DNA from: Chrysomallon squamiferum
Taxonomy: Eukaryota > Mollusca > Gastropoda > Neomphalida > Peltospiridae
NCBI GenBank assembly: GCA_012295275.1
Contig: CM022677.1
Span: 14,241,332-14,305,331 of the forward strand
Direction: 5' to 3'
Length of the DNA stretch: 64,000 nucleotides
Shown here: piece after piece, positions 1 through 64,000 of the stretch
How the letters are laid out: the number at the start of each line of letters is the position of its first letter
How positions within the stretch are numbered: position 1 is the first letter of the stretch
Program-made: the position numbers and the translations under genes
Notes under the pieces: model-generated
What the model was told of the DNA's origin: nothing
What the model saw: only the letters and a program-made list of their open reading frames with translations
Database searches by the model: none

Positions 1-72
1 TAAAGTCTATGTTGTTTTGTATATCTATATCGGAAGAGATAAAAGTAACAACTGAACGTTTTTGAACGTCTC

Positions 73-78
73 TTTATT
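73..78 (-). promoter_or_regulatory. poly(A) signal of the left capsid transcript
   Basis: The minus strand reads AATAAA about 115 bases after the capsid stop codon. It is the only canonical signal between the stop and the window edge, so it is the likely 3' end of the left viral cassette transcript. Direct copies of TGACGTAATAC lie just inside it (about 97-119) and are unexplained. Confidence 0.5.
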
Positions 79-191
79 TATAACGTTAAAAATATGACGT
101 AATACATATGACGTAATACGGTGTACGTGACAAATTAAACGTAATATTTTGAACAGACTATTTACTGTATTCATACGCGTACAAATATTAT

Positions 192-2312
192 TTACAATGG
201 ATATGACCAATCAAAAGCATTACCCATAACTTCCAAGGTTCTATCTCCATATGCACCATGTACTGGCCATAATTGTCTACGTCTATTTCGTCTTTTATTC
301 CAATTATCCCATACTGGTGCAAAACATCGCATTTGCCATGTTTTCTGAATTCTATCTTTATATTTAGCTTCATCTTCATCTAAAAATTGATCTTGATCTG
401 TATGTTTTATGTTATCTTTATTTCCCATTGGTCTTGTTTCATCTGGTTTATATATTAAACCTTGCATATTACCTGGACAGCCCCCTAACCCTATTGGAAT
501 GTATTTAGGACACATTCCCGTTCTAACTATAAATTCGATCTCACTATAATATGTAATTTGAATATTTGCATGATAATTAAAAAATAATGTATTACCACCA
601 CTTGTTTTCTCAATATCAGGATATAAACCTATCAGAAATATAGGCGGTCTATTACATTGATATGTACGTCTATGTGAACCGTCTTTACAAGCGTCTACGT
701 TAGGATTGTTAGCATTATTATGCATAACACCTTGGCTACTTAATTTAGTACCACCATCATCAACCATAGATGGTGCACCAAGTACATTTGATGCCTTATT
801 TTGAAAACATGCTGTATAATGTATACGTCTGTATTGATGATTAAAATAACAACAGATCGCTGTGCCCATAGGATGTTCTGTAGAATTAGTTAATATTATA
901 TCCTGTGTTGGCCATACTTCTAAATTACCTTTATTTTCATTAGCACATTGATATTTCGTTTTTTGACATAATCCAGATACATCCGTAAAATTAACTCTGT
1001 GTGATGTTTCAGATGGAAATAATACAGTAGGTGAATCTTTACATGTATAATCTAATGCGAAACCACCAGCACTAATAACCGTCTCACGATACCCATCATG
1101 TTTTTTCATATCATAAATATAATTAGGAGACTCAGCAGTGTATTTTAATCCGTCTTTCTTCCATGCATGATTTAATATTTGCATGGCCATATCACTAGGT
1201 AAATATAATTTGCGATCAGGCTGAATAGGTATACTTCTATTGCTTACACTGTCCATGCATTCTTCATCTCTAAAATAATGATTATGAGATAAATTTAAAT
1301 TTTTTTCTGGAAGACCATAATCATTATTTATATCTGTAAATGTCCAGACTCTAGAATTAGGAGGTGCCATTACAGGGACCTCATTAGGATCAGCTTTATT
1401 ATTATTCAACACATGAATAATCATATTATTAATGTTAAAACCTATTTTTTTCACTCTATAGCCCATAAAATCATCAGGTAAATTCCAATCATCCGGTTTA
1501 GTACTGGCAGCTTTATACCAATATGGTATAATATGTCCTCCGTGATTGAATGTAAATTCACAAACATTTGGGTCACCAATAGCTTTTTTCCAATTTACAT
1601 TATCTGAATTATTATCTAATACTTGCATTTCAGCCTTTCTGGTTTTAGTAAAATTAATAGTACTAGTAAACGTTCGTTTAAATGTTTTTTTGATCGTTAT
1701 GTAACGTGGATCAGCAGCTTTAGTTGTTCCACCAAAACCTTGATATAAAACATTATTACCAGTTGCAGATGCCATAGGTGCACCTTCTACGGCTTCGCTC
1801 CCTCCAGTATCAGTAACTTCTTCATTCATTATGGAATCCGGTTCCATAACAGATTCTTGAGGTTGTAAATATGTACCTTTAGCATTTGATCTGTCCAGGA
1901 CATCTTGTGATACCGTAGTAGATAACTGATTATTATTTGGAACCTTCGCATCAGATCGACCTGACGGTTCATCTGAATGTCTTTTCATAGTTGATTTATT
2001 TTGATCTCCGGATGTGTCGTATATATCTCCTGGTTGTTCCGAGTTGTCGTAGAATAAAGGGGTCCCGAAAGGGTCGTCTTCGTCCGAATCTTCAATAGAG
2101 TTATAGTTTTGCCCAATATTTTGAATTGCCTGATAGAAATCGTTATTCGGAATTTGTATATTTGGATACTGACGTCTGATCTGAAGCCACTTTTCTTGTC
2201 GTTTTGAATAGGGGACATTTAGATCTCCTAATATATTAAACGCTTTTGACTTTGCAATAGCCCAAAGTCGAGTGACTTCTTTCTTCGTCAAAAGTCTTTT
2301 TCCTTTTGTCAT
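192..2312 (-). CDS. Parvovirus-like capsid protein, left copy, intact
   Basis: An uninterrupted 706-codon ORF on the minus strand. The N-terminal ~130 residues are charged and variable. A Gly/Ala-rich linker follows (TDTGGSEAVEGAP, then NNVLYQGFGGTT). The C-terminal ~500 residues look like a parvovirus jelly-roll structural protein, ending with a block containing RPPIFLIGLYPD, FFNYHANIQITYYSEIEF and a Gly-rich tail. I see neither the Ca-binding YxGxG nor the HDxxY catalytic motif of a parvoviral phospholipase A2. The start was chosen because ATG overlaps the stop of the upstream ORF as ATGA and the right-hand copy uses the same start. Against the partial copy on the plus strand, the core is about 90% identical with differences mostly at third codon positions, so divergence happened under protein-level selection. 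There is no stop or frameshift, so integration may be recent, the ORF may be under host selection, or this could be exogenous viral sequence. Family assignment (Parvoviridae, Densovirinae-like) is inferred from motif shape and genome layout. Confidence 0.75.
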   Translation of the reverse strand: MTKGKRLLTKKEVTRLWAIAKSKAFNILGDLNVPYSKRQEKWLQIRRQYPNIQIPNNDFYQAIQNIGQNYNSIEDSDEDDPFGTPLFYDNSEQPGDIYDTSGDQNKSTMKRHSDEPSGRSDAKVPNNNQLSTTVSQDVLDRSNAKGTYLQPQESVMEPDSIMNEEVTDTGGSEAVEGAPMASATGNNVLYQGFGGTTKAADPRYITIKKTFKRTFTSTINFTKTRKAEMQVLDNNSDNVNWKKAIGDPNVCEFTFNHGGHIIPYWYKAASTKPDDWNLPDDFMGYRVKKIGFNINNMIIHVLNNNKADPNEVPVMAPPNSRVWTFTDINNDYGLPEKNLNLSHNHYFRDEECMDSVSNRSIPIQPDRKLYLPSDMAMQILNHAWKKDGLKYTAESPNYIYDMKKHDGYRETVISAGGFALDYTCKDSPTVLFPSETSHRVNFTDVSGLCQKTKYQCANENKGNLEVWPTQDIILTNSTEHPMGTAICCYFNHQYRRIHYTACFQNKASNVLGAPSMVDDGGTKLSSQGVMHNNANNPNVDACKDGSHRRTYQCNRPPIFLIGLYPDIEKTSGGNTLFFNYHANIQITYYSEIEFIVRTGMCPKYIPIGLGGCPGNMQGLIYKPDETRPMGNKDNIKHTDQDQFLDEDEAKYKDRIQKTWQMRCFAPVWDNWNKRRNRRRQLWPVHGAYGDRTLEVMGNAFDWSYPL
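1985..2218 (-). CDS. Nested +1-frame ORF inside the left capsid gene
   Basis: A 77-codon ATG-to-stop ORF that starts 94 bases into the capsid gene in the +1 frame. The right-hand copy has an ORF at exactly the same offset and of exactly the same length (3667-3900). By eye 54 of 77 residues match between the copies (about 70%), against about 43 of 78 (55%) for the capsid frame over the same bases. In the second half of the overlap the capsid frame is nearly randomised while this frame is still aligned. The product is basic, begins MSPI, and has an Ile/Lys-rich centre (QFKILGKTITLLKIRTKTTL); no domain was recognised. Position and style recall small overprinted proteins of other parvoviruses, such as the AAV assembly-activating protein, but no homology is claimed. 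Leaky scanning from the capsid AUG would be a possible expression route. Confidence 0.6.
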   Translation of the reverse strand: MSPIQNDKKSGFRSDVSIQIYKFRITISIRQFKILGKTITLLKIRTKTTLSGPLYSTTTRNNQEIYTTHPEIKINQL

Positions 2313-2674
2313 GAAATCGGTATACGATTATATATATATGATACGTTTTCGTCTTCCTCAGCCTCTAATTGGCTACGTTCAATTGATGTGACGTTATTAT
2401 CTATATCTTTTCCTTCAGGTTTAATATAATTCCCTAATTCTCGTACTGCCTCTTGAATCTGATTTTTTGTATAATCAGAAATTCCTTCAACAGCAGATTC
2501 AACAATAGATGTTCCTATATTTATAGCAGGATCTAATAAAACACTATCAGCTCCTATTACTTCTGTAATGGCTGGTGCTGTAGATTCTAATATTGCTGAT
2601 GTAGCAATTTCTACAGAGGCATCGAATGCGTATTCGATTATTTCAGTTGCAATTAAACCTAATGCAGTGAACAT
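2309..2674 (-). CDS. Small hydrophobic viral ORF upstream of the left capsid gene
   Basis: A 121-codon ORF beginning MFTALGLIATEIIEYAFDAS. The first ~70 residues are Ala/Ile/Val/Glu-rich and likely form amphipathic or membrane-active helices; the last ~40 are acidic and polar. It ends with TGA overlapping the capsid ATG (ATGA), which suggests coupled termination-reinitiation or a spliced/leaky arrangement. The counterpart at 3208-3576 is 122 codons and about two-thirds identical, so the protein is real. In composition it resembles membrane-interacting minor capsid proteins of other small DNA viruses. That is an analogy only. Given the apparent lack of phospholipase A2 in the capsid gene, a membrane-penetration role is a reasonable hypothesis. 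Confidence 0.65.
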   Translation of the reverse strand: MFTALGLIATEIIEYAFDASVEIATSAILESTAPAITEVIGADSVLLDPAINIGTSIVESAVEGISDYTKNQIQEAVRELGNYIKPEGKDIDNNVTSIERSQLEAEEDENVSYIYNRIPIS

Positions 2675-2779
2675 GCTATCATAACAAATAAATAAGTATA
2701 AATGATATAAATGTATATGTGTTATATTATATATAATAAATACAGGAAGTGACGTAGAATGTCACGTAACATGATAATT
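2675..2779 (-). promoter_or_regulatory. Putative promoter of the left viral cassette
   Basis: The 105 bases between the hairpin and the first ATG are very AT-rich, with several TATA-like tracts on the minus strand (about 2700-2745). A GTGAC-GTAGAAT-GTCAC inverted repeat lies next to the hairpin base (about 2749-2765). Its placement mirrors the TATA-containing segment on the other side of the hairpin, but the two spacers are not similar in sequence. Confidence 0.4.
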
Positions 2780-3039
2780 GGGACCTGATAGATCCCAACC
2801 CAACTCTTGTTTATTATTGAAAAAACAATGTATAACACGAATGGTTTTTGGTTTTTGTACTGAAAGCCAATATGTACTTTTAACTCGAAGGTGACTAGCT
2901 CCTTCGGGCGTAGCCCGAGCCCTACGGTCATAAGTTAAAAGTACATATTGGCTTTCAAGGCCAAAAACCAAAAACCATTCGTGTTATACATTGTTTTTTC
3001 AATAATAAACAAGAGTTGGGTTGGGATCTATCATGTCCC
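2780..3039. repeat. T-shaped hairpin, parvovirus-telomere-like inverted repeat
   Basis: Left arm 2780-2885 and right arm 2933-3039 are near-perfect reverse complements over about 105 bp. The only differences seen are a GTAC/AGGCC swap about 25 bp from the tip and one base near the outer end. The 47-nt tip (2886-2932) holds two small stem-loops: CGAAGG (2886-2891) with CCTTCG (2901-2906), and CGTAG (2909-2913) with CTACG (2922-2926). An alternative CGGGC-GTA-GCCCG stem overlaps both. A long stem with two short side arms is the layout of parvoviral terminal repeats. The tip is GC-rich compared with its surroundings. It sits exactly between the two divergent cassettes, as in a head-to-head dimer joined through one telomere. 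Confidence 0.75.
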
Positions 3040-3207
3040 TAATTCACACCCACGTGGTCTATTGCGTTATAGTCACGTGATCTCTCGCGCTATAGTACGA
3101 CTGTTATATTTAAATATAGTATATGATGTCATATCCGGTATAAATGCAGATATCGTTATGTTTTCAAATATTAACATCATTCCATCATAAACGTTCGATG
3201 AGATAGC
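3040..3207 (+). promoter_or_regulatory. Putative promoter of the right viral cassette
   Basis: Between the hairpin and the first ATG lie two CACGTG E-boxes (3051-3056 and 3074-3079) and a TATAAAT box (3139-3145). The TATA position predicts initiation near 3170, about 40 bases before the ATG at 3208. This resembles the compact hairpin-proximal promoters of ambisense densoviruses. Confidence 0.5.
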
Positions 3208-3576
3208 ATGTTCACTGCGTTAGGCATTATAGCTACAGAGATAATAGAGTACGCATTTGATGCATCAGTTGGTTTAGCTACAAACGCTATATTAGAATCT
3301 ACAGCTCCTGCCATATCTGAATTGATTGGTGCAGAAAGTGCCATATTAGAACCAGCTACAGCTATTGGTCAATCTATTGTAGAAGCTTCAGTGGAAGGAA
3401 TTTCTACTTATACAAAGAATCAAATAGAAGAAGCTTTGAATCAATTTGATGAATTCGTATCAACCGATACTGGTAAAGACATTGACGAAAACGTTACACC
3501 AGCCGAACGTCATTTGTTAGAAGAAGAGGAAGGAGAAAACGTTACATATTTAAACAGACATAATCAGAGTTCATGA
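3208..3576 (+). CDS. Small hydrophobic viral ORF upstream of the right capsid gene
   Basis: A 122-codon ORF, the diverged counterpart of 2309-2674 on the minus strand. It shares the N-terminus (MFTALG, then IATEIIEYAFDASV), the Ala/Ile-rich helical first half and the acidic C-terminal third, with roughly two-thirds of residues identical. Its TGA stop overlaps the capsid ATG (3573) as ATGA, exactly as in the left copy. It is intact although the capsid gene downstream is truncated. Confidence 0.65.
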   Translation: MFTALGIIATEIIEYAFDASVGLATNAILESTAPAISELIGAESAILEPATAIGQSIVEASVEGISTYTKNQIEEALNQFDEFVSTDTGKDIDENVTPAERHLLEEEEGENVTYLNRHNQSS

Positions 3577-4859
3577 TTAAAGGAAAACAATTATTAAGCA
3601 GAAAGGCTATAAATAGACTTTGGGCTGCTGCTAAAGCTACGTTGTTCGACAAGCTAGCTGATCAAAATGTCCCCTATAGAGAAAGACAGCAACAATGGTT
3701 ACAGGTCAGACGTCAGTATCCAAATATACAAGTTCCGAATAGAAATTTCTATCAGGCAATTCAAAATCTTTGGCAAAACTATAACGCTATTGAAGATTCG
3801 GACGAAGACGACGTTAAAGACCCCGCTATACTCGCAAATGATGTACAACGACAAAGAGATCAGCAATTCTCGTCCGGATATAGTGATAAACAAGCTATGA
3901 AGAGACCATCTGATGAACCGTACGGTGGTAGCTCTGCTAAAAGATCTAATAACAGACAGTTATCCAACGTAGTTTCGCAAGATGTATTGGAACAATCGAA
4001 TTCCAGAGGTACATATTTACAACCAGAAGAATCTGTTATGGAACCTGATTCCATTGCAAATGAAGAAGTCACAGACACCGGAGGGAGCGAAGCTGTCGAA
4101 GGTGCTCCAATGGCATCGGCTACTGGTAATAATGTTCTATATCAAGGTTTTGGTGGAACTACCAAAGGAACGGATCCTAGATACATTACGATTAAAAAGA
4201 CATTTAAACGAACATTTACAAGTACTATTAATTTTACCAAAAATAGAAAAGCTGAAATGAAGGTATTAGACAATAATTCAGATAATGTTAATTGGAAAAA
4301 AGCTATAGGTGATCCTAATGTATGCGAATTTACGTTTAATCACGGAGGACATATTATACCATATTGGTACAAAGCCGCCGTTACTAAACCAGAAGATTGG
4401 AATTTACCTGATAATTTCATGGGATACAGAATCAAAAGAATAGGTTTCAATATAAATAATATGCTTATTCACGTTTTAAATAATAACAAAGCAGATCCTA
4501 ACGAAGTACCTGTTATGGCACCACCAAACGCTCGTGTTTGGACGTTTACCGATATAAATAACGATTATGGGTTACCAGAAAAAAATTTAATGTTGTCTCA
4601 TAATTATTATTTTAAAGACGAAGACTGTATGGACGATGTAAGCAATAGAAGTATCCCTGTTCAACCTGATAGAAAATTGTATTTACCAAGTGATATGGCA
4701 ATGCAAATGTTAAATCATGCTTGGACAGGTGACGGAGTAGAATATACAGCTCTTTCTCCAAATTACATATACGATATGAAAAAACACGATGGTTATCGTG
4801 AAACTGTTATTAGCTGTATCTTGACGCATTTTGGATGCAGGGAAAGGAATCAGAGATGA
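3573..4859 (+). pseudogene. Parvovirus-like capsid gene, right copy, 3'-truncated
   Basis: The ORF is 428 codons long, but only the first ~414 match the left capsid protein. Homology stops at about 4815, after GYRETVIS, and the last 14 codons are unrelated sequence running into a GATA microsatellite. About 290 C-terminal capsid residues, including the final strand block, are therefore missing. The N-terminal 80 residues are only ~70% identical to the left copy, a block of ~30 residues after EDSDEDD is almost unalignable, and the core is ~90% identical. A bipartite nuclear-localisation-like pattern (KR, 11 residues, KR) is present near residue 111; the left copy has lost its second basic pair. 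No internal stop is seen before the break. It is probably a viral integrant cut at its junction with host DNA. Confidence 0.7.
3667..3900 (+). CDS. Nested +1-frame ORF inside the right capsid gene
   Basis: A 77-codon ORF in the +1 frame, 94 bases after the capsid ATG, the same offset and length as the nested ORF in the left copy. It begins MSPIEKD and keeps the segments RSDVSIQIYKFRI and GKTITLLKIRTKTTL. Differences between the copies are concentrated at positions that are silent or conservative in this frame but change the capsid frame, most clearly after codon ~50. The function is unknown. Confidence 0.6.
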   Translation: MSPIEKDSNNGYRSDVSIQIYKFRIEISIRQFKIFGKTITLLKIRTKTTLKTPLYSQMMYNDKEISNSRPDIVINKL

Positions 4860-4939
4860 TTTGGTGCATTTTTGTTCAACGGATAGATAGACCAAACAAG
4901 AGACCTTCATATAGATTAAAAGACGATATATAGATATAT

Positions 4940-4986
4940 ATGGAAACAGAGATAGATTGATAGATAGATGGAAATAGAGATAGATT

Positions 4987-5064
<78 letters not shown>
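4940..5064. repeat. (GATA)n microsatellite
   Basis: A nearly pure TAGA/GATA tract beginning about 80 bases after the end of the viral ORF. The Tyr/Leu/Ser-repeat ORF on the opposite strand is a translation artefact. Confidence 0.95.
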
Positions 5065-5109
5065 AAATGAAAAAGGTTGATATGACCCTGTCATAGTTTG
5101 TATTAAAAA

Positions 5110-5353
5110 AAGATCAGCCTGACCTCGCGTCCACTCATCTTTTCCTTTGTAATATATCTTACATCTCATACAGTTTTAGAAAAGATTATTAATCTGTACG
5201 TTTCTCTACATTCTTAGCTTCTGCTAAAACGCGAGAAGTCGCAATATTAACGTCATAAATTATATTACACTATAGATTAAAATCATAATTTCAAGAACAT
5301 AGATTATAGAGGATACCTGTATTTTGGGAAATATAGAGCGTACTTTCAGTTTT

Positions 5354-5406
<53 letters not shown>

Positions 5407-5700
5407 TATAAATAATAGAAGAAAACTGAAATGATATTCCGTTATGTAAAGAAAGCTATCGCGTTTATTTTGTAAAACGAGCGGAGTTTACACTATAAAT
5501 CCAATAATTATAAACAAGTAAAAATAAAGTGTTATTATTAATTAAGGATACCGCTGTTTACAGGAATAAATCATATAACATCACATCATTATAAGCAAGT
5601 AAAAATAAGGTTTTACTTAAGGATACCGCTACTTACACTGATAATTTTATAGACTAAGAACGATATTTCATCCCCAACTTTCGAGGTTATAGTGAAAATG
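5110..5700 (+). repeat. Dispersed AT-rich repeat, copy 1
   Basis: This ~590-bp segment matches 55078-55690 in the same orientation. Shared blocks include the CATCTCATACAGTTTTAGA start, GATTATTAATCTGTAC, ACCTGTATTTTGGGAAATA, an internal (ATT)n tract (here 5355-5406), AGAAGAAAA then ATGATATTCC, and two short AAGGATACCGCT-type repeats near the end. It has no coding capacity, so it is probably a non-autonomous element or its tail. The second copy directly follows a minisatellite; here that side has been replaced by the viral cassette and GATA tract. Confidence 0.65.
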
Positions 5701-7019
5701 TGATAACGTATGATATTAATGTGATATTTCCCCATCAGAATTTACTACATTAATCTGGTCAGAATAATTTCATGTAGGGAGATATGTAAATTGTGTCGTG
5801 GAATGTCATGTTACTGCTGTCATAAAACATTCTGACACTGAAATATGCACAGTTAATTTTCAGTAATATCAACAGTAATAAATACAGTATTCATCTAACA
5901 CTTCACGCGTTTCTGTATAGTCTTATTATTGATAATAAAATAACTTAATATAATAAACTATAATTCTTCAGTATACGATAAGAAGGATATTAATTTGGAA
6001 AAAATTAAAGATGTGTTTTTCAGTGTACTGGGTTAATATTACAGCTTCACTTTTACTATCAGTATATTGAGTTATATACCTAATAGAATTATAGAAGATT
6101 CTTTTTTTATTCTTTTAATAACTGTACACTAATTGTACAAGAATAAAAAATAAAATTTTGACAAACTCAGCGTAATATTAATATTAATGTCTAAAGAAGA
6201 TATTCATGTTTATATGTGAAGCGGATATTCAACTTTTATGCTACGTTAACTTTACAAAATTATTCAAATTATCCAAATATAACGTTAATGTTATAATTTT
6301 ATAATAAAATATTTCCATTTTCTGAGGCCTAGAATTGTTTTTCATCACAACAAACATTAATGTTTTTTCTCTCAAACTCAGTTTTGTCGTATAAACGGTC
6401 GTGGTGTTAGCTGCTACTTTCTTTTTGTTTCAGGTTTCTGAATAAAGACCAAACATTAAATCTAAGCAAGGGTTCTTTTTAATATTATCACCGAAAAATA
6501 TAGGAGGAAAATGTGTTTCAACATTTGTGTGTGTGTGTGTGTGTGTGTGTTTGTGTGTGTGGGTATGTGTGCGAATGTGAAAAAGGACTCAGTATTTTTA
6601 TTGAAATGTACGCAAACTAATAAAAACATGTTCCTTATATCAAGTCAGGTATTTTGTTTTATGATTTACAGTCAGCGATCACGTGGGTTAAGAGAATTTA
6701 CATTATCCTCACTTGGAGAAATCACAGTTGTTTTCACTCGAGTGTTTAAAATAATCATGTCTGTGAAAAAGGATACATTTTCAGTGATAGGTTTGATGCT
6801 GAAGTGTGCACTTGTTTAACCAACACAGGATGTTTTTCTACCGAGTTCAAGATTAATAAAGTGTAATGAAAATTATAAACAACATTCATAAATTTCTTCA
6901 CTGGAATATTTAGATTACTGTTACAGAAATGTGTTCAAAGTTTTCGGTAGAGATGTGTATTGCATTGGTAACAGTTCATTCAGATTTATCTTCATTATTT
7001 TAATTTCTATTAATGTAAA
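5701..7019. other. AT-rich non-coding stretch
   Basis: No gene recognised. It contains a short GT microsatellite (about 6524-6560). The 102-codon plus-strand ORF running through it starts in the GT tract and lacks any recognisable domain. Confidence 0.6.
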
Positions 7020-7545
7020 TCAAAACCGGCGTTATCTATGTTAATGTCACCGTCATTAGCGTCGTAACGGCGTTGTTCTCAACGTTCTGGTGTACTTCTC
7101 GCTATCCTTTTACTTTTTATTATTCATATTATAATTTTCTTGCGTTCAAATGCTATACTTAAAATGTATTATTACTATTTCTATTTACATCACCGTAATT
7201 GCTGTCGTTGATCCTAGCTTTGTTGCTGTACTTCTAATTATTGTTTTGCGATTTTTATTAGTCATTACTCGTATTTTCTGAGCTATTAAAATATATTACT
7301 GAACTTTGTATTAATGTCGCCGTCGTTGCCTTCGTACCGGATTATTCCTAACGTAGTTATTAGAGTGCTTCTCATTGTTCTTCCTTGCTTTTTATCACCT
7401 AGTATTATTATTTCTGAGCGTGCGCATCCTGTATTAAAATATATTATTAATATATCTTTATTATTACTGTGAACGTTGGCGACGCTGCTGTTGAAACTGG
7501 CGCTGTCCTTCACGGCTTGGTGTACTTCTCATTATTCTTTTTAGC
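7020..7545. repeat. ~150-bp degenerate minisatellite, locus 1
   Basis: Three to four degenerate units, each with a CpG-containing core like GCCGTCGTTGCC...ACCGG, a GTTCCTAACGTT block, TGGTGTACTTCTCATTATTC, then TTTTTATTA and TAAAATATATTATT. Related arrays occur near 43.1-43.5 kb and 53.8-55.1 kb. Confidence 0.6.
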
Positions 7546-7554
7546 GGGCCACTC

Positions 7555-7607
<53 letters not shown>

Positions 7608-7672
7608 GATTATTGCTATTGTTATTATGATTATTATTATGATTATTATTATTATTATTGTTGTTGTTGTTG

Positions 7673-7704
<32 letters not shown>

Positions 7705-7706
7705 TA
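7555..7706. repeat. (ATT)n-rich compound microsatellite
   Basis: Tracts of CATTAT, ATT, GATTATT and GTT follow one another directly after the degenerate minisatellite. Confidence 0.9.
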
Positions 7707-8585
7707 GCTTCTTAATTTTACAGTCTACATGTTCGTAACTTGAAATCCTGTATATACGTTTTACTAAGACTCATACTGATTACAGTATTTGTATACGCTA
7801 GTATATACAATTAGTTCGTGAAAATAGAGAATGATGAAATAAAAATGTAAGAACAAATTCACGTATTTTTTTATTTTTTATACATTATACGCCTTTATTG
7901 CACAAAAATTTCAACAAATAAAATGAAACAAATAAAAGACCGGAACAAACGTTTAATCATTTGGTTTGTCAGATAGTGTGCAAAATAAGCTGACGTCGAA
8001 ATATTGAAATTCTTTGACTAACGGTCCAGGGCAAGTAACTCTAAATAATAAAAATGACAATCCAACTAAGATAATTCTCCTAAACAAATTTGTAACTTGA
8101 AAAATAATAAGAAAAACCAAAAATAATTGTCTTTGGACACCCTCATTCTACTTAACACTCTCTCTTCAATCTGTATTTTCTTTGTCAATCTGTGTTGTTT
8201 TTTTTGTGTGAGTATGTTTGTGCTAATCTGTGTCTAAAGGCAGAACATGTACATAAAAGATATATATATATTTTTTTTTCATTTTTGTTTTTAATCAAGA
8301 TAAATCAAATCAAAGTTCTGTTGAAAGGTTGATGCAAGCTGATTGACTACCAAAGAAACTGGCCACAGAGAAATTTACAAACCTGAAATATGTCAGTTTA
8401 AGAAAAGCAGAACTAAACTCTAGTACTCTTGGACGATTACCTTTGTTGATTACCTTTGTTTTATTTGTTTTGATTTTTTACCTTTTGTTGCTAGCTGAGA
8501 TCGTCTTAATGTTCTCCCTGGTAGGTTTTATGCACGGGAAGGTTTTGCTACATCATTAACAAAACTTGATTTGGATCATCATCGT
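7707..8585. other. AT-rich stretch beyond the 3' end of a retroelement relic
   Basis: No gene recognised. It lies just beyond the C-terminal end of the minus-strand gypsy pol relic and could include its decayed 3' untranslated region or LTR, but I could not delimit a repeat by eye. Confidence 0.4.
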
Positions 8586-8587
8586 CG

Positions 8588-10510
8588 CTAGATGATGATG
8601 TTATATCTAGATTTGTCTAGATTTGTCATTTCTTGCATTGTCTGACTGTTGTTCAAATACTTTTTCTGGTTGTGTGTAACATGGCTCTGTTTCATCTCCA
8701 ACTTGTTCACCACCCTGATGTCTTTGTCATCTTCCAGAGGACAAAGTTTGTGTAACCTTCCATCTTGATCCAGCATTTCAGTGACTCAGTACAGTTGACT
8801 TCTCCAGTGATCTTGAATGCTTTTTCCTGCCCTGGATGTTTACAAACATCGGATGAAATGGTGAAAATCCAGTTGTAGAATGAGTTGCAGCATTGTAGTA
8901 ATAAACAAGCTGAGGTATGTACTCAGGCCATTTCTTCTTACATTCATTGGAAATTGTGCGGAGCAGATCATGCAGTGTCCTGTTGAATCTCTCACACTGA
9001 CCATTTCCTTCAGGGTGATATGGAGTGGTTCTGCTCTTTTTCACTCCATAAAGAGTACATAAACTACTTGTTACCTCCAATTCTAAGTTTCTACTTGGTC
9101 AGAGTGTAATCGTTCTGGAGCTCCATGTCACTGAATCCACCTGAGTATCTTTGCTGTGGTTTCAGCCGTCTGGTCTTTCCCAGTGAACTTGGTAAAATCA
9201 TCAGTCATGACTAAGACATTTTCTTTGCCACGTGAAGATGGCGCCAACACTGTCAAATCCATGGCTACAATCTCAACAGGTCTCGTAGCAATACGATGTC
9301 CCAAAGGTAGTTTCAGTTTGAATTGTGGCAGTTTAGTCATTTCACACCTTTCACACTCTTTACACCATTGTCCCACATCTTTGTGCATTGCAGGCCAGTT
9401 ACATCTTCTAATAGGACTCATCCTTCTTTCAAAATCTTGGTGTCCTTCCTGATTATGTAAACTATGCAGAACTTTCTCCTTCATTATTCCTGGCAATTTG
9501 CTTCATTCTTCCAAAGTTGGGGTCCTTTACGTTTCTGTAAAGTTCACAGTTTTCAAGAAATAATCTGTCTCATCGTCAGATTAGTGTTAACAACCCAGAT
9601 TCTTTTTAAATTCCTCTCAGCTCTGAACTGTTTCCTACCTCTAGCCATGTCTCAGCAGTCTCTTTATTAACTTCACCAAGAGATCAAGTTTGAGCTTCGA
9701 CTGGCAGAAGAAATAACCACTACTCGACCATCTTGCTCTTGAGATAGAACAGCTCCCAAACCCTGAAAACCTGCATCAATCTCATCAATGAAAATCAGAG
9801 TAGCCTAAACTTGGAATTGTAGTCAGCTAAACTGTTGATGCATTGAAAGCATCGTCACAAGACTGATCCCTGCATTCCTGAAAAGCTTTCCGAGTTTCAG
9901 GAACCTTTCTGACAAGTTTTCCTTTCTTTTTCTTGCCACCACCTATCAGTGAATGCAGGGATGTGGCTATGTTGGTAAAACTCATTGGACCTTCGATAGT
10001 AGCTGGTAAATCCAAGAAATGACCTCAGTTCTCTTGTTGGTATTTTCCAGTCTTTGACAGCTGAAACCTGATCAGAAATACCCGTCTCTGAAACAACATG
10101 GCCAAGATACTTAACCTCCTTTTTAAGCAAATGACACGTGTAGCCTACCAAATACCATTTCTAGCCTTTGGTCCATTTCGTCGAAGGTGCGTCCAAACAC
10201 AAGAATGACTTCTAGATATACTATCAGAGACTGAAGGCTGTCTTCTCCCAGGCAAACCTGCATTAGCCATTAGGCTACTCTGATTAAACAAACCCATGGA
10301 AATCCTGGTATATTAAAAAAAAAGAAAAACAAAAAAGGACGAACCAGCGCGAAATGCAGTCTTGGGAATGTCTTCCTCTTTCTCTTCACTGAAGAAATCC
10401 ATGTGCTAGATCGATGGAAGAGAAATACTTGGCGCCTTTCAATGTCTCAAGTGTTTCATCTACACGGGGAAGTGGATGCGCATCTTTGACAGGTTTTGCA
10501 TTTAAGAGGC
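8588..10510 (-). pseudogene. Ty3/gypsy-type LTR retrotransposon pol, decayed
   Basis: Pol domains are readable on the minus strand in the usual gypsy order but broken across frames. Reverse transcriptase is at about 10510-10398 (DAHPLPRVDETL, then AKYFSSIDLAHGF, motif A), continuing at 10151-9897 with the YLGHVVSETGI and ELRSFLGFTSYYR blocks. RNase H-like sequence is at about 9800-9690 (GLGAVLSQEQDGR). The integrase HHCC zinc finger is at 9496-9330 (HNQEGH...CKECERC), and the integrase core runs through about 9128-9300 and 9080-8778 (VEIVAMDL; PYHPEGNGQCERFNRTL; final Asn-rich TAATHSTTGFSP-type block). A C-terminal tail (CPLEDDKDIRVVNKLE) is at 8776-8588. Stops and frameshifts separate the pieces and no gag or LTRs were found. 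The element is dead. Confidence 0.85.
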
Positions 10511-11700
10511 TGAAGTCTCAACGTTATGTTTCAAATGATTTTTGTAACATGTTTCCCTAATGGTAAAAAAATCAGCCCCGGTATCTCCGAAGGCAAAAGA
10601 GGATTATCAGCAGCCTCTTTAACCAGGATACCAAGAACAACGTTTATGCCAATCAACGGCCCAATTAAAAAAGGATTCCGCTGTATTACCCAGCATCTGT
10701 CGGTTGAGTTCCCGACTCAAATAGGGATTTCTCAGATGCAGATCTCGCTGACCATGTTAACATTCATCATGTTCCAGCTGCTGACACAGTCTTAGCAATT
10801 CATGGCTGTACATCAGCAGAGATTCATCTGACCCATATTGTCGACTTCTTCTAAATATGAGCAGAGGATTAAAGTTAGAATCTTTTAGAGTCGTTGTCTC
10901 TCGTACTTTCTAATCGAATCTGAACGAATCTGATTCTCTTTGGCCTGCTCCCTAAACTGGGAATCGAGGTTTTGAAAATCTCGTCTAAGCTGTTCATAGC
11001 TACTCAAAACTACAGCATCACTTTACTTAAAAAATCAATTTAAAGATTTATGAAAACCGCTAAATTCTATCTTACTAGACTTCAATGACCACAAAAGAGA
11101 AGATAATTTGACATATCGTTTAATTGTCTGAAATTAACATGTTTTTAGTTATTTATTTCTCCAAAAGCTCCATATTAACTTATAAACTATTATTCACTGG
11201 AATATAAAATAATATTTTACACAATCCCAAAGTACAGGTAGTCCTGAAGAAATTTTACCAATGGTTATAACATACATGAACTTAACTTAATATTACTGAA
11301 TTTTTAATTACATAAACATGTTATTATTTTTTTTTTTTTGTTATTCGTTTGAAAAAAAATGTAAATGTTCTTGGATCAATTTGGATCAATTTAGTAACCC
11401 TCTTCAGTTGGGAATCTCGTGACGTCAATCATGTAGTCTCAAATAATCGTCAACATCAAATTCTTTCTCTATGCCTGGTCACGTGAGTCCATTGGCCGTC
11501 TTTCACTTAATTTCTAAATGTCCGGGTTCAGTCCTAATTGACTTAAAATCCCACTTCTGACGCGAGAATGTAACTGGGCGGTGAGGGGAAGCAAGCGGAT
11601 CTCTTAGCTAGCTGTTCGTATAATATATATTCGTAATATATATGACTGTCTAAACAAAGGGCTTTATTATTAGGTAATTTCTGCTATAACAATGTTAACA
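10511..11700. other. Stretch with no recognised gene
   Basis: It lies upstream of the gypsy pol relic and may hold decayed gag/protease sequence, but nothing is recognisable. The 89-codon plus-strand ORF at 10526-10795 is antisense to that region and was not accepted. Confidence 0.4.
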
Positions 11701-11719
11701 TTTACAATATGGTAACTGT

Positions 11720-12400
11720 GGCATTTCAAGGAGGAGAAAACAGATTCATAAAACAAATCATAATAAAAATTCTAGAGTTGGAGAACAAAAAAAAAAAAAC
11801 ATGAAGCCAGTACGAAAAAACCCAAAAGAACACAAAACAAACAACACCAGTGTCGCCACCTTCTAGTAGAAGTTTAAGGTCCTGCAGTGTCCAAGACCTA
11901 AGTGCAATCTTTGCTGTCCAGGCAGGCTGCAATTGCCCATATGACCGACCACGACCATACAGATGCCACTTCTACTGGTAACGAAAGCTCCCAATAGGAG
12001 GCAGTCATCTTAATCTATCTTGGTAGCACTTACTTTTAAACCGATGAAGTTGTCCTCAAAGTACTCAAGTATTTGTAATACAGAGTTATGGTCATCAGCT
12101 TCTGATAGCGCTTCAAAAGCTGCAGTCACTTCATGCACTGGAACGAATGCAAAATCTTCATCAATTTCTTCATAACAACGAACTAGACTAATGAGTTAAA
12201 CTTGGCGCCAGATGAAAGAAGCATCCAGACACAGTTCAGTTTAGCTTTACAAGCGTGTTGTCTTCTTCCTTCACACTCGTAAGAAGTCACTGCACCACTG
12301 AGTTCCTTCTGTCGGACATACACATAGTTTTCGAACGCAAGTTTTGGATGACCATACTCTGACGCTATGACCTTATGTACTGTCTCATTCGTCTTAATTA
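11720..12400 (-). pseudogene. FLYWCH/MULE-type transposase-like relic (minus)
   Basis: At about 12390-12200 the minus strand encodes a FLYWCH-type zinc-finger segment (HPKLAFENYVYVRQKE...YECEGRRQHACKAKL). A helical segment follows at about 12180-12030 containing LQILEYFEDNFIG, which resembles the region before the RTNN...EGWH block of MULE-like transposases. A good splice donor (AAAA|GTAAGT, about 12023) follows it directly, so this may be an exon rather than random debris. A stop (TAG near 12200) and the missing catalytic core argue that it is not functional. The family assignment is from motif shape. Confidence 0.5.
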
Positions 12401-13085
12401 TTGATCAGTTGCCAAATCAAAGGAATCTTTAGCATTTAATTAACCTGAATTAGTAATTAGCTGACTTTCATTAGCTTTGGTGTTAGATGATTTTTAATAA
12501 TGTTTGCAGATTTTAACAGATCAAAGTAATCCAAATGCCCTGATCAATGTTTCAGCAGACGAATTTTGCTTTTTAGCAGCAGATTTCAAAGTAATCCAAA
12601 TGCCTCTGATCAAGTTCAATTAGTAATTAGCTGACTCTAGGTAGTTTTGACGAATTTATTGGAATGTTGCTTTTAAAAATAACTTTGAAATGGTATATTT
12701 GAAGAAAAATGAGGGCAGTTGTCCTTAGGGGCAGTGTCCAGGGGCAATTGACCTGATACCATAAAAAAAGCTGTTCATGAATGTAAATGAACTTGCTTTA
12801 GAAATTCTGATAATGATGATTTCAGAGTTGACTTTGGTAATTAGTGTTATTAAACAGTGTTTTAAAGACAAGAATCATTTTGAAAGGGGAAACTTTTCAA
12901 ATTTTGATAATTGTTTTTCATTTGTTTAGATATTCTTAATAAATATCCCAAAACATCCATGTTTGAAGCTTGTTGCCAACGGTGAACAAATCATGAATGT
13001 GCTAGGAGACTTATTACCACTGTGAAAGTAAATCATTACTCAGTAAGGAAACATTATATAATTATAAACATAAGCGCTAACAGGT
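12401..13085. other. Non-coding stretch
   Basis: No gene recognised. A ~30-bp phrase (GCAGCAGATTTCAAAGTAAT, and a related copy containing AAAGTAATCCAAATGCC) is partly repeated at about 12525 and 12590, together with a repeated TTAGTAATTAGCTGACT (about 12450 and 12628). Confidence 0.4.
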
Positions 13086-13086
13086 T

Positions 13087-14953
13087 TTACATGTGAACTG
13101 TCATGTTATTTAAAACTGACTGATTACCTGACAACAATACTGAGTAGCGCGTGCGCAATACTTCCAGATGGATATCCGGACTGAGAGTCAGATGTTTGGA
13201 TTCGCATCTTCTGAAAAGTGTAAACGTTTTTCCATGTACACCATTCAGGTTCTCCATGACGCCGAACACGCTGGAGCTGTCCACCATGATGCTGTCGCTG
13301 TCTGTGTTTGCCCTCGTCGACGTACATTGATCGGAATGTGGCAAATGGAAATCCCTTACTGGACTGTTTAAATATGAGATCAGAAACAACGAGTTCCGTT
13401 CTGTCCACTTTCGAAATCAACGTCAGCTTTGCTTTTTCTCCATTTCTGTAAAGAATCTTCAGCTCTCGTTTATCGACGTCGATATCCACTTGATCAATGG
13501 GAGCAGCAGGTCTGATCAGGTCAACATCACATGTTCCAACCACAACTGATGTTCCAAACGGAATCCAGTCTAATCCTGCAGGAGGGAGGGGCAGCAGGCG
13601 TACGTTTCCATCTTGATAGATAACAAGTGTCTCACTGTAACCCTCTGACCAAGGAACTGGAAGAATTATTTTAAAATAGTCTACTTTTCTATAAAGCTTG
13701 TCAGTATTTTTTACATATACTTTCATGGTTTCCGGATTTCTCCACCAAAAGTCTATATCAACACCTGTAACAGTGAACTCGTTACTGGTGTATATAGGAA
13801 AATATTTTTCAGGTTTCATAGGTTTTCTTTCCAATTTTATTTCTTCCATACAAATGGAAAATACATCCTGTGCGGATAATGAAATTTTGATCAGATTTAC
13901 GTTGTGTTCGATCCAAGAAAGGTTTGGGATTTTCCAATCGACGTTAGTTTTCCCGGGTTGTAAACCAGTTTCTTTGAGCGCAATTAAATTTTTGTTTCTG
14001 TCTCTGTATGAAACCTGTAATTTTACAAATGATGTCACTGGTTTGATTTTTAGACTGAAGACTGACCCAATATCAGCATCTATGTAACCTTCTGATCTTC
14101 CTTTTAACCGGAATGAAATTTCAATTACGGCTATTTTCGATGTGTTAGGTAATGGATATACTTTCAAAGTTGCAGAATTGGAAAATAAATGATTATTTGT
14201 TTTATTCAAACAGAGGTGGGTAAAACTCCAGTAGACAGGAGACAAAGCAACACAGTCAGTATTATTTGGTTCTCTTCTGTTTACAAAAGCTTTATACACT
14301 GGTAGAGTAGCTATTAGTTTGTACTGTTTCACGCTGTCGAGGTATACTGGTATTTTGACGTTGTCCTCTTCCGCACATTTAGATGGGTAACTTTTCTGTC
14401 TAAGTTCAGCATTTTTGTCAACATTAATTTGAGGAGAAGAGTTCAGATGGGGCAGATCACTCGTACAGTGAAGTTTACACTGCAGCATGTCCTGCGCGAG
14501 ACTGCTGTCATCAATATCTAGACTGACTGTGTTCAGTTCCACTCCATCAGATCCGTGAACCTGGAGCTTTAAAATATACCAACCTCTTTCCAGAATTACT
14601 GATCCTTTCATCTCGGTACTGGAATGAAAAACATTCCAGTTATCTCCAGCTGTTTCTGGTGATATGGTGACAATGGATCCCATTTTCTTCTGGTTTAAAA
14701 CTGCTGTGATGACTTCAGCATCGTTGCCATTGGAGTATCGTAAACTGGAGATTTTTACCGAGCTTGTTTTCTTCAGACAGAAGTAAAAATTAATGATTTC
14801 GTAGCCTGTTAAAAACACTACCTTCTTTGACAAAGCGTTTGATCGAAAATGTATTCGGTGTTTATCTCGAACCTCGGAGGCTGGTAATGGGTGAATGTTG
14901 CCCAGACATAATCTGCAGAACGCTAAAAGTAGAACGGTCTTCACAACATACAT
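13087..14953 (-). CDS. Large secreted protein of unknown function, single exon, frameshifted near 3' end
   Basis: A long minus-strand ORF. The likely start is the Met at 14953, because a clear signal peptide follows at once (MYVVKTVLLLAFCRLCLG). The longer ORF opens 34 codons upstream, but those residues are not signal-like. From this start the frame runs ~547 residues to about 13312. There the open frame switches to a Lys/Arg/Gln-rich shadow, while protein-like sequence continues in another frame (NTDSDSIMVDSSSVFGVMEN, ending at 13087). One extra base would explain this, giving a protein of about 620 residues. The product is rich in beta-strand-like segments, has many N-glycosylation sites, paired cysteines near residues ~170 and ~250, and a late block with VPWSEGYSETLVIYQDGNV and DWIPFGTSVVVGTCDVDLI. 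I believe similar uncharacterised secreted proteins exist in molluscs and lancelets, but cannot name the family. The frameshift may be a sequencing error or true decay. Confidence 0.7.
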
Positions 14954-15059
14954 TTTTCCAAAGTTTGAAAAATAGTTACGTATGATTCTTAGATAAGAAG
15001 ACACAACAGGGCCCGGCTGCTGCAGCTGAGCTGGTTTATACACGTTTGACGTCACTGTA

Positions 15060-17125
15060 CTAATCGGTCTCCAGTCAGCGTTATGACTCCGTCGTTAAAA
15101 GAACTTGTCTGAAAGATCGTAATTTAATGTCAGCTGTTAACCTTGGTTATATTTAGTTTTATAAACTAAATTTTATAATTAAATTCTTTAGCATAATAAT
15201 ATATACATACATACATAATATTACAGACACCAAACACACACACACATACACACACACACTCACATATATACTGGATAGACTACAAACATAAACAGATTAT
15301 ATACATAAATATACATACACGGGCACATGAACAAAAACATACACATCCCCCACTTTCATACATACAGTCATAAAATACACAATCCCACATGCATGTGCTA
15401 ATATGCAAACATAAAGACATATACACAGTCATGTTTTAAACTTGTCACGTACTCATTCACATAGACAGACATATACACACCAGCAATAACTTATCTTCAC
15501 GCATGATACATACACACAATATGCAAACACAGACTAACTCATACGTGTACATTGAGACACACACACACACACACACACGCACATCTTCATTTTCTCTCAA
15601 ATCATGCCCGATTTGTACCAAATGCTTAATTTTTATCAATTTTAACAATATTTACTTAAGAAGGTAAACAAGCTATCAAAAGTACATTTTTTTTTCTTCT
15701 CCTTAATTCCACAATTTACTGACTTTGTTTTTTCTTTATAACAATTTAACATTTTACAAGTCTGAATTCACTATTAATTACAAAGTGAATCAAAATGTAA
15801 CTGAAAGAATAAAAATATAAATTATAGTATAAACTAATCGTAAGAAAGGAAATAAAAAAACTATTTCTGGATGGTTTGCAGATGAAATTATAAACAGGAT
15901 CTCTTTTCTGTAAGTGAAAGTTTAATTATTTTTCTCTTTGTATTATTTTCTGAGTAAAACATAATCTATGAAGAAGTTAATTTTATTTCTTTATAAAATA
16001 AAAGTATCAAAAATGAGGCTTATTTTAAGAAAAAATATATATATGTGTCACACATTATAATATAACTAAACAAAATAAAATAAAAGTTTATAAACCTCTG
16101 GCATATTTTCTGTCTATATGTATAAATTTATATTTTATATACATGCTACATTATATATATAATATATTTTAAAAAAGAACAATAGTAAACTGTACACATC
16201 ATGGACTAGCAAAAAAACTGTATAAAAAATATATATATACTATAAGAAAAAACTATTTTGTGTACAAACGTTTCATTTCTTTTTTTAGTTTTTAATATCC
16301 AAAATTGTATCACCTCACATAAACTCCTGCAAACAAACACAAACACACACATACACATGAACTCACACACCAACAACTGAAAGAAAAAGCATATTAAAAA
16401 TAATTCTTTTTCTTGTACAAACATACATACAGAAAAATTAACTATAATCTAAACTAAAATTATAATCTCTTTCAAATAATTTATTATTTTTTATTATTAA
16501 ACAATTATACATTATGGAGGATTTTAATGATTTTTCTAAATCACTGTTACATATATAAATATATATAATCTTGATAGAGAATTAAGCAAAATATTTATTA
16601 ATAAAAAAAAAAAAAACAAAAAAAAAAACTTTTTCCAGCACTAAATAAAACTTGGTTTTGGTACATTGTGCTATTTTCGGTAACTCGATATATTATATAT
16701 TTGTTTTGTTTTTACATATACATACGTCTGGTTTAGACAAGTGTCCTGTGTACCCAGTTTCATGTGATAAATAGTAAAAAGTATACAATTACTATACCCT
16801 GCTAAACTAATAAATATTTCTCAAGCAAAATATGTAGACAAAGCTAGTGAACATAAAGAAACAAGATAATATCTTTAAAAAAAATGTTTGTTAAATAATC
16901 TGTTTACAAATATTGGCGCAAAAACAAAAAATAATAATAATAATTAAAAAATAAATAAATAAATAAATAAATAGAGGCAATTATAAAAAAAAAAAAAAAA
17001 AAACCAAGAGTAATAAAACAGAGCAAGATTCTTTTTTATTTTTTCTTGGAGATAGTCCTGCAGTTTATATCATAGATTAAACTGATGTATTATTCTAATC
17101 AGATTATCAGAATAATGGAATGTTG

Positions 17126-17186
<61 letters not shown>

Positions 17187-17690
17187 AAACTATACTCTTA
17201 AAGCGTCCAGGATTAATAGATAAAAAAAATAAAACAAATGTCTGTCATGGAAATAGTGACTCCAGGTTATGAATTAAATTAAATAAAGTCCTGTAGGAAA
17301 TACTAGGTAAATGAAATAATGTTTGATTTAAGGAACTAAACAGAATGATCAGCATCAAACAGAATAATTAGTAATTCAGAGGTTTGTATACTGTTGAACT
17401 TGAATAATCAATGATTCTGCTGTATTTATATTATTAGGTAAATGTATATGAAAGAGAGAGAGAGTAATATTTTGATATAAGGAAAACAAAGATTAGTAAA
17501 AAAAAAACCTAGTATGGGCACAAAATCAGACACTTTTATATATTATTTTCAGTATAATTTAAAATATTTATATATAAATATAGTTTATTAACAAAACCAA
17601 GAATTTAGTGTTTAATATACACATCATTATAAACAAATTATATGATGAACATCTATTGTACAGATAGATCACATTAGACAATCTACTGAT
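15060..17690. other. AT-rich non-coding region with CA/GT tracts
   Basis: Upstream of the secreted-protein gene. No further gene was recognised. It contains a CA-rich stretch (15220-15590) and a pure (GT)n tract (about 17131-17184). Short Cys/Val-repeat ORFs here are microsatellite translations. Confidence 0.6.
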
Positions 17691-17830
17691 ATATACTGTA
17701 GCTCAAAATATTCGGACGCTCTTTTTGCGATGGATTCTCAAAACCTTTAAGAAAATAGAAGATACTCCAGGAAGAGGAAGACAAGGATCCTGTATCACAT
17801 ACATGGTGAAGAAACTCTTACCTTATTAAA
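17690..17830 (+). mobile_element. Possible Tc1-like transposon fragment
   Basis: The phrase TACTGTAGCTCAAAATATTC resembles Tc1-type terminal repeats. It is followed by a reading frame containing FKKIEDTPGRGRQ, similar to the linker after the paired-like DNA-binding domain of Tc1 transposases. A stop follows within ~25 codons. The assignment is weak. Confidence 0.3.
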
Positions 17831-18393
17831 TTATCAGTTTCAGCAGGTGAAGTGATTTTAAAAGATTTTAAGATCGCGAGTTTCCATCAGTTTGTTTACG
17901 AAACTTCCAGCTACTTTGTATGCTTTGTATAGGAACGCCAGTAACACTGTCTTCACAGCGCATAACTGACGTCACAAAACTGACAAACACAACAACACCA
18001 AAAAACAAAAAAATGAAAAGTCGGACTCGATTGAAATGTTGTTCCACAAAACGTTTTGCCTCAGCAGGATCAGTTACGAGCGATTTCTTTTCTCTTCTTT
18101 TCTTTTTATTGCAAATAATCAATTTTATTGACCTAATTCAAACAACATTCAAATTTTAATATTTTAAACACGATGTCAGGTGCCCCGAATCATTAGTTTA
18201 ACCATCTGACTGGTTAAACAATGTAGATTTATTGAATTATTTATTGAATTATTAATTTAAAAACAGAATAACTTAAATATTATTTTCTAAAGAGATATTG
18301 TAATTTTTTTTTTTTTTTTTTTGTCTTTTTATCTTTGCTAACAATACATTTTATATATTCAGCGTATCACTCGTATTTCTTTCACTTGTTCAT

Positions 18394-18398
<5 letters not shown>

Positions 18399-18481
<83 letters not shown>

Positions 18482-18484
18482 ACA
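18399..18484. repeat. (TC)n(AC)n compound microsatellite
   Basis: A pure TC run passes directly into CA repeats. It produces the Leu/Ser and Thr/His ORF on the plus strand, which is not a gene. Confidence 0.95.
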
Positions 18485-18724
18485 TCCTTTCAAAAAAATA
18501 CCATACAAATTCTATGACTATCTGTTTTAGTAATTTTTCTTGTTAATTGAAAGATTTTATTTATTTCAGGCAACTGAGTTTTACTACCAGACTTTGAACA
18601 TACACTTGTTATTCAGATGTTATAATTACAAATGTTTATATTTTTTAAATAAATATAATTAAAGAGTTGTACTTTGCAGAATGACTTGGCGACACGTTGT
18701 CAAATAACGCGAGTTCCTTCTCTT

Positions 18725-18806
18725 CCTTATAAAAGCCCGAATATTTGTTTGTTAAGGATACGACAGACACGCCCGCTGACCTGTCAGAAAGTGTGTCTGT
18801 CGTATA
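18725..18806 (+). promoter_or_regulatory. TATA box followed by a strong hairpin
   Basis: CTTATAAAAGCCC (about 18726-18738) is a near-ideal TATA box. About 25 bases downstream, ATACGACAGACAC (18758-18770) pairs perfectly with GTGTCTGTCGTAT (18793-18805), enclosing a loop with its own CTGAC/GTCAG pair. A transcript started from this TATA would begin at the hairpin. No ORF of note follows, so this may be a non-coding RNA, a transposon end or chance. Confidence 0.3.
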
Positions 18807-19188
18807 CGTGCCTCACAACAGCTCGCCCTGATTAGCAAGTTAAATTTTTCCATTTCCATTTGTTCAGGCACAGCGAGTTGTGTTTTCTTTACCAACGAAA
18901 TTACTGTTCGGGATAGCAGTTGAAAATACGCTTCTCTCTGTGTGTGTGTGTGTGTGTATGTGTGTTTTGTTACCTTTTATTGTTATTTCTTCCTTTTCAT
19001 CTTTTTTTTAATTTTTTTTTAATTTTGCTTTTATTGGTCTCTACTATTTTAAAAGATAATTGTCCTGGGTTGTATTTTTATATGTGTTTCACTGAGCAGA
19101 CTGTAGTTTTTTCCTGTATAAAGGTTTGCATCGAAATGGGAAACTCTTGGCAGCTGAACAGGTTCGAGTGATTTATATTGACACAATA

Positions 19189-19925
19189 CGAGGCAGCAGG
19201 GATCTGTATTTTAACGAGCATACATTTCGCGTAAATAAAAATAATGGGTAGAGAACAGACTGGAAATGTGTTGTTAACTCGCAGTGCAGAACCTACGTCG
19301 TGTCTGTGGACAACATGTTGCAGACGGCAGAACAGATGCAGCAACAACCACGCGGCCGTGCCATTCCAATACATCCAAGAAAACTGCCATGAATAGGATT
19401 TCATTCCGCTCCTAGGACGTCAGATGACACTGAGAGATCTGCTCACAACGCTGCACGCGCTGTATTCCTCACCACACGACTCAGTCGTTTTTAGTTCCCA
19501 GTACACTCAAAGTATTTGGCGTCGTTCGCAAAACTAGGATTGGCTTCAGAATATATTGAAAACAGCGATGTACAAAAGTCGTGCTTCAGCCCTTCCGATG
19601 ATCCCGCTGAACAAAGTTGAGGATGTTTTGACACAGTTGCCGACAGTCACCAGCATGAAAAGGTAACAGTGCTGATAGACTACGTCACTAACACCTGGAT
19701 GAAAGGGACGTGGACTCCAGAAATGTAGAAAAACTTTGGCAATGACGGTCTCCGAACAAATAACCACTTGGAAGGATGGCGCCATGAACTCAATCAAATC
19801 GCCCAGAAGAGTCATCCGACCACATCGAGAACTTTTGTATTTCAACTGCGAACTGTTACTGCTTACAAATGCATTGTGGTACAGAAGTAGTTCGTTGGAA
19901 CCTTTTGACTGCACACAATGACAAC
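19189..19925 (+). pseudogene. FLYWCH/MULE-type transposase relic (plus)
   Basis: At 19189-19330 the plus strand encodes a FLYWCH-like finger (LYFNEHTFRVNKNNG, stop, RTDWKCVVNSQC). At about 19640-19850 another frame carries the MULE-type C-terminal block (DYVTNTWMKGTWTPEM, stop, KNFGNDGLRTNNHLEGW, then ELNQIAQKSHP), the conserved RTNN...EGWH region of FLYWCH/MULE transposase-like proteins. The catalytic middle is absent and both parts have internal TAG stops. The long minus-strand ORFs here (19078-19404, 19546-19914) are its antisense shadows. Confidence 0.65.
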
Positions 19926-19987
19926 CAGGTAAAAGGGAATTTAATGAGTACCGAGACGTAGGTAGATCCTAATTAGTACACAATTTG

Positions 19988-20205
19988 TTCTACGTCCCAA
20001 AGATACAGTGTCAGATATATTAACATGAAATCCCGCGAAGTAGAATTCATTTTAGCACCATTTATACCAGTTTTTCTACGTGTCAAAGATACAGTGACAG
20101 ATATATTAACAACAAATCCCGCGACGTACAATTCATTTTAGCACCATTTATACCAGTTTTTCTACGTCCAGGGCCATACGATGACAAATATATTAACGTG
20201 GTATT
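19988..20205. repeat. 86-bp tandem repeat, ~2.5 copies
   Basis: Units start at 19988, 20074 and 20160 with TTCTACGT, followed by AGATACAGTG(T/A)CAGATATATTAAC and TAGCACCATTTATACCAG. The third copy is partial. It lies directly downstream of the MULE relic and could belong to that transposon's terminal region. Confidence 0.75.
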
Positions 20206-22915
20206 TTAATGAGTTCTCTACAAATTATGTTTTTATGAATACAGTGTGATTGATATGTAATAAACGAACATTTTGTTAAGAATACTATTATAGTGATGAT
20301 TTTTACACGGCATAATGGAAAAAGAGTTTTGTAGTTTACCTGATATTATAGATATTCAGATATTTAGGATTTCTTCGATAATACAGTTACGCAGATCTAA
20401 TAGTACGCTGTAAATTACAATAAAAGGTGAAGCAGTAATATTAACCGAATATTTTTAAAAATTCAGCTGTTTCCAGACTAACGTCCATTGTCTTATTAAA
20501 ATAACAAGAATAAAAGTGAAAAGATGCTGGATTAGGTTGATATAAATAAGAAATTATATTGATAATTAGAGTTTATGCTGATAACTTTTATTTTATTAGT
20601 AACAGTATAGAAAAAGAAATGAAATCAGGAAGGACATTCCATAATATAACGAAGATTCTGGGCTTTTCCTAAAATATAAAAAATTAGTATCGCTATATTC
20701 TGTGATGTAGATAACAAAATATAACATTAATTTCCCACGTAAACTACATAAATTCGGAATTAAATTGCGTCTTACAAAACATTATAGTGTAAATAGCAGT
20801 ATTTTTAAATAAAAATATGTTATTTTTGCACAGTCCTAAGTCATTCGTATAAAAAGTGTTTGTGTTATAAAATAAACGGGATATCTCAAGTTGAAAGTAC
20901 GATCATCAATGTTAAAATAAAAAAGAAGAAAACGTTTTTATCATTTATTCTCGTTATCAGAATAGTTTATAATTGAGTCTGTTAGCCCCTATTAACATGA
21001 GCGCAGTGCATACTTCAGTTTTCATTATAAACATAATTTATTCATTAATATTAATATCGAAGTCGTTTTTGTATTTGTGATTATACATAGCGTGTCCATA
21101 AATAAGAGATTCTCGTGTAATTAATATGACGTGGATATAACGGAATATCACATTAAACGTTTCGTCTATGTTTGATAATTCAAAAATTTACTGAGTAACA
21201 GTACGCTGTATATTTCTCCAAATTCAGGTATTGTCCATGAGCAAATATCATTATTTTAATCTACAGTAATTATTTTAATGATCATTTTAGTTTATAATGT
21301 AATAAAATGTCTTTTGTGATTCTCCTATGAAATAAAAGGATAAGCTTACAGTTTCTTTAATATAACTGTTTATTGCAATTATTGTTGTTGTTTTTATCGT
21401 TAATGTCGTTATGTCAGATAGTAGTACTGTCCTCATTATAAAGAAAGAAACAATTATCAACAGATAAATAGATTCAAAGATTCAAATACTGATGGCGGTA
21501 CTGAAGTTATTTTCATAACGCCGTGTAAAATTACTCCTACTTAGCTGTTCTGTGAAACAAGTTCTGTTAATAAAATATCACATTAGTATGGAAGCGTTCT
21601 CGATATTCACATATAATTCTACTGTTGTTTATAAAAACACGCTAACCCGAAACTCCAATCTACCTTTCTGAATGAACACAGAGGTTTCACAGTAAAATCA
21701 TACAGTTAAAAAAAGATCGAATGTTGTTTTTTCATGGGGTTTTTCTCTCTTCCTGACAGTAGTAGTAATAGAATAAAGTACCATTTTTATAATTCCAGAC
21801 AAAGCATTGGATGTATTTTAGAAATATACTGTTTCTAAGCTGCTTGTCCTATAAAACGGCGTGTGTTTTGTAAAGAAACGTTTGGGTGAAACTTGTGAAG
21901 ACAAGTCGGGCTGTGCAGACGTGGAGCTGACTGTCTGGATAGCACGTGTTTCATCAAAAATTCCGCGGTCCAGTTTTGTTCTTTCAAAATCAGTGTCGAG
22001 ACATGATAAAACTTTTATTTGAGTATTTACTAAAACACGAAACTTTGACTTACTGTGTCGTTTTCTACATATAATTTGTGATGCTGGACAGAGTTTACGT
22101 TCTATAAACAAATAAGATTTCAGTTTTATATGAATAAAGGAGGTTCAACCAAAAATAGAATGATAAAGTATAAATAATCTATATCTGAAATAATCATTAA
22201 GAAACATTAAGATTTACTTCACAGTAAAGACATTGCTATGTTTTATTAAGATGAATGGATTTCGGCTAGCTAACTAAACACATCTTCATATCTCATAAAA
22301 CACTAGTTCAGGAGGCCAGGCATGTTTTCTATGATGTAACTTAAAAATTAACTATATAAGAATTCTCCTAGTAGAATAAAATAATAAAATGTACTTGAAA
22401 TTATCAGTATTTTTTTGTGATGCAAAATAAAGGTAAACATAATAAAACATCACGTTATTTTCACTCGGTATCAGTTTATAAAATAAACGTCGCTGGTTTT
22501 ATGTATAAACGTGAATTACGTCGCCTTTTTTCAAACAGAAAACTTCGCTGTCGAGCAGTCTCAGATATTTCATTACTTAAAAATTTGATTTACTACTTCT
22601 CGATGAATTCGACTAATTCTGTAAAATGATTTAGTGCAAAATATTTCAATAATACCATATGTTAAATTCATAAGTTTATAAAGAACCAGTTTCCATTATT
22701 TGTTGAAAGTATAAATGATAGTTAATAAAAAGGAAAAGAATAAGTAGAAGTATACCGTAAGTAATATATTTTAATAGGTGATTACGCCCGCTGAGAAAGT
22801 ATGAGGAGTAATTATAATATCAGTGGATAAATTAAACGTTATCGGCATAATCTATAATAATTATCAATATAATTTCTTTTTTATATCAACTTAATCCAGC
22901 TACTTTTCACTTTTA
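20206..22915. other. AT-rich stretch without recognised genes
   Basis: Only short ORFs occur. The 97-codon minus-strand ORF at 21818-22111 has balanced composition but no recognisable domain, splice context or homologue in the window. Confidence 0.5.
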
Positions 22916-23448
22916 TCCTAAATACAAACTGGGATTGACATTTTGGAACACACAGCAGCACAAGTCTCCAGTAGAGTTGAAGTATTTGGTGCTGTTCAGC
23001 AGGTATTTAAATACATTATTCATTTTATTTCAGTTTTAAATATTTCTTCAGTCTTTCACAAAATTCTATGCAAAATAGTTTTCTTACATTGAATTAAGCA
23101 ACTTACATAAAAATGTAATATATTTGTTTTTGTAAAATCATGAAAATGAATAGCAATTATTGTATACTGATACTTTGTCTGCACATAATATCTCATTTAT
23201 TGAAAGAATCCATAGAATCACTAAGGACTAATTATTTGTTCAGTTATAAAGACACCTGCCATGAAATGGCAGTCTGATTTTAAGATTCTTTTTACTTTAC
23301 TCTAACTTTTTTACTTTATTGTATTTATTTATTTTTATTTATTTTTATTTATTTATAAAAGGAGCAAAAATTAATAACCAGATAATTCTACAAGTAAAAT
23401 CAGTACAAATATAATTGTGTTTTTGTAGGAGATGAGAGTTAGTTGTAC
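22916..23448 (+). other. Two possible short exons upstream of a RING exon
   Basis: A segment ending at about 23003 reads IQTGIDILEHTAAQVSSRVE then VFGAVQQ before a GTATTT donor, coiled-coil-like. At about 23420-23447 a 27-nt segment is flanked by TTTTTGTAG and GTAATG and reads EMRVSCTME in the same phase. They could be exons of a coiled-coil/RING-type gene, but both are very short. Confidence 0.25.
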
Positions 23449-23839
23449 AATGGAGGTAATGGTTACTATTATCACATTACTTGGATTTTTTATTTTATTT
23501 ATTAGCCCTAATCATATAAACATTGATGAAAAAGACTGTTAATTCAGATATTTTGTAAGAAAAAATAATGTAAATTATTTGTTGCTGAATTGAGAGCTCT
23601 TAAGAATTTATTCATATCTTTGTTGTCACTGATGTACTTAATTAAGGATGGCATTGTGTTGGCATTTTTTTTATTATTATTATTATTATTATTTCTTTTT
23701 CTTTTATTTCCTTACATTTTCCTTTCTCTGTATTTTCTTTTTTATCTTATTGAGCCTTCCATGTCCTTGCTACTGCTGCTGTTGCTGCTACTGTTGTTTT
23801 TATTGTTGTTCTTATTATTATTTTTATTTTTATCATTAA

Positions 23840-24055
23840 CAGATATGGCAACAGCTTCAGATTCTGATGATATTCATTCGTGCTGTCTTTGTATGGAAAT
23901 TTTTGACAAGCTGCGAGTTCTGTATTGAGGACACTTGTTCTGCACCAAATGTCTGCAGGGCTACATAAACCACACTTACAATAACAACGAGATAAAAATG
24001 TTCTTGTCCTGTTTCCATTCTGGTGTCAGGTGCAGGCAAATGTAAAATTGTTGTT
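23840..24055 (+). pseudogene. RING-finger (TRIM-like) exon, disrupted
   Basis: After a good acceptor (TCATTAACAG) the plus strand reads MATASDSDDIHSCCLCMEIF then DKLRVLY, a TGA stop, and GHLFCTKCLQGYINHTYNNN. This is the first half of a C3HC4 RING (CxxC, then CGHxFCxxC). The first Cys of the CGH motif is replaced by the stop at about 23926. The last CPxC pair near 24008-24040 is shifted by about two bases. Both changes break the zinc site, so this is a pseudogene exon or heavily decayed copy. Confidence 0.6.
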
Positions 24056-24517
24056 AGTGATTATAACAATTACTGTGTAAAATGTTTTTGTTTAGAAAGA
24101 AACTCACTGATAAACAGATATGAAACTTCCTCTCCACCATGTGTTAATATGGTAAAGCACTTTTACCTTGGGTGGGGCGTTTTGTGTGTCAATGTGTTTT
24201 GTTGATGTGTTGATTATATGCTTGTTTTTTTTTTTAAATTTGATTACCTAGGTGAAAGTTAGTAATACATTTTATAATACTTTATTCATGTTAGACAGTT
24301 ATATAGTTTTTTAACTTAAATAATATGGAGAAATTATTTAGTGTTGATTGCAGACTTGAATATATGCTTAAAAAGTCATTTTACATTAAACACATGTTAA
24401 AATTTAAAGTATTTTAAAATAAATAGCATATAAAAAATACAATTCATGAACAGTCAAAGTTACATCAATTGTTCAATGACTGACAAAAACAACAAGTATT
24501 ATAATATCACATTTACT

Positions 24518-25365
24518 GAGACTCACTGACAGGTTGGGACATACCACAGTCTGTAATATACCAGGCACGAGGCACTGCCTTGAACAAACAGACTCACTGA
24601 TAGGATAGTACATACCACAGTCTGTAATATACTAGATACAGTGCAGTGCCTTGAACGGATTATCTGAAAGGATAGTACATACCACAGTCTGTAATATACT
24701 AGACACGATGCACTGCCATGAAAAAACAGACTCACTGACATTCTAGTACATACTACAGACTGTAGAACTAGATACAATGCACTGCCTTGAATGGGTTATC
24801 TGACAATGTAGTACATACCACAGTCTGTTATATACTACATGCAGTGCACTAGACACGATGCATTTTGTTGAACAGACTCACTGACAGGATAGTACATACC
24901 ACATTCAGTAATATATACTAGACACGATGCACTGCCTTGAACAAACAGACTCAGTGATAGTGTAGTACATACCACAATCAGTACAGTGTACTGCCTTGAA
25001 CAAACTCAGTGACAGGATAGTACATACCAGTCTATAATATACTAAATACAGTGCACTCCTTTGAGGAAAGAGACTCACTGACAGGATGGTACGTACCAGA
25101 ATCAGTAATATACTAAACAGAGTTCACTGGCTTGAAGAAACAAACTCACTGAGAAGATGGTACATACCACAGTCTGTAATATACTAGATACAGTGCACTG
25201 CCTTGAACAAACAGACTCACTGACAGGGTAGTATATACCACAGTCTGTAATATATTAGATACAGTCCAGTGCATTGAACGGATTCTCTGACAGGGTAGGG
25301 CATACAACAGTCTGTAATACTAGATAGAATGCACTCCCTTGAACAAAGAGACTCACTGACATCTA
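24518..25365. repeat. ~70-bp minisatellite, about 12 units
   Basis: Imperfect units of 66-72 bp carry GACTCACTGACAGGATAGTA, CATACCACAGTCTGTAATAT, ACTAGA(C/T)AC and GTGCACTGCCTTGAAC. The unit closely resembles a portion of a dispersed repeat I recall from gastropod and bivalve sequences (GATAGTACATACCACAGC, then TGGTGCACTGGCTGGAAC), suggesting local tandem amplification of a piece of that repeat. The Tyr/Val/Cys-repeat minus-strand ORF inside it is an artefact. Confidence 0.8.
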
Positions 25366-25670
25366 AAATGAAACACCAAACATTTTTATTAATTAAAATA
25401 GCGAGAAAATTTGAGTTTTAGTTATTCAAATGAGCTGGTAATAAATTAGTTTTCAAACAAACTGTTGTTGTTTTTATTCCGGGTTAGTTACCCTGCTGGA
25501 ATTGAAAAGGAAAAACATAGCAAATACAAGGTTATATAGTTATCTACCATGGTTATTTGTTCCGTTAACCAACCGATAATTCTTTAACCTGACGGTGTAA
25601 AAGTTCGCTAGATTTGTTCCTTGGCTTCACTTTAGCGAACTAATTCTTGAATTAAACCAACCGATAACTC

Positions 25671-25673
25671 CGA

Positions 25674-25748
<75 letters not shown>

Positions 25749-25758
25749 TGGTAGTAGT
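25671..25758. repeat. (ATT)n(AGT)n microsatellite
   Basis: An ATT run changes into an AGT run, with GGT variants at its end. Confidence 0.9.
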
Positions 25759-26129
25759 ATCTCTATTTGTGCATTCTTAATTTATTTCACATATTTAAAA
25801 TGATTCTTTATTAAAATCTTAATATTTTTTCATTCATGCTATTCAGCGTAAAAATAAGGTCAAGAATTTAAATTTGTTACGAAATTCCGAAAATTTCTAT
25901 ATTTTATTTATCATGATTAGAGAAAGAGAGATTTGGATTTCACTATGACTGTAAGTTTGTATGGTTTCATACAAATTTCATTTCACTGTAAAAATGTAGT
26001 ATAAAAATTTCAAATACATGTAAATACTGTTTTTCAGCCTTTTCATACTGACACGTTATTTAAATTTCACAGATATAATGATTTCTAGAGCGTAAAATTG
26101 TGATTTTGTGTTGAGAGAAGAGAGCGAGT

Positions 26130-26199
<70 letters not shown>

Positions 26200-26245
26200 C
26201 AGAGGAAGGCAGAGAGAGACAGAGAGAGAGAAAGAGAGATATAGA
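26130..26245. repeat. (GA)n microsatellite
   Basis: A pure GA tract to about 26197, then interrupted copies. The opposite-strand Leu/Ser ORF is an artefact. Confidence 0.95.
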
Positions 26246-26269
26246 GAAAAACAGACAGAAAGAGTGTAA

Positions 26270-26445
26270 CCGTTAACCAAATACTAACCATTAAGAAAAT
26301 ACTAACATTTAACAAATACTAACCATTACTAACATCCCCTACGTTTACTGAACCTCACAGAGTTGTAGGTGTGGCAACATTTCCAAAAGGAATGGCTAAT
26401 TAGTACATTAATATTATATTAATTGGTTATATAGATAGATAGATA
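26270..26445. repeat. Dispersed repeat, inverted relative to 29.1 kb
   Basis: AACCAAATACTAACCATTA repeats, then ACATCCCCTACGT...TGAACCTCAC...GGCAACATTTCCA...GGAATGGCTAATTA. This is the reverse complement of 29085-29290. A short piece at 26610-26675 (GACATATAAATATCTCCCTC and following) matches 29040-29080 in direct orientation. Confidence 0.6.
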
Positions 26446-26829
26446 GATAGATTATGATGGATACATAGAAATACCTACATACAGAGATAGTTAATGAAGA
26501 TAGATGAACAGATGGATACATAGGGTATTGCTACTGTTTTCTAATTTCGAATACAGTGCCATTAATTTGAAAGCCCTTTCTATACACAGAAAGACAGACA
26601 GGCCAACAGAAGTGTATGTACTTATGACATATAAATATCTCCCTCTGGCTTTCTTACTCTCTCTCTCTCACTCTCCGGATCACTCTAATCAGATGGATTA
26701 TTTTATTTTACCAGATATTATGTGATAATTAAGTATTATAGGTTCTGTGATTAATGTGCTCTTTAACGGAAAATATTATAGACACTTCTTGGCCCCCATA
26801 TTTGGTGGTGAAATCAATAGTTTTGGCAT

Positions 26830-27155
26830 TGATGTAGAGTTTTATTTAAGTTTTTTGAAACAGTTGAAAATCCATGGTCCATCTGGCGGGCACGTTGTCA
26901 AACTTCAAATAAAATCAAGAGGATGAGGTCTGCCGAGGCATTGACAGAGGAAGAAAGTGTCAAGAGGTATGAAGAAGAGTTGGCAGAGAAGAAGAAGGAG
27001 GAGGAAGAAAAGGCAAAGAAAACAAATGTTTTAGAGGCAAAATTACCAAAAAAAAAAAACAGAAGATAACAAAGTAGATGCAGCCAAAGGAAACGTTGAT
27101 GGTGATGAGCCTGAACTAGAAGACAGAGATGTAGTAGATACACAAGAAAAATGAA
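26830..27155 (+). pseudogene. Coding remnant with Lys/Glu-rich C-terminus
   Basis: The plus strand is open over RMRSAEALTEEESVKRYEEE, then LAEKKKEEEEKAKKTNVLEA. After a poly-A run (about 27048-27060) a different frame continues with EDNKVDAAKGNVDGDEPELE and a stop near 27153. A frameshift in the A tract explains the switch. Such Lys/Glu-rich tails are common in transposase C-termini and in retrocopies; no family was identified. The 100-codon minus-strand Phe-rich ORF is its antisense shadow. Confidence 0.35.
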
Positions 27156-27159
27156 CTTA

Positions 27160-28457
27160 TAAGAAAATGTTTGTACATTCATTATTATGTAATATGACAT
27201 TAACCTAGCTTTTATCTATAATGTCTGTCTATGGATTTATGTCTATATATGTCTGTCTGTCTCACTCTCCATCTATCTGTCTGTCTATCTGACTATCCAC
27301 CTACCTATCTACCTCTCAGATTATAGTGATAAGTGCAGGTGTCGCTGTAATTAAAACTTCAGTAAAAGAAATGATAAACACTGCAGAAAACATTGATAAT
27401 AAAGCAGCGATGATATTTTATGTCACTTGGAGAGGTTCTGTCTATGCCTAAAATACTGAAGGCAACAGAAATGTCCTTCGTGTTGCAGTAATGAACAAAA
27501 ATATGTTCTTGTTATTATGAAGAACGCTGTTTACCACATATAATGTAACTGAACGACAATATTTACAGTTTATTTGCCTCAACCAGACCTGTTTACACTA
27601 ATACATTTAAATTCAGCGAAAGAACCATAATATTTTACATTAATATATAGCTCTCTAGATTATATCTTGTTGAATATGAATTGTCTAATTATCAATTTAA
27701 TTTTTAGGGGAGATGGACAGTATCACAGAAAGATAGATATAAAAAGTAGTTATAATTATTTAGGAGATAGTCAGGAAGATGAATAGGTGATTCATGGATG
27801 GTTATTGATGGAATGTAATGTAGATGGATAGACAAATATATATATATATATGGAGGATAGACAGAGAGATATAGATAGCTAAACAGACAGACAGGCCAGT
27901 AGGTTCAATAGGTAGACAGAAAGATAGAAGGATTGATGTCAAGCAAGATAGGTAATGTGATGGCAAAGTGGATGGCAGTAGATTTGAGGATGTATATGTG
28001 TAAGAAAATGATTATGTTAGAAATAGACTTAAGAGAGAGGATATATTTGATAGATAAACACACACACAAACACACACATACACACACACACAGACAAACA
28101 GGAGAGAGGATCTGTGTTTGGATTGAGTTAGTGATGAACTGATAGATTATAAGTAGCTATACAATATAAATACTGATAGATTATACAGACAGATATAGAG
28201 AAATAAATACAGGTAGGTCATTTAGATAAATATACAGAGGTAAATACAGATAGATTATAGGTAGATATCCAGAGATAAATACAGATAGGTTATACAGATA
28301 TACAGCAAGATAGCGAGCTTTGAAGTAATATATAATTAGATATTCAGGGAGCTGGATATATGTTTGATAGATTGTTATTAAAAAATAGGCATATAAGCTA
28401 GAGAGATAATATAATAGGTATGTATGTTACTAGTTTGGTAACACACATGCATGCATA

Positions 28458-28535
<78 letters not shown>

Positions 28536-29080
28536 ATAGTTGATTGTATAATGTGCAAAAAAGGGTGGACAGATTGTAGATGATAACAGACAGGTAAATT
28601 GATAGACAGAAGAAAGCTAGATAGATTACTAGAAAGATAGATAGATGAAAGGAGGCTTGAGTTTACAACTACACAATTGCAGGAAAGACTGAGTCTGTTG
28701 CTTATGTATATGGGATAAATCCGTAGATAAATAGATAGAAAGAGTGTATTTAAACAAAAAGGATGTAAATAGAGTGTTTATATGTACGTTTGTGTGTGTG
28801 TGTGTGCACGAAACACTGTGCTATGTGTAACTGAGAAAGTGAGATAGATTGATATAGAGATAGTTAGACATATTGATCACTTGAGAGATAGATTGATAGG
28901 TTAGGTAGGCAATAATTAGGTACATATATAGACAGATATACACAGATAACATTGATATATTGATGTGTATCTGTATGTTTTACAGAGAACAGGTATATAA
29001 ATGTGTATGAAAAAAAAGAAGTGTATGTACTTAAAAATAAGAAATGACATATAAATATTTCCTCTGGCTTTCTTACTCTC
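27160..29080. repeat. GATA-like and mixed simple-sequence region
   Basis: Scattered degenerate GATA, (CA)n (about 28060-28092) and an (AT)n(GT)n tract at 28457-28534. A short segment at about 27322-27425 is open (ISAGVAVIKTSVKEMINTAE), but I cannot assign it. Confidence 0.6.
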
Positions 29081-29084
29081 TATC

Positions 29085-29450
29085 TATCTAACCAGTTAAA
29101 TGTTATTATATTAATGTAGTAATTAGCCATTCCCTCTGGAAATGTTGCCACCCTACACCACGGTGAGGTTCAGTACACGTAGGGGATGTTAGTAATGGTT
29201 AGTATTTGTTAAATGTTAGTATTTGGTTAATGGTTAGTATTTGTTAACTGTTAGTATTTGGTTAATGGTTAGTATTTTGTTAAATGCTACGATTTGCTTA
29301 ATGGTTAGTATTTGGTTAATATTTACTATTTTGTTAATGGTTAGTATTTGTTAAACATTAGTATTTAGTTAATGGGTACTATTTTGTTAATGGTTAGTAT
29401 TTGTTAAATGTCAGTATTTGGTTAATGGTTAGAATTTGTTTTAATGTAAA
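29085..29450. repeat. TTAGTATTTG minisatellite with unique flank
   Basis: A ~100-bp flank (GGCTAATTA reverse complement to CACGTAGGGGATGTTAG) precedes about twelve imperfect ~20-bp units of TTAATGGTTAGTATTTG, alternating GGTTAA and TGTTAAA types. The flank plus the first units match 26270-26445 in inverted orientation. Confidence 0.7.
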
Positions 29451-29828
29451 ATATGTGTGTATGTGAATGTGTGTGTGTTGATGTGTGTGTGTGTGTGTGT
29501 GTGTTGATGTGTGTATGTGTGTGTGTTTGTGTTTATACACGTATTCAGATAAGTATGTGGTAATTATTAGTAATTGTAACTAATTGGTTAAGTTTAGTAT
29601 TTGTTAAAAGTTTTTTGTGTGTGAGTGTACATATGTTTGTATATAGGTCTGTGTGTGTTCTTTCTGTATGGATATTCGTATGTGTCTGTATGGATGTATG
29701 TGTGTTTCTCTATATAACGTTTACTACCTGGTTAATGGTTAGTATTCATGTTAATTGTTAGTATTTTGGTTGCATGTTAGTACGTATTAATTAATAAACA
29801 ATACAAACCTGAGCCCACCTCTCAAGGG

Positions 29829-30036
29829 TTATGGAGCTGCAAGGAGCATAACCAGCTTCACGTCAACATCATCAACACAATCTCCTATAGCACTGATATG
29901 CTGGGGCAAAAGGGACAGAATGTTATTATCACTGCAGATATTACCAACTTCAAATAAATATTTTACAAATAAATGTCTGTATCTATTACTGTTACTATCA
30001 TCATCATAAAATAAAACAATGACAGAAGGATGCCAG
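29829..30036 (-). CDS. Possible terminal exon of an unidentified gene
   Basis: A minus-strand open segment preceded by a pyrimidine-rich acceptor (TTGCTTTAACTTCAG). It reads WHPSVIVLFYDDDSNSNRYR then HLFVKYLFEVGNICSDNN, and ends with LVMLLAAP before TAA. It lies 50 bp downstream of the RING gene on the same strand but after that gene's stop, so it would belong to another transcript or a 3' alternative end. No domain was recognised. Confidence 0.3.
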
Positions 30037-30084
30037 CTGAAGTTAAAGCAATACACCTAGAGTAACGTTGTAAGGTTTCTAATA

Positions 30085-30978
30085 TTACACAAATCCTAGT
30101 AAACGACCTATCAGAAGACAAAATTCAATTAGAACAAATAAGATTTTCCACAACAGAGAACTAAATATACGACTAAAATACGTAAATATACGACCGATAT
30201 ACGCAAATATACGTCTGATGAATCCAGCTGCAGAATGTCTTCTGACTCTTTTGACTCTGAGAGGTGCCAATGTGTACATCTCGCAGTTTCCATCTCTTAA
30301 GTTGTACACGATGGCGGTGAATCTTGCAGAGCAAACTGGACAATTTCTTCTGCTTCTAGACCACCTCTCCAAACAGCTGAAACAAAATTCATGTAAACAC
30401 GAGTCTGCATGACACTTATCTAAAAATGCTTCTGAACACAAAGAACAAGTAGGTGACTTATCTGATTCAGGCTGTTGTGTTGATTCAGCAGTGCTGGGTG
30501 ATGGTGATGTTGACATCCCTGGTCTTTCTCCACATGCTGCTTTTACAGGGTCACGTTCGGAAATCTTTCGCCCTTTTGGAGGCTTCTCTGGGCACCCATC
30601 ATCCTGTGCTTTCCGTTTCCTAGATGTTGATGTCCCTGGTCCTCTACGTGATGTTTCTCCAGGGTCACGTTCGGAAATCTTTCGCCCTTTTGGAAGCTTC
30701 TTCGGGCACCCATCATCCTGTGCTTTCCGTTTCCTAGATGTTGATGTCCCTGGTCCTCTACGTGATGTTTCTCCAGGGTCACGTTCGGAAATCTTTCGCC
30801 CTTTTGGAAGCTTCTTCGGGCACCCATCATCCTGCGCTTTCCGTTTCCTAGATGTTGTTGTCCCTGGTCCTCTACGTGATGTTTCTCCACGTTCGGAAAT
30901 CTTTCGCCCTTTTGGAGGCTTTTCAGGGCACTCATCATCCTGTGCTTTCCTTTTCTTGGACGCTCTTACTTTTCCCAT
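30085..30978 (-). CDS. RING-finger protein with 38-residue repeats and a hydrophobic tail
   Basis: A single coding exon of 297 residues counted from the Met at 30978. This start was chosen because an acceptor (TTATTGCAG) lies just upstream, making the extra 19 N-terminal codons intronic. Residues ~9-143 are four tandem copies of a basic module (RKRKAQDDGCPKKLPKGRKI and following). Three are separated by 114 bp and the most N-terminal copy is 9 bp shorter. Residues 178-216 form a C3HC4 RING (CSLC, HEFCFSC, CPVC) with a following RFTAIVYNL, closest in feel to TOPORS-like RINGs, so E3 ubiquitin ligase activity is likely. The C-terminus is basic, then strongly hydrophobic (residues ~274-294), suggesting a tail anchor. 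The plus-strand ORF 30491-30988 is a shadow of the repeats. Confidence 0.75.
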   Translation of the reverse strand: MGKVRASKKRKAQDDECPEKPPKGRKISERGETSRRGPGTTTSRKRKAQDDGCPKKLPKGRKISERDPGETSRRGPGTSTSRKRKAQDDGCPKKLPKGRKISERDPGETSRRGPGTSTSRKRKAQDDGCPEKPPKGRKISERDPVKAACGERPGMSTSPSPSTAESTQQPESDKSPTCSLCSEAFLDKCHADSCLHEFCFSCLERWSRSRRNCPVCSARFTAIVYNLRDGNCEMYTLAPLRVKRVRRHSAAGFIRRIFAYIGRIFTYFSRIFSSLLWKILFVLIEFCLLIGRLLGFV

Positions 30979-31307
30979 TTCGTATTGATAACTGCAATAA
31001 CATTGTAGGAGAAAACAAAATTTTATATAATCCAAAAATATCTATTAATTTTATTTCTGTTGTTAGAATTATTTCTATTTTTATTTCATTTTTTAATGGC
31101 AGTACATTTTTTTCACTTATACGTTTTATCTGTTTGTTTTACTAACGTTAATCTTTGCACAAGGATTTTACAACCAGGGCTAATAGCTTTGCATGAATTT
31201 ATTACATAATGTGAGTTTCGCGTCTAAAATGACAGGTGTACAGGGTTTAAATTGTTTGTGGATGGTGATTTTAAAAATACATTCAAAATAAATTAAAATC
31301 TATTATC

Positions 31308-31311
<4 letters not shown>

Positions 31312-31352
<41 letters not shown>
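31312..31352. repeat. (CA)n microsatellite
   Basis: A pure CA tract upstream of the RING gene. Confidence 0.95.
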
Positions 31353-31356
<4 letters not shown>

Positions 31357-31774
31357 TTAAGGTTTATATGTTATGTGATTTCATATCATGAAATTTATTA
31401 TTTTATTTATATATTTTGAATTTTTGGGGTTTTATTGTGTCATACCTTTTAAAACTTACGTTTATATTTCAAGTATTGTTATTATCAATGTTACTTTTTC
31501 TTTATCTATATTATTGTTCTTGTTGCTTTTTGTTGTTGGAGGAGTTGTTAGGTACTGAAAAGTGATTTTCAGTTTAGGAAATACAAGGTTGAGTAACTTT
31601 TTATCCTGATTTCAGAAACAAAATATTTAAAATTGTTAGTCAAATTGTTCCAAAGTTTTGGATTTTTTAATATTGCCATTTTGAAGAAAACGTTTTATAG
31701 GCTCGTTTCATAATATGTCAACTGTGTCTTCCAAACTCTGCTAACATTTATTTACATATAAAGTTGGCAAAATC

Positions 31775-32083
31775 AACCAGATGGTCGGATGTCCCAAAAA
31801 CGCGAAGAATCACCGCAGGATTACCTCCCAGCATTTGCTAGTGCTAGCTCAGTTTACACACAAGCACGTGGCGAATAATGAGAAAAAATATGCCTGCGAT
31901 TACGTTTCGAAAGATGCGCGTAGAAGAGTTGTGAAGTAAAGCTCATCAGCTACTCTCCCAGCATTTGCTAGTGCTAGCAGAACGTGAAACGCCAGCACAA
32001 CCAAATACAAGCAAAGTACTGATGATGTCTTTCTCTTAATGTACGTAATGCGTAACTTTTCGTCATTTCGTCGTCTACTTGCG
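31775..32083 (-). repeat. Inverted satellite fragment at the array's left end
   Basis: About 300 bp that are the reverse complement of one part of the satellite unit (compare 32555-32865). It includes two 20-bp boxes in reverse orientation. The switch to forward orientation occurs at about 32083, within the GCGATACG sequence. Confidence 0.85.
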
Positions 32084-35000
32084 ATACGTAAACTGCACGG
32101 CCACCATTTCGTTCGTAATCCGTTTTTTTTTTTTTTTCTTTAAAAGCGCTTGGTAATTTAAATTTTCGACGTCGAAATTTCTAATTAGTCCAATTAAGTA
32201 AAAATGCTTGATGTTTCAACCAAGTGATAACTAGCGGTTGTCAATCAGTCAATTCAAAATGCATTCACTCTCACTGACAGTTCACTGCCTCATTTACTAA
32301 GTATAAGTAATTTCAGATACTTCTAATATCGTTGCAGATGCAGGCGTCGTCTCCAGTCACATAATCTTTCAGCTATTATTTGCTTTTCTTCACATTTAGT
32401 TTTCTTCAACAGAAACTGTACGAGACAATTTCCTGATATGTTATTTCTAAACGTTCTGGTATTTGTTTCGTGCTCGTGACGTAAAACACAACTAGCACTA
32501 GCAAATGCTGGAGGTTTATCGAATAGACAGCTACGCTTCCGAAACATCGCCGTCGCAAGTAGACGACGAAATGACGAAAAGTTACGCATTACGTACATTA
32601 AGAGAAAGACATCATCAGTACTTTGCTTGTATTTGGTTGTGCTGGCGTTTCACGTTCTGCTAGCACTAGCAAATGCTGGGAGAGTATCGGATGAGCTTTA
32701 CTTCACAACTCTTCTACGCGCATCTTTCGAAACGTAATCGCAGGCATATTTTTTCTCAGTATTCGCCACGTGCTTGTGTGTAAACTGAGCTAGCACTAGC
32801 AAATGCTGGGAGGTAATCCTGGGGTGATTCTTCGCGTTTTGGGGACATCCGACCATCTGGTTGAAAGCCTTTCCTTTTTAGCTAAATTATGCTCAAACCG
32901 CTACCAGATCACAGAAGACACCACTCAAATTTATTTACGACCATCACGTCCTTAATACTTTGCTAGTATTTCTTGGTGCTGGCGTTTCACGTCTTGTTAG
33001 CACTAGCAAATGCTGGGAGAGTATAGTACGAAATGCACTTCAACAACGATACCTTTTGAGCGAAGTAATGCTGTTTCCGCAAACAGATCACAAAAGCAGT
33101 CAGATTTATTTAGGACGACTACATCGTTAGCACTCTGCTAGCATTTCTTTGTGCTGGTGTGTCACAAAGTACTAGCACTAGCAAATGCTGGGAGAGTATA
33201 GTACGAAATGCACTTCAACAACGATACGTAAACTGCACGGCCATCATTTCGTTCGTAATCCGTTTTTTTTTCTTCTTTAAAAGCGCTTGGTAATTTGAAT
33301 TTTCGACGTCGAAATTTCTAATTAGTCCAATTAAGTAAACAATGCTTGATGTTTCAACCAAGTGATAACTAGCGGTTGTCAATGAGTCAATTCAAAATTC
33401 ATTCACTCTCACTGTCAGCTCACTGCCTCATTTACGAAGTATAAGTAATTTCAGATACTTCTAATATCGTTGCAGATGCAGGCGTCGTCTCCAGTCACAT
33501 CAGCTTTCAGGTATTATTTGCTTTTCTTCACATTTAGTTTTCTTCAACAGAAACTGTACGAGACAATTTCCTGATATGTTATTTCTAAACGTTCTGGTAT
33601 TTGTTTCGTGCTCGTGACGTAAAACACAACTAGCACTAGCAAATGCTGGAGGTTTATCGAATAGACAGCTACGCTTCCGAAACATCGCCGTCGCAAGTAG
33701 ACGACGAAATGACGAAAAGTTACGCATTACGTACATTAAGAGAAAGACATCATCAGTACTTTGCTTGTATTTGGTTGTGCTGGCGTTTCACGTTCTGCTA
33801 GCACTAGCAAATGCTGGGAGAGTATCGGATGAGCTTTACTTCACAACTCTTCTACGCGCATCTTTCGAAACGTAATCGCAGGCATATTTTTTCTCAGTAT
33901 TCGCCACGTGCTTGTGTGTAAACTGAGCTAGCACTAGCAAATGCTGGGAGGTAATCCTGCGGTGATTCTTCGCGTTTTGGGACATCCGACCATCTGGTTG
34001 AAAGCCTTTCCTTTTTAGCTAAATTATGCTCAAACCGCTACCAGATCACAGAAGACACCACTCAAATTTATTTACGACCATCACGTCCTTAATACTTTGC
34101 TAGTATTTCTTGGTGCTGGCGTTTCACGTCTTGTTAGCACTAGCAAATGCTGGGAGAGTATAGTACGAAATGCACTTCAACAACGATACCTTTTGAGCGA
34201 AGTAATGCTGTTTCCGCAAACAGATCACAAAAGCAGTCAGATTTATTTAGGACGACTACATCGTTAGCACTCTGCTAGCATTTCTTTGTGCTGGTGTGTC
34301 ACAAAGTACTAGCACTAGCAAATGCTGGGAGAGTATAGTACGAAATGCACTTCAACAACGATACGTAAACTGCACGGCCATCATTTCGTTCGTAATCCGT
34401 TTTTTTTCTTCTTTAAAAGCGCTTGGTAATTTGAATTTTCGACGTCGAAATTTCTAATTAGTCCAATTAAGTAAACAATGCTTGATGTTTCAACCAAGTG
34501 ATAACTAGCGGTTGTCAATGAGTCAATTCAAAATTCATTCACTCTCACTGTCAGCTCACTGCCTCATTTACGAAGTATAAGTAATTTCAGATACTTCTAA
34601 TATCGTTGCAGATGCAGGCGTCGTCTCCAGTCACATCAGCTTTCAGGTATTATTTGCTTTTCTTCACATTTAGTTTTCTTCAACAGAAACTGTACGAGAC
34701 AATTTCCTGATATGTTATTTCTAAACGTTCTGGTATTTGTTTCGTGCTCGTGACGTAAAACACAACTAGCACTAGCAAATGCTGGAGGTTTATCGAATAG
34801 ACAGCTACGCTTCCGAAACATCGCCGTCGCAAGTAGTAGACGACGAAATGACGAAAAGTTACGCATTACGTACATTAAGAGAAAGACATCATCAGTACTT
34901 TGTTTGTATTTGGTTGTGCTGGCGTTTCACGTTCTGCTAGCACTAGCAAATGCTGGGAGAGTATCGGATGAGCTTTACTTCACAACTCTTCTACGCGCAT

Positions 35001-38000
35001 CTTTCGAAACGTAATCGCAGGCATATTTTTTTCTCAGTATTCGCCACGTGCTTGTGTGTAAACTGAGCTAGCACTAGCAAATGCTGGGAGGTAATCCTGC
35101 GGTGATTCTTCGCGTTTTTGGGACATCCGACCATCTGGTTGAAAGCCTTTCCTTTTTAGCTAAATTATGCTCAAACCGCTACCAGATCACAGAAGACACC
35201 ACTCAAATTTATTTACGACCATCACGTCCTTAATACTTTGCTAGTATTTCTTGGTGCTGGCGTTTCACGTCTTGTTAGCACTAGCAAATGCTGGGAGAGT
35301 ATAGTACGAAATGCACTTCAACAACGATACCTTTTGAGCGAAGTAATGCTGTTTCCGCAAACAGATCACAAAAGCAGTCAGATTTATTTAGGACGACTAC
35401 ATCGTTAGCACTCTGCTAGCATTTCTTTGTGCTGGTGTGTCACAAAGTACTAGCACTAGCAAATGCTGGGAGAGTATAGTACGAAATGCACTTCAACAAC
35501 GATACGTAAACTGCACGGCCATCATTTCGTTCGTAATCCGTTTTTTTTTTTTTTCTTTAAAAGCGCTTGGTAATTTGAATTTTCGACGTCGAAATTTCTA
35601 ATTAGTCCAATTAAGTAAACAATGCTTGATGTTTCAACCAAGTGATAACTAGCGGTTGTCAATGAGTCAATTCAAAATTCATTCACTCTCACTGTCAGCT
35701 CACTGCCTCATTTACGAAGTATAAGTAATTTCAGATACTTCTAATATCGTTGCAGATGCAGGCGTCGTCTCCAGTCACATCAGCTTTCAGGTATTATTTG
35801 CTTTTCTTCACATTTAGTTTTCTTCAACAGAAACTGTACGAGACAATTTCCTGATATGTTATTTCTAAACGTTCTGGTATTTGTTTCGTGCTCGTGACGT
35901 AAAACACAACTAGCACTAGCAAATGCTGGAGGTTTATCGAATAGACAGCTACGCTTCCGAAACATCGCCGTCGCAAGTAGACGACGAAATGACGAAAAGT
36001 TACGCATTACGTACATTAAGAGAAAGACATCATCAGTACTTTGCTTGTATTTGGTTGTGCTGGCGTTTCACGTTCTGCTAGCACTAGCAAATGCTGGGAG
36101 AGTATCGGATGAGCTTTACTTCACAACTCTTCTACGCGCATCTTTCGAAACGTAATCGCAGGCATATTTTTCTCAGTATTCGCCACGTGCTTGTGTGTAA
36201 ACTGAGCTAGCACTAGCAAATGCTGGGAGGTAATCCTGCGGTGATTCTTCGCGTTTTTGGGACATCCGACCATCTGGTTGAAAGCCTTTCCTTTTTAGCT
36301 AAATTATGCTCAAACCGCTACCAGATCACAGAAGACACCACTCAAATTTATTTACGACCATCACGTCCTTAATACTTTGCTAGTATTTCTTGGTGCTGGC
36401 GTTTCACGTCTTGTTAGCACTAGCAAATGCTGGGAGAGTATAGTACGAAATGCACTTCAACAACGATACCTTTTGAGCGAAGTAATGCTGTTTCCGCAAA
36501 CAGATCACAAAAGCAGTCAGATTTATTTAGGACGACTACATCGTTAGCACTCTGCTAGCATTTCTTTGTGCTGGTGTGTCACAAAGTACTAGCACTAGCA
36601 AATGCTGGGAGAGTATAGTACGAAATGCACTTCAACAACGATACGTAAACTGCACGGCCATCATTTCGTTCGTAATCCGTTTTTTTTTTCTTCTTTAAAA
36701 GCGCTTGGTAATTTGAATTTTCGACGTCGAAATTTCTAATTAGTCCAATTAAGTAAACAATGCTTGATGTTTCAACCAAGTGATAACTAGCGGTTGTCAA
36801 TGAGTCAATTCAAAATTCATTCACTCTCACTGTCAGCTCACTGCTGCCTCATTTACGAAGTATAAGTAATTTCAGATACTTCTAATATCGTTGCAGATGC
36901 AGGCGTCGTCTCCAGTCACATCAGCTTTCAGGTATTATTTGCTTTTCTTCACATTTAGTTTTCTTCAACAGAAACTGTACGAGACAATTTCCTGATATGT
37001 TATTTCTAAACGTTCTGGTATTTGTTTCGTGCTCGTGACGTAAAACACAACTAGCACTAGCAAATGCTGGAGGTTTATCGAATAGACAGCTACGCTTCCG
37101 AAACATCGCCGTCGCAAGTAGACGACGAAATGACGAAAAGTTACGCATTACGTACATTAAGAGAAAGACATCATCAGTACTTTGCTTGTATTTGGTTGTG
37201 CTGGCGTTTCACGTTCTGCTAGCACTAGCAAATGCTGGGAGAGTATCGGATGAGCTTTACTTCACAACTCTTCTACGCGCATCTTTCGAAACGTAATCGC
37301 AGGCATTTTTTTCTCAGTATTCGCCACGCTTGTGCTTGTGTGTAAACTGAGCTAGCACTAGCAAATGCTGGGAGGTAATCCTGCGGTGATTCTTCGCGTT
37401 TTTGGGACATCCGACCATCTGGTTGAAAGCCTTTCCTTTTTAGCTAAATTATGCTCAAACCGCTACCAGATCACAGAAGACACCACTCAAATTTATTTAC
37501 GACCATCACGTCCTTAATACTTTGCTAGTATTTCTTGGTGCTGGCGTTTCACGTCTTGTTAGCACTAGCAAATGCTGGGAGAGTATAGTACGAAATGCAC
37601 TTCAACAACGATACCTTTTGAGCGAAGTAATGCTGTTTCCGCAAACAGATCACAAAAGCAGTCAGATTTATTTAGGACGACTACATCGTTAGCACTCTGC
37701 TAGCATTTCTTTGTGCTGGTGTGTCACAAAGTACTAGCACTAGCAAATGCTGGGAGAGTATAGTACGAAATGCACTTCAACAACGATACGTAAACTGCAC
37801 GGCCATCATTTCGTTCGTAATCCGTTTTTTTTTTCTTCTTTAAAAGCGCTTGGTAATTTGAATTTTCGACGTCGAAATTTCTAATTAGTCCAATTAAGTA
37901 AACAATGCTTGATGTTTCAACCAAGTGATAACTAGCGGTTGTCAATGAGTCAATTCAAAATTCATTCACTCTCACTGTCAGCTCACTGCCTCATTTACGA

Positions 38001-41000
38001 AGTATAAGTAATTTCAGATACTTCTAATATCGTTGCAGATGCAGGCGTCGTCTCCAGTCACATCAGCTTTCAGGTATTATTTGCTTTTCTTCACATTTAG
38101 TTTTCTTCAACAGAAACTGTACGAGACAATTTCCTGATATGTTATTTCTAAACGTTCTGGTATTTGTTTCGTGCTCGTGACGTAAAACACAACTAGCACT
38201 AGCAAATGCTGGAGGTTTATCGAATAGACAGCTACGCTTCCGAAACATCGCCGTCGCAAGTAGACGACGAAATGACGAAAAGTTACGCATTACGTACATT
38301 AAGAGAAAGACATCATCAGTACTTTGCTTGTATTTGGTTGTGCTGGCGTTTCACGTTCTGCTAGCACTAGCAAATGCTGGGAGAGTATCGGATGAGCTTT
38401 ACTTCACAACTCTTCTACGCGCATCTTTCGAAACGTAATCGCAGGCATATTTTTTCTCAGTATTCGCCACGTGCTTGTGTGTAAACTGAGCTAGCACTAG
38501 CAAATGCTGGGAGGTAATCCTGCGGTGATTCTTCGCGTTTTTGGGACATCCGACCATCTGGTTGAAAGCCTTTCCTTTTTAGCTAAATTATGCTCAAACC
38601 GCTACCAGATCACAGAAGACACCACTCAAATTTATTTACGACCATCACGTCCTTAATACTTTGCTAGTATTTCTTGGTGCTGGCGTTTCACGTCTTGTTA
38701 GCACTAGCAAATGCTGGGAGAGTATAGTACGAAATGCACTTCAACAACGATACCTTTTGAGCGAAGTAATGCTGTTTCCGCAAACAGATCACAAAAGCAG
38801 TCAGATTTATTTAGGACGACTACATCGTTAGCACTCTGCTAGCATTTCTTTGTGCTGGTGTGTCACAAAGTACTAGCACTAGCAAATGCTGGGAGAGTAT
38901 AGTACGAAATGCACTTCAACAACGATACGTAAACTGCACGGCCATCATTTCGTTCGTAATCCGTTTTTTTTCTTCTTTAAAAGCGCTTGGTAATTTGAAT
39001 TTTCGACGTCGAAATTTCTAATTAGTCCAATTAAGTAAACAATGCTTGATGTTTCAACCAAGTGATAACTAGCGGTTGTCAATGAGTCAATTCAAAATTC
39101 ATTCACTCTCACTGTCAGCTCACTGCCTCATTTACGAAGTATAAGTAATTTCAGATACTTCTAATATCGTTGCAGATGCAGGCGTCGTCTCCAGTCACAT
39201 CAGCTTTCAGGTATTATTTGCTTTTCTTCACATTTAGTTTTCTTCAACAGAAACTGTACGAGACAATTTCCTGATATGTTATTTCTAAACGTTCTGGTAT
39301 TTGTTTCGTGCTCGTGACGTAAAACACAACTAGCACTAGCAAATGCTGGAGGTTTATCGAATAGACAGCTACGCTTCCGAAACATCGCCGTCGCAAGTAG
39401 ACGACGAAATGACGAAAAGTTACGCATTACGTACATTAAGAGAAAGACATCATCAGTACTTTGCTTGTATTTGGTTGTGCTGGCGTTTCACGTTCTGCTA
39501 GCACTAGCAAATGCTGGGAGAGTATCGGATGAGCTTTACTTCACAACTCTTCTACGCGCATCTTTCGAAACGTAATCGCAGGCATATTTTTCTCAGTATT
39601 CGCCACGTGCTTGTGTGTAAACTGAGCTAGCACTAGCAAATGCTGGGAGGTAATCCTGCGGTGATTCTTCGCGTTTTTGGGACATCCGACCATCTGGTTG
39701 AAAGCCTTTCCTTTTTAGCTAAATTATGCTCAAACCGCTACCAGATCACAGAAGACACCACTCAAATTTATTTACGACCATCACGTCCTTAATACTTTGC
39801 TAGTATTTCTTGGTGCTGGCGTTTCACGTCTTGTTAGCACTAGCAAATGCTGGGAGAGTATAGTACGAAATGCACTTCAACAACGATACCTTTTGAGCGA
39901 AGTAATGCTGTTTCCGCAAACAGATCACAAAAGCAGTCAGATTTATTTAGGACGACTACATCGTTAGCACTCTGCTAGCATTTCTTTGTGCTGGTGTGTC
40001 ACAAAGTACTAGCACTAGCAAATGCTGGGAGAGTATAGTACGAAATGCACTTCAACAACGATACGTAAACTGCACGGCCATCATTTCGTTCGTAATCCGT
40101 TTTTTTTTTTTTCTTTAAAAGCGCTTGGTAATTTGAATTTTCGACGTCGAAATTTCTAATTAGTCCAATTAAGTAAACAATGCTTGATGTTTCAACCAAG
40201 TGATAACTAGCGGTTGTCAATGAGTCAATTCAAAATTCATTCACTCTCACTGTCAGCTCACTGCCTCATTTACGAAGTATAAGTAATTTCAGATACTTCT
40301 AATATCGTTGCAGATGCAGGCGTCGTCTCCAGTCACATCAGCTTTCAGGTATTATTTGCTTTTCTTCACATTTAGTTTTCTTCAACAGAAACTGTACGAG
40401 ACAATTTCCTGATATGTTATTTCTAAACGTTCTGGTATTTGTTTCGTGCTCGTGACGTAAAACACAACTAGCACTAGCAAATGCTGGAGGTTTATCGAAT
40501 AGACAGCTACGCTTCCGAAACATCGCCGTCGCAAGTAGACGACGAAATGACGAAAAGTTACGCATTACGTACATTAAGAGAAAGACATCATCAGTACTTT
40601 GCTTGTATTTGGTTGTGCTGGCGTTTCACGTTCTGCTAGCACTAGCAAATGCTGGGAGAGTATCGGATGAGCTTTACTTCACAACTCTTCTACGCGCATC
40701 TTTCTAAACGTAATCGCAGGCATATTTTTTTCTCAGAATTCGCCACGTGCTTGTGTGTAAACTGAGCTAGCACTAGCAAATGCTGGGAGGTAATCCTGCG
40801 GTGATTCTTCGCGTTTTTGGGACATCCGACCATCTGGTTGAAAGCCTTTCCTTTTTAGCTAAATTATGCTCAAACCGCTACCAGATCACAGAAGACACCA
40901 CTCAAATTTATTTACGACCATCACGTCCTTAATACTTTGCTAGTATTTCTTGGTGCTGGCGTTTCACGTCTTGTTAGCACTAGCAAATGCTGGGAGAGTA

Positions 41001-41845
41001 TAGTACGAAATGCACTTCAACAACGATACCTTTTGAGCGAAGTAATGCTGTTTCCGCAAACAGATCACAAAAGCAGTCAGATTTATTTAGGACGACTACA
41101 TCGTTAGCACTCTGCTAGCATTTCTTTGTGCTGGTGTGTCACAAAGTACTAGCACTAGCAAATGCTGGGAGAGTATAGTACGAAATGCACTTCAACAACG
41201 ATACGTAAACTGCACGGCCATCATTTCGTTCGTAATCCGTTTTTTTTCTTCTTTAAAAGCGCTTGGTAATTTGAATTTTCGACGTCGAAATTTCTAATTA
41301 GTCCAATTAAGTAAACAATGCTTGATGTTTCAACCAAGTGATAACTAGCGGTTGTCAATGAGTCAATTCAAAATTCATTCACTCTCACTGTCAGCTCACT
41401 GCCTCATTTACGAAGTATAAGTAATTTCAGATACTTCTAATATCGTTGCAGATGCAGGCGTCGTCTCCAGTCACATCAGCTTTCAGGTATTATTTGCTTT
41501 TCTTCACATTTAGTTTTCTTCAACAGAAACTGTACGAGACAATTTCCTGATATGTTATTTCTAAACGTTCTGGTATTTGTTTCGTGCTCGTGACGTAAAA
41601 CACAACTAGCACTAGCAAATGCTGGAGGTTTATCGAATAGACAGCTACGCTTCCGAAACATCGCCGTCGCAAGTAGACGACGAAATGACGAAAAGTTACG
41701 CATTACGTACATTAAGAGAAAGACATCATCAGTACTTTGCTTGTATTTGGTTGTGCTGGCGTTTCACGTTCTGCTAGCACTAGCAAATGCTGGGAGAGTA
41801 TCGGATGAGCTTTACTTCACAACTCTTCTACGCGCATCTTGCGCA
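32082..41845 (+). repeat. Higher-order satellite array, 8.6 units of ~1.14 kb
   Basis: Using CGATACGTAAACTGCACGG as the phase mark, units start at 32082, 33222, 34359, 35500, 36639, 37784, 38923, 40059 and 41199, giving lengths of 1140, 1137, 1141, 1139, 1145, 1139, 1136 and 1140. The ninth is cut at about 41845. Units 2-8 are almost identical, differing mainly in one poly-T tract (about 8-13 T), small 1-9 base indels and rare substitutions. Unit 1 is the most divergent. Within a unit, two successive ~175-bp stretches (32868-33048 and 33049-33221 in unit 1) are clearly diverged copies of each other, and other parts share the same box and flanks, so the unit is a higher-order repeat of ancient monomers. 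The repeated 73-79-codon minus-strand ORFs are carried by repeat homogenisation and are not taken as genes. Confidence 0.95.
32492..33191 (+). repeat. Five 20-bp boxes in a satellite unit (unit 1 shown)
   Basis: CTAGCACTAGCAAATGCTGG starts at 32492, 32660, 32790, 32998 (first base T) and 33172, and recurs at the same places in every unit (next at 33630). Its left part extended by TG is palindromic (TGCTAG-CA-CTAGCA). Flanks differ more than the box itself: the preceding 30-40 bases keep only a loose GTGCTGGCGTTTCAC-like pattern. Confidence 0.85.
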
Positions 41846-42011
41846 TCTTTTTCAAAGAATATGATTATAGTTTATTCATTTATTAATTTAATTAACATTT
41901 TTAAAATAGTTATTTACATCCATCAAAATATGTATTTTATTTAAATAATTGTTTTTTCACTGTTAAATGAAAAAATAAAAATGAAACGAAAATGAAATAA
42001 AATATATTTAC

Positions 42012-42016
<5 letters not shown>

Positions 42017-42046
<30 letters not shown>
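42017..42046. repeat. (CA)n microsatellite
   Basis: A pure CA tract soon after the satellite ends. Confidence 0.95.
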
Positions 42047-42047
<1 letters not shown>

Positions 42048-43125
42048 GTGGTGATTTTAAATCCACTTATAAGATAACAAAACAAAACCGTAACACATTT
42101 CCAAACTGGGATGTAGGATTACTATATTTACTTCTCCAGCTTTACTGTAAACAAAAAGAAACAAATGTTTAGTAAACTTCCATTGTTTGTAAAACTGAAA
42201 ATTATTTACATAAACATGATTAGAATCTAACATCATGGCCCTAGTTCCTGAAAGTAGGATTTCTTCCTGCGATGTCTGTTTTGGAGATACATAATAATAT
42301 TAATAAGCGAACACGTATTGTTATACAACGTTATTCTTTCTTTTATCGTTCATCGTTCAAGAGTAAAACGGTCTGGTGCGAGTTGAAGACAGGTCTCGAT
42401 TAAGAGAGTAATTTCAATAAATAAATAAATAAATAAATGACAACCCTTTATAAACATTTTCTGAGGCGAAGACAATATAAAAATATACTAATTTTGTCAT
42501 TCAGCTGTATCATAATAATAATTTTACATATCATTACATGCGACTTCGTTTGAATTACGAATGATACCGAACAAATCTTTATAACTACCGAAACATACTG
42601 CACCATGCTGATATAAATCCATTTATAAGACAATAAAACTGCGATGTTGCAAGATTCTTGTGTACACTCTACATTTCTCACTATTCAGGTTCTCTGTAGT
42701 AAAATTTCTATCAAAATATCACGTTCATATCTTTTATTTTAAAATATCCCCATTTTCTGACGCCTTGAAACATTTTTCTGTGTATTTTTAAATTTTAGAA
42801 AAGCACATTTATTTATATTTCTCAAAGTTTAAAGAAAAATAATATCCCCTCCTCTATCTCTGAATTCTATAATAAACGTAATAAAATATTACGTAACTGC
42901 CACATACACTTTGCTGGTGCTGTTAGGCATCATTATCACAAATAAACAAACACACGTAGCTCTGCTGCTAGCAACTGAAAGATAAACCGTTTTGCTTTGT
43001 TAAATAATCGGCAGAAAATTTTGTGAGAAGGTTATAAAGTAAGCAGACGTACTTCTAATACACATTTTACTAATCTCAGTTTTATCTTATAAAGTCTATT
43101 CCTCATCAGCATATATTATTATTAT
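42047..43125. other. AT-rich stretch without recognised genes
   Basis: Nothing coding was recognised. The 77-codon minus-strand ORF at 42448-42681 has no domain or splice context. Confidence 0.5.
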
Positions 43126-43129
43126 CTTT

Positions 43130-43530
43130 TTTGACGTTGCCGTCATTGCAGTCGTGCAGGGGTTGTTCCTAATGTTTTAGGTGTACATACCATTATTCTT
43201 TTGCTTTTTATTAACTATTATTCATAATTCTTTAGCGATCAAATCCTTTAGAAAATTGTATTATTACTATTTCTATTAATATCACCATCGTTGCCGTCAT
43301 AACGGCGTTGTTCCTAGCTTTCTTGGAGTATTTCTGATTATTCTTTAGCGCTTTTTATTAATTATTCCTCGTACTTTCTGAGCTGGCGTATCGCCTTCTA
43401 AAATGTATTACTGTAATTTCTATTAATGTCGCAGTCGTTGCCGTCGTACCGGCATTGTTCCTAAGGTTATTTGTCTAGTTATTTTCTGAGCGTGCCATGC
43501 TATATCAAAATATATTATTATTATATCTAA
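43130..43530. repeat. ~150-bp degenerate minisatellite, locus 2
   Basis: About three units with the same TTGCCGTC(A/G)T core, GTTGTTCCTA, and TTTATTAACTATTATTC-like tail as at 7.0-7.5 kb and 53.8-55.1 kb. Confidence 0.6.
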
Positions 43531-43745
43531 TATACCTACTTGTCGCATTTTCTATCAATCCATAATTATATTTCCGTTCATGTACTAAACTCTCTCTCGC
43601 TCTCTGTTCCTCTGGCTCTCTGTTTACGGTCCTCGTTGGCTTTCTATTTATCTTTGTTCCTTTCTATGAGGCTGTTATTCATCTATTTATAAATATTTCT
43701 ATATTCTGTCAGTCTCTCTGTCTCTAAGTTTATTTTTATCTGTAC

Positions 43746-46440
<2,695 letters not shown>

Positions 46441-46443
46441 CTT

Positions 46444-46526
46444 TCAACATGGCTGCAGTGTCAGAAGTTGACTGTTTCCTTTGTCTGTGAGAATGGCTGG
46501 ACAATGCATCATATTACCGAGCATTC
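46444..46526 (-). pseudogene. Terminal exon of LRR gene
   Basis: After the acceptor CTTCCACTAG the minus strand reads GMLGNMMHCPAILTDKGNSQ then LLTLQPC and a TGA stop. Phase matches the preceding 38-nt exon, so this is the likely C-terminus of the LRR protein. Confidence 0.45.
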
Positions 46527-46623
46527 CTAGTGGAAGATAAACAAACAAATAAATGATATGACAAATTTCAATAAATGTGAACCATATAGATGTTAAAATA
46601 AAAAAATAACTGTAACTGTTTAC

Positions 46624-46661
46624 CAGGATGTCCTCCAAGTGCTGTCAGTTTAATCAGGAAG
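46624..46661 (-). pseudogene. Short penultimate exon of LRR gene
   Basis: FLIKLTALGGHP between a weak acceptor (CAGACAG) and a GTAAAC donor. It is in phase with the terminal exon. Confidence 0.4.
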
Positions 46662-46848
46662 CTGTCTGTAACTAAAGGGAGACAACTACAAGATGATTCA
46701 ATTTTCTCCCCTTACTTCTTCACAGTGAGACCTTAAAATGAATTTAATTTATATAAATAATTTAAAAAGAAACAATTCAACAACAGCATTAACAATAATA
46801 AACCCTTTTATTCAATATTCTTTTTTCTTATTTTTACACTGGATTAAC

Positions 46849-46922
46849 TTAGGATTAGAAATAGGGTTAGGATTAGGGTTAGTTCATGTGTTAAGTTAGG
46901 ATGAGGGTAAGGGTTAGGTTTA
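46849..46922. repeat. Degenerate telomere-like (TTAGGG) tract
   Basis: Short GGGTTAGG/ATTAGGGTTAG motifs mixed with variants. It lies in an intron of the LRR gene remnant. This may be an interstitial telomeric repeat or simple low-complexity sequence. Confidence 0.4.
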
Positions 46923-46999
46923 GCCTATTTATTTATTTATTTTTGTTTCATTTTTAATTACTTTTATTGTTCTTCTTTTTAAATGAATTTATTTATTAC

Positions 47000-47136
47000 C
47001 AATGGCAGCAGCCAACTTTGTGAAAAGTTCTTCGATTTCATTTTCTTTTAGGCTTTTCTCCTGGTTGTTAAGATACAACTTTGTCAATGGTGATGACTTC
47101 CCAACAACTGATAACAGTGACAACAGTCCATCATTC
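47000..47136 (-). pseudogene. LRR gene exon (long)
   Basis: After TTTTCCTATTGAG, the minus strand reads NDGLLSLLSVVGKSSPLTKL then YLNNQEKSLKENEIEELFTK, and ends before a GTAATA donor. The SPLTKLYLNN segment is a ribonuclease-inhibitor-type leucine-rich repeat strand. The reading frame is open throughout. Confidence 0.6.
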
Positions 47137-47199
47137 CTCAATAGGAAAACAATATTAATAAAAAATATTTAAAAAAAAACTTGAATTTAAAATTTAAAA

Positions 47200-47500
47200 T
47201 ATAAGGATGCAGGAACTACTACTATGACTATTGCAACTACAGCTACTGTTCCTACTGCACTCTGTTAAAACTAAATAGCTGTTATTATTTATACTGCTAC
47301 TGCTATTACTAAACCACTTATTATTACTACTGCTGCTACTACTACCTACTAGAACTGCAGCTATGATAACTCCTTTACTACACCACTACATTATTATCAC
47401 TATCCTACAATGTTAGCTATTATTATTATTATTACTATTCTTTCAACTGCTATTGCTGCTGCTGACTACATCATAGCTGCTACTGTCACCACCATATTAC
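47200..47500. repeat. Imperfect ACT-rich trinucleotide region
   Basis: Degenerate ACT/GCT/ATT triplets in an LRR-gene intron. They generate the 75-codon plus-strand ORF at 47410-47637, which is not accepted as a gene. Confidence 0.6.
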
Positions 47501-47721
47501 ATGTTGCTGCTTATGTTTTTGATTACATCTCTGTCACAAATAATAAAGAACTGAAAACTCTTGTATTTACAAAATGCGATTCAGAAGTGTTATTTTTCAT
47601 ACTCTGTGTGTGTATGTATAGTAACACAAATAAATAATATAAATCTCAAACAAAATGCAAGCTTCTATTTTATTATTTTGTATTAAGAACTAACTTTCTA
47701 CTGCAAAATACAATTTATTAC

Positions 47722-47770
47722 CTAATGAGTTTCCACCAATATTCAAGCTCTTTAATTCAGAGTTGTGTTC
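47722..47770 (-). pseudogene. LRR gene exon (short)
   Basis: EHNSELKSLNIGGNSLG, an LxxLNIGGNxLG leucine-rich-repeat core, between a possible acceptor (CTATCAAG) and a GTAATA donor. It is only 49 nt, so it is probably partial. Confidence 0.5.
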
Positions 47771-47894
47771 CTTGATAGTATAAACAAAGACTAAGGGTAC
47801 CATCAATTTGAATCTTAAATTTAAGTAAAACAGGCCTGAGTATTTTGTACAAAGCATTTGAACGTAAACAGATAACCAAATATTTCTTACCACA

Positions 47895-48210
47895 AACACA
47901 CATATACACACTATTATCTGAGTAGTAGCAATTATCACTCTGGTTGATACACACACACTCACAAACACACTAACAGATTCACACTAGTATCTGAGTAGTA
48001 GTAATTATCACAGTTGCTGATACACATGCACTCACACATACACTATTACTGCATAGTAGCAATTATCTCTATTGTCCACACACACACACACACACATGCA
48101 CACAGACCATTATCTGAGTAGTTGCAATTATCACTGTTGCTGATAAACACACACTCATTCACTCACACATCCACACTATAATCTGCATAGTAGCAATTAT
48201 CACTGTTGCT

Positions 48211-48263
<53 letters not shown>

Positions 48264-48565
48264 ACAAACACATCATTATCTCAGTAGTTGCAATTATCAC
48301 TGTTGGTGATATACACACAAACACTATTATCTGAGTAGTAGTAATTATCACAGTTGCTGATATGCACACACACACACACACACACACAGAGTAGCAATTA
48401 TCACTATTGCTGATACACTCACGCTTGCACACATGCACACATACATACACACTATTATCCGAGTAGTAGCAATTATCACAGTCGCTTATACACACACACA
48501 CTATTGCTGATACTCAGGTCATAGTGTGAGCGAGTTATTACAATTGTATCTATTGCTGATACACA

Positions 48566-48609
<44 letters not shown>

Positions 48610-48645
48610 TATCTGAGTAGTTGCAATTATCACTCGCTGAGATCT
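47895..48645. repeat. CA-tract minisatellite in an LRR intron
   Basis: About nine units of ACACAC runs alternating with CTATTATCTGAGTAGTAGCA and ATTATCACTGTTGCTGATA. Unit length varies with the CA run. The Cys/Val-rich minus-strand ORF (48163-48501) is an artefact of this repeat. Confidence 0.8.
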
Positions 48646-48667
48646 GACTGACTAGTTACTGATACAC

Positions 48668-48759
48668 CCACTGATTGCTGTGTTAAGTTCATTGAGAGAA
48701 GAATTTTCTGTGACTGCAGTGCACAAATCTTTAGACCAATATCACTCATATTACACTGA
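48668..48759 (-). pseudogene. LRR gene exon with frameshift
   Basis: After the acceptor GTATGTGACAG, the frame reads CNMSDIGLK. One base is then missing and the next frame continues DLCTAVTENSSLNELN, a good LRR segment. The one-base deletion near 48735 breaks the exon. Confidence 0.5.
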
Positions 48760-49172
48760 CTGTCACATACAGAAAATAACACACACCCTGGCTTCTGTCA
48801 ATAAAAATAAATAATATTAATGAAATTAAACTAATATTAAAATGTTATATACACACTTTGAGAAAGACACACATATATTGTTAAAGATTATACAGATATC
48901 CATGTAGGAACACACATCTGCACAGCACACAATTTCACATATACATTAACACACACAACACAACACAACACAACACAAACACAGAAACACACACATATAC
49001 ATACACATATAGAGAGATAGATGGATTATGTTAATGCAGATACTACTGATGTTGTTGTTATAACTACTAATGTAATTGTTTATCAACTACTAGTACCACT
49101 TTCACCTTTATTTACTATTACACTTTTCATGTGAACACAGCAAACTGTTTAAGTTGTGAAACTTCCTCTCAC

Positions 49173-49629
49173 CCTTAAAGCAGCAGCCAGTCCTTTAGTG
49201 AGAGCAGTTTTATCAGATAATCCATTACTAGACAGATCTATTCTGTGAGTCCAGTGTTTAGTGAGAGTAGTTTTATCAGATAATCCATTACTAGGCAAAT
49301 CTAGTTATGTGATTCCAATGTTTAGTGAGAGCAGTTTTATCAGATAATCCATTACTAGGCAAATCTAGTTATGTGATTCCAATGTTTAGTGAGAGCAGTT
49401 TTATCAGATAATCCATTACTAGACAGATCTAGTTCTGTGAGTCCAGTGTTTAGTGAGAGCAGTTTTATCAGATAACCCATTACTAGACAGATCTAGTTCT
49501 GTGAGTCCAGTGTTTAGTGAGAGCAGTTTTATCAGATAACCCATTACTAGACAGATCTAGTTCTGTGAGTCCAGCGTTTTCTACTAGAGTCAATGAGAGG
49601 AGTTTCAAATCAGTGGAGCCTACACATAG
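49173..49629 (-). pseudogene. LRR gene exon expanded by 64-bp tandem repeats
   Basis: After TTTATTTTCAGAG, the exon reads LCVGSTDLKLLSLTLVENAG then LTELDLSSNGLSDKTALTK, in phase with the upstream exon. The segment is then repeated six times with a 63-64-bp period (TATCAGATAA at 49211, 49274, 49338, 49402, 49466, 49530). Because 64 is not divisible by three, the frame is lost after the first unit. The last copy ends GLAAALR before a GGTGAGAG donor, which is probably the original exon end. Confidence 0.7.
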
Positions 49630-50039
49630 CTCTGAAAATAAATAAATAAATAAATAAATAAATAACTCTAATATCACAGTAAATATCAGTAGCTCTGAAA
49701 TTATAGAGAAATTATTATGAAAAGTAAAATAGTGGCAGATAAAGAAAAGTTAATAAAATGACATGATTAAAAAAAATAAGAAAAAGAAAACTGAGAGTTT
49801 TCAGTGTTTTGTTTTCTTTAAGAGCTGGACTGACACAGTGAGAGAAGTAATCATTTCCTAGCGAATTTACTCAACACATCCAAATATTCCTGTTTATCAA
49901 CAACATTTTGACTACAATGCTAGAAACAAAACACTCATGTTGTGTGTATTAGTTTTAAAACTATTAATACAAATTGTTAACACTTATTTATTATTAAAAT
50001 GTAGTTAGTAGAAGACATCATAATGTTTTAACAGTAGTA

Positions 50040-50350
50040 ACAGCAGATGTAGTAATACCAGTAATAGAACTAGTAGAAGCAGTAGCAGTTGTAGTAGTAG
50101 TAGTAGTAGTAGTAGTAATTATATTAGTAACAGCAGCAGCAGAATTTGTAGTTGTAGTATTAGTGCTAATAGTACCAGGAGTAGTAATAGTTGAAGTATT
50201 AATAATAGAGTAGTAACAATGGTAGTAGTTGTAGTATTAGTGGTAATTGTACTAGTAGCAGTAATAGTGGTAATAATTGTAGTATTAGTAGTAACAGTAC
50301 TAGTTGTAGTAATAGTGGTAATAGTTTCTAGTATTAGTAAAGCAACAGTA
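50040..50350. repeat. Imperfect (AGT)n trinucleotide region
   Basis: GTAGTA/GTAATA-rich stretch in an LRR intron. The Val-rich plus-strand ORF here is an artefact. Confidence 0.8.
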
Positions 50351-50478
50351 GTAGTAGTAATTGTTTGTAATATTGTTGTTATTATTATTATTGTTATTAT
50401 TTTTTTTTTTTAATTTTTATGATTACTGTTATTATTATTATAAAACGTTTTATAACAGTTATAATTAAGATTACTCAC

Positions 50479-50604
50479 AGCACTCTCAGTGTCTGTTTTG
50501 TTGGTGGTGAGGCTAAGGAAGATCACTGTTGTGTTAGAACACACTGCCAAGCACACAGCTTGGAAAGCCTCAGGTCCAAAACTGTTTCCTGATAAATTTA
50601 AAAC
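50479..50604 (-). pseudogene. LRR gene exon, intact (42 codons)
   Basis: A 126-nt phase-0 exon between AACTAG and GTGAGT. It reads VLNLSGNSFGPEAFQAVCLA then VCSNTTVIFLSLTTNKTDTE. LNLSGNSFGPEA and the 28-residue spacing are typical of ribonuclease-inhibitor-type LRRs found in NLR (NLRC3/NOD-like) and RNH1-like proteins. It joins in phase to the exon at 49629. No NACHT domain is seen in the window, so the gene class is an inference. Confidence 0.65.
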
Positions 50605-51440
50605 CTAGTTAAAAAAATAATGAAAATACAGAATACTAAATTTTTCAGTAGGTTGTAATTTTACAAAAATAATGAAAAGGTTGATAATAATTAATGTGAA
50701 TATTATGTAATTCAGTATGATTATATTTTAAATAAATTGAAAATAATAAGAAAATAAATAAATGATAGATAGATAGATACATCAAATAGATAGACAGAAG
50801 ATAGGCAGAAAGATTTATAAATAAATAAAAATAAATAAACTAGAAATAATCAAATTGTTTTAAGAGCATTTTTATAAATTAAAACTATAAATAAATTAAA
50901 AATTATTTAAATTACTGATTCTAAAGCTATTTGTGTTCAGAACTAACAAAAGAGAACTTACAGAAAGATAATATTTTCTTTCTTTGTTATACTTCAAAAT
51001 ATTACAACTTTCAAAATAATTTTTAAAACACATAAAGGAAAGAAAGGAAGAAAAAAGAAAGAAAACTAAAAACATGATAATTAGGAACAAATAACAAATG
51101 ATACATAAAGATACAGACAGAAAAACATTTAAGTATATAGTAAGTAGAGACATAGTAAGAAAGACAAACATATTTATCTGAACATTTTCAAGGAAAGAAA
51201 TACAGACAAACAGAAAAGCAGAGAGAGATAGAAATAAAATAAATAAATAGGGAGGCAGGCAGAGAGAGAAACAGACAGATAGACTAAGACATATTTACAG
51301 ACATATTTACCTGAATATTTTTAAAGGTTTTAAAATCTGACTGTCAGTTTGTCTCAGTCTAATGGTGGTAGTGATGTTGTTGGTGCTGACTGCTGTTTCT
51401 TTTTCAATGATGTGAAACCCATGTCAGTTCTGTGGAAATA

Positions 51441-51494
51441 AAAAAAACGTAGAAAATTATATATATATATATATATAATTTTCTACGTTTTTTT
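51441..51494. repeat. 54-bp perfect palindrome
   Basis: Seven A, CGTAGAAAATT, then an alternating AT core and the exact reverse complement ending in seven T. The centre lies between 51467 and 51468. It would form a hairpin with a CG-containing outer stem. Confidence 0.85.
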
Positions 51495-51499
51495 ATATA

Positions 51500-53100
51500 T
51501 ATATATATATATAAACAGAGGGCAGACCTTGAAATTAAGAGAAAACATTAAGTGAATATAAATAAAATATTTATCCAAATCATTGATATCTATTTAAAAT
51601 TCACTAATAGTAACAAACAAGTTATAAGAATAATACTGGTTCTAAAAAAATCACTAATAATAATAATTTTCAGAAAACAAAATATATTGACAAGTTTACA
51701 ACTTCATTATTGTTTGGGTTTGTTTGGCAAACACTAGAAATACAACATCATCAATTGAAACAGGTTTTGAATTAGGAAAACAGAACATCTACACTAGTAA
51801 CAAAAATATTAATTCTCTGAGATATTACTAGATAACTTGTTTTAATAAAACACTAAAAAAGAAGTCTGCTCCCCACTGAAGAAGAAATATAATGATAAAA
51901 AGAATTAAAACTAGATTGTAAAAAAAAACTATAATTACAGTAATAATAATAACTAAATAAATAAATAATCAAATAAAATTGAAAGATGGAGATGCAGTTA
52001 AGAGATTGAAAATATTAATACTATAAATAAATAAATAAATAAATCAAATTAAAATTAAAATTATAATAATAATATAAATACATATACATACATAATAATA
52101 AAAAGAAAATAATTCTAATTCTTCAAATAAAATGAGCAGGAGAACAAAATTAAAAAACAAAAAAAAAGAAATTAAAATGATAAAAGAAAGACAACTAAAG
52201 AACTAAAAGAAATAATATAGTCATTTTAAGTGAGGTCAGGAAAAAAATAAGTAAATAACAAATAATGGTAACATATAAGAAAATGCAGAAACTAGGAAAT
52301 GAAGATAAGAAACAAAAAGAAACAAAGGAGAAAATTAACAAGAGTAAGAATGGTCAATAGCTTCAAAACAACAAAAATAATAATAAAAACAAAATAATTA
52401 ATAAACAATAAAATTCATTAAAATAAAAATTAAGAATTTAAAATATAAAGAAACAAAAAGAAAGAATAATAAGAATTATGTACAGAAACTGGGAGACTGA
52501 AAAATAATAAGTAAATTGTATTATTACAAAAATCTTGCTTATCATTAAAATAACTAAAAATAAATACAGACAAGAAGAAAAAGAAGATTATGAAAAAATT
52601 ACAATATAGAAAAATAACAATAAACAATAAAAAATTGGTTATAAAATAGACAATAAAATAACTTTAAAGAAAACACAAAAATGAAAACAAATAAAAACAA
52701 ATGAAGAAATATGAATAACACAGGAATAAGAAGAAATTAGAAGAATAAAAGACAAAAAGAAATACACACACACATGCACACAGAAGTATATATTTAAAAT
52801 ACATAAAACAAATAAATTAAATAAATAAATTATAGAAAAAGACAGAAAAATAATAAAATGTCATCAAATAAAATATTACTGAAATAGTAACAAGATAATG
52901 AAATAATACAAATTACAGAGTCCAAATGAACAGTTTGAAAAAAAAAAAAAGATAAATTAAATGTTGATGATGATTATTATTATCATTATTATTAGTAGTA
53001 GTAGTAGTAGTAGTAGTATCAATATCAAATTTAAATAAGAATAATTATAATCATAGTAATCATCGTGATAATAATAATAATTATTATAAATTATTAGAAC
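51500..53100. other. A-rich non-coding stretch
   Basis: Strongly A-rich on the plus strand with scattered AAAT repeats and an (ATT)(AGT) tract near 52975-53020. No coding sequence recognised. Confidence 0.6.
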
Positions 53101-53149
53101 ATTTCTTTTACTGAAATACAGATGAGGTAATCTGCGTTCTTCTTTATGT

Positions 53150-53260
53150 TTGATAACACCAACACGTGTTTAAAAGTTTGTAAAAACAGATCGGCGTTCG
53201 ACGCTGCCATCTTGGATTTTGATCGGAGGTTTCCGTGAGCTTACGGAAGTTTTTAAATTC
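53150..53260 (-). promoter_or_regulatory. CpG-containing promoter-like segment
   Basis: An island of moderate GC in A-rich DNA with CGGCGTTCGACG and, on the minus strand, CCAAGATGGCAGCG, a YY1-like site often found at the first exon of housekeeping genes. It lies upstream of the minus-strand LRR gene and could be its promoter, but no exon was linked to it. Confidence 0.3.
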
Positions 53261-53396
53261 CCAAATTCAATTATTTTAGATCTGTTTTCTGAACTTTTTA
53301 TGATTTACACTGAAAAAGATAAAGATGGCTGTTCATATTTCCAAACCACGATGTAATGCGGCTTTCGTAACTAGTTTTTCAACTTAAACAAAATTT

Positions 53397-53570
53397 TCAA
53401 ACGTCATTATGAGTAGATAAAATATATAAACTTAGATAGAAGTTGGCTTCTACGTTTTACTTTCAATCAAGAATTCAAATAACGTTATTATGAGTAGATA
53501 AAATATATAAACTTAGATACTATACCATAGTATAGAAGTTGGCTTCTACATTTTATTTTCCATCCAAAGA
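53397..53570. repeat. ~80-bp tandem duplication
   Basis: Two copies of ATTATGAGTAGATAAAATAT, then ATAAACTTAGATA and GAAGTTGGCTTCTAC. The second copy carries a ~15-bp insertion (CTATACCATAGTATA). Confidence 0.8.
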
Positions 53571-53574
53571 CAAT

Positions 53575-53608
<34 letters not shown>

Positions 53609-53839
53609 TAAATAAATAAATAAAATGAAAATAAAAATATTACCTGAATTTGTCCTTACATTGTTATTTCAGTCGGGCAGCATCATTTTCTGTTTTCAAT
53701 AATTAAATTGTAAAAGTTAAGGGGAACGAAAACACATACCGAATATTAATAATAACAATAATAATAAATAAAATAATATATATGACTGTTAGAGATATTC
53801 ATTTAAGTATGTAACGGTTAAAAACTATATGAACAGTAG

Positions 53840-55077
53840 AGTTGCCGTCGTTGCCGTCGGAAAGGGTTTGTTCCTAATATGCTAGGTGTACTTATCAATA
53901 TTCTTTTTCTCTTTTTATCAGCTATTATTCTTACCATCTCAATGTATACATCATATATTAGAATATTCTATCATCCTATATTAGAATATATTATTAATAT
54001 GTCTATTAATGTCGCCGTAGCTACCAACGTAACAGCTTTGTTTTCAACGTTTGAAGTGAATAATTTTATATAATTATTCACATCGAACGCGAAAGTAAAA
54101 CGTTTAAGGAAAATTATTATTTAGTACTATCACTAAAAAAATATTTGTTGATTTTATGATTATGATTATTATTGTTGTTGTTGTTGTTGTTCTTCTTCTT
54201 CTTCTTCTTCTTCTTCTTATTATTATTATTATTATTATTTGTCAAATATTTTAATAATTAGTATTTTGAAATAATAAATGCGCGGCTCTTGTTGTTTAAG
54301 ATAATTCTTGTTTCTCTTCTGTGGCTGAGTACTTTTCACGTTGCACTCGCTGACCTTCGGATGTTTTTCAGATACGATGGAGTGCACCTCCGTGTTTGTC
54401 ATATAAAAGGTCACTTAATTCTCACAATTTTCTCATATATTAGAATATATTCTCGTTATTCTTTAGCTCTTTTCACTAATTATTGTTGTTGTTGTTATTA
54501 TTATTATGTGTATTATAGTTTCTGAGCAGGCGCATCACCTATTAAAATATATTATTGTAATTTCTATTAATGTCGCCGACGTTCCCGTGATACGGGGATT
54601 GTTCCTGACGTTACTGGTGTACTCCTTTTCGTTTTTTATTCTATGTTATTCTTATTTTCTCACCGTGCCCGTCCTATACAAAAATATGTTATTGTTATCT
54701 CTATTAATACACCATCATTACCGTCGTTACTGAATTGTTCTTAATGTTCTCGTTGTATTTCACCTTATTCTTTTGCCTTTTATTAACTATTGCAACCCTA
54801 TTATCACATCCTACGTTAAAAAATATCATTACTCGTTCTATTAATGAGACTGTCATTGCCGTAGTTCCAGCATTGTTCTTAACGTCTTGGTGTACACTTC
54901 ACTAGTCTTTTTCGCTTTTTATTCGCTTTTATTCTTATTTTGTAACGTGCGCATTCTAAATATGATATTAATATCGGCGTCATTGCCATCATACCGGCGA
55001 GTTGCTAACGTTATTGGTTTACTCCTCATTATCCCTTTTCGTTTTTTATTCGCTGTTATTCTTATTTATCAGTATAA
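53840..55077. repeat. ~150-bp degenerate minisatellite, locus 3
   Basis: Seven or eight degenerate units anchored by GCCGTCGTTGCCGTCG-like cores near 53842, 54010, 54570, 54718, 54854 and 54978, with an ATT/GTT/CTT compound tract inserted at 54172-54240. It runs directly into the second dispersed-repeat copy. Confidence 0.65.
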
Positions 55078-55306
55078 TCTCGCGCCCACTGAACTTCTCC
55101 TTTATTACATCTCATACAGTTTTAGACAAGATTATTAATCTGTACCTTCTCAACATACTTACCTCCTATTAACGTCATAAATTATATATCACTACATATT
55201 AAAATGATAATTTCAAGTAAGAACATTGATTATAGAGAATACCTGTATTTTGGGAAATACAGAGCATAATATAGAGTTTACTTTAAATTTTTAAATTTTT
55301 ATTTTA

Positions 55307-55357
<51 letters not shown>

Positions 55358-55690
55358 GTTTATAAAAAAAACAAAAAATAGAAGAAAATTTAAATGATAT
55401 TCCATTACGTATAAAAGGGTATCAGTTTATTTTCTAAAAAAGAGCGCAGTTTACTATATTTCATAAAATAATTATAAAATAAGAAGATAGTTTTAATTAA
55501 GGATACTGCTAATTAAACGAATAAATTATGTAACATTAATTATAAACAAGTACAAATAAAGTGATATTTTTAATTAAGTATACAGCTGTATACACGAATA
55601 AATTATATAACATCACATAATTATAAGCAAGTAAAAATAAATGACAGTTTTACTTAAGAATGCCGCTATTTACACTGATAATGTTGCCCC
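55078..55690 (+). repeat. Dispersed AT-rich repeat, copy 2
   Basis: Matches 5110-5700 in the same order and orientation, including the internal (ATT)n tract at 55308-55355 and the TAAGCAAGTAAAAATAA / CTGATAAT end. It adjoins the degenerate minisatellite, suggesting that the array plus this tail form one repeat family. Confidence 0.65.
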
Positions 55691-55864
55691 TCAGTTATAA
55701 AAAATAATTTTAATAACTATTTGTGTCTTGACTTTGTTTCTCAGTTTAGAATAAATCTGAAAATGTTGCTGAGTTTCAGATTAGTCAAATTATTTATCAT
55801 AGTAAACAAATCGTCAAATTAAATTAGATGAGTGTATTAACTTTTATTAAGTGAATTTGACAAA

Positions 55865-56030
55865 CTTCAGCTGAGCGAACTTTTTTCCGAGCGAACTGGT
55901 GCCGACTACAGCGATGTGACATATTTGTTGAAACAAGTAAATGATAACGATTCAAGAGTTGGCATTAATTTATGTAGTGGAAAGCGAAATAATCAGCGTC
56001 GTTGTGGAGCATTTCGATTTTTTTTTTAAA
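55865..56030 (+). other. Short open segment, possibly coding remnant
   Basis: Reads KLQLSELFSERTGADYSDVT then YLLKQVNDNDSRVGINL. It has balanced composition but no recognised family. It may be part of the retroelement relic that follows. Confidence 0.25.
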
Positions 56031-56329
56031 TTATAGTTAATTCAGCTGTTCTTGACAGTGCATATAATTCAACGGTTGCCAGTGAATACTGGATGAAATG
56101 TTATTTGGATACTTTACACAGAAACTTAAACAAGTTAATGAAATGTTAATGACACCGTTTTCTAATCTGGTGCAGGTAAATGCCTTAAATCAAAGAAATA
56201 AGTAACAATTCATTGTAAAATAGTGGGTGTAAAATGTATCAGATGTAACAGATGTGGTTGAAAGTGACATGCAATTAGTTTTGGGAAAACCAGCAGTGAA
56301 AAGTGCAACGTAGTGTAAGATTTAGAGCA

Positions 56330-56810
56330 TGACAGAGCTAAATTCTTGGAAAGCAGATTAATTTGTATACACACTGTGTTCATCTTGATTATCCAAAACA
56401 ACTTTTCTACACTATTACTGATAAGAAAAAAAGAAAATCATTTTACAACTTCATAAACAGTTTGCTCATTCTTTGAATCAAAGACTTGCAGTGTTATTAA
56501 AGGATGCAGGTGTCAGTGATGATGATTGTCATAAGAGGTAACTAAAACTTGCGATGTTTGTAAACAAAAGAACTTCACCCAGACATATCATGTGTTTTCC
56601 ATTTGCATCAGAATTTAATGATGTGGCTCTGGATCTAAAAGAATGGAAGTCAGGTGTACATTTCTTACATTGATTTGGCAACATGATTCTGTTTAGCTGC
56701 AGTTATTCAACAAAAAACTCCAGCTGTGATTGACAAAGTGTGCTGAATTCACTATTATAACTTTGGTTTGGATGGTAAATGCAATGAGTGGATTCAATGA
56801 GTGCAATGAG
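56330..56810 (+). pseudogene. Retroelement integrase relic
   Basis: Broken frames show the end of an integrase zinc-binding region (LHKQFAHSLNQRLAVLLKDA, then CDVCKQ) and the beginning of the DDE core (FPFASEFNDVALDLKEWKSG, then YIDLAT, TGA, FCLAAVIQQKTPAVIDKV). The order and the DLAT/FCLAAVI blocks match LTR-retroelement integrases. Frame changes near 56510, 56575 and 56664 and several stops show it is dead. It differs from the 8.6-10.5 kb gypsy relic and is on the opposite strand. Confidence 0.6.
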
Positions 56811-56859
56811 CAGAATAGAACTTTTAAGACAAACTTCTTTTTTTAACTACATTTATTTC

Positions 56860-58220
56860 TAAAATACTTTGAACATTTAAAATTTTTCTTGTGAATGTGT
56901 TTAAAATCCTATAATTATCAAAAAACAACAACATGGGGTTGTCTTAACATGATTATTTGGAATTACCAGAATGTCTTGGTGTCACAGAGCCAATATTTAT
57001 TCTTGTTGTTATGTCTAGGGGGTTTAACAACACTGTGACAAGTATTGGAAAACACACACACAGAGCTGAAAACTCATCTAAAAAATATGGTGGACCAAAA
57101 AACAAATTTCGGCCATTAAATATTCATTATGATTTTTGCTATTGATGGGGAAAATTCAGATTTGCTTGTGAAATGGTAAACATATATTAAATAATTAAAT
57201 AAATAAAATAATAAAATAAATAAAATAAATAAGATAAATACAATCCTTAAAATAAATAAATATTAAATAAATAAATAGATAAAATTGCTTATTAAATAAA
57301 TTAGAACCTTAGAACTTCAGGTTTTCACAGGGTTTCTTTGTATGATGTCTGTATGGAATAGTTACTGGTGATATATTTCTTATTATATTTTCTGATTACG
57401 CAACTTTTAAAATATTTTTTATACACTTATTTTTTCCATAGCTGACATAGATGTGTGAGTCGAAAACATGAATTTTCCCAGTATCAGAACATTTTTTAAT
57501 GAATGTAAACTGGGGTTTGAAAGCATGTAAACTGGGGTTTTGTAATGAAAACTGCTCTTCTGTAAAAGTTTAATCCTTGTAGATGAATCATAGTTTATTT
57601 TGAGAGAGAAAAAGGACAATTTTGACTTAAAATGTATTTTAAAATATGTGAAATTATCATGTTATAGTTGGTATCTTAATTATTATTAATACATTCTTCA
57701 TTTATTTTCACATTTACACTTTCTACCATCTTCACTTCTGCTATAAAATGGATGTCTGTGGAAGCAGTGGCAGTATGTTTCTGCTGCTGATGATGCTACT
57801 CCTGCAGAGAATAGATTCTGTCGTCTTTTACTGTTTTATTTGTTTTATATTTGCAGATTTTGCCAGGACTGATTTTGCTTACACTGTGTAAGTTAATAAC
57901 GTGGACAAAATCATCAGAAAATCCTGATATTGATGGAGGAGGTGGGAATGCTGTTGTCAAAAAAGTGCTTATGTCATCAAATTTCTTAGATATGTCTAAG
58001 ATTCAGAACAAAAGCAACGCTTGAATAACTGCGATGCAGTGAAATTAATTACCAGCTTGAAGTAAATCAATAAACATAATGCTGTGTTTTATTAGACCAA
58101 TTCTTAAGATGCTGAAAAGTATCATTTTACAATGTATATATACTGTCCTAGTTATCAATACTTTTATTTAATTCTTTTACACGTTTCATTTCCTAATACA
58201 TACTTTTTGTTGCTACTTAA
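56860..58220. other. AT-rich stretch between relics
   Basis: AAAT-type simple repeats at 57180-57300. A possible exon begins at about 57858 after TTTGCAG and stays open to 58021 (WTKSSENPDIDGGGGNAVVK), but its link to the following coiled-coil gene is uncertain. Confidence 0.4.
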
Positions 58221-58227
58221 CTTTCAG

Positions 58228-58351
58228 CCTGAAGAACACTCATCAGACTGATGAACATGCTGGATCCAAAAGGTGTTGATACTTTTGTTGAAAATAACTT
58301 TTACAAGAAGATCATCAAAACATGGATTCTAGACCTTAACAATGTCACAAG
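58228..58351 (+). pseudogene. Coiled-coil gene: EF-hand-like exon
   Basis: After TTAACTTTCAG the readable frame is RTLIRLMNMLDPKGVDTFVE then NNFYKKIIKTWILDLNNVT, followed by a GTAATT donor. A one-base offset (TGA) sits at the very start. The LDPxG...NFY...I..W pattern recalls the EF-hand-like domain of KASH5/CCDC155-type proteins; this identification is tentative. Confidence 0.4.
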
Positions 58352-58589
58352 GTAATTGCTTAATGAACAGAAAAAAATTCCCCCAAAAAGACACACATAT
58401 ACACACTTATTGTTATATTACAGAATAATGTATCTCAACAATAAACAATAAACAGATGTTTTGAATTTATTTCACTATTTCATTTACAGAATTTACAACT
58501 AATTGAATAATGTAAAATGTTTGTCTGTTATCAATGTTTTTGTTGAAATTGTTTTCTCTTACTTTCTGATTCTTGTTATTAATGTTCAG

Positions 58590-58687
58590 TGGAAATCACA
58601 GGGATAATATCCTGTTCCTGTCCGAGAATATGGATTATGGATTAGCTTCAGATCCCCACTCTGAGTATTTCCAGGACACTGAAATTG
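58590..58687 (+). pseudogene. Coiled-coil gene: exon 2
   Basis: GNHRDNILFLSENMDYGLAS then DPHSEYFQDTEI, in phase with the previous exon. It is flanked by AATGTTCAG and GTGTCG. Confidence 0.45.
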
Positions 58688-58947
58688 GTGTCGTTTCTAA
58701 AATAATTTTCAGTTTTTATCTTTTTTTTTTAAAACTATAATATTTTTTTTCTGTTCTTGCTATGTGTTGTTTACCTTGAACAAAATTATTTTATTTGAAG
58801 TTATGAAATGGCTTGATAAGTTACTGAAAATTAAGAAAATGACCACTGAACTTAATAATTATTTATTTCATATTTGTTATTTTTATATTTCCAGTGTATG
58901 CTGACATTTATATTTTTCATCTGAAATCTTTGTTTTGTTTCTTTCAG

Positions 58948-59031
58948 TCAAGAAGGTGATTTTGCAAATGAGATGGAAAGCTCATTAACTTAGATTATTA
59001 TGAAGCTTCCAGAAAAGAAAATTTTAGTGAA
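58948..59031 (+). pseudogene. Coiled-coil gene: exon 3, with stop
   Basis: The best frame reads QEGDFANEMESSLT, TAG, IIMKLPEKKILVK before a GTATGT donor. It is not the phase predicted from the preceding donor, so either a small indel or a different splice site is involved. Confidence 0.35.
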
Positions 59032-59309
59032 GTATGTTTATTTCATTTGTGTAAATGGTGAATAGAGTTTATTTTTTCAACTGACATTGAAAAATATCTG
59101 GAGATATTAACTTAGATTATATCTAACTTAATTTATTCACAATTCAGTTTTCAGCTTCTGAAATATTTTGTTAATTTAATTACCAAGAGACGACATTATT
59201 ATTATTATTATTTATGCATTATTTTATTCTTATATGTTTTTGTCCTTTTTGTCAAAACTAATTTTCATTTTCTGTAAAATACTTTTTTTTGTGAAATTAG
59301 TTTCAATAT

Positions 59310-59375
59310 GATTATCCATGAAATAAAACTGTTGCTGAACTGGGGTTTGGATTGAGTGCCAGATAAAGAAGATAG
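59310..59375 (+). pseudogene. Coiled-coil gene: possible exon 4
   Basis: NKTVAELGFGLSAR followed by TAA and TAG before a GTAATT donor. Weak, and no clear acceptor. Confidence 0.25.
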
Positions 59376-60081
59376 GTAATTTGCTTTTGGTGTTGTGTAT
59401 TTACATTTTGATTCTGTTCCCTCTTTGATTAATTTCTAAAACTAATTTTCTTGCAGCCTGACAAACCTGTGAAAGGATTGTGTATCCTCTTCTTCTGAGT
59501 TTTGATAGTGTGGTTTTGATGAGGAAGATCCAATAGCATACATTTCCATGAGTGAGAGTTGGTTCTGTCCATAATACCTCCATTTATTATGAACTCATGG
59601 TAATAATTATAAAATAGTAACAAGTCAGTAATCAGCTTAATAATATGTTAATGTTAAAGCAATCTATATTTGTTATGAAATGTTTGGCATCACCTTTGTG
59701 TGAAAAGACAAGGTTGGTACAATAAATCCACTGAATAATAGTTGCTCCTGCAGAAACATCTTCATAACTGATTTGGACTTAAGCTGACAAAGTGAATGTT
59801 ACTGTTTCATTGGTCTGTTACATATTAATTATCATTCTTTTATTGTACTTTAGTTTTTAGTAAATGCTATTTTTGAATCAGTATTTCAAAATATCTTGCT
59901 TGTAATGGACAATTAATATTATTATATTTATTCATTTATTGTGTGAAGTCATTGTGTTTCATGATTAAATTTTATTAGTTTTTTTTTAGTTTTTTAAATA
60001 TTATTGAAAGGACTTGTCTAAGTTCAAAACATACAACAATGCTTTATGAATAAAGTCCATCATAAAGAAAAATCGTTTTTA

Positions 60082-60232
60082 GATTAATATTAACCAATTA
60101 CTGAAAGAAGTTTGTGATGCTTCTTACGAATGTCAGTATTGCAGTGACATGCAAATGTGTGGATCATTGTCATCTGCAAATGGAGAAAATGTAACAGAAG
60201 AAAACTTAAATTTGCAGTCTAAATAGAGGTGA
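60082..60232 (+). pseudogene. Coiled-coil gene: exon 5, stop before donor
   Basis: After CGTTTTTAG it reads INQLLKEVCDASYECQYCSD then MQMCGSLSSANGENVTEENL, NLQSK, TAG and a GTGAGA donor. Phase continues correctly into the next exon across the stop. Confidence 0.45.
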
Positions 60233-60604
60233 GATGTACTAAATATTTAAAATTATGTTTTTGTCCACATTTATCTCTCTCTCTGGTAGATTTTTGTTCT
60301 GATGAGTCTTGAAGTTTCATTCATATAGTTTTACAACATAATCAGTATCTTGAAATACGTTTGAACAATGATTAATTCTAAGCAATAATGTTTTGTATGT
60401 GTTGCTTTTTGTTTTTCTTTTTTCGATTACTGTAATCTTTTTTTCTTTAGCAGTTAATTTAACATTTGTTTCTTTACATTTTTTGAAGTGAGATGTGGAC
60501 AAAACTGATAGTTGATGTTTAAATTATTGTCGATGTTTAAATTATTATTAAAGCTCTAGTACTAGAAGACAGAAATGCTAATCTAATATTATTTTATTTT
60601 ACAG

Positions 60605-60642
60605 TTACAAGCAGATAGTTACCATACTGAACAGGCTGGAAG
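60605..60642 (+). pseudogene. Coiled-coil gene: exon 6
   Basis: A 38-nt exon between TTTTACAG and GTAAGA. In phase with its neighbours it reads YKQIVTILNRLE. Confidence 0.45.
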
Positions 60643-60741
60643 GTAAGAACAATAACTATATATTAATTATATTAACACTTAAAGCATTTTATTCCTCTTA
60701 AGATTGTTATGTGGTCATTTTACATTTAATTTTTAATATAG

Positions 60742-60890
60742 TTGAAAATGGAAATCTCAGAAGAATCTGTGACCTTTCAGAAGAAATAAAAATAAGTGCT
60801 GATGACAAAGATATGACTGATGAGAACTAAATTCTGTAACTGGAAGAATCGTCAGCAGAGAGATTCCAAACTCAGCAATTGCTTCAAGAG
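60742..60890 (+). pseudogene. Coiled-coil gene: exon 7, with two TAA stops
   Basis: VENGNLRRICDLSEEIKISA then DDKDMTDEN, TAA, IL, TAA, LEESSAERFQTQQLLQE before GTATGG. The heptad-like pattern fits a coiled coil. Both stops are one C-to-T change away from Gln codons. Confidence 0.5.
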
Positions 60891-62615
60891 GTATGGAATG
60901 TTTTCTTTAAAATATAGCCTAAATACATTTTGATTTAACTTCCAGTGCTAGAGATTTTTTTTTTTTTTACTATTATTTTTTGTATATGTGTGTTTGTGTG
61001 TGTGTGTGAGTCTGTTTTTATTTTCAAAGTAAAAAAACTTTAGAGACTGAGGATGCAGTGCCCTTGTATTGGTTTTTCTTCCATTTCATTTCTGTTTGAA
61101 ATGTTTTCTATTTACATAAAAATGTATCTAAAAAAATAAAAAGTTGAAAAACAAAAAAAACAAACAATAACAACTAAATAAATAAAAATATTATTTCCTT
61201 TCTGAATAAATAAAATAATTATTATTACTTGGAAGTAACCATACTTTATTAAAACGTACTAGGATTTAAATAGAAGAAGAAATCAAATTGTATTCTTATT
61301 ACATAATATATGCCAGAATTCTGTAACGGTGGGAAATGGTGGGACATAAATCAGTATTTATTATTTAATTAAAAATGTTGATACAGAAGTTTTTAATTAT
61401 AATCGGTTTTAATAATAATTCCAAGTAAAATGGTAGATGAAATTATTATTTAATGGTCACTGAATTATGTTGGCTTCCATTATGCATTTATTCATTTTAA
61501 AATAAATAGTTGAGCATTCTGAAGATAATTAAATATGTAAAATTAGAATGAAAGGTGGCTGAGAACTGGATCATAGAATAAATTTGCCTGTCAGTTCTGT
61601 AATGGTTAAACTCTGATCATAATATACCTATAAAGTACCTGTGTTGTTGTATCTTCTTCAGAATGATTAATTTTTTATTTCTCTTGATCTAAGATGCTTC
61701 TTTTATTTATTGGTTTTAGCCTGTCATGCCACAGTTTTATCATTCAGCAAACAAACTCTCTTCCACAGAAATGCTGAGATTATTTCGAAGATGTAGAAAA
61801 TAAATGTGAATCCATGACATATTAATTGTACATGAATTAAAGGAACAGAAAACATATCAGTGGTTTGAGTGCAGGCTTGGTGTCTGAGAGGTAACTGGCC
61901 TACAGGTGTATGGTGTTTTGTCTCCATGTAAAGGTGCATACAAAAGATTCCTTGCTACTTGTGTCTGTCAGCTTATTCTTTAACACCAGTATGCAGAAAA
62001 TATTTTTGTCCCAAAACTATTAATAAATGAGTTTGTTTTTTTATTTTTCACTTTTCAGCAGTAAGCCTCACAAATAAAAACTTATTTTGGTAAAACAGGT
62101 TTACTTTGGAGAAAAACAGAAATGATTACAGAAAAAATATATCTAAATATGCTTTGGTTTTGAATTGTCAGGTTTTGTTCTCTCTGCCACTAGGCAAATA
62201 AGGAACTGTATACATTATTGTTGTTACATCATAATCAGTGATATATACAAGTTTTATGAAATATTAATACAAAATATTTTTCTGTTCTATGTTTTTCAGA
62301 GCCAGTAAAGAACTTGGTGAAAAATACTGTAACGCTGAATGTGTGAATATTTATTTTATTTTATTTTATTTTATAATTTAAGTAGTTCTGTGTCTAACCT
62401 AAATTACTTAACTTTGTTAATGGTATTTACAGTTGGTTAAACTAACAAATCCTTAGAAATATTTTTATAAAATACTTTTCCTAGCTTTTTCATTAGAATA
62501 ATATATATTAGAAAGAGAATGTAAATAATTTGTTTAGATTTTGTTTAAGAAGTGCTGTTATTGTTTTTATTAAACCTCATTTTTTTCTAAATATGGTACT
62601 CTTTTGAAAAATTAG

Positions 62616-62676
62616 TGACATCTGCCAGCTGCAAGAAACACTGGAGAGAGAGAAGGAAATATGTTCCAAATTAGAA
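62616..62676 (+). pseudogene. Coiled-coil gene: exon 8
   Basis: DICQLQETLEREKEICSKLE, a clear coiled-coil segment, before a GTTAGT donor. Open. Confidence 0.5.
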
Positions 62677-63042
62677 GTTAGTTCAGTTCTAATATATATT
62701 TGTTCTTGAACTTAATGGACACATTCATTCTTCCATCATACATCAGTATCTTAAAAATAAAAACTGACAAATTTTGGTTTGATAATTTATCTGCCATAAT
62801 TTCAATCTGATCAGAAATAATATAAACAGTTTAGATTAACAAAACATTCCTAAATAACTGAAAACCTGCTGAATGCCTTACATTTATATATTTTTCAGTT
62901 GATACGATTACAGGCAGGTTTACTTTGACTTTTTTTCTTTTGCAAGTTTGACTTCATTAAACACATCATCGTATATTGGCCAGTTGCAAGTTTATTATGT
63001 AAGAGGTGATCAGTATTGTAGAAGATGTAATTTTGTTTGCAG

Positions 63043-63141
63043 GAAAATGTATTGAAAGAGAAAAGAGTCGGGCAGTATGACTTGCAGCACAGTTGGAAAT
63101 CGGTCCACCAAAATTTTGATAGAGAATGCATGGATTATGAG
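63043..63141 (+). pseudogene. Coiled-coil gene: exon 9
   Basis: After TTTGCAG it reads ENVLKEKRVGQYDLQHSWKS then VHQNFDRECMDYE before GTTGGT, in phase with exon 8 and without stops. The gene may continue beyond the window. Confidence 0.5.
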
Positions 63142-63144
63142 GTT

Positions 63145-64000
63145 GGTTAACTTGTACAAGTGAAAACTTAGACTTTAATAAGTACAACTGAAACCATGTC
63201 TTATTCTTTGATTATTTTTTACTATGTTAATTTGTAACTTGATTATTTGTGCCTCTATACAGGAAACAAACATGATTAGAATTTGTCAGGTATTTCATAA
63301 AGTTGATACTTTTTTCCACAAAATAATAATAAAAAGAAACCATCAAAGCAGTAAAAAAATAAACAAAACAAATATCTTTCTATTCATTGTTTTATTCAGT
63401 GATAACAAAACAAAAACATTTTCTTTTTTATGATGAATAAAAATTAAAAAGAAGAAACAATAAAAATAATTTGTCATTAATTCTATTTAATATCAAAACG
63501 TAAGTAAGGTAATTTTTAAAGGGATTCTTCGTACATAACACTGTGTTTAAAGAAAACAGTATATAGTGATATAACAATAATAAGTAAGACACCTTTAGAG
63601 TTCATATATATTTATTGGTTCAGGTATTGGTTAGTCATTTATTTCAGTCTGTAAGCAAGTAATCAAAACTAATGCACAAGTGTATGTATATTTTTGTAAC
63701 ATATATTACAGATTAAATCCAGGATATTTCCTACAGAATAAATTGTAATAACATAAAATTTGATCTAGATCCATAAAGAACACAGATGTTTTTCTGAAAG
63801 TCTCATCACTGAAACCAGCTTTTTGTGTCAAAAGATATTTTAATAACAAATTAATAATAAAACTAAACGAAACAAAAATGCTGATAATATTATAGTTTAA
63901 TATCAGTCTGAAAAGAAAATATAAAAACATATATTAAATAGTAATACGAATAATAATAATAAAGTAATAATAAACTGTTTTGAATACATTTGTCTAACCT
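63145..64000. other. AT-rich stretch to window end
   Basis: No recognisable coding sequence. It is probably an intron or flank of the coiled-coil gene. Confidence 0.5.

Follow-up and report, generated by a model that had tools for sequence, protein, structure and literature searches.

Members of the Parvoviridae usually carry NS followed by VP on a single strand, or have the two genes on opposing strands. An order with NS on the left and VP on the right is stated in the accessible portion of PMC12297876, which deals with chromosomal integrants of Bemisia tabaci ambidensovirus. For the Acheta domesticus segmented densovirus, the excerpted text of PMC10267136 gives a vp segment of 3332 nt and states that the two segments have identical telomeres at their corresponding ends. 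Genomes of AAV join in unbiased orientation, stimulated by terminal repeats (PMC2765622, in extract).

Judged by its sequence, the stretch 192-4859 of the window (the window being the whole 64,000 nucleotides analysed from Chrysomallon squamiferum) is part of an endogenous parvovirus cluster in an animal chromosome. With a probability of about 0.84 it represents one joint in an endogenous array of a homotelomeric, one-strand parvovirus, at which two lineages, L (left cassette) and R (right cassette), were joined via a common telomere. This reading draws on the unit structure, the NS1 match, the shared telomere, the divergence of L and R, the near-identity of R and its sibling R', and other joints of the like kind, all features of the DNA itself. 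As in the B. tabaci integrants (PMC12297876, as excerpted), parvoviral DNA lies in an animal chromosome with terminal repeat sequence kept; there the sequences and the terminal repeat are partial, whereas the present genome has complete units that retain both hairpins, as well as open VPs and multi-lineage arrays. As in AAV concatemers joined at the ITR (PMC2765622, in extract), genomes are joined through terminal repeats, experimental vector DNA in that case and a chromosomal array of diverged viruses in this one.

The locus, at C13:14.237-14.247 Mb, is ordered R'(-), half hairpin, L(-), full hairpin (HP_c) and R(+); its parts within the window are given in Table 1. The head-to-head pair of diverged three-ORF cassettes, described in the initial annotation, was recovered, with both cassettes facing outward from one hairpin of 269 nt. 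The VP of L is open and its NS1 is truncated, and R is a cut-off copy: its VP-like ORF spans 3573-4859, but homology stops at 4813, the residues up to 4859 being non-homologous flank. Window positions 4814-6000 yielded no match among the 20 fetched loci described below. The viral part is without distinguishing base composition as far as CpG is concerned (observed/expected 0.99 in 1-4813, compared with 0.10 to 1.22 in 4.8-kb windows of the remainder). About 60 nt of the R 5' flank are found again at the opposite end of R', in inverted orientation.

Table 1. Parts of the locus, in window coordinates
Feature	Position	Strand	Remarks
L stretch, VP stop to NS1 start	1..191	-	AATAAA at 78; 14-bp tandem repeat 92-119
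L VP (capsid-like), 706 aa	192..2312	-	open; relatives P0001, P0002
L nested ORF, 77 aa	1985..2218	-	+1 frame of VP (overprinted gene)
L small ORF, 121 aa	2309..2674	-	4-nt overlap with VP start
L 5' flank	2675..2775	-	TATA-like boxes at 2733-2735
Telomere hairpin HP_c	2776..3044	n/a	common to L and R; complete palindrome
R 5' flank	3045..3207	+	two 23-nt repeats with CACGTG (3051-3096); TATA box at 3139
R small ORF, 122 aa	3208..3576	+	
R VP	3573..4813	+	truncated at 4813, after ~413 codons
R nested ORF, 77 aa	3667..3900	+	
Flank right of cut-off R VP	4814..5112		taken as host DNA; junction 4813/4814
Dispersed repeat	5113..5651		second copy at window 55068-55685

The genome from which the window derives (404.6 Mb) was searched and 20 loci (L109-L128) were fetched. 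It contains many copies of the endogenous parvovirus, with nearly all matches falling on contig C13 or within a single array of contig C1. The unit consists of hairpin, small ORF, VP, NS1 and hairpin on a single strand, with VP before NS1 and a length of about 5.5 kb. Such a unit stands singly at L121, with a hairpin at each end and a length of 5.54 kb that agrees with the linear, hairpin-ended parvoviral genomes of about 4-6 kb. Regarding VP, 78 matching stretches were found (76 of them on C13 and C1), 12 of which are full-length and open; regarding NS1, three of 68 are. Eight units combine an open VP with a broken or truncated NS1 and none shows the reverse; open units stand beside decayed ones.

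An NS1 gene, for which the initial annotation proposed a search left of position 1, was found there with its start codon 13 nt beyond the window (L109:9988), truncated before the helicase. The SF3 helicase domain is present in the element family. In this genome three NS ORFs matched Parvo_NS1 (PF01057), with E-values of 2.9e-8 (33.5 bits, cut-off 20), 1.5e-8 and 2.3e-8, and NS1 also matched NS1, Rep40 and Rep68 chains of the PDB. A THCH motif was spotted by eye in NS1 and may point to an HUH endonuclease; the Pfam search of NS1 gave no match to an HUH-type nuclease domain. The parvovirus-like character proposed earlier is thus upheld by units elsewhere in the genome which carry a Parvo_NS1-matching NS1 and hairpins at both ends. 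The Parvo_NS1 helicase match, the unit of about 5.5 kb, the same hairpin at both ends and the compact, overlapping ORFs are as in homotelomeric Parvoviridae. Unlike in the Parvoviridae, VP precedes NS1 on the same strand, VP is without a recognisable Pfam or PDB sequence relative, and the putative N-terminal nuclease of NS1 is recognised solely by a motif seen by eye. The usual gene order was absent from the mapped units, but is an organisational habit rather than a taxonomic criterion. An assignment to the Bidnaviridae, which have a DNA polymerase B gene, finds no support in the L112 units, whose long ORFs are confined to the small ORF, VP with its nested ORF, and NS1.

In the Parvoviridae, VP has a jelly-roll fold and builds a T=1 capsid. 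Comparison of the present VP with Pfam and PDB sequences gave no convincing match and no known capsid; two structure models had mean pLDDT values of 27.2 and 26.5 and were unusable for the fold. The label 'capsid' therefore rests on context. Between L and R, VP differences at the three codon positions amount to 33, 13 and 14 of 78 each in the nested-ORF region and to 30, 21 and 115 of 303-304 downstream, and of the 12 VP copies that are open in the genome, 11 also have the nested ORF open. Structural or accessory proteins are the probable products of the small ORF and the nested one.

The arms of HP_c (2776-2885 and 2933-3044) pair with 107 matches around a tip of 47 nt (2886-2932) with small side stems, and contain an identical block of 60 nt. 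The region 2740-3070 (331 nt) folds at -129 kcal/mol (shuffle mean -30.7, z = -27, not equalled in 100 shuffles). The flanks that separate the hairpin from the small ORF in L and R have no detectable likeness, the local score being reached by 125 of 500 shuffles. The best candidate matches of HP_c in the genome are close to VP or NS1 matches on C13, C1 and C2, with one exception at C13:2.476 Mb. The terminal repeats of L121 are alike over 154 nt with zero mismatches. Proviral ends (both ends of L121, HP_a and HP_b) are located inside the hairpin tip or no more than about 25 nt away.

Regarding the two cassettes, VP identity is 67.5% over residues 1-80, 38% over 81-130, 84% over 131-180, 91.7% over 181-300 and 87.7% over 301-414. 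The initial figures of about 70% in the N-termini and about 90% in the core thus stand, except for the hypervariable residues 81-130. Differences in the core are mostly synonymous, as had been stated: over 1239 nt of VP dS is 0.873, dN 0.143 and dN/dS 0.164, the small ORF having a dN/dS of 0.17. L and R are best regarded as distinct lineages which diverged as replicating viruses. A very old dimer whose halves diverged under selection while resident in the host genome would account for the low dN/dS and the open left VP; it is hardly tenable, however, as the hairpin arms and the R-type copies (R, R' and L119) are nearly unchanged, the latter with three private substitutions each per 1879 columns, while the L-R dS is 0.87. 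Moreover, the nearest relative found for L is on another contig (C1, 93% in VP), and R-type copies occur at three places in the genome.

Three head-to-head joints occur in the window and the fetched loci, and each of them links diverged units, with identities across the joint of 77.4% (window), 73.9% (L120) and 73.4% (L122). Together with the shared HP_c, these joints favour the joining of two related viruses via a common telomere, one of the options raised initially. Another, a single viral genome whose two structural units flank a central or circular-form hairpin, would fit the separate TATA box of each cassette and the one complete palindrome common to both; it is extremely improbable, since L121 and the array units contain, between their hairpins, a single copy each of the small ORF, VP and NS1 and, by reading of the unit maps, head-to-head pairs are rarer than head-to-tail pairs (3 vs 14). 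Palindromes can give fold-back artefacts, and the joint sits at one. An assembly artefact is nevertheless very unlikely: fold-back of a single template would give identical halves, not halves of 77% identity, this type of joint was seen at three places on two contigs, and the joint lies in a contig of 28.3 Mb. Mean VP distance was 0.157 within arrays (7 pairs) and 0.187 between them (59 pairs); the lower value for array neighbours was not significant, since 129 of 2000 label shuffles gave a distance at least as small.

Over 1.88 kb, R is 99.3-99.4% identical to R' (L109), which adjoins the window on its left. The relationship among R, R' and L119 is a star: each has three private substitutions, and there are five indel events besides, so R arrived recently. 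Its closeness to R' means that R could be a copy made later by the host. R would then have been absent from the integrated viral DNA, host repair having copied 1.88 kb of R' into the hairpin beside L when it switched template from one identical hairpin to the other. This is a possible but rather unlikely course of events. It would explain why R stops abruptly inside VP, and the star makes R look no older than the host duplication which took R' to 12.73 Mb along with 828 nt of flanking host DNA and the junction of R' with L; local copying also occurs on C1, where VP-only units are 99.88% alike. On the other hand, the head-to-head joints at two other loci likewise link diverged units, and the same star is expected if R-L-R integrated at once and was duplicated soon after.

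R' and L119, each 3.14 kb long and bounded by a hairpin on either side, lack an NS1 of their own. As in the Acheta domesticus segmented densovirus (PMC10267136, as excerpted), VP-only DNA of about 3.1-3.3 kb has terminal hairpins, and telomeres are common to different molecules; in that virus a separate segment carries the NS cassette, whereas full units here commonly carry both genes. The VP-only units (R', L119 and those on C1) could accordingly be segments of a bipartite virus, L-R being a monopartite genome joined to a VP segment via the common telomere. We consider this improbable: R' and L119 count once because both are copies by host duplication, no NS-only segment was identified in the mapped loci, and the VP-only units are as simply explained by a full unit having lost NS1. 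They may be deletion forms.

Under the preferred reading of a joint between two lineages, L and R would have diverged as replicating viruses and later been joined through telomere sequence carried by both. The telomere would be nicked by NS1, driving rolling-hairpin replication, and co-infecting genomes would be joined telomere to telomere before integration; alternatively, an incoming genome may have been joined to the telomere of a provirus that was already resident. In a wider and tentative proposal, which we think unlikely on balance, resident telomeres serve as landing sites: incoming relatives would join them by NS1 nicking or telomere recombination, diverged arrays would therefore grow at few chromosomal places, and the host would retain VP while NS1 decays (partial VP domestication). 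It is suggested by the concentration of VP matches on C13 and C1, by open units beside decayed ones, by joints and ends in hairpins, and by the one-sided loss of NS1 among units with one broken gene.

The VP-before-NS1 order, the VP-only units, the conserved overprinted ORF and the more frequent preservation of VP than of NS1 are new. The genome offers an endogenous parvovirus lineage with telomeres kept and a dozen open VP copies, and a natural series of telomere-to-telomere joints from which parvoviral DNA joining and integration become readable. The surplus of open VP over open NS1 makes host retention of the capsid gene testable. Regarding the units at 15.17 and 13.23 Mb, dS is 0.24 in VP and saturated in NS1, so the histories of the two genes disagree.

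The two cassettes, the hairpin between them and the divergence pattern claimed by the initial annotation were all confirmed in the sequence. The left cassette (L) and the right cassette (R, a cut-off copy) form a joint between two lineages within a young, multi-lineage endogenous parvovirus array, which is more than a curiosity. The homology of R stops at 4813, and the sequence beyond is non-homologous to the remainder of the left VP (the capsid-like ORF); a repeat is found at 5113-5651, with a second copy at 55068-55685 of the window.

Features of the parvoviral locus from left to right (HP, hairpin; R', near-identical partner of R; L109, fetched stretch of the same genome)
Feature	Position	Strand	Remark
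HP_a	L109:6189-6355		first from left, before R'
R'	between HP_a and HP_b	-	broken by frame changes
HP_b	L109:9197-9332		between R' and L
L NS1	L109:9324-9988	-	truncated
L VP and small ORF	after L NS1, before HP_c	-
HP_c	window 2776-3044		between L and R
R	HP_c to 4813	+

L aligns with two of the fetched stretches, its relative L125 (85.8% over 3709 nt) and L121 (83.8% over 3556 nt), and both alignments stop at L109:9334, adjoining HP_b. R' and a third sibling copy (L119, 12.73 Mb) match each other in the host flank (97.7%), in the unit itself (99.2%) and in an NS1 fragment of 203 nt (99.5%), and are therefore a host segmental duplication. Among 1879 columns, R, R' and L119 have three private substitutions each, along with five indel events.

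According to maps of 20 fetched stretches, the order within a unit is hairpin, small ORF, VP, NS1, hairpin, on a single strand; L121 contains the same plan as a single unit (1872-7412, 5.54 kb), the terminal repeats of which are alike across 154 nt and unlike further inward. NS1 passes Parvo_NS1 (33.5 bits, cut-off 20), matched NS1 and Rep chains in the PDB (E 2e-5 and weaker) and contains a THCH motif, a putative HUH motif. One-strand parvoviruses usually carry NS before VP, a gene order opposite to that of these units. According to PMC12297876, NS occupies the left half and VP the right. In L130 (C13:13352375-13354552, minus strand) the NS1 frame is open and the THCH stretch is replaced relative to the other two open copies; this NS1 has probably lost its nuclease site.

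Further copies were sought in the assembly from which the window comes (404.6 Mb in 22 contigs; contig C13 is 28.3 Mb); the counts are lower bounds, and one match is a piece, not a copy. For VP, 63 of 127 candidates were scored and gave at least 78 matches (61 on C13, 15 on C1, one each on C2 and C8, by our count), of which at least 12 are open and full-length. For NS1, 61 of 106 candidates were scored and gave at least 68 matches (61 on C13, 7 on C1), of which at least three are open and full-length. For the hairpin, with 40 of 49 candidates scored, at least 110 matches fell on C13, C1 and C2, a palindrome being counted once per strand. A hairpin relative (74%) was seen at C13:2475898-2476149, away from the main C13 cluster, with neither VP nor NS1 among the matches reported there.

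By our own reading of the 20 maps, 14 joints are head-to-tail and three head-to-head; all three head-to-head joints connect diverged units (77.4, 73.9 and 73.4%), and the head-to-tail neighbours measured were 89.6, 79.5, 93.3, 83.9 and 80.1% alike. Distance within arrays (0.157) was lower than between arrays (0.187), but not significantly (129 of 2000 shuffles), and decayed and open units are adjacent in some arrays. Three VP-only units in L123-L124 (C1:44926000-44945999) are 99.88% identical to one another in the two comparisons made, of which one was between directly adjoining units; this is recent local amplification next to diverged units. The ends of L121 and the joints at HP_a and HP_b lie inside the hairpin tip or at most about 25 nt away, as would fit a closed hairpin end that was opened; HP_c is a full palindrome, as would fit a telomere that was replicated or recombined. 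The L-R joint may have been made as a concatemer during co-infection, by joining onto a resident provirus, or by host copying at a later date. For AAV, PMC2765622 documents that different genomes become joined by processes which terminal repeats stimulate.

Low dN/dS ratios, found even for the closest independent pairs (VP: dS 0.24, ratio 0.074; NS1: dS 0.465, ratio 0.048), show that the divergence took place at the level of the viruses. The VPs of R and L119 differ at no synonymous and five nonsynonymous sites, which is compatible with no selection. The divergence of L and R therefore preceded their joining. The units at C13:15.17 and C13:13.23 Mb have close VPs (dS 0.24) and saturated NS1s; they are probably mosaic genomes that arose by VP-NS1 recombination.

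The 77-aa ORF nested in the +1 frame of VP is a real gene, judged by its substitution pattern, open length alone being weak evidence. Inside the nested span, L and R differ at 33/13/14 sites for VP codon positions 1/2/3 (78 sites per position), against 30/21/115 of 303-304 downstream (chi-square of the contrast, 40). In the genome's 12 open VPs, the span has 48/25/31 variable columns (78 per position) and the 234 nt that follow have 30/17/67 (again 78 per position); 11 of these 12 keep the nested ORF open at the identical offset.

NS1 or a remnant of it is present in the same unit for 11 of the 12 open VPs (three open, eight broken or truncated); no open full-length NS1 beside a broken VP was found among the VP and NS1 matches and unit maps. 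The sign test (8 vs 0) gives about 0.008, a guide only, as the copies are related. Selection on VP, harm by NS1 and chance are possible explanations of the excess of open VPs.

Pfam and PDB sequence searches gave no convincing match to VP, and a search for relatives of the small ORF found none. A large protein search returned two VP relatives, both from ENA: P0001 (551 aa, 51% identity across 80% of VP, 8418-base contig) and P0002 (243 aa, 49% across 36%, 559,615-base contig). A lone VP-like ORF, open for 598 aa from a GTG and 38-40% identical to VP and P0001, occupies 3939-5735 (minus strand) of L127 (C8:4202000-4211999), a 10-kb stretch in which matches to the hairpin, small ORF and NS1 are all absent; this ORF may be a domesticated capsid gene or else a separate, divergent insertion.

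Elsewhere in the window, one ORF is repeated nine times at a spacing of about 1.14 kb in a satellite-like array (32323-41763), and a RING-finger protein (30085-31035, minus strand) has 114-bp tandem repeats inside its coding stretch. An integrase zinc-binding domain at 9128-9496 (minus strand) probably belongs to a retroelement.
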